Shown here: in pieces, positions 1 through 64,000 of the stretch
Numbering within the stretch: position 1 is the first letter of the stretch
Layout of the letters: each line of letters opens with the position of its first letter
Origin: Pseudopyrenochaeta lycopersici
Lineage: Eukaryota > Ascomycota > Dothideomycetes > Pleosporales > Pseudopyrenochaetaceae
Assembly (NCBI GenBank): GCA_003313425.1
Contig: NHZP01000005.1
Coordinates: 1,922,001 to 1,986,000 of the forward strand
Direction of reading: 5' to 3'
Length of the DNA: 64,000 bases
The notes under the pieces: model-generated
Database searches by the model: none
The model's input: the letters and a program-made list of their open reading frames with translations, nothing else
Told to the model about the DNA's origin: nothing
Program-made: the position numbers and the translations under genes

Positions 1-1
1 A

Positions 2-1321
2 CGTCGCCATCGCCGGCTGCGCTGGTTAGGTCACATTATCAATCTCTGTTGCCAGGCGTTCCTCATGGGCCGAAACTGTGAGAAGTATCTTGCGAAGCTG
101 GAAAAGCACTATCAACGTGGCGACTATATGAAGGTGGAAGAGCTATGGAAGAAATTTGGATGTTTGGGTCGTCTTCACAACCTGGTGCGATATATAAGGC
201 TTACTCCACAACGGCGTGAAGAGTTTGCTGCAATCACTATTGGCGGAGATCTTTCACAATTCGATGGGCTTGAGCTTATCCAGAACAACTCGACCCGCTG
301 GAACTCATGGTTTCATTCGATTACACGTGCATTGAATGTTCGTGAACGTTTAGAGCTCTTCTCGGCTCGCCATGTACCTGGGAAGGGCTCTCAAGGTATT
401 GCGAACTTTAAGCTTGATGGACAGCACTGGTTCGAGCTTGAAAAGATTGAACTCGCTCTTAAAGACTTCTACGCTGCGACTTTACTTTCTGAAGGTAAGA
501 AGACGTCACTTGCGGACTGGTTTTCAACTTTAGATTGCCTTCTTCGGGAGATAAGCGAGACGAAGGATCACTACCACGATATCCACACTGAGGACGATAA
601 CAACTTTACATGGAAGTACCTCCAAGGCTGCGCAGATGCGGCTTGGTCAAAGTGCGCCGAGTACTACAACAATCAGCAGCTGAATTGGCAAAATCGATAC
701 CCAGAAGATACTGACCTTCCACCGGCATATTATGCGGCTCAAATCCTTGATCCATATCGCAAGTGGGCGTGGTTCAGGCAAGAGTGGGTCCTTCACGGCG
801 ACGAAGAGAAGAAGAGGTGGTTTGACAACGCACAATCAGCGGTAAAGCATCTCTGGGAGACGGAGTATAAGGGAAGGTACCCTGTCGAGATGCTGCCACC
901 ACCAGCCAGGAAGGAGAGAGATCCTGACCCAGCATTTGATCGCCAGCGGGAACATAAGCGCATTCGAATAGACGCTCCGCTCTCCACAACTGATTTGTAC
1001 GAACAATATATTTCTACCGACCGGCTCCGTGACGAAGAGGCAGGTTGCGATGACGCCATTGCGTACTGGCTATCTCGTTATGACTCCCAAAGAGATCTTG
1101 CTCGTTTCGCTCTGGATCTGTTCGCGATCTCACCTATGTCAGATGAATGCGAACGCCTCTTTAGTAGCGCAAAGCTTACTATAGTTGATCGCCGTGGTAG
1201 GCTGAAGGCAGATATTATCGAGGCATGTGAGTGTCTTCGGGCCTGGTATGGAAAACCCCAGGCTGAGGAAAACAGCGATAGTGAGGATAGTGAGAATGAA
1301 GACGACTGGATTGATAGTTAG
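2..1321 (+). CDS. hAT transposase, 3' part (hAT1a), cut by window start
   Basis: This is the C-terminal part of a hAT-superfamily DNA transposase. The frame is already open at base 2, so the true start lies outside the window; the first ATG at 65 is only internal. Visible motifs are the GHIINL block, the TRWNSWF block (near 295-312) and the C-terminal hAT dimerisation domain with SPMSDECERLFSSAK followed by an acidic Ser/Asp/Glu tail and a TAG stop. A diverged copy lies at 57.2-58.9 kb. The Cys normally seen in the RCLGH motif is Trp here. The frame is otherwise uninterrupted, so this may be the less decayed copy. Family assignment is firm; activity is unknown because the N-terminus and 5' TIR are not in view. 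Confidence 0.85.
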   Translation, partial: RRHRRLRWLGHIINLCCQAFLMGRNCEKYLAKLEKHYQRGDYMKVEELWKKFGCLGRLHNLVRYIRLTPQRREEFAAITIGGDLSQFDGLELIQNNSTRWNSWFHSITRALNVRERLELFSARHVPGKGSQGIANFKLDGQHWFELEKIELALKDFYAATLLSEGKKTSLADWFSTLDCLLREISETKDHYHDIHTEDDNNFTWKYLQGCADAAWSKCAEYYNNQQLNWQNRYPEDTDLPPAYYAAQILDPYRKWAWFRQEWVLHGDEEKKRWFDNAQSAVKHLWETEYKGRYPVEMLPPPARKERDPDPAFDRQREHKRIRIDAPLSTTDLYEQYISTDRLRDEEAGCDDAIAYWLSRYDSQRDLARFALDLFAISPMSDECERLFSSAKLTIVDRRGRLKADIIEACECLRAWYGKPQAEENSDSEDSENEDDWIDS

Positions 1322-1385
1322 TAGTGAAATACATTTTCTCGGTTTCTTCCTTTTCTTCAGCCTCATTCTTGGCGGTCTTGTTGGT

Positions 1386-1467
1386 CGGACCGGTCTGGTC
1401 GGACCGGTCCTTATGTAAGCACCTGGTCTGGTCTGGTCTGTACCCTCAGACCAGACCAGACCAGACC
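1386..1467. repeat. GGTCTG repeats forming an 18-bp perfect hairpin, hAT1a 3' subterminal region
   Basis: Repeats of GGTCTG at 1423-1440 face an exact inverted copy at 1447-1464 across a 6-nt loop (TACCCT). Just upstream is a GGACCGGTC palindrome-rich stretch (1386-1410). It lies about 100 bp after the hAT1a stop, so it plausibly includes subterminal transposase-binding repeats and the 3' end of that transposon. The exact end and the TSD were not resolved. Confidence 0.5.
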
Positions 1468-1740
1468 ATTCCGATCACTGCCTCTGGTAGGGTAAGTTAT
1501 GGTCGCGTGCGAAGGCGGCGATGTTGGGGTTATCCATCGAGCGGAGGATTTGCACTGCTTTAGATATCTTGGCAACAGAATCACAGTAGTTTTTAGACAT
1601 AGTGAGGTACTTTTACACGTAAATTTGTATGGTGGGGTACATGAACACGTCAAACGCGTTGTCGTGATCGTTGAGCTAGGGATGATCGTTGAGCTAGGAG
1701 GCCCGTGCCTTTGCACGGGCTTTTTCTCTGAAAAATCACG
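1468..1740. other. Intergenic stretch between hAT1a and hAT2
   Basis: No coding homology was recognised. Two small patterns are visible: a 15-bp direct duplication of GATCGTTGAGCTAGG at about 1666-1698, and an 8-bp GC-rich stem (1701-1708 with 1713-1720) followed by a T run. In a fungal context the stem has no assigned function. Confidence 0.4.
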
Positions 1741-1875
1741 CAGTGACCGCAAGGGCCCGAGTAATAAATATATTATTAATTATTAACAATACTAAGCAAA
1801 CCTTCCGCACACGCGTTTATATCAATTCAATATCTCAAGTCAGCATATTAACAGCATATCCTTTCTAACGCAATA

Positions 1876-4153
1876 ATAAGCTCCAGAAGGTCCTCATTCT
1901 CCCAATCCGACGCAACTTCAGGCCCTTCCTCCCTCCTACCCTCTGATAGCTTCTCACAAGCCTTCATTAGTCGCCCTACACCCTCTGAAGCAGAAACCTC
2001 TTCATCACAGCCTGTAGTAAAGAGAAGAAGATTAAGAGCTACATCGACATGGGACTACTTTCAAGAAGCCGAAGGTAATGAACCACATACAAGGGACGGC
2101 AAGATACTCCACTATTGCAAGAAATGTGGCAATCCAGGCTAGTCAGCACACGTAACAGGCAATGCCCGCTATCATCTCGAGAACGAACATCACATTTTTG
2201 TTCAAGAGGATTCTAGGTCTCAAAAAAAGCGTCAACAAGCTATCGAAAATGCCTTTGCAAGAACAGCCATCAAGCAGATGCAGCAGGTTAAAGAAAAGGA
2301 TATAAATACGCTGCGAAAAGCAATCAACTTTCATGGTTTCCGAGAGGCCCAGATGCTGCTAGCGGCACGTAGGCACGTTCCACCAAACTTTGTAACGTGG
2401 CCAGAATACCAAGCGCTTTTAATAGCTATAAATCCTGCAGCTGAAGAGTTCCTCACTAATTCCGGCAACACTGTTGCGGCGGATTTGGATAGGGCATATT
2501 CTGCACATCAAGAGTCAATAAAGGAGAGGCTAAAGCTTGCCCGGAGCCCTATACATTTTTCCATGGATGTGTGGTCATCTCCTCACCGGAAAGCTATCGC
2601 CGTTCACGCACAATGGGTTGATGAGAACTACATGCTACGGAAGGCTCTATTAGGGTTACCAAACCTCCGCCACTCTCATGCTGGGGCTGCGATGGCACCC
2701 TATTTGATGGAGATAATCCGAAAATACAATCTATCCGCTCGAATTGGCTACTTCACTGGCGACAATGACGCAAGAAACGACACCTGCCTCCGCCAACTTG
2801 CTGAAGAATTATCACGAGAGTACGACGTCACATTTGATCCAGTCTTCTATCGAACAAGATGCGGCGGCCACATCATTTCAAGCCTTCCTCTTTGTAACAA
2901 GCAAGAGTGCCCTTCAAGCTGCAATTGAAGAGGCGCAGGATGAAGCAAATGAAACAACTGTTGTTAAGGTGTTACAAGAGCAGATCCAGTCAAATAATTT
3001 GCAAAGAGGTCAAGGCAGGCAAAAGGCACGTAACGATGCTACAGGCTGGCGGAGCATTGGCGCAATAGGTAAACTCTATAATATTGCAGTGTTTATCCGC
3101 AGTTCGAATATCTATAATGATATTTGGGAAGACATTGCAGGAAAGGCGCTTAGCATAGACAACATTACCCGCTGGAACTCTTGGTTTATGTTACTTAGTG
3201 CAGCTATTAAGCAGGAAGGTGCTATATCAATATTTTTGAACCAGTACCACAAGGAGTTGGAAGATGATATCCTCACACACGATGATTGGCAAGTACTTAA
3301 AATGACCCACGAGTTCCTGCAGCCATTCTATCAAGCAACTTTGGAGCAACAGATGGAGTGGGCATCAATAGATCAAGTGTTGGCGAATATGGATATTCTA
3401 TTCAAGCAATTTGAGGACGCCAAAGTAAGTAATAATAAGAACTACCTTCTGCCTAGCTTGCTTACGTTAATGTAGGTCAAATATGCCAATAATAAGCATA
3501 TGGTCAACTCCATTAATATGGGTTGGTGGGTGCTCTCTAAGTATTACGAAGAGAGCGACAAAACCCCCATATATGCCACTGCATTACTGCTCCATCCTGA
3601 GAAGCGCCGGAAGTATATTGATCGTCACTGGGAGAAGGACTGGCGAGAACCTGCTGTTGCAGCAGCACGCCAGTATTGGGCAAAGTATAAGGATCGGCCT
3701 GTCACATCAATATCGGCGACTATATTGGGCGAGAAGCAACGCGAACTATCAACGTACGAGCGCCTCAAACAGTCAATGAGTGTTTTGGATGGGCCTGAAG
3801 ATGAGGATGATTTCGAAAAGTTCGTCAATGCTACACCAAGACATATGAAAACAAAGACTCCGCTTGAATGGTGGTGCCGAGAAGAGCAGAGACTTGCATA
3901 TCCTCGCCTACATCAAATGGCTATTGAAGTATTAAGCGTGCCGGCTATGTCAGACGACCCGGAACGGGTGTTCTCTTGCACAAGGCGTACGATCTCTTGG
4001 GACAGAACACGTCTCTCGGCAGAGACTATCGAAAAGCTTGAGTGCCTGGGCAATTGGGTGCAGAATGACTTGATTAGGAAGCTCTATGTGGCTGTGGATG
4101 ACGACGTTACTCTCAATCCAGCTCTGTCACGTGTCTCAAACACCTTAACTTAG
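1876..4153 (+). pseudogene. hAT transposase (hAT2), broken, one intron
   Basis: BED-type zinc-finger hAT transposase. The N-terminal BED motif (WDYFQ, then CKKCG and H-x4-H) is cut by an in-frame TAG at 2140, most simply TGG>TAG. The likely start near 1876 reads ATA where ATG is expected. A frameshift near 2875-2880 lies at the conserved GGHII motif, after which the frame continues as FQAFLF. A canonical 51-nt intron (GTAAGT...TAG, 3425-3475) joins FEDAK to VKYANN in frame. The C-terminus keeps the dimerisation domain (PLEWW, then PAMSDDPERVFS). A CAGTG start at 1741 could be the 5' TIR; no 3' TIR was found, and the ankyrin gene begins 10 bp past the stop. It is certainly a hAT relative and is inactive as it stands. 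Confidence 0.8.
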
Positions 4154-4163
4154 AGAACGCATT

Positions 4164-5090
4164 TTATCTTCTACCCTTAGTGAACAACACAACCATTTCT
4201 CTCGTATCCCTACAGTATTCACACACAGTATGATCCTCCTGCATAGCTTCACGTCGTTTACTTTCCTCTAAAAGCCCTAATACGTCAAATCGACATTTGC
4301 TTTTGGCTATCTCGATTGTTTCTTCGTCTACTTTGGCGCCGTATATAAGAAGCAGTTTCACTACCTCCTTGTGGTTGCGAGATGAAGCTGCTGCAAGAGC
4401 ACTTCCAGTAACATTGGCATAGTCGTTGGGATTGGCGTCATTCTCGAGGAGCAGTTTGACAATGTCTTCATGACCGTGGCACGATGCTATGAGCAGTGCA
4501 GTGAGACCCCAACTGTCCCTCATATGGACTTTGGCTTCGTTCTTCAGTAGAATCTCCACAATATGGCTATAGCCTTTACTAGCTTCCATAAGTGCGGTTT
4601 CCCCTTCTACCTGGGCGTTGACATTGGTGCCTCTTTCCAGTAGCAGTTCTACCACGCTTTTATGACCACCACCCGATGCCGCAAGAAGCGCGGTACTTCT
4701 AATATGGCTGGCCAGATTGTGGCCTAGCAGTAGCTTTACTATCTCATTGTAGCCTCCACGTGCAGCCTCTGTCAGAGCGTATTCATAGTGCCCCTCCTTG
4801 GCGTTGACATTAGCTTTGTGTTTAAGCAGGAGCCTGACTATCTCCTTATGCCCGGAAGCTGATGCTGCCTGTATTACATAACCTGTTCTTCCTTTGCCCG
4901 CAACGTTGGGATTGGCGCCGGCCTTAAGCAACCTCGCCACCTTTTTAGTATCGCCTTCATCTACAGCATTTCGAAGGTAGCTATCGAGCTCGTCCTGAGT
5001 AAAGTTATCCGGTCTGCCAACCTCGCTATTTGTTGCTCTATCTTTCATGGTTACTTGACCTGGCAAAGAAGACGGGGGGTCCTGCCGCAA
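4164..5090 (-). CDS. Ankyrin-repeat protein
   Basis: Intact single-exon frame of 308 residues. About seven ankyrin repeats fill residues 40-265, recognisable by alternating TALxxAxxxGHxxIVxLLL and AxVNA-type turns. The last 40 residues hold a CxxC pair (CEYC) and are basic. No signal peptide or membrane segment is seen. The start may instead be the internal Met at residue 15. Ankyrin repeats bind protein partners; the partner is unknown. In fungi such short ankyrin proteins are often fragments of NLR or transposon-associated ankyrin families. Its stop lies 10 bp from the hAT2 stop, tail to tail. Confidence 0.75.
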   Translation of the reverse strand: MRQDPPSSLPGQVTMKDRATNSEVGRPDNFTQDELDSYLRNAVDEGDTKKVARLLKAGANPNVAGKGRTGYVIQAASASGHKEIVRLLLKHKANVNAKEGHYEYALTEAARGGYNEIVKLLLGHNLASHIRSTALLAASGGGHKSVVELLLERGTNVNAQVEGETALMEASKGYSHIVEILLKNEAKVHMRDSWGLTALLIASCHGHEDIVKLLLENDANPNDYANVTGSALAAASSRNHKEVVKLLLIYGAKVDEETIEIAKSKCRFDVLGLLEESKRREAMQEDHTVCEYCRDTREMVVLFTKGRR

Positions 5091-5246
5091 ACCGCAAAGG
5101 GGAACTAGGGCGGACTGCCCTTTGTACTACCGAAGTCTTAGTCTGGGGAGCTGATTTAAATGGCAAGCTATGAAGGTAAGAATCACAATTATAATCAGTC
5201 ACACTCATAAGTATAATCATAATTAAGCATAAGCATGACCATAACG

Positions 5247-5323
5247 CAGTCATCCACGCAAACCAGTCATCCGCGCAAACCAGTCATCCGCGCAAACCAG
5301 TCATCCGCGCAAACCAGTCATCC
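5247..5323. repeat. 17-bp tandem repeat, 4.5 copies
   Basis: Unit CAGTCATCCGCGCAAAC begins at 5247, 5264, 5281, 5298 and 5315. The first copy differs by G>A at one base and the last is partial. It lies upstream of the ankyrin gene, in an AT-rich stretch. Confidence 0.9.
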
Positions 5324-5481
5324 TGGCTAGGTATTCATGCCAAGGCTCATATTATTAATTATTGATAAGCTAATAATCGATATAAATATTAGTTAGTTAC
5401 TTAAGTCGCTAACACACACCTTTGCCACCGACCGGGTTGAGCAACGCTAAAATTCGATGTCGCGTTCCTGTATTCGCAGTA

Positions 5482-5525
5482 ACATCCCTCAGCACGTAGC
5501 GAGAAGTACCTCGTAACGAGAACAT
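5482..5525 (+). repeat. pogo1 left terminal inverted repeat
   Basis: Starts directly after a TA (5480-5481). It holds two GTAGCGAGAA / GTAACGAGAA modules, the architecture shared by several element ends in this window. Confidence 0.6.
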
Positions 5526-6106
5526 TTCCACTACCAAGCCATCTCATATCTCTCCACGAAGGTCTATCAAGCTATAAATGATAATAATCGTTCTTCAGCT
5601 ATCTCTTTACTTAATATTCACGTATAGAAGAAAATATCGTAGCGTTGGTAGTACTATTATCAATCTCGTCATCGCCTCAAAATCCGCTTCAGACGCTATA
5701 CCCCTGTTCAACAACAAGTATTGACAAGACTCTAGATTTCGGGACTATAGTAAGGTTATTTAGTTATAAAAGAATCAACTTCAAAGAGTCTTAGGCCTCT
5801 TATACTAATGATTGTGGATTCCGAGAGTTTTGCCGAGCATTAACAGGGTCTCCTTCTGCCAAAGCATATTTTTAGCACATCTCGGCTAAATTAGTGTAAA
5901 GAATCCACGGTATTGAACTTTAGCGCTATCAGTCAGCAGTGGCGCAGTGCCAAGGGTGTCTGTCTAGTTTGTCTAGTTTGTACAGTTTGTCAAGCCAGAA
6001 ATAGACAGGTGTCCAGTTCATTGTTCGCTGCCTGGAATGGCCTCACGGCACCGCTGGCTGCCTTCCGCTTACACCATCGTAGTACATTCAACGACAGCGA
6101 GCTAAT
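5526..6106. other. pogo1 5' region, no gene seen; imperfect inverted repeat 5814-5908
   Basis: AT-rich sequence before the transposase start. An inverted repeat is formed by GTGGATTC at 5814-5821 and GAATCCAC at 5901-5908, with internal GCCGAG/CTCGGC arms. It could be a tiny MITE or a structured leader. Nothing else was recognised. Confidence 0.35.
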
Positions 6107-6700
6107 ATGGATATAGCTAGTAGAGCATTAGTCGATCCCCTTCCTGACGGCATACCTGATACGTTCCCTGCCCGAGCAGCCCATTTCAACGTCCCTCTTG
6201 CTACTCTTTATGCTCGTGCGAGCGGTCGACCTTCGAGAGAAGCAAAAGCTGTAGACCAGCAATACCTCTACCCGTACGAAGAGAAGGCCGTCTCCAATTT
6301 CCTAACACAGTGTGGTATTCTCGGACAACCTGTGCGACTGAAGTATATACCTACGATAGCGTTTAGTGTCACCCGCCATCGACCCGAAGTAGACAGGCCA
6401 CTCAAGCCTCCTCACTATAGCTGGGCTAAGCGGTTTGAGAAACGTCGAATAGAGCTCGTCATAAGGAAGAACAAGCCGCAGGACTGGAACCGATATAACA
6501 TCTATGATAAGGTCGTCCACTGGTTTGAAGTCATCGGGGCGGAGCTACACAAGCCGGGTATCCTTCCAGAAAACGTCTATAACATGGACGAGACTGGAGT
6601 GATGCTAAGTATGCTGAATTCCGTCAGGGTCCTCGTTAGTAAGGCCGACATACAACGGTATAGAGGCGCCCGCGTCAAGCGGACGATGGTAACCGCTGTT

Positions 6701-6851
6701 AGTTGGAATCCAGATCACGTGACATATATAGCCAAACACTGGTGTGGTCCTAGGCCCATACAATGGTGTGACGACACCAGTGAGCTATATAATAGAGCCA
6801 AAGGCATAGATAGAGAATCATCACTCTTGTTCTCACTTCACGGTTCCAACT
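6701..6851 (+). repeat. Copia1 5' LTR
   Basis: 151 bp, bounded by AGTTGGAA...TTCCAACT. It contains a CACGTG-type palindrome near its start and TATATAATAG (promoter-like) in the middle. Confidence 0.9.
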
Positions 6852-6862
6852 GGTTATGAGCC
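6852..6862 (+). other. Copia1 primer binding site, initiator-tRNA anticodon arm type
   Basis: GGTTATGAGCC immediately follows the LTR. Its complement GGCTCATAACC matches the anticodon stem-loop of initiator tRNA-Met, the half-tRNA priming known from Drosophila copia. The second Copia element here (51848) has the same site. Confidence 0.65.
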
Positions 6863-6928
6863 TTCTTTTAACTTTGGATTAGGAACAAGTACACAGTGAT
6901 CGCAGGCCCAGACACGACTGATTCCAGG

Positions 6929-9900
6929 ATGGAACAAGTCAAAGATGACCGCAAGCTCAGAGGCAAAATCAACTTCATTAGTTGGAAGCGCGAGTTTGAA
7001 CGCGCGGCAAGAGAGAATGAGATTCTAGATTATCTCACCGGCGAGGAGGTCGTTCCTCCTAAGCCCAAGAAAGAGGATTACTTAGAAAGAATACCCGACA
7101 CCGATCCCCGTCGCTTCACTCGATCCATGAAAGCGACCCAATCATCAACCCCATCGACCGAGGCCGAAGAAGACATATATGACTTTCAGCCTGTGGCGAC
7201 GTCGAACGCTGCGCTGAGGTGGCATATTGAGTACAATGAACACAAGAGAGCCAAGGAGGAAATGAAGCTTGCCGGCAAGCTACTGTTTTCTTGGGTCTCT
7301 GACGGCATTAAGATTGAAATTGAGGACTGCCTAGACGCTAAGGAAGCCTATGACCTTATCAAGACACGATATGCTGTCTCCAATGAGCGTGCCCGAGACA
7401 ACTTGTTGAACCAACTCAATGGTGTAAAATTGGACGACTTCCCCTCCATGACCGAGTATACGAACAAGGTGCGGCAGATCAAAGCTGACCTGAGGACGGT
7501 CCACTATGACATGACCGACGACATGTTCGCAACGGCTCTTCTGTATGGTCTTCCCCCCAGTTTTCGGGAATTTAAGGAGAAATATGATTGGATCCGCTCG
7601 ACTAAGCCCGATGAACCTCCAAATCTGGACTTCCTCTACGATCGCCTGCTTACTGAAGAAGTAAGGCATACTCAGCTTAAGGAAGAAAGGAAAACTAGGG
7701 ATAGGGCAAGGCGAGAAACGGGCACCCGCAGCTATACAGCCAATAACAACACAGCTGGTAACGGTGACCGGAGGCCAAGACGAGATGATAAGAGCCACCT
7801 CAAATGTACCTACAGCGGTTGTGGTAAAACTGGACATACCGAAGATACGTGCTGGACCAAGGACCCATCTAAGGCCCCACGTTCTGTTAAGGAAAGACTC
7901 TATGCCAAAAATAGCAACGGACATGTCGATGTTATGGGCGCGAACACGGAAACCAACCTTGCCACGTTCCGAGACGCATACTCCAGCGCAGACGACCTTG
8001 GTATGTCTTCAACCTCTGCATTCTAACCACGCGTGGCTGACACATCGCCACAGATGCGTAGCACTACAGCAAGTGGAAGGTTGCAGAGAACAGGGGGAGT
8101 TGGCGCAGATGCCTCAACACCCCAGGAAGCTAGACTTACAAGGAATACGCTAGGTGCCTTCCTAGTTGGTACATCCTGTACACCAGACACATGGCTTGCA
8201 GATACGGGGGCCAACATGCATATTGTTAATGATATAAAATGGTTTAAAAAAGACACTTTTCGTCCTTTTAACGATTGCCCAATTAACATCAGCACTGCTG
8301 ATGGAACTACCACCCTTGAGGTAAAAGGGGGAGGTGTAGTACAAGTTATTCTTAGGAATCCCGATGGGCTCCCTGTGAAAGTGTCGCTCTCAGAGGTTGC
8401 CTATGCTCCTCAAGGAAAATGCAACTTATTTTCTGGGGGAATGTTTGCTCAGAAAGCAAAGCTGACCGGTGTCTACAACGACCAGTATATGACTTGGATT
8501 GACACACAAGGACATAAGATAGGACATGCGACTTTTGAGGACGGTCTGTACCATCTCGATGCCAATATTCCACCTAATCCCATCGAATTAGGTGGAGTCG
8601 TCGCTGCTACGGTGAATTTCGACGACCCTGTCTGGAAATGGCACCGACGACTCGGACATCTCGGATTTCAAAACATGTTACAGTTATTAGACTCTTCTAC
8701 GGGAATGGACATCACTGCAAAGCAAATTAAGGCAAAGCTCAAAGCAATATGCCCAGTATGTGCAGTCACCCGAGCTTTGGTTAAGATTCCACGAGACCCA
8801 GCCAAACGACATGTATAAGAACCTGGGCAGATGGTTCATGTGGACGTTTGGGGACCATATCCGATCAGAGGTTTCGATAACACACGGTACTTCTTGTTTG
8901 TCACTGATGATTGTACAAGATACACGTGGAGCGCACGCCTTGATCATAAACATCAACTTCTCGAGGTTTTCAAAGCCCTCATAAAATTCATCCAAAAAGC
9001 CTATAATATAACAATTCGATGCTGTCGACTCGACAATGAATTCGAGAAGGGGCCGGTAGGCAAGTGGTGTGATAAGCACTCAATCTCACGAGAGCCAATT
9101 GAACCCTACGCTCACTATCAAAATGGGGTTGCGGAGAGAATCAATCGCACGATTCGGGAAAGAACTGCACCCATGATGCAAGAAATTAGTGTGTCGGGGC
9201 AAGTGTCCAAGATAATTTCAGAGAAAGGTACTGAACTCCTCTGAGTCTCAAGTATCCTAGAGAACCTTTAGCCGGAAGCCGTACAACATGCTTTGTGGCT
9301 TAAGAACCGAACACCAGCACGCGCACTGCGTAAGAAAGAATCGAAAACCCCATGGGAAGCCCTAAAGAAGGACAAGCCTACGCTCACAAGGGAGCGTGTA
9401 TGGGGTAGCCGGGCATATGTCACCTACCCCCCAGAGTTTCGAGCTTTAGCTGAGATGACGAAACTGCATAACCCCCGTGGTTGGCTTGGCTATTTCGTGG
9501 GATGCGAGAGTGAGGCAATGTACCATATCTACTCTCCAGAGAAGCACAAAGTTTACAGGGTCGGCGTTGCTAGGGTCGAAGATGGAGAGGGTTTAGATGA
9601 TCCACACGATGCGCCATGCCTTGAAGACCGAGTTCCGACCAGGACGGTAGACATCATGGATCAGACCTTGCCGGATGTTGATGACGAGCCAAGTGATAAT
9701 GAAAATAGCTCCTATGGTATTCGGGAATATACAGATTCGTCATCGGAATTGGGAATAAACGCCGCACCAACTATCGAAAAAATGCACAGTGATCTCGGAC
9801 TCGAGCAGGCCAGAGACCGATCAGGAAACACTCAACGTCTATGGGATGAAGCAGACAGCGACGAAGTAAATGAAGAATGTGAGACAGAAAAAACATCGGA

Positions 9901-12748
9901 GGTGATTACGTCCAAATTCTTCGACCAAAACAAACATGCTGGCATGGCCAAGCGCATGAATGTCAATGATGCGTTGGTAGCGCCAAAGAAGAGCCGCAAG
10001 GCGACTCATGATCAAAACTTTGGATGGAGCAACGACGCGTCTTCAGAAGAATCAGATGAAGACGATGACTCTTGGTACTATTCAGATGATGGAAAGATTT
10101 CAGAAGCCTACCGGAAATTTTTGAAGAAATTAGGGATTCAAACGAAAAGGAATTATTTTCCTGATGAGGATAAGTGCGATCACTGCTTCCGACATGGGAG
10201 AAAATGTGATATGAGAATAGAAGGCATGCCATGCACAGCCTGCAAAGAGAGGAGAAGCTTGTGTAGAGTCCAATCAAAAGAGACCAAACGACTTGTTCTC
10301 CCAGAAAACAGGAACAGAGCAAAATTGATCGCCGGCAATAGGCAGGACCCACCGTGCAGGAAGTGTTTTCAAGGACGCTCCAACTGCTACCTGTCCGGCA
10401 CGTCTGGCTCGAAATGCGATAGTTGTAGAAGAAACAACAAACCATGCGATTGGAATCTAGATGGGGCCAAGCAGTCCAAGCCATGGGAAGCACGAAAGCA
10501 TGCGAGACACGAAAGACTAGGGTTCATCCCAGTACCTCGGGAACAGAAATGCTATCGGTGTGCTGGGAAAGTGCTAGCTTGCGATGGAAAATATCCATGT
10601 AACAAGTGCAATACCAATTTACTTCGACGATCTTGCCGGCCACAGGGTGTTGAACACCTGCCGTCGTGCATCATCTGCACCGCAACAGGAGGAAACCGCT
10701 GTGACCGCGGACGTCCATGCAAAGCTTGTACTGAGAAGAAGAAGAACTGCGCATACGTCGATCAAAGTGGTTTGGTTTTGAGATCATACAAGACTTCTAA
10801 CACTCATATGCCAAACGGATTTTCATCTATTGGCTCGTTGGCAGATGACGCATTATCTGATGAGGAATGTGTGCGCTGTAGACAACGTAAGAAGAACTGT
10901 GATGGGCAACAACCGTGTCTACCTTGTGTGAAGGCCCAAACAAGCCAGAACATTACCCACTGTCATTATCGGCGATCGAACGGTACATATGAATCGTGGG
11001 CGGTGAAGCCTTTTGAATTGAATTCGGCAGGTGAGCAGAACCTCCGAGAAAATTTTGAAGATTACGACGGCTATAGACGACATAACGTGCAAAGGAATAC
11101 AGATCAAATGGGGAAGGAAGAAAACAATGGCAGACTAGCTGAGGAAATACCTAAGGCCTCCAAGTTTGCATTGTCTGCATACACCGAGAACCACCACTCA
11201 TCAATTGAGCTGACCAAAAGCTCCGTCGAGAAGTCCAAATATTACGATGCGAAACAAGATGAACTGAAAGCTCACCAAGAGAAGGGTACGTGGGATATAG
11301 TTCCACTACCCACAGGGATTAAACCGATTACATCCCGATGGGTGACAACGGACAAGTACGGACCAAATGGGGAACTGATAAAACACAAAGCCCGTCTGGT
11401 CGCAAGGGGATTTCAGCAAGAGGAGGGAATCGACTATGAAGAGACATTCGCGTCTGTGGTCAAACCTGCCTCGACTCGTATCCTGCTTGCGCTAGCCGCC
11501 ATTCTACGCTGGAAAATACACTAAGGCGACGTAAAAACTGCATTCCTCAACAGCGACCTGGACAAGCCAGTATACATGAAACCTCCAAAAGATATTAAGT
11601 TGCCACGCGGAACTTGCCTCCTACTCATCAAAGCGTTATATGGACTCAAGCAGTCACCGCGCGCGTGGTATCGGAAATTACGCGACACGCTCCTGGCTTG
11701 GGGTTGGCGAATGTCAGCTTACGATCCATGCGTATTCATCAACAATTTTTCAGAGCTTATATTGGAAGTCCACGTAGATGACATTAATGTTATGGGCAAA
11801 GATATCCAAAGGATCCTGGATTTCAAGAACCAGATCGCAACCGCGTTTCCAATGACTGACGAAGGGGAGTGTTCCTGGTACCTAGGCATGCACGTTGAAC
11901 AGAAACCTGGGAAGATTCGCATCTATCAGAAACAGTACATTGACCAGATCGTTTCTAGATACGGATTTGATCAATCCGCACCAGTCAAAACGCCACTTGA
12001 AAAAGGCATTAAACTTTGTAAACAGGCTGATCAAATTACACATCCTAAATTTCGCACAGAATACCAGTCAAAGGTTGGATCGCTCAACTTTGCTAGCAAC
12101 CAGACTAGACCAGATATCTCCTTTGCTACTGGATACGTAGCTCGATATGCGTCGAATCCAAATCAGGTACACATGGATGCTGTAGACCGTATCTTTGCGT
12201 ATTTGAGAAATGACACGTCGAAAGGGATTGTATATTCAGAAGAACATGGTCTCCAACTCAATGGATTCGTTGACAGCGACTTTGCGGGTTGTGAAGACTC
12301 GCGCAAATCGACAACTGGATGGGTATTCACACTGGCAGGAGGCCCAGTGTCGTGGTCATCACAAAGACAGAAAACGGTGGCCACGTCAACAATGGATGCG
12401 GAATATATTGCTGGAGCAGAAGCAGCGAAGGAAGCCGTGTGGATACGCAACTTCATAAACGATCTGCAGATTCCAGGGATCCACATTGGAACAGTGCCGA
12501 TATATATTGACAACAACTCGGCTTTGAAGCTCACCAGAAATCCTGAATTTCACAGTAGATCTAAACACATCGACGTCAAGCATCACTTCATCCGGGAAAA
12601 GGTAGAAGAAGGCGTAATTAACACGCAACGGATAGGAACAACCGACAATCTAGCTGACATTTTCACCAAAGGCTTACCAAAGCCTACACATGAGGATTTA
12701 ATTACCCGTCTGAACGTTCTTTCAGGGGGAGATACCGTTGCAAACTAG
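6929..12748 (+). pseudogene. Copia1 gag-pol polyprotein, one frame with five stops
   Basis: One continuous frame carries the polyprotein, broken by TAA 8024, TAA 8816, TGA 9242, TAG 9269 and TAA 11522. All are explicable as C>T or G>A changes. Order: gag (UBN2-like) with a zinc knuckle (CTYSGC...H...C, about 7806-7854); protease LADTGANMHIV (8190s); GAG-pre-integrase HRRLGHLG...CPVC; integrase with HVDVWG, CRLDNEF and the NGVAERINRT glutamate; an acidic linker; five Zn2Cys6-like clusters (10175-10963); RT with RWVTTDKYG, LVARGFQQ, LYGLKQSPRAWY and VHVDD; RNase H with DSDFAG, KHIDVKHHF and LADIFTKGLP. The start is taken at ATG 6929, because no earlier in-frame ATG exists. Confidence 0.9.
10175..10963 (+). 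other. Five tandem Zn(II)2Cys6-type clusters within Copia1 pol
   Basis: Clusters span 10175-10264, 10355-10447, 10550-10636, 10667-10750 and 10868-10963, all in the pol frame. Cysteine spacings are C-2-C-6-C-8-C-2-C-6-C; C-2-C-6-C-9-C-2-C-6-C; C-2-C-6-C-5-C-2-C-8-C; C-2-C-7-C-5-C-2-C-6-C; and C-2-C-6-C-5-C-2-C-11-C. The fungal GAL4-type rule is C-2-C-6-C-5/12-C-2-C-6/8-C, so three fit it exactly and two are close. They sit between the integrase C-terminus and RT, after an acidic stretch. DNA-binding or integration targeting is an inference. Confidence 0.85.
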
Positions 12749-12811
12749 GCGAAATGATATGGATTCCTTTTTGTAGTGTCTTGGACCACTGGACCCTCAA
12801 CACAGGGGGAG

Positions 12812-12962
12812 AGTTGGAATCCAGATCACGTGACATATATAGCCAAACACTGGTGTGGTCCTAGGCCCATACAATGGTGTGACGACACCAGTGAGCTATA
12901 TAATAGAGCCAAAGGCATAGATAGAGAATCATCACTCTTGTTCTCACTTCACGGTTCCAACT
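12812..12962 (+). repeat. Copia1 3' LTR
   Basis: 151 bp, apparently identical to the 5' LTR; preceded by polypurine AGGGGGAG and followed by the CTGTT duplication at 12963-12967. Confidence 0.9.
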
Positions 12963-14203
12963 CTGTTGAATGTATCTCAGCCGACGGTAGGTGTCTGAAT
13001 CCTATGATAATCTGGCCCGCCTCAACCCACCGAGCCAACTGGACCACGTATCCCACCCCCGGTTGGGTATATGCGTGCTCTGACTCTGGATTTACCGACT
13101 CTTATATTAGCTTGCAGTGGCTCAAGCAGGTGTTCGATCCCCAAACTAAATGTCGGGCTAAGAACAGGCCGCGACTCTTAATATGGGATGGCTTCGGTAC
13201 GCACGAGACGTGCGAAATTCTGGAGTTCTGTTTTGAAAACAACATCATCTTATGCCGCATGCCCTCTCACACATCCCATAAGCTCCAGCCCTGTGACGTC
13301 GCAGCATTCTGCCCGCTAAAGGTAGCCTACCGCGACCAGGTTGAACGAATGGACCGAGGGGGGGTAGGCACAATCGGCAAGCAGCATTTTACTTATCTAT
13401 ACAAACCTGCAAGGGAAACGGCGCTGACAAAGAGGAATATCCTCGCAGCATGGAGAGGAAGCGGTTTATTCCCATTCAACCCCGATAGAGTTCTTGCAGA
13501 TACGCCAAAACCACCTGCCGAACTGACTATTCCAAGGGCTAATGAGAGCGTTGAGTCTCCGCAATACGAATCGATGCCGACACCTGCAACGCCAGTATCA
13601 TCAGAGTCTCTGGCATCGCTCCTTAACATGATTAAACTTATCCCTAACGATGACGCAAAGCGCAAAGAAAGGCTCCAACAGAAGGTCTCTAATGCTGCCC
13701 TCACCTTTCTTGCCAAGAACGCCCTCCTTCAGGATCAAAATAAATTCCTGACTGAGATAAACAACGAAGGTAAAACCCGGCGGGCGACCAAGTCAACGAT
13801 ACTTGGGACGGCGAAGGTGATGACGTGGGACGACCTTGAGATGGCACGAGCGGAGCGTGCGGCGAAAGAAGCCAAGAAGGCTGAGACAAAGGCTAAGAGA
13901 GCTGCTAAAAAGGCTGCCAAAGAGGCTAAGAGTGCCGCTCCGCTACAAGCAGAGGAATATACTGCGGGCAAGACACAGCGTGGTCGGAAGCGGAAAAGTG
14001 CTATAGAAGGAGAAGAAGCAGATGCGCCAGGGCCAAAGGCCAAAGCTGCACGAGCGGGCGAAGTGCAATACAGAGCCCCAGAGGCAAAGATGTACTAGCA
14101 GGATAGCGATACTGTAATAAATTAGTGGATCAAATTAAGGTTTTTATCATACTTTCAGCGTGTTTGAGCCTGCGAGTTGTAGAGAGATCGTAGGAAGAAT
14201 ATA

Positions 14204-14945
14204 ACGTCCATCCAGGCGTGTCGCAGGACGGGTTCGCACTTCGGGCCTTCGCCATCCCTTGTCCACAAGTGCACAGCCCTGTAGTTGGTATACAACTACT
14301 ATAGAGTTGTTTCTTCCCTAGGACATCGACCTCCGACGAGGGCTACCGCGATGTTGGCTATGCTGTCGATCGTTTCGTCAACACCGTCAATCGACCCTTT
14401 GTGAATACCCCCTGTCTATTCGCGGTCACGAGAGTCTTCGTAAGACTCGGAAGGTCTAGTGCAAAGTACGATTAAGGAAGATGATGTCTCTAATCTCTAA
14501 AGGCCATTTTAAGCTAAGCAGTATGCAGTCGCCAAGTCGGGAGCGAAGATCGCGAAAAGCGAACCAGCCTGATACGCGAACTCACCTTGGCATGTAGTAG
14601 CTTGCATTAGCGTGCTCAGATCTCGTCGTATGCTATCGTAACGAAATCGACGCTATACCTGCTGCAGGTTGACTTCGAACAGCAGCTGTGGCACTTGCCG
14701 GCGGCTTACGATTACCTGCTCGATCCGCCCACGTCGTACCTGCCTCTTCCAGATGCCTTGCGTGCCGGAGAAGAAGTTACAAACAGCGAGAACCTAGTTC
14801 TTAGAGTCCACCGAGAGCCACAACGTGTTAACAGCCCCTCCCCTGTAGGATTCTCGAAGATTCGACGTGGCGATACGTAACCTATATATTTGTGTGCATC
14901 CCCGTCCCCCTCTATGAAACAGAGATAAGAAGAGAAAGAAGAGAA
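14204..14945 (+). repeat. Left arm of NLR1 unit (repeat copy A)
   Basis: About 740 bp, alignable by eye along its length with 44172-44965 (copy B). It ends with an ATCCCCGTCCC...CTCTATGAAA motif and an A/G-rich run. The same CTCTATGAAA motif occurs at 23463-23472 beyond the 3' end of NLR2. Peptide-like block at 14350-14437. Confidence 0.7.
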
Positions 14946-14994
14946 AGAAGTACAGAAGAAGAGAACAAACCCTCGTTTGTCGCTACAAACAGTT

Positions 14995-17900
14995 CTATCT
15001 ATGATTAAAGTTGGTACTACAAAGCCAGACTCTTCCCGTTCCAACACCCATACCAACGACAGTTCCGCACACCAACGAGCAAGACGGTCGATACTCTGAT
15101 GGTAGCCACAGTATGTTGTTGCCGGCATGGCTAATCCAGATGCTGTCTGAGCTAAGGCCTACGCCTAGATACGCAGTGCGCTCAGGTTCGCTGGTATTTG
15201 TCATGCTAGAGACCTCTGAGCTCCGAATAATGATAGTACCTATTTCAGTGCAGATAGCAGAACCAGTAGTGTCAAAGGATAGGTTGTGAAGAGCCTTGCC
15301 GATAGTGAGGGTCTTCAGGCACGCGCCGCTGCTCGCATCCCAGATCTTGACCGTGTTGTCGTCCGACGCCGACGCCAGCTGGGCCGAGTCGTGCGAGAAG
15401 GCCACCGCGTTGACCCAACCGCTATGGCCCTCGAGGGTCTGCAGGCACGCGCCGCTGCTCGCATCCCAGATCTTGACCGTCTTGTCGCCCGACGCCGACG
15501 CCAGCTGGGCCGAGTCGTGCGAGAAGGCCACCGCGTTGACCCAACCGCTATGGCCCTCGAGGGTCTGCAGGCACGCGCCGCTGCTCGCATCCCAGATCTT
15601 GACCGTCTTGTCGCCCGACGCCGACGCCAGCTGGGCCGAGTCGTGCGAGAAGGCCACCGCGTTGACCGAACCGCTATGGCCCTCGAGGATCTGCAGGCAC
15701 GCGCCGCTGCTCGCATCCCAGATCTTGACCGTCTTGTCGCCCGACGCCGACGCCAGCTGGGCCGAGTCGTGCGAGAAGGCCACCGCGTTGACCGAATCGT
15801 TATGGCCCTCGAGGGTCTGCAGGCACGCGCCGCTGCTCGCATCCCAGATCTTGACCGTGTGGTCCCTCGACGCCGACGCCAGCTGGGCCGAGTCGTGCGA
15901 GAAGGCCACCGCGTTGACCCAATCGCTATGGCCCTCGAGGGTCTGCAGGCACGCGCCGCTGCTCGCATCCCAGATCTTGACCGTGTGGTCCCTCGACGCC
16001 GACGCCAGCTGGGCCGAGTCGTGCGAGAAGGCCACCGCGTTGACCGAACCGCTATGGCCCTCGAGGGTCTGCAGGCACGCGCCGCTGCTCGCATCCCAGA
16101 TCTTGACCGTGTTGTCGAACGACGCCGACGCCAGCTGGGCCGAGTCGTGCGAGAAGGCCACCGAGTTGACCCAACGGCTATGGCCCTCGAGCGTCTGCAG
16201 GCACGCGCTCCAGCCATCGCTCATAGCTGGCCTGATTGTGATTTCTTGTGGCTCTTCGTGCTGGAACAGCCGTCTAATCAGACTACCTGTCGGACTGAAC
16301 AACAGCGCAGACGCATATACTTGAAGAGGATAACTCTCGATTGCCCCTTGGTGATACATAACGAATCGCCGTGCGTCTTGAATAAGCTGAGAAAGTTGAT
16401 CGTGGTCCCGCATCTCCTACTTGTGTCAGCATCTACATCATGTACTCTATACGGATATACAGTTCTGGATGCCATACTTGCACTAGCGACCACAACTTCG
16501 CCATCGAGACTACAGCTCTCCCCAAGCTCTTGCACAGACTGAGCCCTTCTAGCCAGTAGAGATACTTCTTCCTTAAAAACCTATCAACAGCTATAGCTTG
16601 TAGGTCATCAACACTGTTCGCTAAGTACTTAGGTTTCGAGTCGTGAAGATGATCCACCCAGTAAATGCACGGATAGCGTGAGGTTGCTAATGGGTCTGGA
16701 TCAGGCGGTTTGACGTGCTCGACATGAAACCCTAGCGCTTCCAGGCTATACATGTCCCTATGCAATGTTCTGGATAGAATAGCTAGCGACTTCGAAAAGA
16801 TCATGCGATGCGTGTCTTCGGTTCCATCTGGAAAGACCTCATGGAACGCTTTTGCGAAGATATAGTCCTTTGCGGACTGATGCACAAAGTACACTGTGTC
16901 GTCTCGCAGGGTAAGGAATGATCCACAAAGGCTGATGATATCCCGCACTGACTCTAGGTCGTCGACAAGGTCTTCAAGCTGCTCAACAAGCGCAACCAGT
17001 TCCACGATCGTGACAGGTCGATACAAGACCGCAGTCGAAGCCAGCACCTGCCGACAGATCTCGGCGCCGTCAAACTCGCTTATCTGTTCCATCATTCGCT
17101 TGTACAAGGAGTCTAGCCCAGGCGGGAATAAGGCTAGTTTCTTTAGCACGTTCCATCTTGGTGTCGCTCTCAGATCTTGGCACACCAACGCCACCCAGAG
17201 AAAGGTATCGTTCGCGTTTGACTTCAGATGTTGGAGCACGGCATGTTGAGTCTCTGCTTTGTACTGCTTTTCCTGCGCCAACTGATCTACCTTTCGCTGG
17301 ATGAAGACGTTAACCGCCGCCGCAACCGACTCTGCGTTGAGCTCAAGGCTCAGTCTCACTTTGTGCCCTGCCCGCTCTAGCTGTGCTTCAATATCTGGCC
17401 AGTTGCGGCTAGAAACGATCCACTTGACGCGGGAAGACACAGATGACTGCTTTGCGACAAACTCTAACAGTTTCGGTAGGTTAGTGACGCATTCGTCCAG
17501 CGCGTCGATGATTAGATATGTCGGGTGCAGGCTTGGGTCTCGTAGCACATCCACGAAGATCTCTGTCAAGGCTACCCAGGCGTTCGCGTCTTCGAATAAG
17601 CTTTTGCCGGCGTGGTCATGCTTCTTGCGGACGTGCGATATAAGCGACGGTTGCTGCTTCACGAGCATGTACAACAGCCCTCGTAGCACGGCCATGGCGC
17701 TGTTGATGCGCGAGTCGGTCGCCTGGCAGAAGAAGTACGAGAGAAGGGCAGTTCTAGGCATCGAACCTTGCAGCTCGTCGATAATGCCACAGAGCAGCAT
17801 CGTCTTGCCTTTACCAGGATCACCTTTCACCCACAGCAGTCGGCTGTGTGGGTCCCGTTGCCATTGCTGGAAAGTAGTGTTGTCAAGGACCCAGCGGTAG

Positions 17901-18727
17901 GAGTCTGCGAGCAGTCCACCTTTCGTATCCTCAATGCGCTTCTTGTCGTCACGAGGATTACTAGAATGTAAGTCACAGAGGCAGTCTTTCAGCTTCCGAA
18001 TCTCATAATGAAGCCGTCTGAACGCTTCCTCTTCGCCTTCGCCATACACGGGCGCGATATCCACGTCACAGATACCTGACAATGAGTATGCCATGTCCTC
18101 TTTTAGCTTGGTCTTTCTGTCACCTTTCCAACGCAGGCGCTCGTTTACTTCAAACTGGGAAAGAGAGTCTTCGTCGAGTACTTGGTGTGGGATACTAGTA
18201 ATTTTGCTGATCAACGACTTTAGCGATAGCTTGTTACCGAGCTTGTCCCATTCTTGAGAGAAGAACTCGACTATCCTTGGGGCAAGAAGCTCTTGAAGCG
18301 TCCAGCCACGTGTGAACCAGCGACTTGACCTAAAAGCAGGCTCCCAAGTAAACTCGGTAAGCATACTGCTGGCTTTCCGCGTCCTTGTCGATACGTCTGA
18401 TAGATAAACATAGCATTTCGCCGCGTTTTGGTACCAGCGAAACATGGACCGGATAGCACCAAAATGCTCAGCCTTGTCCGACTTATCGATGCAGCATGTG
18501 TCAACCCAGAAGTACTGCAGACCATCACGCTGTGCTTGCTCTCCGCAGAAGCGAATCTTCTCGTAGCCACACTTAGCCTTGCCATCGCCTTCCACAAGGT
18601 CCGCGAAAGTCACCTCCTCCGCATCTGCTCCCCAAGTATGTGAAAGTATCGCATAAGGAGGTATCGCGTTCTCGTCGAAGCTGATGATAGTGAGCTCTCT
18701 ATCTTCATCATACTTTAGAAGACGCAT
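14995..18727 (-). CDS. NLR1: HET-NACHT-WD40 protein (HNWD / HET-E type)
   Basis: Two exons (18727-16478 and 16416-14995) join across a 61-nt intron (GTATGG...TAG, CTGAC branch), giving about 1223 residues. The join keeps frame (LVQ | EMRDHDQ) and matches the intron position of NLR2. Domains: HET (YAILSHTWG at about 25, WTLQELLAP at about 141); NACHT with Walker A GDPGKGKT (about 302) and Walker B LIIDALDE (about 404); seven WD40 repeats of 42 residues (126 bp) at the C-terminus. In this family WD40 repeats sense a ligand, NACHT drives oligomerisation and HET triggers incompatibility cell death. The repeats are almost identical and vary mainly in the GHSxxV and SASxDxTV positions. No lesion is seen. 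It lies inside a TA-flanked inverted-repeat unit. Confidence 0.9.
15316..16197 (-). repeat. Seven 126-bp WD40-coding tandem repeats of NLR1
   Basis: Units begin near 15316, 15442, 15568, 15694, 15820, 15946 and 16072. They are nearly identical at DNA level, which points to recent duplication or concerted evolution. Long shadow frames on both strands arise from this periodicity. Confidence 0.9.
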
Positions 18728-19017
18728 CGACTCGTGTGGATGTGCGGTGGGCGCATGCGGTGGGAACGAGACACGATAGGCTCAACGCGGCAGCCTGGTA
18801 GATCGAGCGTGTGGCAACGAGCTGTGCCGTTCACTGTAGAGGTCAGCCCAAGGAGAGGAGTACGGCTCCAGATATTCAACGGTAAACTAGCGATCTATGA
18901 GTCGCGAACTGAGACTGGTGTGGTGTGTCATATTCTTGGTTTCGCGATGGCGTGGCACCAGGCCTCAGGCGGGGTAGACGTAACTCTGTGCACGCGCAGA
19001 GTACCAGCCGCGAGGCT
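18728..19017. promoter_or_regulatory. NLR1 upstream region, partly shared with NLR2 upstream
   Basis: No gene. Patches such as AACGCGGCAGC, GAGGTCAGCC and CAGGCGGGGT recur in the same order upstream of NLR2 (27790-28060), so the two NLRs were duplicated with their 5' flanks. No defined promoter motif can be assigned. Confidence 0.5.
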
Positions 19018-19226
19018 GTAGAGCGGCTGCAACGAGTCGATTGATGGCGTCAACGAAATGATCGACAGCATGACCCACGTCGCCTGCCGGAGGGTGTTGT
19101 CCTAGTAGCTGTAGGACAATAACGCGGCAACTAGATGTCTGCGCACTTGCGAGTAAAGGATAGCGAAGGTCCAAAGTGCGAATCCGTCCCACAACACCGT
19201 GCGTCCCGGCACGCTTGGACGGACAT
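19018..19226 (-). repeat. Right arm of NLR1 unit (repeat copy C)
   Basis: Inverted relative of the first 190-230 bp of copy A; outer end at 19226 next to TA. Peptide-like block (DVGHAVDHFVDA) read on the minus strand at 19081-19018. Confidence 0.65.
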
Positions 19227-19510
19227 TAACCACTGCGACTGGGCGTGTGTACCGCCACAAGCTTACTAGCCACACACTCAGCTTGTCAGCTTATATTACA
19301 TTGTAATTATTCAGAAGGCGCTTAAGGATGACCAGGGTCATCTCGCTTAGATGAGCAAGTACTGATCAGCGTGGCGACGTTGCATGAATCAACTGTTTCG
19401 ATCCGCCATAGGGCTGAAGATGACCTATCAGCGTGCTAGCCAGGGTACAAGTTGCCGATACAGCATTATTATGACTTTAGGAGTGATAAAGACCTGGTGT
19501 TGGAGTCATA

Positions 19511-20067
19511 ACGTCACTCACTGCGTGGCGGGACACACTGTGTGATGGGACACTATTTTTTCCAGACCACCGCAACCACTACACCGCACGTATACAGATA
19601 CAAGCTGTATGCGCATTGGTATTATAGCTATTATTCTCCCAGTACGTCAGCTTCCGATAAAGAAAAGCACGATGTTGGTCACGCTGTCGACGGTTTTGTA
19701 GACGCGACTGGTCAACTCTTCCTTAATACCCCCCTGTTCGCTCGCGATAGTAGATACTTACCAGGTATTCGGAAGACTAGAGAAGAAGCTCAGAGTCTAA
19801 AGATAAAGATTAGAGACTTTCAGGTCACTATTAAGTGGAAATTGTATATTCCGGGAATTTCTCCGTGCAGTCTATACCTGTTCGACAAGGTACACTTTCT
19901 TGAAACACAGCTTCTTTCATTACCGGAGCACTATATACGAAGAGAAGGATAGGAGCAGATTCACACATGTTGATTGCGATACTTGATGGATTTTGTGGTG
20001 CGAGGCCGAAGGTCCGGTTGAGGTGGTGTCTCGTCACACTGTGTGTCCCGCCACGCAGTGAGTGACG
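19511..20067. mobile_element. MITE copy 1 (557 bp)
   Basis: TIRs of about 44 bp starting ACGTCACTCACTGCGTGGCG, with TA at 19509-19510 and 20068-20069. Internally it carries the peptide-like block (19671-19755) also found in copies A, B and C, so it looks like a deletion derivative of the same element family. Nearly identical to MITE copy 2. It has a 136-codon frame (19542-19952), which copy 2 lacks beyond about 84 codons. Confidence 0.85.
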
Positions 20068-20237
20068 TTAGTGGAAGAGCCGCGCTGCGCTAAAAATTAA
20101 GGCCCCCACTTCTGAGGCCCTAAAGGCGACAGCAAGATTGGTAATTTTACTAGAGGCGGCGCTGGGTAGGTAGAGGAAGACTCCTAGCATCTACGACGAA
20201 CAGTGTAGTATAGATATCTCGACGTAGATGGATTTAT

Positions 20238-20307
20238 ACTACTTTGAAGTCTAAGTACCTATGATTTTCTCGCTACGGAGTACTTCTCGCTACGTGCTGA
20301 GGGATGT
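20238..20307 (-). repeat. pogo1 right terminal inverted repeat
   Basis: Inverted end with two GTAGCGAGAA modules, then AGGTACTTAGACTTCAAAG inward; followed by TA at 20308-20309. Over about 70 bp it is very close to both ends of the NLR2 unit. Confidence 0.65.
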
Positions 20308-20309
20308 TA

Positions 20310-21110
20310 TATTTATTCACGCGAGTGCCAAACAGGCTGTATTCGAAGCTCAAGAGATGGTGTTTCCATTGCAAGATTCGAGCAAAGGCTTGTATTCAAG
20401 ATCGAAATACCAGTTAGGCCTTGTTGAGCCGATGACATTGTCCTCAGCACCGCGTTCTTTCTCCAAGCAGTTCGACTTAGGAGAGACCCTAAGTACGTAA
20501 AATTATGTAGTGAAGCAACAAACCTATAAGCTACTGTAGAGACGGCCAGTCTTCGAATCTTGCAGCATTGATAAGTCATCGTGAAACCACCGGCTTGATG
20601 ACTGTCAGCGAGCATGCCAGCATGTCAGCGATGACACTCGACTGACAACCCAACGTGGTTTCCACGCGCGGGCTTTGATGACATCGGCTTCTGGGTCAGG
20701 TGGTAGCAATATCTTCGCAGGAAGTAGGTAAGCAACCCTAACCCTAACCCTAACCCTTGTCTCAGGATACAGTACAACTAACGACAAAAGAGATGCGGCA
20801 GGTCTCACGATAGCCGCGGCACACAAAGTATAGACTACAGTAGATTATGCTGTATTTACTAGTCAGCATGCTGTCGAGGAGTATCTCAAGGGCATGACTA
20901 TTTTCTGGAGTTCATGACAGGGCTGTTTTGAATAACGTAGAGGTGTCAGCAGCATACAGGTGCAAGAACTTGCAAACACAGGCTTAAGAAACATCGGCGT
21001 GGAGTGCAGATCGTCGTTAAAGGTACAGGCCTTCTTATACGCTTCAATCTATACCGTAAGACTTGTAACTTATCTACAGTGAAAGGATTCGCGGATTCTG
21101 AACAACAGTC
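20310..21110. other. Intergenic, no gene recognised; holds telomere-like tract
   Basis: Contains the (AACCCT)4 tract at 20734-20757. Short open frames here have no recognisable motif. Confidence 0.5.
20734..20757 (+). repeat. Interstitial telomeric repeat, (AACCCT)4
   Basis: Four units of AACCCT, the C-strand of TTAGGG, the usual filamentous-fungal telomere repeat. It lies in the 1.8-kb gap between pogo1 and the NLR2 unit. Confidence 0.85.
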
Positions 21111-21953
21111 ATGACATCAGGTGGTATTTACTCACATCCAAACGACCTTTTGACCACAGTATCGCCATACACCTATACACCAGATACCTTTCATTCGGAC
21201 AGTCCATTTAGGTTACGAACTGTGGTCGATACTACGTATCTATCAAACGCGGAGGCTACCCAGCTCTTTATAGCCTGTCTTTGCAATTCTAAACGGCGAG
21301 TGAGAGCAATTTTAGATGATGTACAGATACATGAAACTCACTGGGCTACTATTCTGATAACTGCACTCTGGATGACGGCTAAGCTAGGCCACCAAAAAGC
21401 CTTGAGCGCGCTGCACAAGACTATAATGAAGAGACGCTTGATAGATTTCGACCCGAAGGCTTCTCAGTCTTTGTTGGAGGAAGCGATCAATATGCGGGAA
21501 TGGAAGGTCGCCAGCGTCTTACTAAGCATCATGGCGAACTCCGGAACATTAGACCCGAAACTAATTTTTCGCGATCGAGGAGAGCAATTTGGTCACATTC
21601 TTGCCCTTGCAACGTTACATAAACATGATTACTCGTCACAACAAGAGAAAGTGATCTGTGAACTGATGGAAATGGAGGCCGACTGCAACGTCCCAGCGAA
21701 CAAGGCCGATGGATACCCACTGGGCAACGCCATCGAGGCTGGATCAGAATATGTCGTACGTCTACTCTTCAAGAACGGGGCTAGTATTTATCCTGAAGCG
21801 CAGGAAGCCAGGAACGGGATAGATTCCCCTGACGACATAGCAACGAGGGCTTGTGGCAAAGCCGAACGCATCCTAAACATTTATTTGTCTTATGAGGAGA
21901 AGGAAAAGGAAAAGGAGGGAGTACGGCAGCTGAAGCGGAAAAGGCTGAGGTGA
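21111..21953 (+). CDS. Ankyrin-like hypothetical protein
   Basis: Intact 280-residue frame with ATG start. Weak ankyrin-like helical repeats span residues 45-245 (for example GYPLGNAIEAGSEYVVRLLF then NGASIY). The C-terminus is a Lys/Glu-rich coil ending KRKRLR, a possible nuclear signal. No signal peptide or membrane helix. The gene lies between two transposon units. Function unknown; similar proteins occur as C-terminal parts of fungal ankyrin proteins with an N-terminal regulator domain, so this may be a fragment. Confidence 0.55.
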   Translation: MTSGGIYSHPNDLLTTVSPYTYTPDTFHSDSPFRLRTVVDTTYLSNAEATQLFIACLCNSKRRVRAILDDVQIHETHWATILITALWMTAKLGHQKALSALHKTIMKRRLIDFDPKASQSLLEEAINMREWKVASVLLSIMANSGTLDPKLIFRDRGEQFGHILALATLHKHDYSSQQEKVICELMEMEADCNVPANKADGYPLGNAIEAGSEYVVRLLFKNGASIYPEAQEARNGIDSPDDIATRACGKAERILNIYLSYEEKEKEKEGVRQLKRKRLR

Positions 21954-22136
21954 AATTTATATTTTTTTCTTAACTGGCCCCGCTCTCAGCACGAAAAACT
22001 CTGTTATCTTTTCACAGTGTCGTTTCCCATAGTGAAGATTCGCACTAGCTAAGAATTTGTCTCAATCACCTAAAGTTCGCTCGCGACCTTCGATCAAGGC
22101 AAACTTGGCGACCATTATTTCACCTGGTCAAGTTTA

Positions 22137-23343
22137 ACATCCCCCACTACGTAGCGAGAACCACACCGTAGCGAGAAAACCAACAGGTACTTAGACTTCA
22201 ACACATCAGAAACTCTTCCTATGTCTAGCTATCTATATTTTACTAATCAGATAGTATAACTTAGCTATTCCTAGACATCTTGAACCCCTTCGATCTAAAA
22301 ATTACGTTACGCATCGTCGCCTTCGCGCCTGATTCGTAGAGAGCCTTATTCTTCAGCGAAACAGCGTTCCTTCCCTATAGCACCACCATTAAGCTCTTAC
22401 CACTCTATAATGCTTATAACGTCACTCACTGCGTGGCGGGACACACTGTGTGATGGGACACTATTTTTTCCAGACCACCGCAACCACTACACCGCACGTA
22501 TACAGATACAAGCTGTATGCGCATTGGTATTATAGCTATTATTCTCCCAGTACGTCAGCTTCTGATAAAGAAAAGCACGATGTTAGTCACGCTGTCGACC
22601 GTTTTGTAGACGCGACTAGTCAACTCTTCCTTAATAACCCCCTGTTCGCTCGCGATAGTAGATACTTACTAGGTATTCAGAAAACTAGAGAAGAAGCTTA
22701 GAGTCTAAAGATAAAGATTAGAGACTTTCAGGTCACTATTAAGTAGAAATTGTATATTCCAGGAATTTCTCCGTGCAGTCTATACCTATTCGACAAGGTA
22801 CACTTTCTTAAAACACAGCTTCTTTCATTACCGGAGCATTATATACGAAGAGAAGGATAGGAGCAGATTCACACATGTCGATTGCGATACTTGATAGATT
22901 TTGTGGTGCGAGGCCGAAGGTCCGGTTGAGGTAGTGTCTCGTCACACTGTGTGTCCCGCCACGCAGTGAGTGACGTTAATAGTGCTATCTAAGCCTTAGA
23001 ACCTTACTACGATGCTTAGGAGTTATCACTAGCCTTATGTCTGCTGTCGCACGCAAATTCATGTTAGGGTCGCCACCCCAATTGGTACCTCTAACCGGAA
23101 CGATTACCAGTCCTGGCTAGTGCAAAACAGCCACATAATCATCACAGTGGCTGCTAGGCCTGTGGCGGTGTGGAGTCTTGGCAAGCGGGCCGACCTTAGC
23201 CCCGCAGCCTTGCGATTCAAAACTCGACATCGGCCACGCCCCCAGTCAACCAACTCACCTCTTACAGAATTCGCCACCTCACAACCCTGTAGCAGGAGCG
23301 GGCCGGCCATCCTCCTTGCTAGCTCCATCGGAGGCGTTCGTCT
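22137..23343 (+). repeat. Left long inverted repeat of NLR2 unit
   Basis: About 647 bp once MITE copy 2 (22417-22978) is removed. It pairs with 28171-28810; the match stops at CGTTCGTC. Confidence 0.85.
22419..22976. mobile_element. MITE copy 2 (558 bp) inside the left arm
   Basis: Same TIRs as MITE copy 1, with TA at 22417-22418 and 22977-22978. The uninterrupted right arm shows the empty site (CTTATAAC...), confirming TA-directed insertion after the arms formed. Confidence 0.88.
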
Positions 23344-23529
23344 GCCTTTAACGAGACTCAAGCGGCAAGTTTTCAACGTGCTTCTATGTACAATATTTAG
23401 AACGTTCTCGAGGCTTCGCTGTGGCAAATTAGCAGCGCATATATTCATGTTAATCCCCGGCCCTCTATGAAATAGAGAGAATAAATAAATATATAATAGT
23501 AAGTAGTAGTTATCAATATAACTAAGGCC

Positions 23530-26500
23530 TTAGGGTATATTAAGCTCAACCTTGCATATCCACACCCTTCCTGATCCAATACCAATGCCGATTGTATTCT
23601 CTGACACCGCCGAGCATGACGGCCGATATTCTGAGGGTAGCCACACTCGGTTCTCTGAATTATACGTTATCCATACCTTATCTGCGCTAAGAGCGAGACC
23701 TTGATACTGAGGACTGCGAGGCTCCGAAACAGTTAGTAGTGCCGTTGAACCTGGCAAAGCAGTAATGTCGATAGTGCCAGTTTCAGTGTGAAGATATAAG
23801 TCGGTAATGTCAAATGAGATGCGGTGAAGTGTCTTGCCGATGCTGAACGTCTGGAGGCACGCGCCACTGCTCGCATCCCAGATCTTGACGGTCTCGTCGT
23901 ATGACGCGGATGCGAGCCGCGCGGAGTCGTGCGAGAAGGCCACTGAGGTGACATAGTTGCTATGCCCCACGAGGGTCTGGAGGCACGCGCCACTGCTCAC
24001 ATCCCAGATCCTGACGGTCCTGTCATCCGACGCGGATGCGAGCCGCGCGGAGTCGTGCGAGAAGGCCACTAAGTTGACATAGTATCTATGCCCCTGCAGC
24101 GTCGACAGGCAGGCGCCGCTGCTCACATCCCAAACCTTGACAGTGCCATATGACGCAGATGCGAGCCGTGCAGAGTCGTAGGAGAAGGCGACCGACCGGA
24201 CCGTTCCGCTATGCCCCTGCAGCGTCGACAGGCAGGTGCCGCTGCTCGCATCCCAGATCTTGACGGTCTCGTCGTGTGACGCGGATGCGAGCCGCGCGGA
24301 GTCGTGGGAGAAGGCGACCAACTGGACCGAACTGCTATGCCCCTGCAGCGTCGACAGGCAGGTGCCGCTGCTCGCATCCCAGATCTTGACGGTCCTGTCA
24401 TCCGACGCGGATGCGAGCCGCGCAGAGTCGTGCGAGAAGGCGACCGACTGGACCGTTCCGCTATGCCCCTGCAGCGTCGACAGGCAGGCGCGGCTGCTCG
24501 CATCCCAGATCTTGACGGTCCTGTCGGCTGACGCGGATGCGAGCCGCGCAGAGTCGTGCGAGAAGGTGGCCGAGTTGACACAATAGCTATGCCCCTGCAG
24601 CGTCGACAGGCAGGCGCCGCTGCTCACATCCCAGATCTTGACGGTCCTGTCATCCGACGCGGATGCGAGCCGCGCGGAGTCGTGCGAGAAGGCGACCGAG
24701 TAGACCGAACTGCTATGCCCCTGCAGCGTCGACAGGCAGGCGCCGCTGCTCGCATCCCAGATCTTGACGGTCCTGTCGGCTGACGCTGATGCGAGCCGCG
24801 CAGAGTCGTGGGAGAAGGCGACCGACCGGACCATACTGCTATGCCCCTGCAGCGTCGACAGGCAGGCGCCGCTGCTCGCATCCCAGATCTTGACGGTCCT
24901 GTCGGCTGACGCGGATGCGAGCCGCGCGGAGTCGTGGGAGAAGGCGACCGAGAGGACTGAATAGCTATGCCCCTGCAGCGTCGACAGGCAGGCGCCGCTG
25001 CTCGCATCCCAGATCTTGACGGTCCTGTCATCCGACGCGGATGCGAGCCGCGCAGAGTCGTAGGAGAAGGCGACCAACTGGACCGTACTGCTATGCCCCT
25101 GCAGCGTCGACAGGCAGGTGCCGCTGCTCACATCCCAGATCTTGACGGTCTCGTCGTGTGACGCGGATGCGAGCCGCGCGGAGTCGTGGGAGAAGGCGAC
25201 CAACTGGACCGAACTGCTATGGCCCTCGAGCGTCTGCAGGCAAGCACTCCATTGATCTCCTATACTCGGCTTTATCGTGATCTCTTGTGGCTCTTCTTCC
25301 CTAAAAAGTCTCCTTATCACGCTGCCCGCTGGACTGAACACAAGTGCGGACGCGTATGCCTGCAGAGGACTGTTCTCTATCGCCCACTTGTGAGCCATAA
25401 TGAATCGACGCGCATCTCGAACAAGCTCAATCAGCTTAGTTGCATCTGCTCTTCCCTAGGCTATGTTAGTACGCGCAATACATGATTAGCCCTCCTGGGT
25501 TCAAGTATTACATTGATTAACGTCTCGAGTTTTGCCATTGAGACCACCCCTTTCGACATGCTTTTGCACAGGCTGAGAGCCTCAAGCCAGTAAAGGTATT
25601 TCTTCCTTATGAATTCGTGAACAGCGCTTCCGTCTTGCAGGTCAACCGAGGAAGTCGCAGAAGAGCCGAGACACCAGTCGCAAAGGTGATCAATCCAGTA
25701 GATGCACGAGTAACATGACGCCGCTAATGGATCTGGGTCTAGCGGCTCCACCTGCTCAGCAGGATACCCTAACGCACATAGGCTATACATGTCTCGTCCG
25801 AGCGTCTTAGACATGACTTTAAGCGACCTCGAGAAAACTGCGTGGTGGGCCTCGTCTAGTCCGCATGGGAAGATTTCGCTAACGGCCCTCACAAACAGAA
25901 AGTCCTTTGCCGATTGATGCACAAAGTAGACAGTGTCTCCTCGAATTGTGAGGAAAGAGCCACACAGACCAATGATCTCTCGTAACGAGTCAAGATCCTC
26001 AGACATATCGTCGAGCGTATCGACAAGAGAGGTAAGCTCTAGAAGTGTAACGGGTCGGTATACGATGGCCATCGACGCTAGGATTCGCGTGCAGAGATCA
26101 GCAATGTCTGAATTACATATCTGCTGCATCATTCGCTCGTAGAAGGAGTCAAGTCCAGGCGGGAATGCGTTTAGTTTCGCAAGCGTGTTCCATCGCGGAA
26201 TCTGTGCGAGGTTTTGACAGACTAAAGCCACCCAGAGGAACGTGTCGTCTGCGTTCAAGGATAGATAGCGTAACACGGCGTCCCGCGTTGGATTGTTGTA
26301 CTTCTTCCGCTGCGCCAGCTGAAGCACCTTATGCTGGATGAATATACTGACAGCTGTGGAGACAGACTCTGCGTTTAGCTCAAGGCACAGCCTCACCTTA
26401 TGTCCTGCCGTCTCCAGACGCTCCTCGATGTCGGGCCAGTTGCGGCTAGAGACGATCCACTTCACACGAGAAGACACGCACGACTTCTGGACGATGAAAT

Positions 26501-27764
26501 CCAGCAATTTCGGCAAGTCTGTTACGCACTCGTCGAGCGCATCAACGATCAAGTACGTGCTATTCAAGCTCGGGTCTTGCAGGATACTTGTAAAGATCTC
26601 GGATAAGGTAACCCAGGCGTTCACATCCTCAAAGAGCGCTTTGCCTGCATAGTCGTGCTTTTTCCGTATATGCAAGACAAGCGATGGCTGCTGGTTAACA
26701 AGCAAGTAGAGCAGACCTCGCAGCACGGCCGTGGCGTTGTTAATTCGTGAGTCCGTAGCCTGGCAGAAGAAGTAGGACAGGAGATCCGTCTTGGCCATTG
26801 ACTTGCTCAGCTTATCGACAATTCCGCAGAGCAGCATTGTCTTGCCCTTGCCGGGATCGCCCTTGATCCACAGCAGTCGGCTGTGCTGGTCGTGACGCCA
26901 TCGTTGAAAGTCGGAGTTTTCGAGGATCCAGTGGTAAGAGTCCTCCAGGAGTCCACCCTTAGTTTCCTCAATGCGCTTTTTGTCATCCTGGGGATCCGTG
27001 AGGCGTAGGTCTTGCATACACTTCTCCAGCTTACCGATTTCCTCTCGAAGCCGATTGAACGCACTTGCCGTCCCTTCGCCATACATGGGGGCTACGTACA
27101 CTCCGAAAATGCCGAGTAACGAGTACGCTTTATCTTCTCCAAGCGTGGTCTGGCGGTGTTCTATCCACGACAATCGTGTATTGACGCTGAACTGAGATAA
27201 AGGGGTTCCTTCAAGCGCTGACTCGGGAATACCCGTTATCTCGTGAATTTTTTGTCTAAGGGAATCCTTGTCACCAAGTCGCCTGCGTTCCTGGGAGAAG
27301 AATTCGACCGAACTCGGAGCGAGAAGCTCTTGGAGTGTCCAACCCCGAATGAACCATTTGCTGACTCGAAAAGCCGGCTCCCAAGGAAATTCAGAGAGTC
27401 TATCGCTGGCTTTCCTCTTAGCCGTTGAAACATCCGATAGATAGACGTAGCATCGAGTCGCATTGCGGTACCAGCGAAACATGGAGTTGATAGCCTGCGA
27501 GAGCTCGGCCTTGTTTGCTTTGTTGATACAACAGGTGTCTATCCAAAAGTATTGCAGGCCGTCTTGTGCAGCTTGTTCTCTACAGAACCAGATCTTCTTG
27601 TACCCAGGCTTATCCTTGCTAGTGCCATTCGATAGGTCATCGAAGGTAACCTCCTCACCATCGGCTCCCCATGTGTGGGAAAGGATCGCATAGGGAGGGA
27701 TGGCGTCGTCGCTAACCTGAGTAAGACCGAAATCGCCAGTGTCGCTGCGGTGCAAAAGACGCAT
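23530..27764 (-). CDS. NLR2: HET-NACHT-WD40 protein (HNWD / HET-E type)
   Basis: Two exons (27764-25512 and 25455-23530) joined across a 56-nt intron with GTAATA donor, perfect TACTAAC branch site and TAG acceptor, giving about 1392 residues. HET domain with YAILSHTWG (about 25) and WTLQELLAP (about 141); NACHT Walker A GDPGKGKT (about 302) and Walker B LIVDALDE; eleven WD40 repeats of 126 bp (the ninth is a residue short at SYGTV). It is a clear paralogue of NLR1 along its whole length but differs in repeat number. The same domain order is known in Podospora het-e, het-d and het-r, which control vegetative incompatibility. No lesion seen. Its position inside long TA-flanked inverted repeats is unusual. 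Confidence 0.9.
23850..25232 (-). repeat. Eleven 126-bp WD40-coding tandem repeats of NLR2
   Basis: Near-identical units; differences cluster in the GHSxxV loop and SASxDxTV turn. One unit carries a 3-bp deletion (SYGTV). NLR1 has seven such units, so copy number is evolving. Confidence 0.88.
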
Positions 27765-28170
27765 TGTTTAGCATAGAGGTGGATGGGGACAAGCGGTGAG
27801 AACGGATCTCGGTCGGGATCAAACGCGGCAGCGTAGCCGTCGAGACGAGACGGCGCCTTGCCCCGCTAAAGCATATCAGTCCTACGCTATCGAGGTCAGC
27901 CAGCATATAGAGAGATAGGACGCTGGGCTATACCGAAGAACCGCGCCCGATCGCGAGGCGGCGCAAGAGTGCTGTGAGCGACTTCTGTTCTGCTTTGCTA
28001 TGTCTCTGGTTTTGGGATAAAGGGAGTGAGAACGAGCTGAGCCGCAGGCGGGGTGCGGCTGCTTGCACAGCCCACAGTGTGGCGCGGTAAGGCTGACATA
28101 CAGCCGCTAGACTGCAGCAGAAGGCGAACTTGCAAGCGACTAGACGGATTTGGTTACATCTTTAGGGGTA
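27765..28170. promoter_or_regulatory. NLR2 upstream region
   Basis: GC-richer than its surroundings and without a gene. Shares ordered patches with the NLR1 upstream region. It ends where the right long inverted repeat begins. Confidence 0.45.
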
Positions 28171-28810
28171 GACGAACGGCCTGGTGATGCTAGCAGGGAG
28201 GATGGCCGGCCCGCTCCTGCTACAGGGTTGTGAGGTGGCGAATTCTGTAAGAGGTGAGTTGGTTGACTGGAGGCGTGGCCGAGGTCAAGTTTGAATCGCA
28301 AGGCTGCGGGGCTAAGGTTGGCCCACTTGCCAAGACGTCACATAGCCATAGACATAGGCGCTGTGATGATTATGTGGCTGTTTCGCACTAGCCAGGACTG
28401 GTAATCGTTCCGGTTAGAGGTACCAACCGTGGTGGCGACCCTACATGAATTTACGTGCGACAGCAGGCACAAGGCTAGTGATGACTCCTAAGCGTCGTGG
28501 TAAGGTTCTAAGGGTTAGATAACACCGTTATAAGTATTATAGAGTGGTAAGAGTTTAACGGTGGTGCCATAGGGAATGAACGCTGTTTCACCAAAGAATA
28601 AGGCTTCCTACGAAACAGGCGCGAAGGCGACGATGCGCAACGTAATTTTTAGATCGAAGGGGTTCAAGATGTCTAGGAATAGCTAAGTTATACTATCTGA
28701 TTAGTAAAATATAGATAGCTAGACATAGGAAGAGTTATTGCTACTTTGAAGTCTAAGTACCTGTAGTTTTTCTCGTTACGAAGTGGTTCTCGCTACGTAG
28801 TGAGGGATGT
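28171..28810 (-). repeat. Right long inverted repeat of NLR2 unit
   Basis: 640 bp, uninterrupted partner of 22137-23343; TA follows at 28811-28812. Confidence 0.85.
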
Positions 28811-28957
28811 TAGGTGCTTTCAAGCTAGAACAGGTAAAATGTTTGTGGCTATCTTTGATTGGATTTTCCCGTCGCCACCAAGAATCTTTGACAACAATAT
28901 GGTTGTACGACGTCACTACCTCCAGCGGTAACTACCTAGGCAAAGCCGTTGGCAAAC

Positions 28958-29179
28958 ATGTCCAGCATGCCTGAACTCGCGAGCCTAAGGCTTCGTCGAT
29001 TGGTGAATAATTCGCCAGTACCTACAACAAAGTTTGAGTTCAGTTATACTGATTTTTCAGTGGATGGAGAGGCGGAAAAGACTCTAGGTGGCCTTGAAAC
29101 TATCTCGTGCAACCGAAAAATGATGCTGTGCAAATATTCTAGAGACACACCGGGTCTCGGAAGCGTCGAGAATATGTAA
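28958..29179 (+). CDS. Small hypothetical ORF
   Basis: A 73-codon frame from the first ATG. No recognised motif, signal peptide or repeat. It may be chance or the end of a decayed gene; no partner gene is adjacent. Confidence 0.2.
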   Translation: MSSMPELASLRLRRLVNNSPVPTTKFEFSYTDFSVDGEAEKTLGGLETISCNRKMMLCKYSRDTPGLGSVENM

Positions 29180-29185
29180 CTTAGC

Positions 29186-29314
29186 ATTGAAATTAAGGAC
29201 AATAAATCTATTCATGCGCTTCTTGAGGTGCCACCAGAGGTGCTCAATTGGGTTGAGATCTGGTGAGTAAGGTGGCCAGATGATGGTGTTGATGCCTTGC
29301 TCAGCTAGAGGTAA
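29186..29314 (-). pseudogene. Tc1/mariner transposase fragment (DD34E C-terminus)
   Basis: The minus strand encodes 43 residues containing PPYSPDLNPIEHLWWHLKKR, the diagnostic block around the last catalytic Glu of Tc1-like transposases. Upstream and downstream coding is missing, so this is a short relic. It abuts transposon ends at 29318. Confidence 0.85.
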
Positions 29315-29317
29315 CTA

Positions 29318-29540
29318 ACGTACATCCCTTCGCAGCGGAACAACCGGTGCAACGGAACAAAACCTGTAGAATCAGCACATAAAAAGTAGGAACCCCAATT
29401 AAAGGATATAACGTAACGTGCATCCCTTCGTAACGGAACAACCGCCGTAACGGACAAAATTGTAGGTACTTAACGTGCATCCCTTCGTAACGGAACAACC
29501 GCCGTAACGGACAAAGTTGTAGGTACTTGGACTTTGCAGC
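29318..29540 (+). repeat. Three same-orientation copies of a transposon end
   Basis: Ends beginning ACGTACATCCC / ACGTGCATCCC occur at 29318, 29416 and 29473, each after TA (29316, 29414, 29471). Each holds GTAACGGAAC and GTAACGGACAAA-type modules. The last runs into GGTACTTGGACTTTGCAGC, paralleling the pogo1 and NLR2-unit ends. Confidence 0.75.
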
Positions 29541-29614
29541 AATACAAATATCTGTACGCGCGTTAATAATCTGAAATTCCTATTACCCTACATACTAAGA
29601 TGACCCCTGAGCCT
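29541..29614 (+). repeat. Subterminal element remnant shared with 41533-41620
   Basis: Matches the reverse complement of 41533-41620 (AATAATCTGAAATTCC and neighbours). LINE2 inserted at its right edge. Confidence 0.7.
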
Positions 29615-29784
29615 ATTCATTCATTCATTCATTCATTTTATCCTACTCGGTTTCAGCCGCGATTTCCGCAGCTATGCCCGGTGCAGCTGGCTTAGCGGAC
29701 AGCCGACACGTCGCGAGAACATTGTTCCGCGCCGCCCCACGTCACTCCTGTAACCAGGAGCCAGCTGTCCCTAGAGGCCTGCCG
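29615..29784 (-). mobile_element. LINE2 3' end, separated by LINE1
   Basis: The reverse complement matches the 3' end of LINE1 (GGGCATAGCTGCGC, GAAACCGAGTAGGA) and ends in an (AATG)n tail at 29615-29638. It is the distal piece of LINE2 (35785-37835), split by the LINE1 insertion. Confidence 0.85.
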
Positions 29785-29912
29785 AAAAACACCACACACA
29801 GCGAGAACTTGATTCTTGGAATTCAGTCCTAGTTTCGTGCTCAAACGGTCGCTCTTGACGCCAATTGACTAGCCAGCACCCAGCCGCAGCAGCCCACTGC
29901 GCCTGACGTGCC

Positions 29913-31595
29913 ATGGCGACACCGTGGCCTCAGCAGCCCGCATGGCCAACACCATTCCGCGAGCACGCTACCCGCCTCAGCACCTACCTTCAGGACGCGC
30001 TGACCTGTATCGACCGCACGCAAAGCCAACCCGTGCCGGCAGACCTCGTCAAAGTCATTATCCATGGCACGCTGACATTCATATTGAAAGTGCAACACGC
30101 CCCTGACCTCAACACGGTGTGCGACGCGCTTAGCATCCTGCAAACTGAAGCAAAGGCGACCTCGGACAACACTGCGCGAATGCTCGATGCTGTCAAGCAC
30201 GAGCTCAAGACCGAAATGAAGAACACCACCGACACCGTCCACGCCATCGCGGCAAACGTACAACTGAACATGAAAGCTGGAGAGGATGCAAAGACAGCCG
30301 CCAAGGAGGCGGTAGAGGTAGGTAAGGCCAATCTAGAGATGGCAAGACGAATCAAAAACGCAGGACCGCAGACAGGTGGCGCGCTCAGCTATGCTGCGAT
30401 GGCAGCGAGGGGTGCAACACTAGCAGGTACACCGAATACACAAGTTCCTAGAATGCCTTCCATGCAGACGCAGCGTGAAGTAGTAGTGACCATCAGAGAC
30501 CCTAACACAGTGCAAAGCCTGCGGGCAATGAACCCACGCAACCTCAACGCGCATGTTGAGCGCGCCATCGCGCAGAGCGGAAACGAGAACATAGCCAGCA
30601 TCAAGGTGCTCTCTTCGAACCAACTGAAAAGCGGTGACCTTAGCATCAAGACAGCTACCAGCATTGAGATAGAAGCACTAAAGCAATTCGCAGACGACTG
30701 GGTCCACCGCATCGGCAACAGAGCCACCATTCGGATCACAACCTACGGTATCATTGCCCACGGTATGCGCACAAGCACAATAGACATAGACCGGTTCGAG
30801 GAAACAAGAGACCAGCTGCTACTAAACAACAAACCGTTCATCCCGCAGGCAGAGATCAAGTACATAGGATGGCTTACGCGAAACGCGCCTACCAAGGCCA
30901 CGACTAGCATCGTTATCGAGTTCAGCAAACCAGAGGACGCCAACAAGATAATTGACGAGGGTCTGATCTGGCAGGGCGAGGTCTTTCAGTGTGAGCGATA
31001 CGAGCGGCAGTGCCGAGTGAAGCAGTGCTTCAAGTGCCAACACTATGGTCACATAGGAACCCAGTGCAAGGCAACAATCGCATGTGGCTACTGCGCGCAA
31101 GAGCACGAGAGCCGCGACTGCCCGTCAAAACTAGATCGAGCCGTACCCAGGAAGTGCGCCATCTGCCGAGGCGAGCACGAAGCGTGGAGCTACCAGTGCC
31201 CCACCAGGAAAGAGGAGAGACTAAAAGCGAGGGCGGCATATGATGTGCGGCCATACTACCATCCAGTAACGGAGAAAGGAAGGACGATCCCACCAGAGGA
31301 ACCGGTCACCAGCATCCGAAGGAATAGACTCACGCAAGCCGCTGCATCGACGCAGCCAGCACCGATTACCAGGAACCGATCGCAGACTGAACGAGGACGG
31401 AAGAGGACAAATGCCGGAACCACCGAAGACCCAGCAGAGCAACAAACCCAGTCGACGCAACCAAGCGGCAGCCAAAGACCACAGAGGCACATCATACCTA
31501 CCCGGAGAGCCATGGAAGCCACCGGTAACAACACCCAACAGCCACAAGGCGGCAATAGCCAGCACATGGAAATCGATTCCGAGGACGCAGCATGA
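29913..31595 (+). CDS. LINE1 ORF1, gag-like RNA-binding protein
   Basis: 560 residues. The N-terminal half is helical and Lys/Glu/Ala-rich (likely coiled coil, about 60-150). The middle holds an RNA-binding-like region. Zinc knuckles lie near 372-430 (CFKCQHYGHIGTQC, then CGYC...H...C and CAIC...H...C). The tail is basic and polar with Gln-rich runs. ORF1 proteins coat LINE RNA in a ribonucleoprotein. The stop overlaps the ORF2 start as ATGA (31592-31595), implying coupled re-initiation. Confidence 0.88.
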   Translation: MATPWPQQPAWPTPFREHATRLSTYLQDALTCIDRTQSQPVPADLVKVIIHGTLTFILKVQHAPDLNTVCDALSILQTEAKATSDNTARMLDAVKHELKTEMKNTTDTVHAIAANVQLNMKAGEDAKTAAKEAVEVGKANLEMARRIKNAGPQTGGALSYAAMAARGATLAGTPNTQVPRMPSMQTQREVVVTIRDPNTVQSLRAMNPRNLNAHVERAIAQSGNENIASIKVLSSNQLKSGDLSIKTATSIEIEALKQFADDWVHRIGNRATIRITTYGIIAHGMRTSTIDIDRFEETRDQLLLNNKPFIPQAEIKYIGWLTRNAPTKATTSIVIEFSKPEDANKIIDEGLIWQGEVFQCERYERQCRVKQCFKCQHYGHIGTQCKATIACGYCAQEHESRDCPSKLDRAVPRKCAICRGEHEAWSYQCPTRKEERLKARAAYDVRPYYHPVTEKGRTIPPEEPVTSIRRNRLTQAAASTQPAPITRNRSQTERGRKRTNAGTTEDPAEQQTQSTQPSGSQRPQRHIIPTRRAMEATGNNTQQPQGGNSQHMEIDSEDAA

Positions 31596-34500
31596 ATAAA
31601 CACAACAGACTGAACATACTACAGTACAACGTACGCAAATCGAGGGATATGGTTATGGCATCGCTACTACGCGACCCACAGATCCACGAATTCGACATCA
31701 TCGCCATCCAAGAGCCGTGGACAAATCCGTACACAGCGACAACACACCACCCAGCCAAGGATAGATTCCACCTTTGCTACCCAACAGGAGATGCGGAAGG
31801 TGCAGCCAGGGTCTGTTTCTTTATCAACAAGAGGCTGGATCAGACAAAGTGGCGCTTCGAGGAGCAAACAAGAGATATCTGCTCCATAGTGATAGAACCC
31901 AATAATGAAGGACAAGAAGAACGACGACTCGTGGTCCACAACGTCTACAACCTGCCCAGAACCAGGAGAAACAGAAGAAGCACGATACCTAAAGCACGCG
32001 AGGCACTGGATAGACACCAGACAGCCGAACAGATACTGCTGGGCGACTTCAACCTGCACCATCCTTTGTGGGAAGGGCTGAACAAAGGAGAGACTGACCC
32101 AGAGGCAGAAGACCTGATAGATATCATAGGAGATTTTGCACTACATAGCACTCTCCCGCCGGGCACGGTCACGTTCGAAGAACGCCGGACACGGTCCGCA
32201 ATCGACCTCTGCTACGTCACGACAGGGCTCATCGACAGAGTCATCAAAAGCGAGGTAGACAGAAACCTGGACCACGACTCAGACCATCTACCCATCAGCA
32301 CAGCGCTCGATTTAAGAATACAACAGCTCGAGAAGAAGTCACGGAAAGCATGGAAGCGGCTAGACGAGAATGCGTACATGAAAGCGCTGAGGCAGTCCCT
32401 TCCTGCACTCCGAAGACCTCTCACGAAGACAGCCCTCGACACATACACTGGTGGAGTAGCCGCCGCCATCCAAGACGCAATCAGCAAGGCAGTGCCGGAA
32501 ACATACCCCTCCTGTTACTCACGAGAGGGATGGACAGAGGAATGCGCAGCGGTGCTCGCGGAGACAAAACGGCTGAAGAGAGCACACAGCCGACTCCATA
32601 CAGAAGAGACATGGGAAGCATACCGCACCTCGAGGAATCACAAAGCAAGGACAGTTCGCAAAGCACTGCGCAATACGCACCGAGAGCGTATAGAGAGGGC
32701 TGCAGAGTCACCGGAATCGTTTTGGAAGCTGGCAAAGTGGGCGAGAACAAGACACAATCAGTCGGCCAGGACGACACCGGCCATACGTCACCCAGATACA
32801 CAGCAGGAGCTGACCGAGCCTGCAGACAAGGCAGAACTGTTCCGGGACGTTTTCTTTCCGACGCCGCCCGAAGCAGATCTGGAAGACATACGGAATGCTG
32901 AATACAGCAGCCAGATCGAAATGCCCCCAATCGAGGAGAAAGAGGTCCGGACTGCCATCCGAGCGGCATCGCCGCTCAAGGCCCCAGGTCCGGATGGCAT
33001 CACGAACAAGGCGCTGCAGACCGGCGTCGACCTGATCGCAGCTCACCTCACGAGGATCTTCAACCAGAGTCTGAAGCTAGGATACTGCCCAAGCGCCTTT
33101 CGGGAATCCATCACAGCAGTCCTTCGCAAACCAGATAAAGCCAACTACGCGATCCCCAAGGCATACCGTCCGATAGCACTGCTCAACACCATTGGCAAGA
33201 TCATGGATGCTGTAATCGCCCGAAGGCTCAGCTACCTAGTAGAAACGCACCACGTGCTTCCACCACAACACATGGGCGGAAGGAAGCACCGATCCACCGA
33301 ACACGCACTGCACGCCGTCACTGCGAGGATCTACGATAGATGGAACCAGGGAACTGCTGGCCAGGTGGCCAGCCTCCTGCTACTGGACGTGTCTGGCGCT
33401 TTCGACAACGTATCCCACAAACGCCTCTTGCACAACCTGCGAAAGCGAAAGGTCGATGAGAAAATAGTCCGATGGATAGCGAGCTTCTTAAGCGATAGAC
33501 ATACGCACATAATGGTCGATGGGTTCAAGTCTGAACCATATGCAATTAATACCGGCATTCCTCAAGGCTCGCCGCTCTCTCCCATGCTTTACCTCTTTTA
33601 CAATGCGGACCTGATCGAGCTGTGCAGCGAAGCAACAGACGCGATGTCGACAGGATATATCGATGATGTCGCCATCCTCGCGTGGGCCAACACCACGGAA
33701 CGGACGTGCCAGGCACTGAGCACGATACTGGAGAAAGCACAGCGATGGGCCTGCACACATGCATCGGTCTTCGCGCCAGACAAGTTTCAGCTGACACACT
33801 TCACAAGGACGCTCAAGAGCATTGATACAGACGCTTCCATCCGAACCGAATGGGGCGAGATCAAACCGTCAAAAACATGCAAGTACCTCGGGGTAACCAT
33901 GGACGCCAGGCTGAATTGGAGGGACCACGTGGAGACCATCAAGCAGAAAGTGACACGCACAGTACACACACTGAGCAGCTTGGGAAATTCCACCTGGGGC
34001 GTCCGACTACAGGACATGCGCAAATTGTACGAGGCTATCGCGATCCCGCAGATGATGTACGCTTGCTCGATCTGGTCCAACGCAAATCTGCACGACAGGA
34101 CCCGCACGTATACACACAAGACAATAGACGCTTTGCGCAGCATCCAAGCAAGAGCAGCCAGAAGCATGAGCGGAGCATACAAAGCCACATCGACGGCAGC
34201 TCTGAACGTCGAGGCCTTCCTACTCCCCGTTGAACAGCAGGTCTGGAGACACAACGCAGACACCATCACTCGACTGTCCTCTAGCCGGGAGATTGCGAAG
34301 ACCGCGGGTTTCGAACTAAGCGAGTATGGACCCGTAGTTGCAAAGAACAACCGCAGGCCGCGCATGAGCCCCTGGCAGAGAGTCTGCGAGGAACTGAGAA
34401 GCAAGCAAGTACGCGATCTCGACAAACAAGAGCCTATTCCACCATTCATCACGCCGCCATGGCGACGAGGGCCGCAGACATATATCGATGGCGACGCCGA

Positions 34501-35491
34501 CAAGGCCCGTGATCGTCACAACCGAGAATGCGCAACGGGCAAGAGCCTCAGCATCTACACAGACGGTAGCGGCATCGACGGCGAGATCGGCTCGGCAGCG
34601 GTGTGCCCACTCACGCAACAAACACGATCTGTGCATATGGGCTCGGACACAGTGTCAACAGTGTATGCAGCAGAGCTGCAGGGCATCAGTTTAGCACTGC
34701 AAATCGCGAAGGGGTATGTAGACGAAACCGGCGCACGCAAAGACATAGCCATATACACGGATAACCAGGCTGCCATATGGTCTATCACCAAGGCGGAGGG
34801 ACGATCAGGCGCATACATCCTGGCAGACATCGCACAACAAGTCCAGGAACTCCAGGACAAGGGAAGATCTGTGACGGTTAGATGGGTGCCAGCCCACGTA
34901 GGCATCCCAGGAAATGAAGCCGCCGACCAGGCCGCCAAGGAGGCCACCGGTTGGAGGGAGAATGGACGCAGAGCGCAACCAGCAGATCCGCCTCCCCAGC
35001 TGTACCCACTCAGGACAACGCTCAGAAGATGGTGCAAGACTCAAGCGGAGCGACAATGGATAAGGGCATGGAGGGAAGACAAGAAGGGCCGCGCGACGTA
35101 CAGACACACGCCGACGCCTACTAAGAAAGTACTGCAGCTCCACGAGAGGCTCAGCAAGAAGGAAAGCGCGTTGCTGGTGCAGCTGCGAACCGAGATGATC
35201 GGTCTCAACGACTTCCTCTTCAAACGACAGGTTCCGGACATCACTAGCCCCGGCTGCAGCTGTGGAGAGAGACGACAGACCGTCGCCCACGTCCTGCTCC
35301 GCTGCAGCAAGTATAAGGACCTCCGGAACCGCATCTTCGCCAACCTTTCCGGACGCCACAGCCTTAGGACGATCCTGAGCAAGCCACAGCTAGCCACTAA
35401 AGCCATCGAGTATATGGAACAAACGCAGATCCTTGGGCAAAGGGGGATCAGAGATATGCAGACGACGTCGAGCACTGGGGGGAGACTGTAG
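31592..35491 (+). CDS. LINE1 ORF2: AP endonuclease, reverse transcriptase, RNase H
   Basis: 1299 residues, no lesion. Apurinic-type endonuclease (about 1-235; LQYNVRKSR, IQEPW, GDFNLHHP, SDHLPI) nicks the target. RT (about 440-740; APGPDGI, YRPIALLNTIGK, GIPQGSPLSP near 654, catalytic YIDD near 689) copies the RNA by target-primed reverse transcription. RNase H (about 985-1125; IYTDGSG, AELQGI, YTDNQAA, WVPAHVGIPGNEAAD) follows. A C-terminal CxC-H-C motif (about 1221-1240) may bind nucleic acid. Domain order fits fungal Tad1 and related elements. Confidence 0.93.
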   Translation: MNKHNRLNILQYNVRKSRDMVMASLLRDPQIHEFDIIAIQEPWTNPYTATTHHPAKDRFHLCYPTGDAEGAARVCFFINKRLDQTKWRFEEQTRDICSIVIEPNNEGQEERRLVVHNVYNLPRTRRNRRSTIPKAREALDRHQTAEQILLGDFNLHHPLWEGLNKGETDPEAEDLIDIIGDFALHSTLPPGTVTFEERRTRSAIDLCYVTTGLIDRVIKSEVDRNLDHDSDHLPISTALDLRIQQLEKKSRKAWKRLDENAYMKALRQSLPALRRPLTKTALDTYTGGVAAAIQDAISKAVPETYPSCYSREGWTEECAAVLAETKRLKRAHSRLHTEETWEAYRTSRNHKARTVRKALRNTHRERIERAAESPESFWKLAKWARTRHNQSARTTPAIRHPDTQQELTEPADKAELFRDVFFPTPPEADLEDIRNAEYSSQIEMPPIEEKEVRTAIRAASPLKAPGPDGITNKALQTGVDLIAAHLTRIFNQSLKLGYCPSAFRESITAVLRKPDKANYAIPKAYRPIALLNTIGKIMDAVIARRLSYLVETHHVLPPQHMGGRKHRSTEHALHAVTARIYDRWNQGTAGQVASLLLLDVSGAFDNVSHKRLLHNLRKRKVDEKIVRWIASFLSDRHTHIMVDGFKSEPYAINTGIPQGSPLSPMLYLFYNADLIELCSEATDAMSTGYIDDVAILAWANTTERTCQALSTILEKAQRWACTHASVFAPDKFQLTHFTRTLKSIDTDASIRTEWGEIKPSKTCKYLGVTMDARLNWRDHVETIKQKVTRTVHTLSSLGNSTWGVRLQDMRKLYEAIAIPQMMYACSIWSNANLHDRTRTYTHKTIDALRSIQARAARSMSGAYKATSTAALNVEAFLLPVEQQVWRHNADTITRLSSSREIAKTAGFELSEYGPVVAKNNRRPRMSPWQRVCEELRSKQVRDLDKQEPIPPFITPPWRRGPQTYIDGDADKARDRHNRECATGKSLSIYTDGSGIDGEIGSAAVCPLTQQTRSVHMGSDTVSTVYAAELQGISLALQIAKGYVDETGARKDIAIYTDNQAAIWSITKAEGRSGAYILADIAQQVQELQDKGRSVTVRWVPAHVGIPGNEAADQAAKEATGWRENGRRAQPADPPPQLYPLRTTLRRWCKTQAERQWIRAWREDKKGRATYRHTPTPTKKVLQLHERLSKKESALLVQLRTEMIGLNDFLFKRQVPDITSPGCSCGERRQTVAHVLLRCSKYKDLRNRIFANLSGRHSLRTILSKPQLATKAIEYMEQTQILGQRGIRDMQTTSSTGGRL

Positions 35492-35784
35492 GTACAGTGG
35501 ACGCGACAGACGAGGCAAGGAACCTCTACGAGCCTAGAAATACGGTATTCAGTTAGTAGAACCGCTATCAAGATGAGGTGGGGACCAAATTGTAGATAGT
35601 GGTTGAGTGAAAACGACAGGTGTCGGGGACAGCTGGTCCTCATAGATAGGATAAAGTGGGGCGGCGCGGACGTTGATCCGCGCCGCGTCGGCTGTCTGCC
35701 ACGCCTGCCACACCGGGCATAGCTGCGCAGCACGCGGCTGAAACCGAGTAGGAATAAATCCAATCCAATCCAATCCTAGAGGCC

Positions 35785-37835
35785 TGCCGTTTACCCTCAA
35801 CCATTATCTACATATGCTTTGCCGGCCATCTAGATACTGGTTCTACTAACTGGATGCTGTGCTTCTAGGTTCTTAGAGGCACTTGCCTCGTGTTTTGCGA
35901 CCGCGATACCTTCAGTCTCCCCCCAGCACTCGGCTGTCGTCTACGCGTCTCTGATCCCCACTTGCCCAAGGATCTGCGTCTGCTCTACAAATTCGATGGC
36001 TTTGGTGGCTAACTGTGGCTTGCTCAGGATGGCTCGGAGGTTGTGTCGTCCAGAGAGGTTGCCGAATACCTGGTTCCGGAGGTCCTTGTGCGTCCTGCAG
36101 CGGAGGAGGATGTGAGCGACGGTCTGCCGCCTCTCTCCGCACTGGCATCGCGGGCTGGTGACCCCTGGCACTCTCCGGCTGAAGAGGAAGTCATTGAGCC
36201 CAATTTTCTCCGTCCGCAGCTGCACCAGCAGGGCGCTCTCTCGCTTGCTAAGGCCCTCATGGAGCTGGAGCACCTTCTTGGTAGGCCGTGGTGTGTGTCT
36301 ATAGGTCGCTCTGCCCTTGGTCTCTGCTCTCCACTTGGCTGTCCACGCTCGCTCCGTCTGTGTCTTGCACCACTTCCTAAGTGTGGACTTGAGTGGGTAT
36401 AACTTTGGAGGTGCTTCTGCTGGTGGACGTCTACGGCCGTTTTCTCTCCACCCTGTGGCCTCCTTAGCGGCCTTGTCTGCGGCTTCGTTTCCCGGGATTC
36501 CGACGTGGGCCGGTATCCACCGGACTGTCACTGGCCGTCCCCTGTCATGGAGCTCCTGGACTTGTCTCGCGATCTCCTCAAGGATGTAGGCTCCGGACCT
36601 TCCTTCCGCTTTAGCTATGGACCAAATAGCCGCCTGGTTGTCTGTGTAGATGGCGATGTCTCGGCGCCCGCCGCCTTGATCGACGTACTCTTGTGCTATC
36701 TGCAGCGCTAGGCTTATCCCTTGCAGCTCGGCCGCATATACTGTTGAGATGGTATTTGGTCCCATGTGCGCAGCGCGGGTCTGTTGAGTGAGTGGGCATA
36801 CCGCTGCGGCGCCTGTCTCGTCGTCTATGCCGCTACCGTCCGTGTAGATGCTGAGGCACCGGCCCGTGTCGTTCGTCCTGTCGTGTCGCTGTCTTGCTTT
36901 CTCGGCATTGTGTTCTATGTGCGTCGCTGGGCCTTGTCTCCATGGCGGGGTCATGAAGGGTGGGATCGGCTCCTGGGTGTCGAAGCCCTGGCTTCGTCGG
37001 CTCTTCATGTCATCGTAGATCTTCTGCCAGGAGTTGGGGTGTCCCCTGCGTTTTCTGGTTGTGTTGGTAGGTTGCGTTGTGCCTGTCTTGAGGCCCGCCA
37101 TGTCCGCCATGTCCTTGTTCGAGAGAAGCCGTGTGATAACGTCTGCGTTGTGTTTCCATATCTGTTGCTCCATTGGCAGGAGGTGTGCTTCGATGTTTAG
37201 CGCGGCGCTCGATGTGGCTCTGTACGCCCCACAGATGACTCTTGCTGCTCTCGCTTGAATACTCTGTAGGATTTCGAGTGTCTTTTTCGTGTATGTCTTT
37301 CCTCTCGTGCTCGCGTTAAACCAGACTGAGCACGCAAACATCATCTGAGGGAGCGCAGTGCCTTCGTATATCCTACGCATGTCGATCAGTCCCACACCCC
37401 AGGTAGACCCCCCGAGGCAGCTTAGTGCGTTCACTGTCTTTGTCGCCCTTTGTCTGATCTCTTCTATATGTTCCTTCCATCGGAGTTTGGTATCCAACGT
37501 TAGTCCCAAGTACTTGCATGTTGCCTTAGGCTTCACCTCGCCCCATTCGGTCTGGATTCCTCTGCTGGTATTGATCCGCGTCAGTGATCTTGTGAAGTGA
37601 GTCAACTGGAACTTGTCGGGGGCGAAAACTGAAGCGTGGGTACTAGCCCAGCGTTGTGCTTTCTCCAGGGCTCTGCTCAGTGTGTCACATGTCGCTTCCG
37701 TCGTTTTACCCCACGCTAGGATACCCACGTCGTCTATGTAGCCTGTCGACATAGTGTCCGGTTCTCGGGTGCACTCATCTATAAGATCGGCATTATAGAA
37801 GAGGTAAAGGATAGGTGACAACGGCGAGCCTTGAG
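35785..37835 (-). mobile_element. LINE2, RT-RNase H half, interrupted on both sides
   Basis: Same family as LINE1 in opposite orientation. Its 3' region is split by LINE1 (rest at 29615-29784). Its 5' side stops abruptly within the RT motif QGSPLSP at 37835, one base from a Copia LTR end (37837), so the upstream half is missing. Confidence 0.88.
35941..37835 (-). pseudogene. LINE2 ORF2 C-terminal part (RT end, RNase H)
   Basis: About 630 residues beginning inside RT at QGSPLSPILYLFYNAD. Includes catalytic YIDD, RNase H (IYTDGSG, YTDNQAA, WIPAHVGIPGNEAAD) and the terminal CQCGERRQ...H...C motif. The frame is open to its stop, so the break is 5' truncation, not point decay. Residues upstream of QGSPL in the open frame come from the LTR. 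Confidence 0.85.
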
Positions 37836-37836
37836 T

Positions 37837-38053
37837 TGTTTCTGAACAGCATGTGACGAGATGGCGTATATGTCTATAGGCAAATACAGTTGAAATGTGT
37901 TTCTTCAAGCGTATATATTACTATATGACCTTGTAGGTACTTATATACTTGTAGGCTTGGTCTGCCTGAATAGGCAGACCCGCCACAAGCTCCATTGTGG
38001 CTTGCTTGCCTATAAGGCATCCACGTCACCTTGTCACATGCTGTTTCAAAACA
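37837..38053 (-). repeat. Copia3 LTR (217 bp)
   Basis: On the minus strand it starts TGTTTTGAAACAGC and ends GCTGTTCAGAAACA, a TG...CA LTR with inverted ends. It is preceded by a purine tract (AGTGGGAGAG) after the RNase H stop. Confidence 0.8.
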
Positions 38054-38062
38054 ACTCTCCCA

Positions 38063-38259
38063 CTAACTGCGGGTGACGAGGTTAGTACAGCAGCCCTTGT
38101 CCATTCCAAGTCCCTTTACCAGATTTTCAAAAACATCCCTGGGAAGCGGCTTGGTAAGTAGGTCAGCCAGGTTATCCTTGCTGCTGACCCATTGAGTATT
38201 GATTCTCCCACTGAGCGTCATTTCCCGCAAGAAATGGTATTTGAGATCAATATGCTTGG
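38063..38259 (-). pseudogene. Copia3 RNase H C-terminal fragment
   Basis: Minus strand reads KHIDLKYHFLRE, GRINTQW, KDNLADLLTKPLPRD, the end of Copia RNase H. The N-terminal continuation (GIDNNAAIRLTRNPELHDRT) lies at 41296-41365, on the far side of hAT3, and the two join at the hAT3 target site. The remainder of the Copia element is absent. Confidence 0.88.
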
Positions 38260-41200
38260 CAGTGTGTCCAACAACCAAGTTACTTGGCTTGCTTGCTTGC
38301 TTGACATTACTTGATTACGTAACAAGCAAGTAAAGTAAAGGCTCATTCAAGCAAGCACAAGTAAGGGTTTTCACATTACTTGAAGTAACTTCAAGTTGCT
38401 TGACAGAATTGCTGTACTAGGCATGTCGAAGATGAGTTAGGTGACGCTAGCTAAGCGAACCAATTATGATTTCACCGGGTGGCACCCGGCAAAACCGTGA
38501 TTGGCAGGAGTCGCACAAAGAGCCAGATGTGCCGTGAAAAAATGTTGGCGAAACTGCCATGAGGTAACTTTGCTACCTTGTCGATCTTCTTTTCCCCCTG
38601 TCAATCCTTATACAGCAAACCACTCCCAGAACTTATTTCGTTCGTTATTTATGTACGATAGTATTGTCTAAAAATCAATTAATTAATTCACTTCCTAAGA
38701 TAATATTTATGAGTACTTTAAGCTGCCAAACCATGATTTCTATCAAAAAATCCGACACCTCCAGTCTTTATTTACAAGGCTACCAAATTCTAAGCTAATA
38801 TGTCTTCTTACCTGTTCTTTCAGCCTCGTAGAAGGTCTACACGTTCTTCTCTACCTAAAACCCCCTCTAAGCCCCCTAGCTCTACCTCAGAGAGCCACTT
38901 AGGAACCCTAAGTTCGGTTTTAACTCCAACCCATGAGGCCTCTACACTAACCACCCGTAAAAGAGAGCTGCCGACATCTACTTAATGCACTTTCCATATT
39001 AAATGGGACAAAATTCGCTATGAAAGGAAGCCACTGCCATTAATTCGATATCGTTAGCCTCACAAGCGTACCCTCAACTCTAAAGCCCAATCCTCGGCAA
39101 TCTACAAACACGGCGCGCAGCTTACAACAGATGGAGATAACAAGTTCTGGCTCTGCAAGTACTGCCATATTAGTGGCCAGCATAATTCCGCGCTATTTAA
39201 CAGTAGGGCTACTACTAGTATCATTTATCACCTAAAGCATCTACACAAACTCGAAGAATTCGGCTACAAACCAGTAGCGTTAAATCCGTTCGATATGGCT
39301 AAGGGAACAACGAGCTCCATACCATACCTTGGAAGCCGGCGCTTAGTGTTTAATAACTTTTAATTTAAGGGCGAGTTTATTGACTGGGCTGTTGATCTTA
39401 ACCTTACCTTTCAACAAGCGACGCATTAACGCACCCGTAACATCTTTTCTAGCTGCCTAGAGGATATAGATAAGGTTCTGCTAAAGAGCCTGTTAACTCT
39501 TAGCACCTGGATTAAAGAGATGTGGGACGGTGATGCTGGGAGGCGTACTTGGCTGAAAGAAAAGCTCCATCTTACTAAAAGCAAGATCCATCTCTTAACT
39601 GATACCTGGACGTCTGAAGAAGGAACGAACTATGTAGCAGTTTTTGCTCACTTCCTGGACGAGAAGCATAAGTTGCAAACAGCTCTTCTTGACCTCCAGC
39701 CTCTAAAGGGCCCTCACACTGGCGAGAACATTGCGAAGGTGCTGTTAACGGTTATCGAGTCGTATAATATACCTGCTACTGTTAGCTTCTTCATAATAGA
39801 CAACGCTAGTAATAACGACACATGTATTAAAGAGCTAGCAAAGCAGTATCCTACAGTTACGAAGCAGAGCCGCCTTCGATGCGTCGGCCATATACTGAAT
39901 CTTATTGTCAAAGCTCTCCTCTTTAGGCAGGGTGTCAGCAAGCTAGAGAAAGAGCTCTATGGCGCATCCGACGATGAGCGATTTAAGATATGGAGGAAGC
40001 AGAGCTTTATTAGTAAGCTCTACAACTTCTGCGTGTGGATTAACCAGAGTGACCAGCGGCGGGAGCTTCTGAAACGGTATATCCTGCAGGCGTACAATCA
40101 AGGCAGCATCAAACAACTCTACACTAGGTTATTAGTCGACGGCGGCGTCTGCTAGAACTCTGTGTATACCATAATTAAGAGAGCTCTCAAGCTCCGCCAC
40201 GCAATTAATCTATTCTTTCTCCACTATAACCATAGTAGTGAGGGATACGATATCTCACAGGATATAATTACCCCGCGTGATTAGGCTGATTTAGAGCACA
40301 TCTTCTATGTCTTGAAACTATTTAAAGACCTAACTAAACGCATAGAAGGCCGGGCTAATAAAGCTAGCCTTAAAGGAGCACATAGCTCACTCTATAAGAC
40401 ACTAGAGTCTCTTAATATCCTCTTTAAGAAGCTCCAGGAGGCTGGAAAGTTCGCAGACAATCACCCTAAGGAGGTTTCTGAATACTATTCATGCGCCATT
40501 AATACTGCCCGCACCAAGCTTAAAGAATACTACACCCTTACGGATGCTACGCCAGCGTACCGATGCGCCGTTGCCCTGCATCCTGCGAACAAATTTACCT
40601 ATTTCGAGCTCGAATGGAGTCATGAGAAGAAATGGATCGCTGAGGCAAAGCGGGTAGTGCAGGATGTGTACGCACGCTACGAAGAAGCAGCTGCAGAAGT
40701 AGATATAGCTGAATTAACACAAGAGGAGGATAATAAGGTTACTACTGATAGCGATACTGCGCTTGATCTTTTCCAGCAAGCTCGTAAGCGTCGTTAACGG
40801 CTCGCCGCTACTTCAGCGTCTATTACGCGAGGAAGGAAGCGTACAAAACTCACCTCTGAGCTTGATAAGTTTATGGCTAGGGCTAATAAAGCAGATCAGG
40901 ATGTCGAGGATCCTCTGGAGTGGTGGGTTCACCATGCATCTAATTACCCTGTGCTCTCTAAGATAGCGTTTGATTTGTTCAGTTGTCCAGCAATAAGCTC
41001 TAAGTGTGAGCGCGTATTCTCACAAACGAAGAAGGTCATTACAGATAAACGAAATCGCCTTAATTCAGACACTGTGGCAGCGATCGAATGTCAAAAGCAC
41101 CTTCTTCGAACCGGTATGCTTTCATAGGTCTATTATAGATTTAAAATCAGGAAATATCACTAAGTAATGTCAAGCAAGCAAGTAAAGTAAAGGATTCTCG

Positions 41201-41287
41201 TCAAGCAAGCAAGTAAAGTAAATGTTTTCATCAAGCAAGTAAAGTAAAGGGGTAGATTTTTACTTTACTTGCTTGTTGGACACACTG
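38260..41287 (+). mobile_element. hAT transposon (hAT3) with 8-bp TSD
   Basis: TIR CAGTGTGTCCAACAA at both ends. Target duplication ATGCTTGG at 38252-38259 and 41288-41295. Subterminal repeats AAGCAAGTAAAGTAA recur at both ends. Inserted in the Copia3 RNase H gene. Confidence 0.92.
38800..41127 (+). pseudogene. hAT3 transposase, multiple stops
   Basis: Starts MSSYLFFQPRRRSTR. BED-like WLCKYC...H...H motif; DTWTSEEGTNYVAV, IDNASNNDTC and RCVGHILNLIVKALLF blocks; C-terminal EDPLEWW...FSCPAISSKCERVFSQTKK dimerisation domain. In-frame stops include TAA 38983, TAG 39055, TAG 40153 and TAG 40282. At each of these the inverted copy hAT4 keeps CAA, CAG, TGG or TGG. More stops lie at 39361, 39427 and 40795. 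Clearly dead. Confidence 0.88.
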
Positions 41288-41295
41288 ATGCTTGG

Positions 41296-41390
41296 TGCGG
41301 TCATGAAGTTCCGGGTTTCGAGTCAGCCTGATTGCAGCATTGTTGTCGATTCCTAAGTGTTTCTATTGGATCCCTAGACGTATACGAAAG
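41296..41390 (-). pseudogene. Copia3 RNase H, distal piece
   Basis: Reverse strand encodes DNNAAIRLTRNPELHDRTKH, which joins to 38259 at the hAT3 insertion site. Homology fades by about 41390 with an in-frame TAG. Confidence 0.75.
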
Positions 41391-41532
41391 CTGCGCATGT
41401 GTTGCGATAGATGGAAACGATGGTGGTGGCTCTGTGTTGGGGGAGGTTCGCTATTGCTATGAAGAAGGTCTCCTCGCGGATCGGAAGGGCAAGCGACTAT
41501 GCGACTGTAATTTTTGTATAGATGCACGTGGA
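41391..41532. other. No recognised feature
   Basis: Short open frame without motif; junction between the Copia3 remnant and a transposon remnant. Confidence 0.3.
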
Positions 41533-41622
41533 TAGGTTCAGGGGTTATCTGAGTACGTAGGTCAAGAGGAATTTCAGATTATTAACGCGTGTACAGATTT
41601 ATGTATTGCTGCAAAGTCTAAG
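41533..41622 (-). repeat. Subterminal element remnant (inverted match to 29522-29614)
   Basis: Reverse complement of the 29.5-kb remnant. Its own outer end is replaced by another TA-flanked end at 41623. Confidence 0.7.
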
Positions 41623-41624
41623 TA

Positions 41625-41695
41625 ACGTCACTCACTGCGAAATGGGACACACACCGAAACGAGACAAATTTTGGGTACTTTAGTTTCAAATTGCA
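41625..41695 (+). repeat. Transposon terminal repeat, ACGTCACTCACTGCG type
   Basis: Follows TA (41623-41624). It resembles the MITE TIR at the outside (ACGTCACTCACTGCG) and the pogo-type ends inside (CGAAACGAGACAAA, then GGTACTT), linking the two end families. Its partner end was not found. Confidence 0.6.
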
Positions 41696-42037
41696 TTTGT
41701 GACCTAACAACGTCTGCTCTCTAAATTTGATTTAAGAATAATGTTGTGTGCCTTCTTGCGAACAGATCTGGCTGTCGGGCATCTAAAATTACCCTCCTCC
41801 TGCCGCCTTTACGGTTGGTCAAGATAGACGGCATTCTTAGCTCGTTAAACGCTGCGAAGTCTTTAGCGCTGTGCTTTAGCTTATTAAAGTTTTAAGACTT
41901 ATAGATATATACAAGTTTAGGTGTAGAATCCGGTTATAGCATTCATAAGCTCTTATTAACCTTGTTGCTGCTGTGGCAAGCGACAGAAGGCGACTTTGCC
42001 ACCCTAGTCAGTACCTGAAGCTTGCCCCGCACAGGTA
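41696..42037. other. Element interior, no gene recognised
   Basis: Lies between the transposon end at 41625 and pogo2; no coding motif. Confidence 0.3.
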
Positions 42038-44028
42038 TCCGTGCCAAGGATCAGCTTACCAAGCAGATTCGGCTGCGCCGACACTCGCCGTAGGCGAGTG
42101 CCTGCAGCCCACACGATAATACCGACCAAACGATAAATCTTCAACTACTTTCTATTAACTATTGAAATAACTCCTCAGCCCCGCCAGTTCTCATAGTAAT
42201 TTTCATATGCTAGTAATCCTGCCCTGCGCATTAAAGCCTATACCAGTTGTAATTGATTATGGACTGGCTGATAAGCCTGGAGATGCTGTTTCTTCTTCCC
42301 TATCGGCATTCCTTTCATTCTGCGATAATTCATTTCAAGGTCCTTCAGCTTAGACATGAGCTTATTTTGCACTATCTTTCGCGCAGAATGGGAGTAGATA
42401 ACACCTATTAATGTCTTGAGAAGTGTACAGGATCGCTGTTGGCGTGCGCGGCGTGATTGTGCGATTGAAGTCATAGTCCGTAGTTCTCTAATTACTTGAT
42501 TACCAGCTACCAACATGTTGTACGCTCCAAACAGTGTGCGTTTAACGTTCTCGCTTATATCCTCGTTATCAAGACAATAGTCGATATTCCTCTTAAGCGT
42601 ACGGATCGTTAATGGTGTATATAACTCTTGTAGTAGTAGGGTGGTTCTCTCTTCCTTTTCGCCTTCCTCTTCGCCTTCGCTCTCGCTCCCACTCTGGCAA
42701 TTAGTATTAAGGATAGCAATATCCTTTTGTACATTCTCTTTAATGCGCTTAGCATTTGGTGGGAAAAGCCCTGAGTCCCGCCAGCCTTTTTGGATTGTCT
42801 GCCTTTTAAAGGTATAGGCGCGAATTGATTCGATTGCTGCTAAGAATTTAACTTTGTTAAAAGATGTACAGCCTGTCCGTGTTGCATGATCAACCGCCTG
42901 CGCATGCCAGTGCTTATATGGCTGGAAGCAACTAACATCAAGTGGTTAAAGGAAATGTGATGTATGTGGTGGAAGGCGATATGCAATCACCTTATAATCT
43001 TCTAGAACCTCTAGAAGCTCTTGAGTGTAATAAGAGTTAAAGCCATCAAATAAAAGTAGTTGATATATACCCTTAAGGTACTTTTGACTCTCTCGTACGA
43101 AGTGCTTTGCCTACTTAAGGCTTAATTCATTGTTTGTATAACCACTAGTGCTATAAGCAACTAGATAGTTATCTGGTAGATCGCTAAAATACTGTTTAAG
43201 AAATGCTATTCCTTTAATAATTATTATTGGTGGAATAGTATTTCCTTCGGCATTAACACACTCGGTCATTGTTAAGGATGTACGATTGTCAGGCGTTGGC
43301 AGATAGACGCGGCGGCGAGGCTCGAAAGTAATAACCCATTGATCTTTTCTAATTCCAATGCGAAAGCCAGTTTCATTAAAGTTCCAAATATCTATTGGTG
43401 TAATCCCATGCATCTTAATGATATCCATAAAGCTATTAAACTATTTAAGGATAGCTTTAATATCGTGTGCGATCGCGCGCTGAAGATTGAGAGATTATTG
43501 ACGTCGAATGTGGAGCTCGGGGTGGCGTTCAAGCTAATTCTTTGCCTATCGTGAGTTGGCTGATGGAGGCGCTCCAGGGCCCTTATGGCCACGTTAAAGA
43601 AGGTAGTTGGCGCATGATATAATTATTGGCAATCGCACACATACTCCTAACTTATTAAGGCGAGCAATATAATTATATAATGCGCCTTCTTAAGCTTGAG
43701 TAAGCTTGCACATGGTTGGTGGACGCTGAGAGAGGGTTGGGCGGCCCTTTGAACGGGCAAGTAATTGTTGATATGGAACACCATGCTCACGCGCCAGTTT
43801 GGAAAAATTAGGCTTAGGGGCATCCGAAATCGAGTCCAGAATCTCTGCAATCTGATCGTTAATTGATATTGGTGATTTAGGCATTGTGGTGGCTGTAGGC
43901 ACCGATAGAAGTAAAAAGTGGTTGAAGATTTATTGTTTGGTCGGTATTATTGTGTGGGCTGCAGGCACTCGCCTACGGCGAGTGTCGGCGCAGCCGAATC
44001 TGCTTGGTAAGCTGATCCTTGGCACGGA
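42038..44028 (-). mobile_element. pogo-like transposon (pogo2) with 108-bp TIRs
   Basis: TIRs 42038-42145 and 43921-44028 begin TCCGTGCCAAGGATCAGC, differ at only a few sites, and abut TA at 42036-42037 and 44029-44030. Each contains a palindrome ACTCGCCGTAGGCGAGT. 1991 bp in total. Confidence 0.92.
42238..43902 (-). pseudogene. pogo2 transposase, stops and lost catalytic Asp
   Basis: Pogo-type protein. N-terminal DNA-binding region (FSKLAREHGVPYQQLLARSKG). The DDE domain reads WNFNETGF where family members have NMDETG or NFDETG, so the first catalytic Asp is Asn (GAT>AAT). LLFDGFNSYYT and PLDVSCFQPYKHWH supply the other two. Several stops occur, including TAG after ELSLK where TGG is expected, and one before PLDV. 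The C-terminus (42238-42516) is basic and helical. Inactive. Confidence 0.82.
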
Positions 44029-44171
44029 TATTGAGCTGGTATCTTGAATTACATAATGACCCTGTCAGCAGATCACTGTCATCAACTGTGGCTCAGCGCA
44101 CTAATCTTTAAAGGGAGTGTCATCACTCTAATTATAGAACTGCTACATCTATTGCAAAAGGGAGCCATCTA
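44029..44171. other. Spacer between pogo2 and repeat copy B
   Basis: No gene or repeat recognised. Confidence 0.3.
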
Positions 44172-44965
44172 ACGTCTGTCCAAGCGTGCTAGGACGCACG
44201 GTGTAAAGTCACGGGTTCGCACTTCGGAGTCTCGCAACCTTTTATTCCTTAGTCTATAAATATGTAGTCAGTAGGATAATGTTCTAAAATCAATGCTCTT
44301 CTAGCCTATCAGTCTCTGACGAGCCCTACCATGATGTTAGTTGTGCTGTGGATCGTTCCGTTACTGTCGTCAAACGACTCTTCGTTGATAACCCCCTGTC
44401 TATCCGCGAGTTAAAAAGTATGTTAGTAAATCGGAGGGTCTAATGCAAAGCTGAATCAAGGAAGATCATCTTAGTAAGTTTCAATACTAGCGTTAAGCTA
44501 GTAGAGAAAGAATCTGGGAGTTTCGCCGGGAGGGATTGAAGATCTTGAAAAGTGACCCATTGCGTTGGGACACCCCAATGTGTCTTAGCGTGTAGCCAGC
44601 TTGCAGTAGCGTGCTCATATATCGCTGTATGCTAGTGTAACAAATTCGACGCTAAACCTACAACAGATTGTCAGCTTACAACAGAGAGCGGCTGTAGCAA
44701 ATGCCGAGATCCTTCTAGAAGCGTCTATGACCACCTGCTCAACCTGCTCGCATCGTGCACACACACCGTGAGCAACCCTTCAAGCTACCCTTAGATGCTG
44801 AAGAGAAAAATACGAACAGCGAGAATGTGATTTTTAGAATCCACCGAGTAGCGTTACAGGGGGACAGCTGCTCCGTCGTAGGATTCTCGAAGCTTCGATG
44901 TAGTAACACATGGCTTATATAATTGTGTGTATCCCCGTCCCTCTAATATATAGAGTTAAGAAAAG
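44172..44965 (+). repeat. Repeat copy B, matches left arm of NLR1 unit
   Basis: Begins ACGTCTGTCCAAGCGTGC after TA (44170-44171). It follows copy A (14204-14945) along its length, including the peptide-like block (44333-44420), AATCCACCGAG and the terminal ATCCCCGTCCC motif. In the NLR1 unit the NLR stop lies 50 bp further on; here hAT5 begins at 45034 instead, so any NLR is missing. Confidence 0.75.
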
Positions 44966-45033
44966 AAAAAAGAAAGAGAGAATGAATTGTTATGTTGTTA
45001 ATAACATATCACTAAGTCGAACGTTAATACTGG

Positions 45034-47812
45034 CAGTGATGGATAGCCACGCTCTGAAACTGAAACTGAGGTGTGTTTCAGTTTCATGAAACGCGCAGAG
45101 GCCGAGTTCCGGTTTCATATGAAACAGTTTCATTGTTTCAGTACAATTTACAGCTTAGGCAAGTTAGATGACTTCATGGTGCTGAACCCCCCGGCTGTAC
45201 ATTATACATCTAGTTCCTACTACTGGTACAAAGCCCTGATCTCCCTATACCGTGCTATTCGCCATTGGGTCGTCTTCATTGTCACTATCTACGTTCTTTT
45301 CCCTCTCTATGTCTTCTTGAAGTATTCTCACAGCCGCGTCAATATCCTCCGCGTTCCTAAACACACCGGCAAGTAACGGCCTGGCCTTTCCCTTTGGAAT
45401 ACTTACCTAGTTCTTAACACACTCACATATCTCCACCATTTTAGCGGACATTCTAGTTCTATCCCATGTCACCTGGCGCCTTGCACCTGAAAAGATACGT
45501 TCTGCTTCGGTAGACATAGGTGGGATAGAGAATATATCAATAGCTATACGAGAGAGCAGAGGGAAGTTCGCTTGCTGTGTTGGTTCAAGCCACCATTGAA
45601 GTGCAGTTTGGTGGCCAATTCCGAGCTGGGAGCCCTGCGAAATAGCGTCAGCTCCGGAGACCAGAGAGCTGTGTATTACTTACATTAATGAAGCGGTCAA
45701 ATTCATCCTTAACATCACTCGCTGTGCTGTACACTTTCCGCCTCCAGTGATCAAACTTATCAAGCTCTTCGTCTTCTTCTTGCTGTACATCCGGGAGCTG
45801 GTAGTTCTTGTACTCTGTAGCCTAAACCCTCCTCACAGCCTTCACTGCATTGCTAACCCAGGCTGTGTTTCGCTTCCATTGCTCGCTAAGGTAGGTCTTT
45901 CGGAGGGCTGGATGGAGGAGAATAGCGGCAACGTAGACTGGAGCTTGTTCTGTAAGCTGGTAATACTTCTCGAACTTCAGCCAAGCAACGTGGAAGCGCG
46001 CGTAGAAGTGCGGATCACTAGAAGCCCGGTCTTTAGTCAATGTAAAGTGTTCGTGGAGGAAATCCATATGGGAGAGAACTTCATCCAGTGTATTCTCTCG
46101 ACCTTGGCGCATCGAGATCTGGTAGAATACTTGTAAGAATGCGTGGATATCCCTGAGCTCGTTCCAGTCGTTATGGTCTAGTGCATCTTTCTCAATTTTG
46201 GCGTGATTCTCTTGAATCCAATCCATGAACTTTGGCCGCCTCTCAATAGCCACGTCAATGAGGCGAAACCATGAGTTCCAACGTGTATCATTGTCCCTTG
46301 GCAATGCCCTGCCGACCTTTGCCTTGAAGTCGTTGTAGATGTTAGTCGAGCTCCTTGAATACATGCACAAGTTGTGGAGTTTCCCCAGTACACTAAACTC
46401 ACGCCATTCCTCCGCGGCTTGCGCCTTTGTGATATTGCCCTCTTCTTCATTCTTAGCTAGCACGCGCAGCTGGTTGTACGCCTCGTCAATCCCCTCTTGC
46501 TCATCATCCTGGATGTTCTTTGCATTGCTTCGAAAGAGAAACGCTTGAACGATCAGGTTCATGACGTGGCCACTGCAGCGTAGTCGCCTGGCAACTGGAT
46601 TAAAACCATCAATCTCTTTTGCAATCTCACTCAGCATAGTGTCGTTGGCATCGTGATTATCCATTGTAAAGTAGCCAATCTTGCCGTTAAGTTCGTATTC
46701 CTTAATAATGTCCAGGAAAATGTATGCTTGTTCTTTCCCTTTGTGGCTTCCTTTGAATTCACGGAGTGACAGCAACGCCTGAGCGCCTTCTCTCGTCTCG
46801 GCATCAACAAAATGTACTACAATTGCCTGGTATGTTGTCTTCTGTTCAGATGAGGTCCACATGTCAATAGTGAAGTGGAGCATAGACGAGAGAGAATTGT
46901 GGAGCTTCCTGACGAGGCCTTGTTTGTGGAGAGCGAATGTCTTTTCGAGTAGCTTTGGGACCGCTCTGCGGCTGCGTAAGAGGACGCTCTGGGCCATATA
47001 GTTACAGGCGAGTATAACAGCATGGAACTCGGGGTACTCAATAAACGTGTGGGCGAGATTGCGAACAGCAAGAAGTCGGGCCAGCGCCTCCTCGAATGCG
47101 GGAATGTTAATAGCGTTGAGCAGGTATTTCTCCTCCTCGAGATTTCGGTTTGCTTGACGTTCCTCTTGCTTTCCGAACATATCCGTAATGATACCATTTT
47201 GCTGCTTCTTAATATCTGATTCTTCTACTTGCTCTAGAATCTTGATGCCATGAAACACCCGTAGATGCTTGCGGGCTCGGGTAAGATTCGTTGTGACTGA
47301 GTTAGGCTTTTTCGTTAGCCCACAGTGCTTGCAGTACCAAATTTCGTGGTAGGCGTTATCGCGAGCTTTCTCTCCTCTCGCTTCGCACGGCTCGCGTGCT
47401 TCGTTCCAAGTATTGTTGTTTGTGCGCCCTTTAGTTCGCTTAGTAACCTTATCGGAAGGAGAGTCGTGTTGTAAACGCTTTGCGGGGACGAAGGAATTGG
47501 CTGAGTTAGGTTCCGAGCGCCTCTTATCAAAACTCTCTGATAGCAGAGGTAGAGGAGAAGTCGATGACATAATCTCTGATCGTAATTTGCTAGGTAATGG
47601 GCTTGAGACCTACTTGGCTTGCCTTTAGCTGAGGCTGTTTTCTTAGTTTAACAGGCAAATGTACGGGAGTGTCTGGTGTTTTATGAAACATATGAAACTG
47701 ACTGAAACATATGAAACCAAGCGGGAGAGAGTTTCATGTGAACCCGGGTCCTATGCCCGTTTCAGTTTCATATGAAACAGTATGAAACCACAGACGTCTC
47801 TGTCCATCACTG
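45034..47812 (-). mobile_element. hAT transposon (hAT5)
   Basis: Ends CAGTGATGGAYAG at both sides, with palindromic GTTTCATATGAAAC and GAAACTGAAAC subterminal repeats. Flanking octamers (AATACTGG, TCCTGCAC) do not match, so there is no target duplication. The right flank is hAT4 coding sequence; the left flank is not. Confidence 0.85.
45245..47570 (-). pseudogene. hAT5 transposase, near-intact, two introns, two TAG stops
   Basis: 582-codon main frame from MSSTSPLPL. BED finger (IWYCKHCG...H...H), FTIDMWTSSEQ, FTMDNHDAND, RCSGHVMNLIVQAFLF and DTRWNSWF motifs. A TAG at 45822 (RRV*ATEYKN, probably TGG) interrupts it. The frame continues through a 49-nt intron (45635-45683) into the dimerisation domain (ALQWWLEPTQQ, PPMSTEAERIFSGARRQ). 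A second TAG at 45408 (CVKN*) follows, then a 50-nt intron (45357-45406) and an acidic tail ending at 45245. Only two G>A changes separate it from a complete gene. Confidence 0.88.
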
Positions 47813-49678
47813 TCCTGCACTACCCGCTTTGCCTCAGCGATCCATTTCTTCTCATGACTCCATTCGAGCTCGAAATAGGTAAATTTGTTCGCAGGATGCA
47901 GGGCAACGGCGCATCGGTACGCTGGCGTAGCATCCGTAAGGGTGTAGTATTCTTTAAGCTTGGTGCGGGCAGTATCAATAGCGCATGAATAGTATTCAGA
48001 AACCTCCTCGGGGTGATCGTCTGCGAACTTTCCAGCCTCCTGGAGCTTCTTAAAGAGGATATTAAGAGACTCTAGTGTCTTATAGAGTAAGCCATGTGCT
48101 CCTTTAAGGCCAGCTTTATTAGCCCTAGCCTTCCATGCGTTTAGTCAGGTCTTTAAATGGTTTTAAGACATGGAAGATGTGCTCTAAATCAGCCCAATCA
48201 CGCGGGGTAATTATATCCTGTAAGATATTATATCCCTTACTACTATAGTTATAGTGGAGAAAGAATAGATTAATTGCGTGGCGGAGCTTAAGAGCTCTCT
48301 TAATTATAGCATACACAGAGTTCCAGCGGACGCCGCCGTCGACTAATAACCTAGTGTAGAGTTATTCGATGCTGCCTTGATTATACGCCTGCAGGATATA
48401 CTGTTTCAGAAGCTCCCGCCGCTGGTCACTCCGGTTAATCCACACGCAGAAGTTGTAGAGCTTACCGATAAAGCTCTGCTTCCTCTATATCTCAAATCGC
48501 TCATCGTTGGATACGCCACAGAGCTCTTTCTCCAGCTTGCTGACACCCTGCCTAAAGAGGAGAGCTTTGACAATGAGATTCAGTATATGGCCGACGCATC
48601 GAAGGCGGCTCTGCTTCGTGACTGTAGGATACTGCTTTGCTAGCTCTTTAATACATGTGTCGTTATTGCTAGCGTTGTCTATTATAAAGAAGCCAACGGT
48701 AGCAGGTATATTGTACGACTCGATAACCGTCGACAGCACCTTCGCAATGTTCTCGCTAGTGTGAGGGCCCTTTAGAGGCCAGAGGTCAAGAAGAGCTGTT
48801 TGCAACTTATGCTTCTCGTCTAGGAAGTAAGCAACAACTGCTACATAGTTCGTTCCTTCTTCAGACGTCCAGGTATCAGTTAAGAGATAGATCTTGCTTT
48901 TGGTAAGATGGAGCTTTTCTTTCAGCCAAGTACGCCTCCCAGCATCACCGTCCTATATCTCTTTAATCTAGGTGCTAAGAGTTGACGGGCTCCTTGGCAG
49001 AACCTTATCTATATCCTCTAGGCAGCTGGCAAAGATGTTACGGGTGCGTTAATGCGTTGCTTGTCAAAAGGTAAGGTTAAGATTAACAGCCCAGTCAATA
49101 AACTCGCCCTTAAATTAAAAGTTATTAAACACTAAGCGCCGGCTTCCAAGGTATGGTATAGAGCTCGTTGTTCCCTTAGCCATATCAAACGGATTTGACG
49201 CTACTGGTTTGTAGCCGAATTCTTTAAGTTTGTGCAGATGCTTTAGGTGATAAATAATACTAGTAGTAGCCCCACTGTTAAATAGCGCGGAATCATGCTG
49301 GCCACTAATATGGCAGTACTTGCAGAGCCAGAACTTGTTATCTCTATCTGTTGTAAGCTGCGCGCCGTGTTTGTAGATTGCCGAGGATTAGGCTTTAGAG
49401 TTGAGGGTACGCTTGTGAGGCTGACGATATCGAATTAATAGCAGTGGCTTCCTTTTATAGCGAATTTTGTCCCATTTAATATGGAAAGTGCATTGAGTAG
49501 ATGTCGGCAGCTCTCTTTTACGGGTGGTTAGTGTAGAGGCCTTATGGGTTGGAGTTGAAACCGAACTTAGGGTTCCTAAGCGGCTCTCTGAGGTAGAGCT
49601 AGGGGGCTTAGAGGGGGTTTTAGGCGGAGAAGAACGTGTAGACCTTCTACGAGGCTGAAAGAACAGGTGAGAAGACAT
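47813..49678 (-). pseudogene. hAT4 transposase, 3'-truncated and broken
   Basis: Starts MSSHLFFQPRRR and tracks hAT3. It keeps Gln and Trp codons at four sites where hAT3 has stops (for example STQCTFH, RYRQPHK, RWNSVY, PRDWADL) but has its own stops, such as TGA where hAT3 has CAA in FQQAT. The C-terminal dimerisation domain is lost at the hAT5 junction. Confidence 0.87.
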
Positions 49679-50213
49679 ATTAGCTTAGAATTTGGTAGCC
49701 TTGTAAATAAAGACTGGAGGTGTCGGATTTTTTAATGGAAATTATGGTTTGGCAGCTTGAAGTACTCATAAATATTGTCTTAAGAAGTGAATTAATTGAT
49801 TAATTTTTGGATAATACTATCGTACATAAATAACGAATGAAATAAGTTCTGGGAGTGGTTTGCTGTATAAGGATCAACAGGGGGAAAAGAAGATTAATAA
49901 GGTAGCAAAGTTGCCTCATGGCAGTTTCGCCAACATTTTTCAAGGCACATCTGGCTCTGTGTGCGACTCCTGCCAATCACGGTTTTGCTGGGTGCCACCT
50001 GGTGAAATCATAATTGGTTCGCTTAGCTAGCGTCACCTAACTCATCATCGACATGCCTAGTACAGCAATTCTGTCAAGCAACTTGAAGTTACTTCAAGTA
50101 ATGTGAAAACCCTTACTTGTGCTTGCTTGAATGAACCTTTACTTTACTTGCTTGTTACGTAATCAAGTAATGTCAAGCAAGCAAGTCCAGTAACTTGGTT
50201 GTTGGACACACTG
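47813..50213 (-). mobile_element. hAT transposon (hAT4), inverted relative of hAT3, 3' part missing
   Basis: The 5' TIR ends at 50213 (GTTGGACACACTG). Sequence follows hAT3 until the codons for VVQD, where it is cut precisely at the hAT5 end (47812/47813). The right flank AGTGCCAC lies in the DUF3505-like gene. Confidence 0.9.
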
Positions 50214-50790
50214 AGTGCCACTGTGCTGAGCTCACCATCAACGCGCTGTTCTTCTTCTTCTTCATCCTCTATTCGCGTTAAGTATTTCCCAGCGCTTGTA
50301 GAGTGCGGTTGTTCCTGAATCTCTCGCTGGCTAGAGCTATCATCTTAGGTTACTACCCAGTATTTCGGCGTATATTTCGTCCAGCTCTGCAAATAATAAC
50401 ATTTATATTTAGATTGGTCTTGAAAGCATTCAGGAGCGCTGATGTCATGTTTCGCCTTCACATGTCTTCTTATCTGATCCCAGTTGATTGTCTTAAACTC
50501 TGTACAGTGTAGACAACAAAATCCCGGCGCGGGTGGACGAAGATAAAAGAGCGGCGTCGATCCATCCTTATGAGGCACTAGATCATTGAAAGATTGCGCA
50601 GCAGGCACGCTATCGAATTGTGCTATCGTTATTCGCCGCTGTTTGTGAGGAATGTAGTGGCAAATTCGCAGGTGAGTATCTAAGCCCTTGACAGGTACTG
50701 CGGTGCAACAGGGAGTGCAGATGATTACATTTTCATTTGCGACGAACGTAATATAGTCTAGAGTAACAGAATCATGTTGCTATATGATAT
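50214..50790 (-). pseudogene. DUF3505-like C2H2 protein, interrupted by hAT4
   Basis: Minus strand reads SVTLDYITFVANENVIICTP with CxxC...HLRICH, then a second finger CCLHC...IRRHVKAKH and YYLQSWTKYTPKYWVV. This matches my recollection of the N-terminal DUF3505 region of fungal proteins often linked to RecQ-like telomere-associated helicases. A TAA at 50345 (VVT*DDSS, likely CAA) is followed by open acidic sequence until hAT4. The start is unresolved; a first exon beginning MDSINTGVY at 50884 with an intron before 50790 is possible. Confidence 0.5.
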
Positions 50791-50990
50791 AGAATCCAAA
50801 TGTTAGTAATGAGTAACTGTACTCTGGTACTCGGTATTACGTACAAGATTCTTACATATAGACGCCGGTGTTGATACTATCCATTTTTCTGCCATCTTGC
50901 ATTAAGTAACTATATTCAGGCAATAACTTTAGATTTAAGGAAGACTAGCTGGGAGCCCCAACTAGATTGACTTCGCTCCGCACCTAGATG

Positions 50991-51685
50991 TCAAGGGCGT
51001 AAGTGGCGCTTTCGACGCTTCGTAGCCCTTTCCTGGAGGAGAGCGTCAAGCTGCTGCTGCATAATAACGATTTTTGTGGTCATTAGACTACTACTACTGC
51101 TGCTGCTGCTGCTGCTCCTTCTGCTTGGATGTGATAGGCTCTGTTCCCGCCTCAGGGAGCGTGATTCGCTATTCAGGCTGCGCTTCCGTGATCGCAGCTG
51201 TCTCTCTTCAAGCCTTCTTACCTCTGCCATCTCCTCATCTCCGCTGTCTAGCACGGCAATATTCTTATCTGATGGTCTAGTATCTGCTGCTTGACGTGCC
51301 GGTGTCGTCGTTGGCGGCAGCGCTCTTGGCATCTGTTGACCTAATTGGCCTCTATCTAATCCCTTCTCTATAAATCTCTCTGCAGTAACCTCTAAAAATC
51401 GATGCCAGATAAAGCTATTTTCAAAATAACGGTCGATCAGCTCTGGCTGTAGTCTAGCTGGGTATCCTCGTTCGAGAGCGTATGCGCTTGCATGAATCGA
51501 TAGGGTGTGGCCTATCTAGAAGCTAACAGATGAAGGAAGCCATCGTGATCCTTTAGAATATTCGGATCGAATGGCTCTAGCAGAGTTGGTATATGCCTCT
51601 TACTAATGGCAACAGCGATGTGACGATAGATGCTCAGCTGAAGCCGAATAGGGCATTCTGCCGAAGCCTGCTCTAGGCTCTCCGA
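50991..51685 (-). pseudogene. Telomere-linked-helicase/DUF3505-associated region, broken
   Basis: Minus strand: SIYRHIAVAISKRHI, then after a frameshift near 51515 IGHTLSIHASAYALERGYPA and ELIDRYFENSFIWHRFL, followed by an acidic/basic coil with a poly-Ser run and a KRRKRHLRP end at 50991. I recall the YRHIAVAIS...GHT...Y...WH.FL pattern from fungal proteins combining DUF3505 with RecQ-like helicases. The upstream part is replaced by the Copia2 LTR at 51686. No helicase motifs are present in the window, so the assignment is tentative. Confidence 0.4.
51090..51117. repeat. (CTG)n trinucleotide repeat encoding poly-Ser
   Basis: Seven CTG units with flanking CTA units, read as AGC/AGT serine codons on the minus strand. 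Confidence 0.85.
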
Positions 51686-51847
51686 TGTTGGGATTACATA
51701 AACAGACAGACCCCTGCTAGCGCCATCTTTATATGTAGCACTCAACCGACTAGATGTGATGGAGACCTTAAGACAAAAATGAAGACAACACCTATCATGT
51801 CGATAGTCTCCTCTCCTCATCGTGCCGAAGAGCCTATAAGTCCAACA
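51686..51847 (+). repeat. Copia2 5' LTR
   Basis: 162 bp; inverted ends TGTTGG / CCAACA. Confidence 0.9.
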
Positions 51848-51891
51848 GGTTATGAGCCCGGGTTCTGCGCCTATTTTCATACCTGACTCAA

Positions 51892-52136
51892 AGCCTGCCA
51901 CACGCAGCAATCTTCAAAGCCTGCCACTCGCAGCAATCCTCAAGCCTGCCACTCGCAGCAATCCTCAAAGCCTGCCACTCGCTGCAATCTTCAAGCCTGC
52001 CACTCGCAGCAATCTTCAAGCCTGCCACTCGCAGCAATCTTCAAAGCCTGCCACTCGCAGCAATCTTCAAAGCCTGCCACTCGCAGCAATCCTCAAGCCT
52101 GCCACTCGCAGCATTCCCAAAGCCTGCTCCGGCAGC
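51892..52136 (+). repeat. 25-26-bp minisatellite in Copia2 leader
   Basis: About nine copies of a unit built on GCCTGCCACTCGCAGCAATC plus TTCAA or CTCAAA. Each unit contains CTGC...GCAG arms that can form a small hairpin. It lies between primer site and gag. Confidence 0.9.
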
Positions 52137-52484
52137 AACACCAAAAACCCGTGCGCAAACTTAGCTCTACACAGACGACCAAGTCTTGCCTCAGGCAGGA
52201 GCCCTATTGCCCCTGAGTAACGAGCATGTTTCCCGGCACCCCACCGGCACCCCACCTGGGGACCGCACTCAATTTCCTTTTGCTCTGCACAGACGTTCAT
52301 CTCACAATTCAAACAGGAACCCTCTAAGAAATAAACAAACAAAAAATCTCCCAGCAAACACCACAAAAAATTAAAACTATTACGACCAAATTCCTTAGAT
52401 GATCAAGTCATCCAAGTTTTTTTTTAACGGCCAGAGGCCATTGCAAGGGCCACCATAGAGGGACGTGGCCCTCGATACATAAAT

Positions 52485-55400
52485 GCAACAAGATCCTTTC
52501 GAACCAAATCCAGCGCCGATGGCACCCCAGACACGAGCCCAACAACGCGGTTCCGGTACCACCAACGACGTTCCAAGCTCCTCCGGCACGATCAACGTAT
52601 CCACCAACCAAACACTCCAACCTCTATCTCATCGTCAACAGCCTCTACATGGTCCCCTTTAACGAAGACTCGAACTCGAAGAACCTGCCGTTGAAGTTGA
52701 AGTAGCCAGACTCTTCGGCTCCGGCAGCAACTACACACACTAAGTTTCCTCAGCTACAAGGGGCATCCAACTGGGCTGAGTTCGACGAGGCACTACAAAA
52801 CGCTGCCCGAGCCGAACACGTCCATAAGCTACTCGACCTCCCTGGGATGCCAGCTAGCATCACAAATCCTTCTGAGCCCCCCGACGGCAGCGACACCGAG
52901 ATATGGAACAACTATGTTCGGCGATGCGCTAGATACGAAAGAGCCAATGATAACCTGCTCGCGGGCATAAAGCACAACCTGTCCCCTTACATGAAGGAGA
53001 AGGTCAGAGGCATTTATCACGCAAATGAGGTCTATCGGATTCTCCGGGACGAGTCCCAGCAGCGGGGAGCAAATCTGCTAGCCGAGGAAATCGAGGGCTT
53101 AATCCACGACAACTTAAACCAACACAAAGGGGTACAGGACTACTCACAGACATTCATGTCGCGAGTCAACAAGATCCGGCGCATGAACCTGTCCTGGCAC
53201 CTTCCTGAGGAACTACTCTAATTGTGGTTCCTCACTAATCTCGGCGAATCCTTCAGCACCTTTCGTTCCACACTCTACCAACACTTCAGCGTGGCAGGCG
53301 TAGGGACAGGCCAAACGCTCTCCCTCCAAGAAACCATGTCCCGGGCCACCGACGAATGGTCTCGCATACAATCGGAACAAAAGACCTCGGCCTACCTGGC
53401 CAGCGGCTCATTCCGATCTGGCGGAAAGCGACCCGGCAGTAACACCCTTAGTAACTTATAAAATTACAAGCGACCTACTATTAATCAGCAAAACCTAATA
53501 GAACGCACTTGGAAGATCCCAGTTACTGCAAGACCCCACGAACAAAACCTTTGTAGCGTCCATGGCTGGATCCCTGGCTGTGGCAACCACAATGATGCGG
53601 AATGTCGCTTACAGCAAGAAAAGAAAGCGTTCATGACCAGCACCGATAACAGTGCTGAGCTCTCATCAGCGGGCCTAGAGGACAACGAACAAGTACTACT
53701 GAATTGGCCTGAAGGCATGAACACTACGTACATTGCAGGCTTCGAAGAACCCGAATCCTATGCCTCTATCAATGAGATTACTACTAAAGTTCCTCCGCGT
53801 CTCAATAGTGCTAAATCCCTAGACTGGCTACTCGACAGCGCTGCTGGTCGCCATCTCTGCTGCCAACGCGAGATGTTCAGCGACTTCTAGGCGTTCCCGA
53901 AGCCTATACCAATGCGAGGCGTAGGAACCGGAGCAGAAGCCCTAGGGGAAGGCACTGTACCTATCATAGTACAGCGAGTCAACAACACGCAACGAATAGA
54001 GTTTAAAAGAGTACTATACGTTCCCTACATGACGGTAAACCTGATATCTGTCGGCGTTATCACAAGCCAGCCTGGCATGGGCTATTACCAGGACTCCCGA
54101 TGTGCCCGCATCACGAAGCGGCACCAAGGGAAAAACACCCTGATCCTCTTGGGTTCTGTTCATGGCGTCTTCCGGAAGCTCCGGTACTTAATTAAGGAAT
54201 CTCTTGAACTCTGGAATTACGCCACAGAAACACCTAGTAGTACGATAGCCTTTGTTACCGAGCACACCACTCCTGCCATCTCACTCATGGACCTCCACAA
54301 ACGGATGGGTCACCTTAACTACAAGACCTGCAAGACTCTAGCTAAACAACTGGAGATACCGCTCCTGGACGACCGGACTGACCTACTCTGCGCCTCCTGT
54401 GTCCACGGCAAAGGCCATGCCTAAAACCACATGGCATTAGTAACCCGCGCCACGCGACGAGGCGAGCGCCAATTTGCGGATCTTGGGGGGCCTATCACGC
54501 CGCCTACCCCTAACGGCGAAGCTTACTACCTCCTGATCATCGACGACTACAGCAGGCGCCCACGACTTTACCTCCTAAAACGGAAGTCTGACGCGACACA
54601 CTGGATCAAACTCGATACAGCACAGGTAGAAGCACACACTGGACTCAAGGTCCTCTACTACCGCACCGATAACGGTGGAGAGTTCAGAAACAAGCAACTC
54701 ATCATACACTTAAAATATATACCGACTCTGGAACCCCTCTACCGGTGAAATCGAGCGCGCCAAAGAAGTATTATTTGACGAGAATGTCCGCCTCAAGCAC
54801 TCGGCAGAATACAAGCTCCCCTCTTGCTCTGCCATGTCTGCGGCCATTCCGACACCCGAAGAAGTCCTCCCTGCTAAACAATTAGCTCGGTTCCCACAAG
54901 TGCCCGCTCTAAAACCTACCACAACTCAGGACCTCACGGCACGCGTTGAGGGGGCGAATCGGGATCAACTACAACGCGACCTTGATCTGAGTCCTGCTGA
55001 GCTCTAACAAGTCCTTGACCTAGCCGCCAACCCAATAGAGCCAGTCAACCTTGAACAGAACCCCAAACGTCACCGCTCGGCCACAGGGGGCGCCAAAGAA
55101 AATGAAATCAACTGCCTTGAGGTCCTCAATCAACCGTGGGCTTTCCTAGAAGACATCAAAGACCGCATCCACCAACTCGACCTCCTGCCACTGCCGTCCT
55201 TCCCACTACTTGAATAATGCAGACCTAGGAGTTGCCGACAGCTAGCTATAGAAGCCTTCCATGCCGCCGTGTCCTTTGACAACAACGATCTCGAAGCATA
55301 CGGCAATACAGTCCAAGGCCAGCTGCCTGAACCCCTTGAACCTCAAACCTACGAGCAGGCAATAAACGGTCCATATCGAGACCAATGGATCAAGGCAATG

Positions 55401-56870
55401 CAAGAAGAAATGAAATCCCTAAGCCTCAATTGCACATGGGACGAAGTTCCTAAGACCCAGCAGATGAACGTACTCAGTGGCAAATGGGTATACAAGATAA
55501 AGCGAGGCCCTGACGGCGAAATCAGCAGATTTAAGGCTCGTTGGGTCGTCCGCGGGTTTGAGCAACAACAAGGCATCGACTTCTCAGAAACCTTTGCGTC
55601 AGTAGTACGACAGAAAACCTACCGTGTGCTGTTCGCACTGGCAGCCATTCATGACTGGGAAATTGAGCAAATGGACGTTAAAACCGCCTTCCTCTACGGG
55701 CCCATTGACACCGAAGTCTTTGTAGAGCTCCCCACTGGATTCACCAAGAACGGAACAGTCTGCCGACTACGGAAGGCCCTGTACGGTCTGAAGCAAGCCC
55801 CAAGAATCTGGTACTAAACACTCCAGAAAGCGCTACAAGAGATGGGGTTTAAGAGGTCAGCATACGACGAGGCCGTTTTCTTGAACGGAGACACCATCTT
55901 GGTAGTCTACGTCGACGACATGCTACTGTTTGGCCCCGACAAGGAACGCATTCAACACACCAAGGATCAACTACACTCGCGATTCGAAATGAGCGACGAA
56001 GGACCCTGTAAACACTTCCTAGGCATGCAGATCTACCGAGATAGGGAGAACCGGAAGATCCTCCTAAGCCACAGCACCTACCTACGAAAGGTACTCACAC
56101 GCCTAGGCCTTGACAACCTCAAGAAGAACGCAGTGCCAATGAACCCCGGGATGTTCCACAAGCCACCTGAGGACAACTACATCTGCGAGAAGAGAATACG
56201 CTACGACTACCAATCTCTGATCGGCTCTTTAATGTTTGGCATGATCGGAAGCCGACTAGATCTAGCCTACCCGGTATCTCTGCTGAGCCGGTTCATGGTC
56301 AACCCTACACAACAGCACTATGACGCGGCAAAGAAGGTGCTGCGATACGTCTCTGGAACCCTAGACCTTGCACTAGAATTCGACGGTAATAAGGACCAAG
56401 AGATCATAGGATGGTGCGATGCTGAGTGGGGATCTGACTGTACTGATAGCGTTTCGACAGAATGCTATATCTTCACTCTAGCAGGAGGTGCAGTCAGCTG
56501 GAAGAGCCGGAAGCAATCTGTAGTGTCGGTCTCTAGTACGGAGTCTGAGTATATGGCGCTGTTTACGGCAAGTTTAGAAGCAGCCTATCTTAAGGGACTG
56601 CTGGAAGAGCTTGGACATCCGGTTAGTCAAGGCATACTAATCTGCAGTGACAACCGAGGAGCCAAAGACTTGGTCGACAACGCCAAGCACCATGAACGCA
56701 CAAAGCATATCTGGATACGATACCATAAAACCCGGGAGCTTCAAGCCGACGGCACCGTCAGAATCAAATGGGTGCCACAGGAAGAGAACATGGCGGACAT
56801 AGGAACCAAGGCATTACCACGCGAGCCACTAGAACGCTGGCGACTAGCCGCAGGCCTCGTGCCGCACTAA
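52485..56870 (+). pseudogene. Copia2 gag-pol, multiple stops and deletions
   Basis: Gag-like WNNYVRRCARYERANDNLL (52900s) and LQETMSRATDEW. Protease-like LDWLLDSAAGRHLC (53820s, DSAA). GAG-pre-integrase LHKRMGHLNYKT...CASCVHGK. Integrase start IIDDYSRRPRLYLLKRK and YYRTDNGGEF, then a break that removes the rest of the core. RT KWVYKIKRGPDGE, VVRGFEQQQGIDF, MDVKTAFLYG, LYGLKQAPRIWY and YVDDMLL; RNase H CDAEWGSD, VSSTESEYMAL, HIWIRYHKTRE and MADIGTKALPRE to 56870. Numerous in-frame TAA/TAG stops. It lacks the Zn2Cys6 insert of Copia1. Confidence 0.9.
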
Positions 56871-56985
56871 CCACGACCCTTGCTGCTACTCTTTTTCTTC
56901 CTTGGATGACTTGAGAAGTTTTTTAACGAGAGCAGCATATGTACGGTTGTCTCTTCCACCTTTACGGGCTCTGTCTGAGGGGGCG

Positions 56986-57147
56986 TGTTGGGATTACATA
57001 AACAGACAGACCCCTGCTAGCGCCATCTTTATATGTAGCACTCAACCGACTAGACTTGATACAGACCTTTAGACAAAAATGAAGACAACACCTATCATGT
57101 CGATAGTCTCCTCTCCTCATCGTGCCGAAGAGCCTATAAGTCCAACA
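56986..57147 (+). repeat. Copia2 3' LTR
   Basis: 162 bp; a few differences from the 5' LTR, around GATGTGATGGAG versus GACTTGATACAG. Confidence 0.9.
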
Positions 57148-57189
57148 ATCTGAAAATCATAACTTAGGTAACTAACTAACTGATTATAT

Positions 57190-58922
57190 ACATGCCTGGC
57201 CACCGCATACTCCTATTCAGTATCCCGAGCCTCCGGATGAGTTCGTACAAGATCGTATCACATACGTGAATCGCGCGAAGATTACAAAGAAGACAGCTCG
57301 TCTTGGCCCATCACATGTGTGGAAGTACGGCCTTCATTATATTCGAGGCAGCGATAAAAAAGAGGTATACTACTGTCACGAGTGCGCAGTTGTAAAGTAC
57401 AAGCAAGAGCTATTTGTTATCAACGGCACGTCTGGAGTGAGAAATCATCTTGAACGCAAGCATCAGATTGATCGCCAGAGTGGTTTCAAGAGACATAGTT
57501 GGAAACGAAAGTCCGTACTCGAGCAACAGATCGGCGCGGCCGCTACCAACACCATCTTTTGGAAAGACTCAATTGAGATGTTTAAAGAGCTTCTAGTTCG
57601 TTGGATTGTGTACTGCCACATTGCTTTCTTTCAATTAGAAAATCTGTATTTCCGAGAATTACTCTTCTCAGTCACCTTCCAAAAGCAGCGAACACTATTC
57701 GTAGCTGGGTAATGAATGCCTTCATATCAAAGAAACAACAGCTGAGGGAGGATCTCCAGCTCTCACGGAGTAGAATCTCTATCTCCTTTGATCTGTGGAC
57801 TTCGCCAAACCCTTACGCTATTCTAGGCGTCGTCGCCATGTGGATTGATGCTAACTGGCAAGCGACGAGTCACTGTTTTGGGTATACGACGTGTGTACGG
57901 CGAACACACTGGCGAGAATCTTGGATCAGTTGTTCTTGAATTGCTAAGAGAATACGATATTAGTGGAGATCAGATTGGATACTTCATGCTAGATAACGCT
58001 TCGTCAAACGATACCGCTGTTGGATTCATACTCAAAGAACTCTGCCCGTGGATGAAGCCAAGACAACGCCGCCATCGCCGGCTGCGCTGCTTGGGTCATA
58101 TCATCAATCTCTGCTGCCAGGCGTTTCTCATGGGCCAGAACTCTGAGAAGTATCTTGCAAAGCTTGAAAAGCACTATCAACGCGGAGAATATACAAAGGT
58201 AGAAGAGCTCTGGAAGAAATTTGGATGTTTGGGTCGCCTTCACAATCTCGTCCGATACATTAGGCTTACTCCACAACGCCGTGAGGAGTTTGCTGCAATA
58301 ATTATCGGCGGGGATCTCTGTGAATTCGATGGCCTCGAGCTTATCCAGAACAACTCGACACGCTGAAATTCATGGTTTCATTCAATTACACGTGCATTAA
58401 ATGGTCGAGAACGTTTAGAGATCTTCTCCGCTCGCCACGTACCTGGGAAAAGCTCTCAAGGAATTGCGAACTTTAAACTTGATGGACAGCACTGGTTCGA
58501 GCTTGAAAAGATTGAACTTGCTTTAAAAGACTTCTACGCCGCAACTTTGCTTTCTGAGGGAAAGAAGACGTCTCTCGCTGACTGGTTTTCAACCCTGGAC
58601 TGCCTTCTTCGAGAAATAAACGAGACGAAGGATCACTACCATGACATCCACACCGAGGACGACAGTAACTTTACATGGAAGTACCTCCAAGGTTGCGCAG
58701 ATGCCGCGTGGTCAAAGTGCACCGAGTACTACAACAACCAGCAGCTGAATTGGCAGAACCGATTCCCTGAAGATACTGATCTCCCACCAGCGTACTATGC
58801 GGCTCAAATACTCGATCCATATCGAAAGTGGGCGTGGTTTAGGCAAGAGTGGGTTCTTCAAGGCGACGAAGAAAATCAGAGGTGGTTTGATGACGCACAA
58901 TCGGCGGTGAAGCAGCTCTGGG
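57190..58922 (+). pseudogene. hAT transposase (hAT1b), copy of hAT1a, truncated
   Basis: BED region (HVWKYGLHYI, YYCHECA...H...H), DLWTSPNPYAILGVV, LDNASSNDTAVGF, RCLGHIINLCCQAFL, then sequence matching hAT1a. Lesions: a frameshift near 57655, a one-base insertion near 57859 (extra C in TGGCAAGCG), a TGA at 58364 where hAT1a has TGG, and truncation at 58922 exactly at the hAT6 end. Differences from hAT1a around 58360-58420 are largely transitions. No start codon is evident upstream of 57266 in the frame. Confidence 0.87.
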
Positions 58923-61821
58923 CAGGCTTGTCGTCAACAGTTGGATTATTGCCAATACCAATATATATTGCCAATACCAATACCAATACCAATCCAATAG
59001 GGTTCTAGCCTTATTGGCAGCTTATTGGCAAATACTATATAGTTTCTTCTGCATTTTCTGGCCTTATAAGTGCTGCAAATCACGTATTGGCAGTAATTTA
59101 ATTGTATATATAAGTAATGCTTGATATATTACTGCTCTTCAAGTGTAGTTGTAGATGCTCGGCAAAGCCTCGGCTAGCTGACAGAACCCCTCAAATTTGA
59201 ACACTCAGCACCCCCCAAAGTTATTCTAGCCATTAACAACCAAACTTCATCGAATTCTATTCACATACGGTCTGTTTCATTAAATATGGACCCTACAGAA
59301 CAGGCAAATGATACAGCTTCTGTAGCTCATTACTCATCTCCAACGCCAGCGGCCAGCCGCAAACGAACTGCTAGTCAGTCTACTTCTAGCGAGCATGCTA
59401 CAACAAGATCTTCCAAAAAGCGAGCTCTTAGAATATGGTCCTACGCCCGGAGGCCAGGCCCTAGCGAACCAACGCATGATAAGAACCGCAATCTAATCTG
59501 GTACTGTGCAGATCCAGGATGCAACACTCCTCATCTTGTGTATAGTGTCCAGTCAACAAACGCTGCTCGAAACCATATGAAATTAAAGCATAGTATAATT
59601 ATTAAAGAGGAGGAAGAGTCTCTAGTTAGGAAAGCAACAAATATGTTACTAGAGAAGTCATTTAAGAATGCAGAAGAGCAGGTTAACGAAAAGAGAGAGA
59701 AAGTGCAGAGGGAGGTGTTTTTATCTGTTATTAAGAGAGAGGAAGTTCAAGAGGCTCTAGCTCGACTTATCGTAGCCCAGAACTTACCGTACAACGCTGT
59801 TGAATAGCCAGAATTACGCAGTATTCTCATTCAACTTAATCTGGCAGTAAAACCCTTCCTTATCGATTCTCACACAACTGTCCCTCGTGTTATCGAAACC
59901 TGCTTTAATTCACGCCGAGAGGAAGTCAAAGCTGAGATGCTTAATACAGAATATGAAATACACCTCACTGCAGACGCCTGGAGTGGCCCTAATCGCAAAC
60001 GGTTCCTTACTATAACAGCCCACTTTGTTAACCGCGATGGTATCCTTCGGAAGTATACTCTTGGATTTATTAAGCTACTAGACTCTAAGAAGGGAATTCA
60101 CCAGTTCGAAGCTCTTCTTCCCTACCTAGAGAAGTATGAGATATGGGCAAAGCTGGGCTACTTTATTGGCGATAATGACGGCACTAATAACGTCCTCTGC
60201 CGTCAACTTAAGGCCTGGCTTAGACTTAAAGGTATCCAGAATTGGAAGGCAGCCCACCGAAGAATCCGCTGCTAAGGGCACGTTCTTAATATCATCGCTT
60301 CAGCGTTCTTATTTGCCAAGGACAAAGAAGCTGTTGAAGCTGTGATAAAGCAGCTTACAGAGGATAAGACACTTAGTTTTGAGAAGGCACTAACAGAGAA
60401 CTTTGAAGAAGCTACAGCTATCAAATAGCGTCAAATGGGCCCACTTAGAAAGCTTCATAACTTCGTTAAGTAGCTCCGATCTAATTACAATAAGTACCAC
60501 AAGTTTAAGCAGATAGCTAGCCGGACAATACCGATGGACAACGACACCTGGTGGAATAGCTGGCTTCAAATGCTGGAGGTGGCTTGCGATAACGAAGATA
60601 CCGTCAACAAGTTCCTACACTCAAACTACAGCCAACTTAAAAGGGACTATCTTACTCCTAGTGATGGGGAGCTCCTCTACCATACTCGCGACTTCCTTAA
60701 ACCTCTCGAACAAGCTACTAAGTTCTGTGAGAGCCCTTTTGCTTGCCTAGATTAAACACCATACACAATAGACTTTATACTTGCTCATTTAAAGGAATCT
60801 GAGGTAGGTAATATTAATTTTTCCTAAAGTCTACTAAGATATGAACCTAGATTCTGAAGCTAATATTTTACAGGAGCAACACAAGAACAACCCTACCCTT
60901 CTTAGCAGCATTCGAACAGCGTGGTATTCGTTTGATAAATACTTTATCAAAGCTGACGAGGTCCCTGCCTACTGCGCAGCCACACTCCTTCACCCTTCCC
61001 GTCGAAAGAACTATCTAGAACGCAATTGGGAGCCTAAATGGGTAAAGGATATATCTCCAAAGGTGCAGAAGTACTAGGAGAACAACTTCAAGGGCAAACA
61101 CCCTGCTATAGTGGATGATATCTCAATACATCCTATAGCAACAGATAAGTTCGCCCAGTGGCACCAGAAGCAGAGGCTTGCTGTACACGCTGCAGATGAG
61201 TTTATCTCCTTTACTAAGAATAATCCCTGTGAGCTCCCTCTTAACATGGAGCCTTATGAGTAGTGGCTACAGCCTCAGCAACAGAAGAGCTATCCGAACT
61301 TATCAAAAATAGCTGTTAATATTCTTTCTTGTCCCTCTATGTCTGCTAAGCCGGAACGTGTCTTTTCTGGGGCTCGTCGCACTATATCATGGTCAAGAAT
61401 TAAGCTCGGATCAAAGAATATTAAGATGGGAGAGTGTTTGAAGTCATGGCAACGTATATATGTTCAGAGGGACGGTAAATATGTAGCAGAGCTGAGAGCA
61501 CTTAACGAGCGTTGGATTCAAGACGACAACCCAGAAGTCCTTGGACGCGATGATGATAGTCATATGCCTTTAGACGATACGCAGAGTGAGTCACTGGAGT
61601 CTAGCATCTTATCTGGCCCTCGTACTATTAATTCCGAAAGTCTGTTTGTAGAGTAGAACTATTATACCATGCCAAGACTAGCGATAGGCGTATTGGCAAC
61701 CTTATTGGCACGTTATTGACACATTATTGGCACATTATTGGTATTGGCAAAACGGTTAACCAATATCTTGGTATTGGCAAAAAGTGCCAATAGCCTTATT
61801 GAATTGTTGACGACAAGCCTG
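58923..61821 (+). mobile_element. hAT transposon (hAT6)
   Basis: TIR CAGGCTTGTCGTCAACA at both ends. Subterminal repeats of TTATTGGCA and CCAATACCAATA at both ends. Flanking octamers GCTCTGGG and CTCGCCGT do not match; the left flank is hAT1b and the right flank an O-methyltransferase gene. Confidence 0.88.
59286..61656 (+). pseudogene. hAT6 transposase, several stops, one intron
   Basis: Starts MDPTEQANDTASVAHYSS. BED finger (IWYCADPGC...H...H), LTADAWSGPNRKRFLTI, IGDNDGTNNVLC, RRIRC*GH, PMDNDTWWNSWL and a C-terminal PSMSAKPERVFSGARRTISW dimerisation domain. In-frame TAG/TAA occur at 59806 (VE*PEL, expected Trp), in RRIRC*GHVLN, at K*RQMGPL and at FVK*LRSN. A 70-nt intron (60804-60873, GTAGGT...CAG) sits at the position equivalent to the hAT2 intron, supporting a shared origin. 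Confidence 0.85.
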
Positions 61822-61822
61822 C

Positions 61823-62520
61823 TCGCCGTTGCAGGCACAGTTTCACATCTGGTTGACCAAAGCCATGGAAGTCAAGCGCAGTAAGTGAAGCAAGTCTCCT
61901 CAGACTGATCATGCCTAATTGGACCTAGCCCTGGAGATTGGAATGTACATCGGGTTCTCGACTTTGGCATGGGGCCGACGCAGTAGGCCCGTCAGGCCAT
62001 GTCACTACTTTAGAATTTGAGCCAGAGTACGCCAGAATCGCACAAGAAACTTTGGAGAGAGAGGAAATTACGAATGCAGAAGTCATTGTTGGAAACGCCG
62101 GGAAATCCATGAAGAAGCTGGCTCAAGTTTTTGAAAGAGCCTTTTAACATGACACTCATCGACACGGATAAGCCATCTTATCCCAAGTACTTCTCTCTCA
62201 TCGACTCACTCTCTGATCCAGCATCTGGCAACGTCCGGCTTCTCAGAGCAGGAGGGGTCGTCTTGGCTGATAATGTACTTCGTTGTGGGCTGGTCGCAGA
62301 CTCTTCGCCGATCAATCCCTGGACTACAGCTCCCAAGCAGCCAGGGGAGCGCACGTGGACCCCGGCCGATTTCAATGCGCTCGATGAGTTTAACAAGGCT
62401 TTGGCGAGGCATCGGAGATTCGAGACGTTCTTGCTACCCATGTTTGATGGCCTTGGCATGGGCCGTCTTCTCAATAGCTTGGAACACGGTTTGGGCGGGC
62501 GTCGTTCCGAGCCAAGGTGA
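61823..62520 (+). pseudogene. O-methyltransferase (caffeoyl-CoA type), 5'-truncated, two frameshifts
   Basis: Class I SAM-dependent O-methyltransferase remnant. QAQFHIWLTKAMEVKR joins TLEIGMYIGFSTLAW (SAM-binding motif I) across a 48-nt intron (61881-61928, GTAAGT...TAG). Extra bases near 61967 (GGGG run) and 62132 shift frame. Then come SGHVTTLEFEPEYARIA, NMTLIDTDKPSYPKYF (metal-site Asp), GGVVLADNVLRCGLV and RRFETFLLPMFDGLGMGRLL. These enzymes methylate catechols, often in secondary metabolism. The N-terminus is missing at the hAT6 junction, so the gene is dead. The only non-transposon, non-NLR metabolic gene relic in the window. Confidence 0.85.
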
Positions 62521-64000
62521 TTGGTCAGAACCGGAAACACAGCTTCTCAAGACAGGCGTTGTAGGAGCAGCGCTGATGGGTTGGCGAGGAGCAATAAATT
62601 GCGTGTAAACTGGGCTTGGCTATATCTCTATCTCATAGTGTCGACAAAAAATTGTCTCTATCTCCATAAGAATGGAACGTGGACCTTGAGAGTTGCGAGA
62701 AAAATATCGTCGTAAGCCCTCGGACTGCTTCTTCAAGATCTGCTGAACTAATTCATGCTTTCTCTTACGGGATTAAGGCAGCCCTAGACGTTCCATCCCC
62801 GTTTGACGTAGCCTTAGTACGAAGGAGCTAGTTTTTTTGAGTCCTAGTGTCGCAGGCCGGGCATGCACTAGCGAGCCCCAGGAAGCAACTGTATTAGTGA
62901 TCCAGCTGTGATGCTGCATGTAATCTGCGGGCTGGAGTACCCACACTTCAGACACAACATCAATCAATACAACGCCCCTGCTTATCATCATTATCTCAAC
63001 TTTCATCGTTTTTAGCACGTTCAGTGCGACACTTATCTATAGGAACCTACGACAAGACTACTAATCCAGTTCATCCTTATTGGATTCCGAGGCCATGTCT
63101 AGCCTGCGACACATTGTTTCAATGTCAATTCAATTACTTCAGTTCCCTCAGACTATCCCTTCGTCTGCTGGATATGCTCTCAACCTATGGAGAGCTTGAG
63201 AGCGACAGGGGTGGTGACAGGGGCCAGAACACCAAAGTCGTCCGCAGCTATTCGCAGCCGAACAATCGCTATAATTCAACCAAAACGTGGCATTTTGAGG
63301 TCGCATAAGCTGTGAAATTTGAATGAGGCTATTCGCATTCATGTGAAATCGATTTGTAGCCCATATCTTGGTGATTTGGATCCAAATCGCGCGTCGATCA
63401 CTTAGTTTGTCGTCTTGTTCTATTGCCTAATAGCTAAGGCTAATCGTTCGTTATATAAACGTAATTCTAGGTTGCGGTGTTAAGACATTGCAGCTTAAAG
63501 AGAGAGGCATGTATATTTTGGTGGGGTGGGTGTTTCGCCCATGTGTCACGTTAGCATATTAATTAAGCTTCCACGCGGTTGACAAAAATCGCCGCACTGC
63601 CAAAACGTCTAATCTCACCAAAAATACGCTAAGATTGGAGCGAACACCAATGCAGGCGTCTGCGCAACGCATGATTAACCTACAACAACACCTTTTAGTT
63701 AATAACTGTAAAGCCAGGACGGTACTATAAGTAATGCTCTACGATGTACAGTAGAATTTTAGGATTATCTTTTGTTGTTGCGTAGATATATAAGCTGATA
63801 AAAGATGACTTTTGGGAGTGCGGGGAATTTTATCAACGGCGGGGCTTCTAAGCAATGCAACTGCAGATAGCAGGTCAAACACATGTATTACAGTTTACTA
63901 CAAAGTTCCAAACTTTTAGACCCCGATCGTGGGTTGCATAATACTTTTGGGAAGTGAGTGCTGAATGCTTGGTGTCGTTTCGGTCAAACTCATCAGAGGA
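62521..64000. other. No gene recognised
   Basis: AT-rich sequence with only short open frames lacking motifs. No TIR, LTR or tandem repeat of note was found. Confidence 0.5.

Follow-up and report, generated by a model that had tools for sequence, protein, structure and literature searches.

Paired right ends of a pogo-type transposon around a HET-type NLR gene: a candidate family of gene-carrying DNA transposons in Pseudopyrenochaeta lycopersici

The NLR2 unit of P. lycopersici (22135..28812, from TA to TA, in the 64,000-nucleotide stretch of DNA analysed here, hereafter the window) is probably a non-autonomous TIR transposon that belongs to Tc1/mariner, on the pogo/Tan1 branch, and carries a HET-type NLR gene as cargo. 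It would be part of a family with the structure right end, gene, right end, moved in trans. This reading rests on the anatomy of the unit, the inward pairing of ends of its type, the enrichment of HET genes between them, the TA flanks, and the insertion of three family members as wholes. To judge from sequence, mobile DNA seems to have dispersed these immune-type genes and shuffled them anew. HET/NLR genes help determine whether fungal individuals can fuse and, to our knowledge, some fungal species hold hundreds of them with no known means of spread. Small DNA transposons with such cargo and exchangeable ends would be a concrete mechanism for this spread, offering non-self recognition genes a second route beside the giant Starships. 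The survey of the whole family covers one genome.

Anatomy of the NLR2 unit and its transposase-bearing relatives

The initial annotation described two opposed arms ending at TA and enclosing a single NLR gene between 22137 and 28810. The arrangement is as described, with NLR2 on the minus strand, but both arms start with TAACATCCC, and once the TA is counted the unit (no strand assigned) is two bases wider on each side. Both arms are right-type transposon ends. The left one (22135..23323, plus strand) is of subtype A, 96% like the arms of the C46 and C54 units, and is split into two pieces, 22135-22416 and 22979-23323. The right one (28189..28812, minus strand) is an unbroken 624 bp of subtype B, 91% like the right arm of C43 and the arm at C5:1765642. 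Identity between the two arms is 91.6% over 287 bp and 90.6% over 342 bp. At its inner edge, each arm holds a core of about 40 bp (23282..23323 on the plus strand; 28189..28230 on the minus strand), the right-arm core being inverted relative to the left. As had been proposed, the arms are not two MITEs: each has an outer end only and lacks inner TIRs, which, together with the whole-unit empty sites of family members, rules out two MITEs flanking a gene. The sole MITE in the unit is an insertion within the left arm (22417..22978, 562 bp, no strand assigned), with inverted 60-bp ends that are 85% identical and a second copy at 19509-20070 (97% identity over the 300 nt compared); this interruption had not been noted earlier. 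A search of open reading frames and Pfam domains found no transposase gene within the unit, and an Rfam search of 22000-29000 gave no match up to E 1.

NLR2 consists of two open reading frames on the minus strand. The first (25461..27764, 767 aa) encodes the HET and NACHT domains, and the second (23530..25398, 622 aa), in a different frame, encodes the WD40 repeats. The domain order is that of a HET-type NLR, which we take to be comparable to HET-D/HET-E. A homologue, L074, is a single open frame of 1224 aa, and homologues of NLR2 in other species, like those of the C54 transposase discussed below, are known as proteins; close ones occur in the Pleosporales Zopfia, Byssothecium, Periconia and Lentithecium. 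Between the first NLR2 frame and NLR1, L074, L076 and L081, dN/dS amounts to 0.12-0.19 (0.10-0.27 across the NLR cargo); by this measure of its coding sequences, the NLR cargo is maintained by selection.

A related unit lies in the same window (5480..20309, no strand assigned) and comprises a left end, the pogo1 transposase, into which a Copia element is inserted, then NLR1 and a right end. NLR1 (14995..18727, minus strand) has the same two-frame layout, with HET-NACHT at 16433-18727 and WD40 at 14995-16413. The 3′ part of the pogo1 transposase is found at 12965..14098 on the plus strand, where the frame 12776-14098 contains a DDE_1 domain, and its piece 12965-14095 shares 73% identity with C54:161682-162803. 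The match between the outer 70 bp or so of the arms and the pogo1 right end, already pointed out in the initial annotation, is borne out at 83% over about 100 bp. It is closer still, 94% over 69 bp (28744..28812 of the right arm, minus strand), to C54:166999-167067, the right end of the uninterrupted relative C54:160468-167067; homology of the arms to the right ends of this and other transposase elements extends over about 430 bp. Recognition by the pogo1 transposase had also been suggested. The sharing of ends with a transposase element holds, but because pogo1 in the window is broken by the Copia insertion, the intact 649-aa frame with DDE_1 at C54:161682, within C54:160468-167067, is the better candidate helper, and the shared ends make its recognition of the arms plausible. 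Relatives of this protein are annotated as transposase tan1 and DDE-1 proteins; the CENPB/Tc5-type DNA-binding domain PF03221 is below detection at E 0.01 in the C54 transposase itself and is precomputed for several homologues.

In the transposase-bearing elements a left end faces a right end; in the NLR units, which contain no transposase, both ends are right ends. The left-type motif occurs at only three places in the genome, and a distinct left-type end opposite a right-type end is absent from the NLR2 unit and from the other 11 pairs described below. A standard left/right TIR element was thus rejected for the NLR2 unit, both sides of which carry right-type ends. Both ends would be copies, in opposite orientation, of a single (right) end of an element that bears a transposase; a pogo-type enzyme supplied from another locus would bind these paired ends and move the unit in trans.

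Pairing and insertion of right-end units across the genome

A genome-wide search for the arms, proposed earlier as a check on whether they are stray single repeats, revealed consistent pairing around genes, with 12 inward-facing right-end/right-end pairs, no outward ones, and a HET gene within nine of the 12. In the remaining three, C34 retains only a 38-aa remnant, and no HET gene was found in C42 and C68. The pairing was evaluated on 40 of 47 right-type matches (those with 0-2 mismatches; seven with 3 mismatches were left out), among which neighbours within 25 kb formed 11 inward, 2 tandem and 0 outward pairs. Random placement of the ends gave a mean of 0.15 inward pairs and a maximum of 2 in 2000 trials, which rules out chance pairing. 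With 150 of 520 HET candidates scored, 6 of 14 units contain a listed HET, vs 4 of 88 other pogo-type transposases that have one within 5 kb. The right-end units measure 4-20 kb and their end copies 0.6-1.2 kb, with identity between the arms of one unit reaching 99.7-99.9% (C46, C51). About 13 of the 40 right-type ends stand alone. Clean insertion does not account for all arm pairs, and some come from recombination, since C42 is a palindrome that continues about 0.9 kb beyond the transposon end, with flanks common to C25 and C34. One further locus, C28:134226, which internally matches the C54 transposase element at 98.8%, was set aside as a unit, as the stretch examined did not reach its ends; beyond that stretch, C28:141399 carries a right-type motif.

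Empty sites, the other check proposed, were obtained for three units of the family. Sites with a single TA were found in at least six places for the C43 unit, in at least 20 for the 12.4-kb C54 unit (C54:287705-300133) and, among the best 40 of 77 candidates, at C142 for the C51 unit, which has a second one in its own 23-bp tandem repeat. Such units were thus inserted as wholes, with duplication of the TA target in all three. For the NLR2 unit, which has TA on both sides, there was no empty site among the best 40 of 317 candidates. C43 combines an arm of subtype A with one of subtype B, as the NLR2 unit does, so its empty sites indicate that hybrid ends moved together. An inner arm of C54 (291860) was rejected as the true right end, as its joined flank gave no spanning match while the outer end at 300133 gave the sites counted above. 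For L074, joined-flank matches among the best 40 of 77 candidates extend past the TA by only 7 bp. The earlier suggestion of a system in which DNA transposons distribute fungal NLRs gains support from the paired arms around HET genes and from these empty sites; its two NLR genes in TIR units within 15 kb, those of NLR1 and NLR2, are indeed present, but the system is larger, with more arm types and 142 inner cores.

Starships can reach several hundred kb, and the nearest DUF3435 match on the same contig lies about 120 kb from the NLR2 unit, no DUF3435 recombinase gene having been found at the edge of the unit. That the NLRs are ordinary cargo of these giant elements and the pogo ends incidental is scarcely tenable, even though Starships do carry NLRs (PMC12506042) and the C46 unit begins 2.8 kb from a DUF3435 gene. 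C46 is the only one of 12 right-end units within 100 kb of any of 29 DUF3435 matches, a distance that is not decisive by itself, and there are empty sites that belong to the small units themselves. It could also be argued that arms and HET genes are merely co-located in repeat-rich regions, the pairs being palindromes or separate insertions joined by rearrangement, without movement of whole units. The C42 palindrome and the unpaired ends would fit, as would the 42 HET genes near repeats given in the genome paper's account (PMC6034849), yet the excess of inward over outward pairs, the whole-unit empty sites of C43, C54 and C51, and the scarcity of listed HETs around the other pogo-type transposases make this very unlikely.

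The inner core and the exchange of arms and genes

The core at the inner arm edge has 142 copies in the genome, and among the 100 listed there are 23 inward vs 4 outward pairs. A HET gene or its remnant was present in 16 of the 21 inward pairs examined (C25:299881 and C96:59911 are outside these 21). Eight cassettes were chosen from the core-pair list, the HET gene of C51 being known beforehand, and HET calls in them rely on Pfam or on tblastn with our own HET set. A short dyad, GGCCG-8-CGGCC, can be read by eye in the core, and the alignment of 22 junctions at the core supports exchange between arms and genes. Outside the cores lie arm types that come back repeatedly (P, Q, S and others), in many cases as inverted copies flanking both sides. 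Two genes are also present at loci lacking the outer arms, and copies of the C14 and C54b cores either lack P arms or have arms of another kind. Arms and genes therefore look exchangeable. Different arms and different genes might be joined by recombination at the core, through which related transposon ends would come to carry many distantly related HET genes.

A single ancestral HET-carrying transposon, whose descendants diverged with genes and arms co-inherited and nothing exchanged, is possible but doubtful. NLR1, NLR2, C2 and C1 do form one clade of unit HETs, and the pogo transposase and NLR1 share one unit of the window. Against co-inheritance, the HETs of the units are polyphyletic when placed among 40 background HETs, with 10 changes of unit label on the tree, at least seven of them forced. 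Furthermore, the C54b core is 99.9% identical to C1:1805800 over 2856 bp although the outer arms differ, and dS of the NLR cargo between lineages is 1.1-2.9 vs 82-98% identity among P-type arms of different units. Two points weigh against the preferred interpretation: clustering of the unit label on the HET tree is weak at best, 44 of 500 shuffles being as low, and the similarity of the arms could, instead of exchange, reflect gene conversion. Alternatively, the core would be the TIR of a separate HET-carrying transposon and the pogo arms its landing sites, to which the number of cores, their inward bias and L076, L079 and L081, where the inversion between sides spans only 53-65 bp, could be ascribed. 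We consider this improbable, as the outer sequences are recurrent arm types and not unrelated target DNA, and the empty sites found lie at the outer TA ends. Within the preferred interpretation of NLR2-type units as transposons moved in trans, a rather unlikely extension is an integron-like supply of immune receptors, in which the core would be a preferred recombination joint where HET/NLR genes are exchanged along with arms from several pogo subfamilies, and any gene that gained cores could be fitted with mobile ends. If true, it could explain part of the HET expansion in this species.

Comparison with known systems

The NLR units resemble the pogo/Tan1-type (Fot-like) Tc1/mariner elements of ascomycetes in the DDE_1 transposase of their candidate helper and in insertion at TA; elements that encode a transposase are bounded by one left and one right end, unlike the NLR units, with a right end on each side and no such gene inside. 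A search of the open-licence PMC literature (preprints outside its scope) yielded no account of HET or NLR genes borne by TIR elements. The genome paper of P. lycopersici strain ER1518, in its account of HET genes, gives 231 HET modules and 42 HET genes near repeats, for which its authors suggest a link with recombination; that account is one of proximity, naming no element, ends or insertion sites (PMC6034849).

By description, the closest analogue would be ToxTA (formerly ToxhAT) of Bipolaris sorokiniana and relatives, likewise a non-autonomous Tc1/mariner-type element of Pleosporales with TA duplication, long inverted ends (74 bp in ToxTA), a gene unrelated to transposition, and a helper elsewhere, which in our case would be a putative one. 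ToxTA is one family with effector cargo (PMC12506042), whereas here the cargo is HET/NLR, the ends are two right-end copies of 0.6-1.2 kb, and the genes differ among the many units. Pack-TIRs and Pack-MULEs also hold non-transposon sequence between transposon ends, and template switching or gap repair is proposed for its capture (PMC8277862); unlike their diverse fragments, one functional class (HET/NLR) dominates here, several units have genes that seem intact, and gene and arm meet at a shared core. Finally, Starships with NLR accessory genes are mobile elements bearing fungal NLR/HET genes as well, but they are giant, with a DUF3435 recombinase and direct repeats, in contrast to the 4-20 kb, inverted ends and TA sites of the present units (PMC12506042, PMC9594970, PMC9815663).

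The NLR2 unit and its ends

The NLR2 unit (22135-28812, 6.7 kb) begins and ends with TAACATCCC... and, in agreement with the initial annotation, holds a single NLR gene between two inverted arms. ORF and Pfam searches placed the HET and NACHT domains of this gene in one ORF (25461-27764) and the WD40 repeats in another (23530-25398), both on the minus strand. The first ORF is 80% identical to a Zopfia rhizophila protein, its closest named relative. Since the two ORFs lie in different frames, NLR2 may be damaged, unless a short intron intervenes. The arms, previously put at ~640 bp, are indeed long and inverted, but the right one measures 624 bp, and the left one, of equal extent, is split by a 562-bp MITE (22417-22978). 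Identity between the two arms is ~91%.

The proposed resemblance to the right end of pogo1, a pogo/Tan1-type transposon, was borne out well beyond the outermost bases, as the right ends of the transposase-bearing element C54:160468-167067, the pogo1/NLR1 unit (5480-20309) and the C2 unit can all be aligned with the NLR2 arm over ~430 bp. In transposase-bearing elements, left and right ends are alike for ~45 bp and divergent beyond, and the left-type motif was found genome-wide at three sites (pogo1, C54:160505 and C34:442579). Arm homology and this distribution together indicate that the NLR units are composed of two inverted right ends, with the transposase absent. A helper transposase would then act on them.

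An open frame of 649 aa with DDE_1 lies in the C54 element. This frame is 73% identical to pogo1 over the latter's 3′ piece, and proteins named tan1 transposase and DDE-1 are among its homologues. The cargo of the C54 element consists of C2H2-type reading frames (one single frame in its C28 copy), and a HET domain was sought there and was absent. The pogo1 unit carries NLR1, and its transposase gene is broken by a Copia element (window 6701-12962), whose insertion looks recent because its two 151-bp direct repeats (6701-6851 and 12812-12962) are identical.

Pairing of right ends around HET genes

Searching the genome (62,731,430 bases, 188 contigs) with the arm sequence returned numerous copies. 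A right-end-specific motif with 0-2 mismatches defined 40 ends, leaving out seven matches with three mismatches. Neighbouring ends less than 25 kb apart formed 11 inward, 2 tandem and 0 outward pairs, against an average of 0.15 inward pairs expected from random placement. With C1:285258-291344, whose right end was missed by the motif, 12 right-end/right-end units were obtained, the others being those of the window, C46, C54:287705-300133, C34:432194, C43, C14, C42, C13, C5:1757973, C68 and C2. About 13 right-type ends are unpaired and three belong to transposase elements.

The expectation that arms would pair around genes was thereby upheld, with HET genes in 9 of the 12 units. The window's gene is of HET-NACHT-WD40 type, and in C2 and C1 HET is combined with NB-ARC and TPR. 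TPR, ANK or DUF7104 repeats lie close to HET in C5, C14 and C46, and no further Pfam domain accompanies HET in the tested ORFs of C43, C13 and C54 (two genes) or in the second gene of C46. In the C34 unit, a nested hAT accompanies an ANK gene and a HET remnant of 38 aa; the C42 unit has ANK and C2H2 genes, and the C68 unit a hAT and otherwise nothing clear. These units total 106 kb, a length in which 0.39 or 0.88 HETs would be expected, for a genome total of 231 or 520, respectively. In a fixed list of 150 HETs (of 520 candidates), one lay inside 6 of 14 units, compared with 4 of 88 other pogo-type transposases having a HET within 5 kb. HET/NLR genes thus appear to be carried by a family of pogo-type right-end/right-end transposons. 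A DUF3435 gene of Starship captain type (G000:C46:84779-86115) lies 2.8 kb from the two-HET C46 unit.

The genome paper (PMC6034849) describes an expansion of HET genes and counts 42 of them close to repeats, on the basis of proximity. NLR cargo is known in Starships, and ToxTA is a known non-autonomous, TA-inserting cargo transposon; no description of small TIR units with HET cargo was found in the open-licence literature searched.

Insertion as whole units

For 13 candidate insertions, the two flanks were joined and compared with the genome, and the best 40 of 317 matches were scored. Uninterrupted single-TA copies of the flank were present at no fewer than six places for the C43 unit (two at 99%) and at least 20 for the 12.4-kb C54 unit (best 96%). 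For the C51 unit, of a different arm type, an empty site lies at C142:8257-8429 (95%); its flanks are tandemly repeated with a period of 23 bp, which is preserved on joining at a single TA. These sites argue that at least three members of the right-end-type/HET family inserted as whole units. For the C54 transposase element, at least seven places match 94-97 bases of the joined flank, 12-15 beyond the TA, at 96-99% identity, and are suggestive only. Among the matches scored, none spanned the joins of the window unit, pogo1/NLR1, C46, C14, C13, C5:1757973, C2, C1, C34 or the inner C54 end, so that the anticipated empty sites were recovered for C43, C54 and C51 but not for the NLR2 unit itself. 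C43 is a hybrid, its left arm 95% like C46 and its right arm 98% like C5:1765642, and given its empty sites the hybrid ends did insert there jointly. The NLR2 unit is a similar hybrid (left arm 96% like C46, right arm 91% like C5:1765642).

Possible exchange between arms and genes

Thirteen HET domains, that of NLR1 and 12 of arm-bearing units (counting the half-armed C54b), were placed in a tree with 40 background HETs. This tree required 10 changes of the unit label, at least seven forced by supported branches, with rough support values. Pairwise dN/dS of 0.10-0.27 among the HET-NACHT parts of NLR1, NLR2, L074, L076 and L081 indicates that selection maintained these cargo genes for most of their history. 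Their dS is 1.1-2.9, except for the young pair L074/L076, and P-type arms, those of NLR2-like right ends, are 82-98% identical across units. Either arms were swapped onto old genes or they were homogenised by gene conversion. Recombination between inverted repeats can build arms as well, as shown by the C42 palindrome, which extends ~0.9 kb beyond the transposon end: in L018 (C42:358000-367300), 3.3-kb palindromic arms, 99.94% identical, pass this end into flanks common to C25 and C34.

The gene cores of C54b and C14 have copies at C1:1805800 (99.9% over 2856 bp) and C25:292000 (97% over 2610 bp), with homology ending less than ~55 bp into the arm from its inner edge. The C1 gene is bounded by other inverted arms than C54b, and no arm matching that of C14 was seen at the C25 copy. 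In an alignment of 22 junctions, the common part shrinks to a ~40-bp core, CAANNNTRTGGCCGGAGCGGGTCGGCCRTCCTCCCTGCTAGC; outward of it the sequence is specific to the arm and inward to the gene, and exchange would take place at this core. It has 142 copies in the genome (reversed control, 0), and the 100 listed form 23 inward, 4 outward and 3 tandem pairs, where 0.47 inward pairs would arise by chance on average. Of 21 inward pairs read (all except C25:299881 and C96), a HET gene is present in 16 (as a remnant only in C11); none was found in C12, C25:420511, C37:49264, C42 and C68. Pogo-like TA ends are also seen in two more types of outer arm, S (TAACGTCCCTCCCTGCGTGCCGC; L074, 694-bp arms, 98.8% alike) and Q (TAACGTCCCCCACTGCGTAGCGAGAC; C51, 1164-bp arms, 99.9% alike). 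Among eight additional cassettes, three (L076, L079, L081) have unlike arms on the two sides. The core-bounded cassette L075 (C37:48400-54900) contains a 1127-aa DUF7104 repeat ORF, and HET was not found in it.

The WD40 repeats of NLR1 (window 15182-16294), with a unit of 126 nt, reach 96-99% identity along stretches of 300 nt, and those of NLR2 (23777-25333) are 62-80% identical to them, a pattern pointing to concerted evolution in one paralogue. Elsewhere in the window, interstitial telomere-like CCCTAA repeats (20734-20757) lie 0.4 kb beyond the pogo1/NLR1 unit, two diverged inverted ~1-kb arms (34419-36983, 75%) are spaced by 469 nt, 25-26-bp units form a tandem array (51891-52127), and a long inverted repeat (38260-40664 / 47813-50213) is 95-98% complementary in pieces, with ~7.1 kb between its arms.
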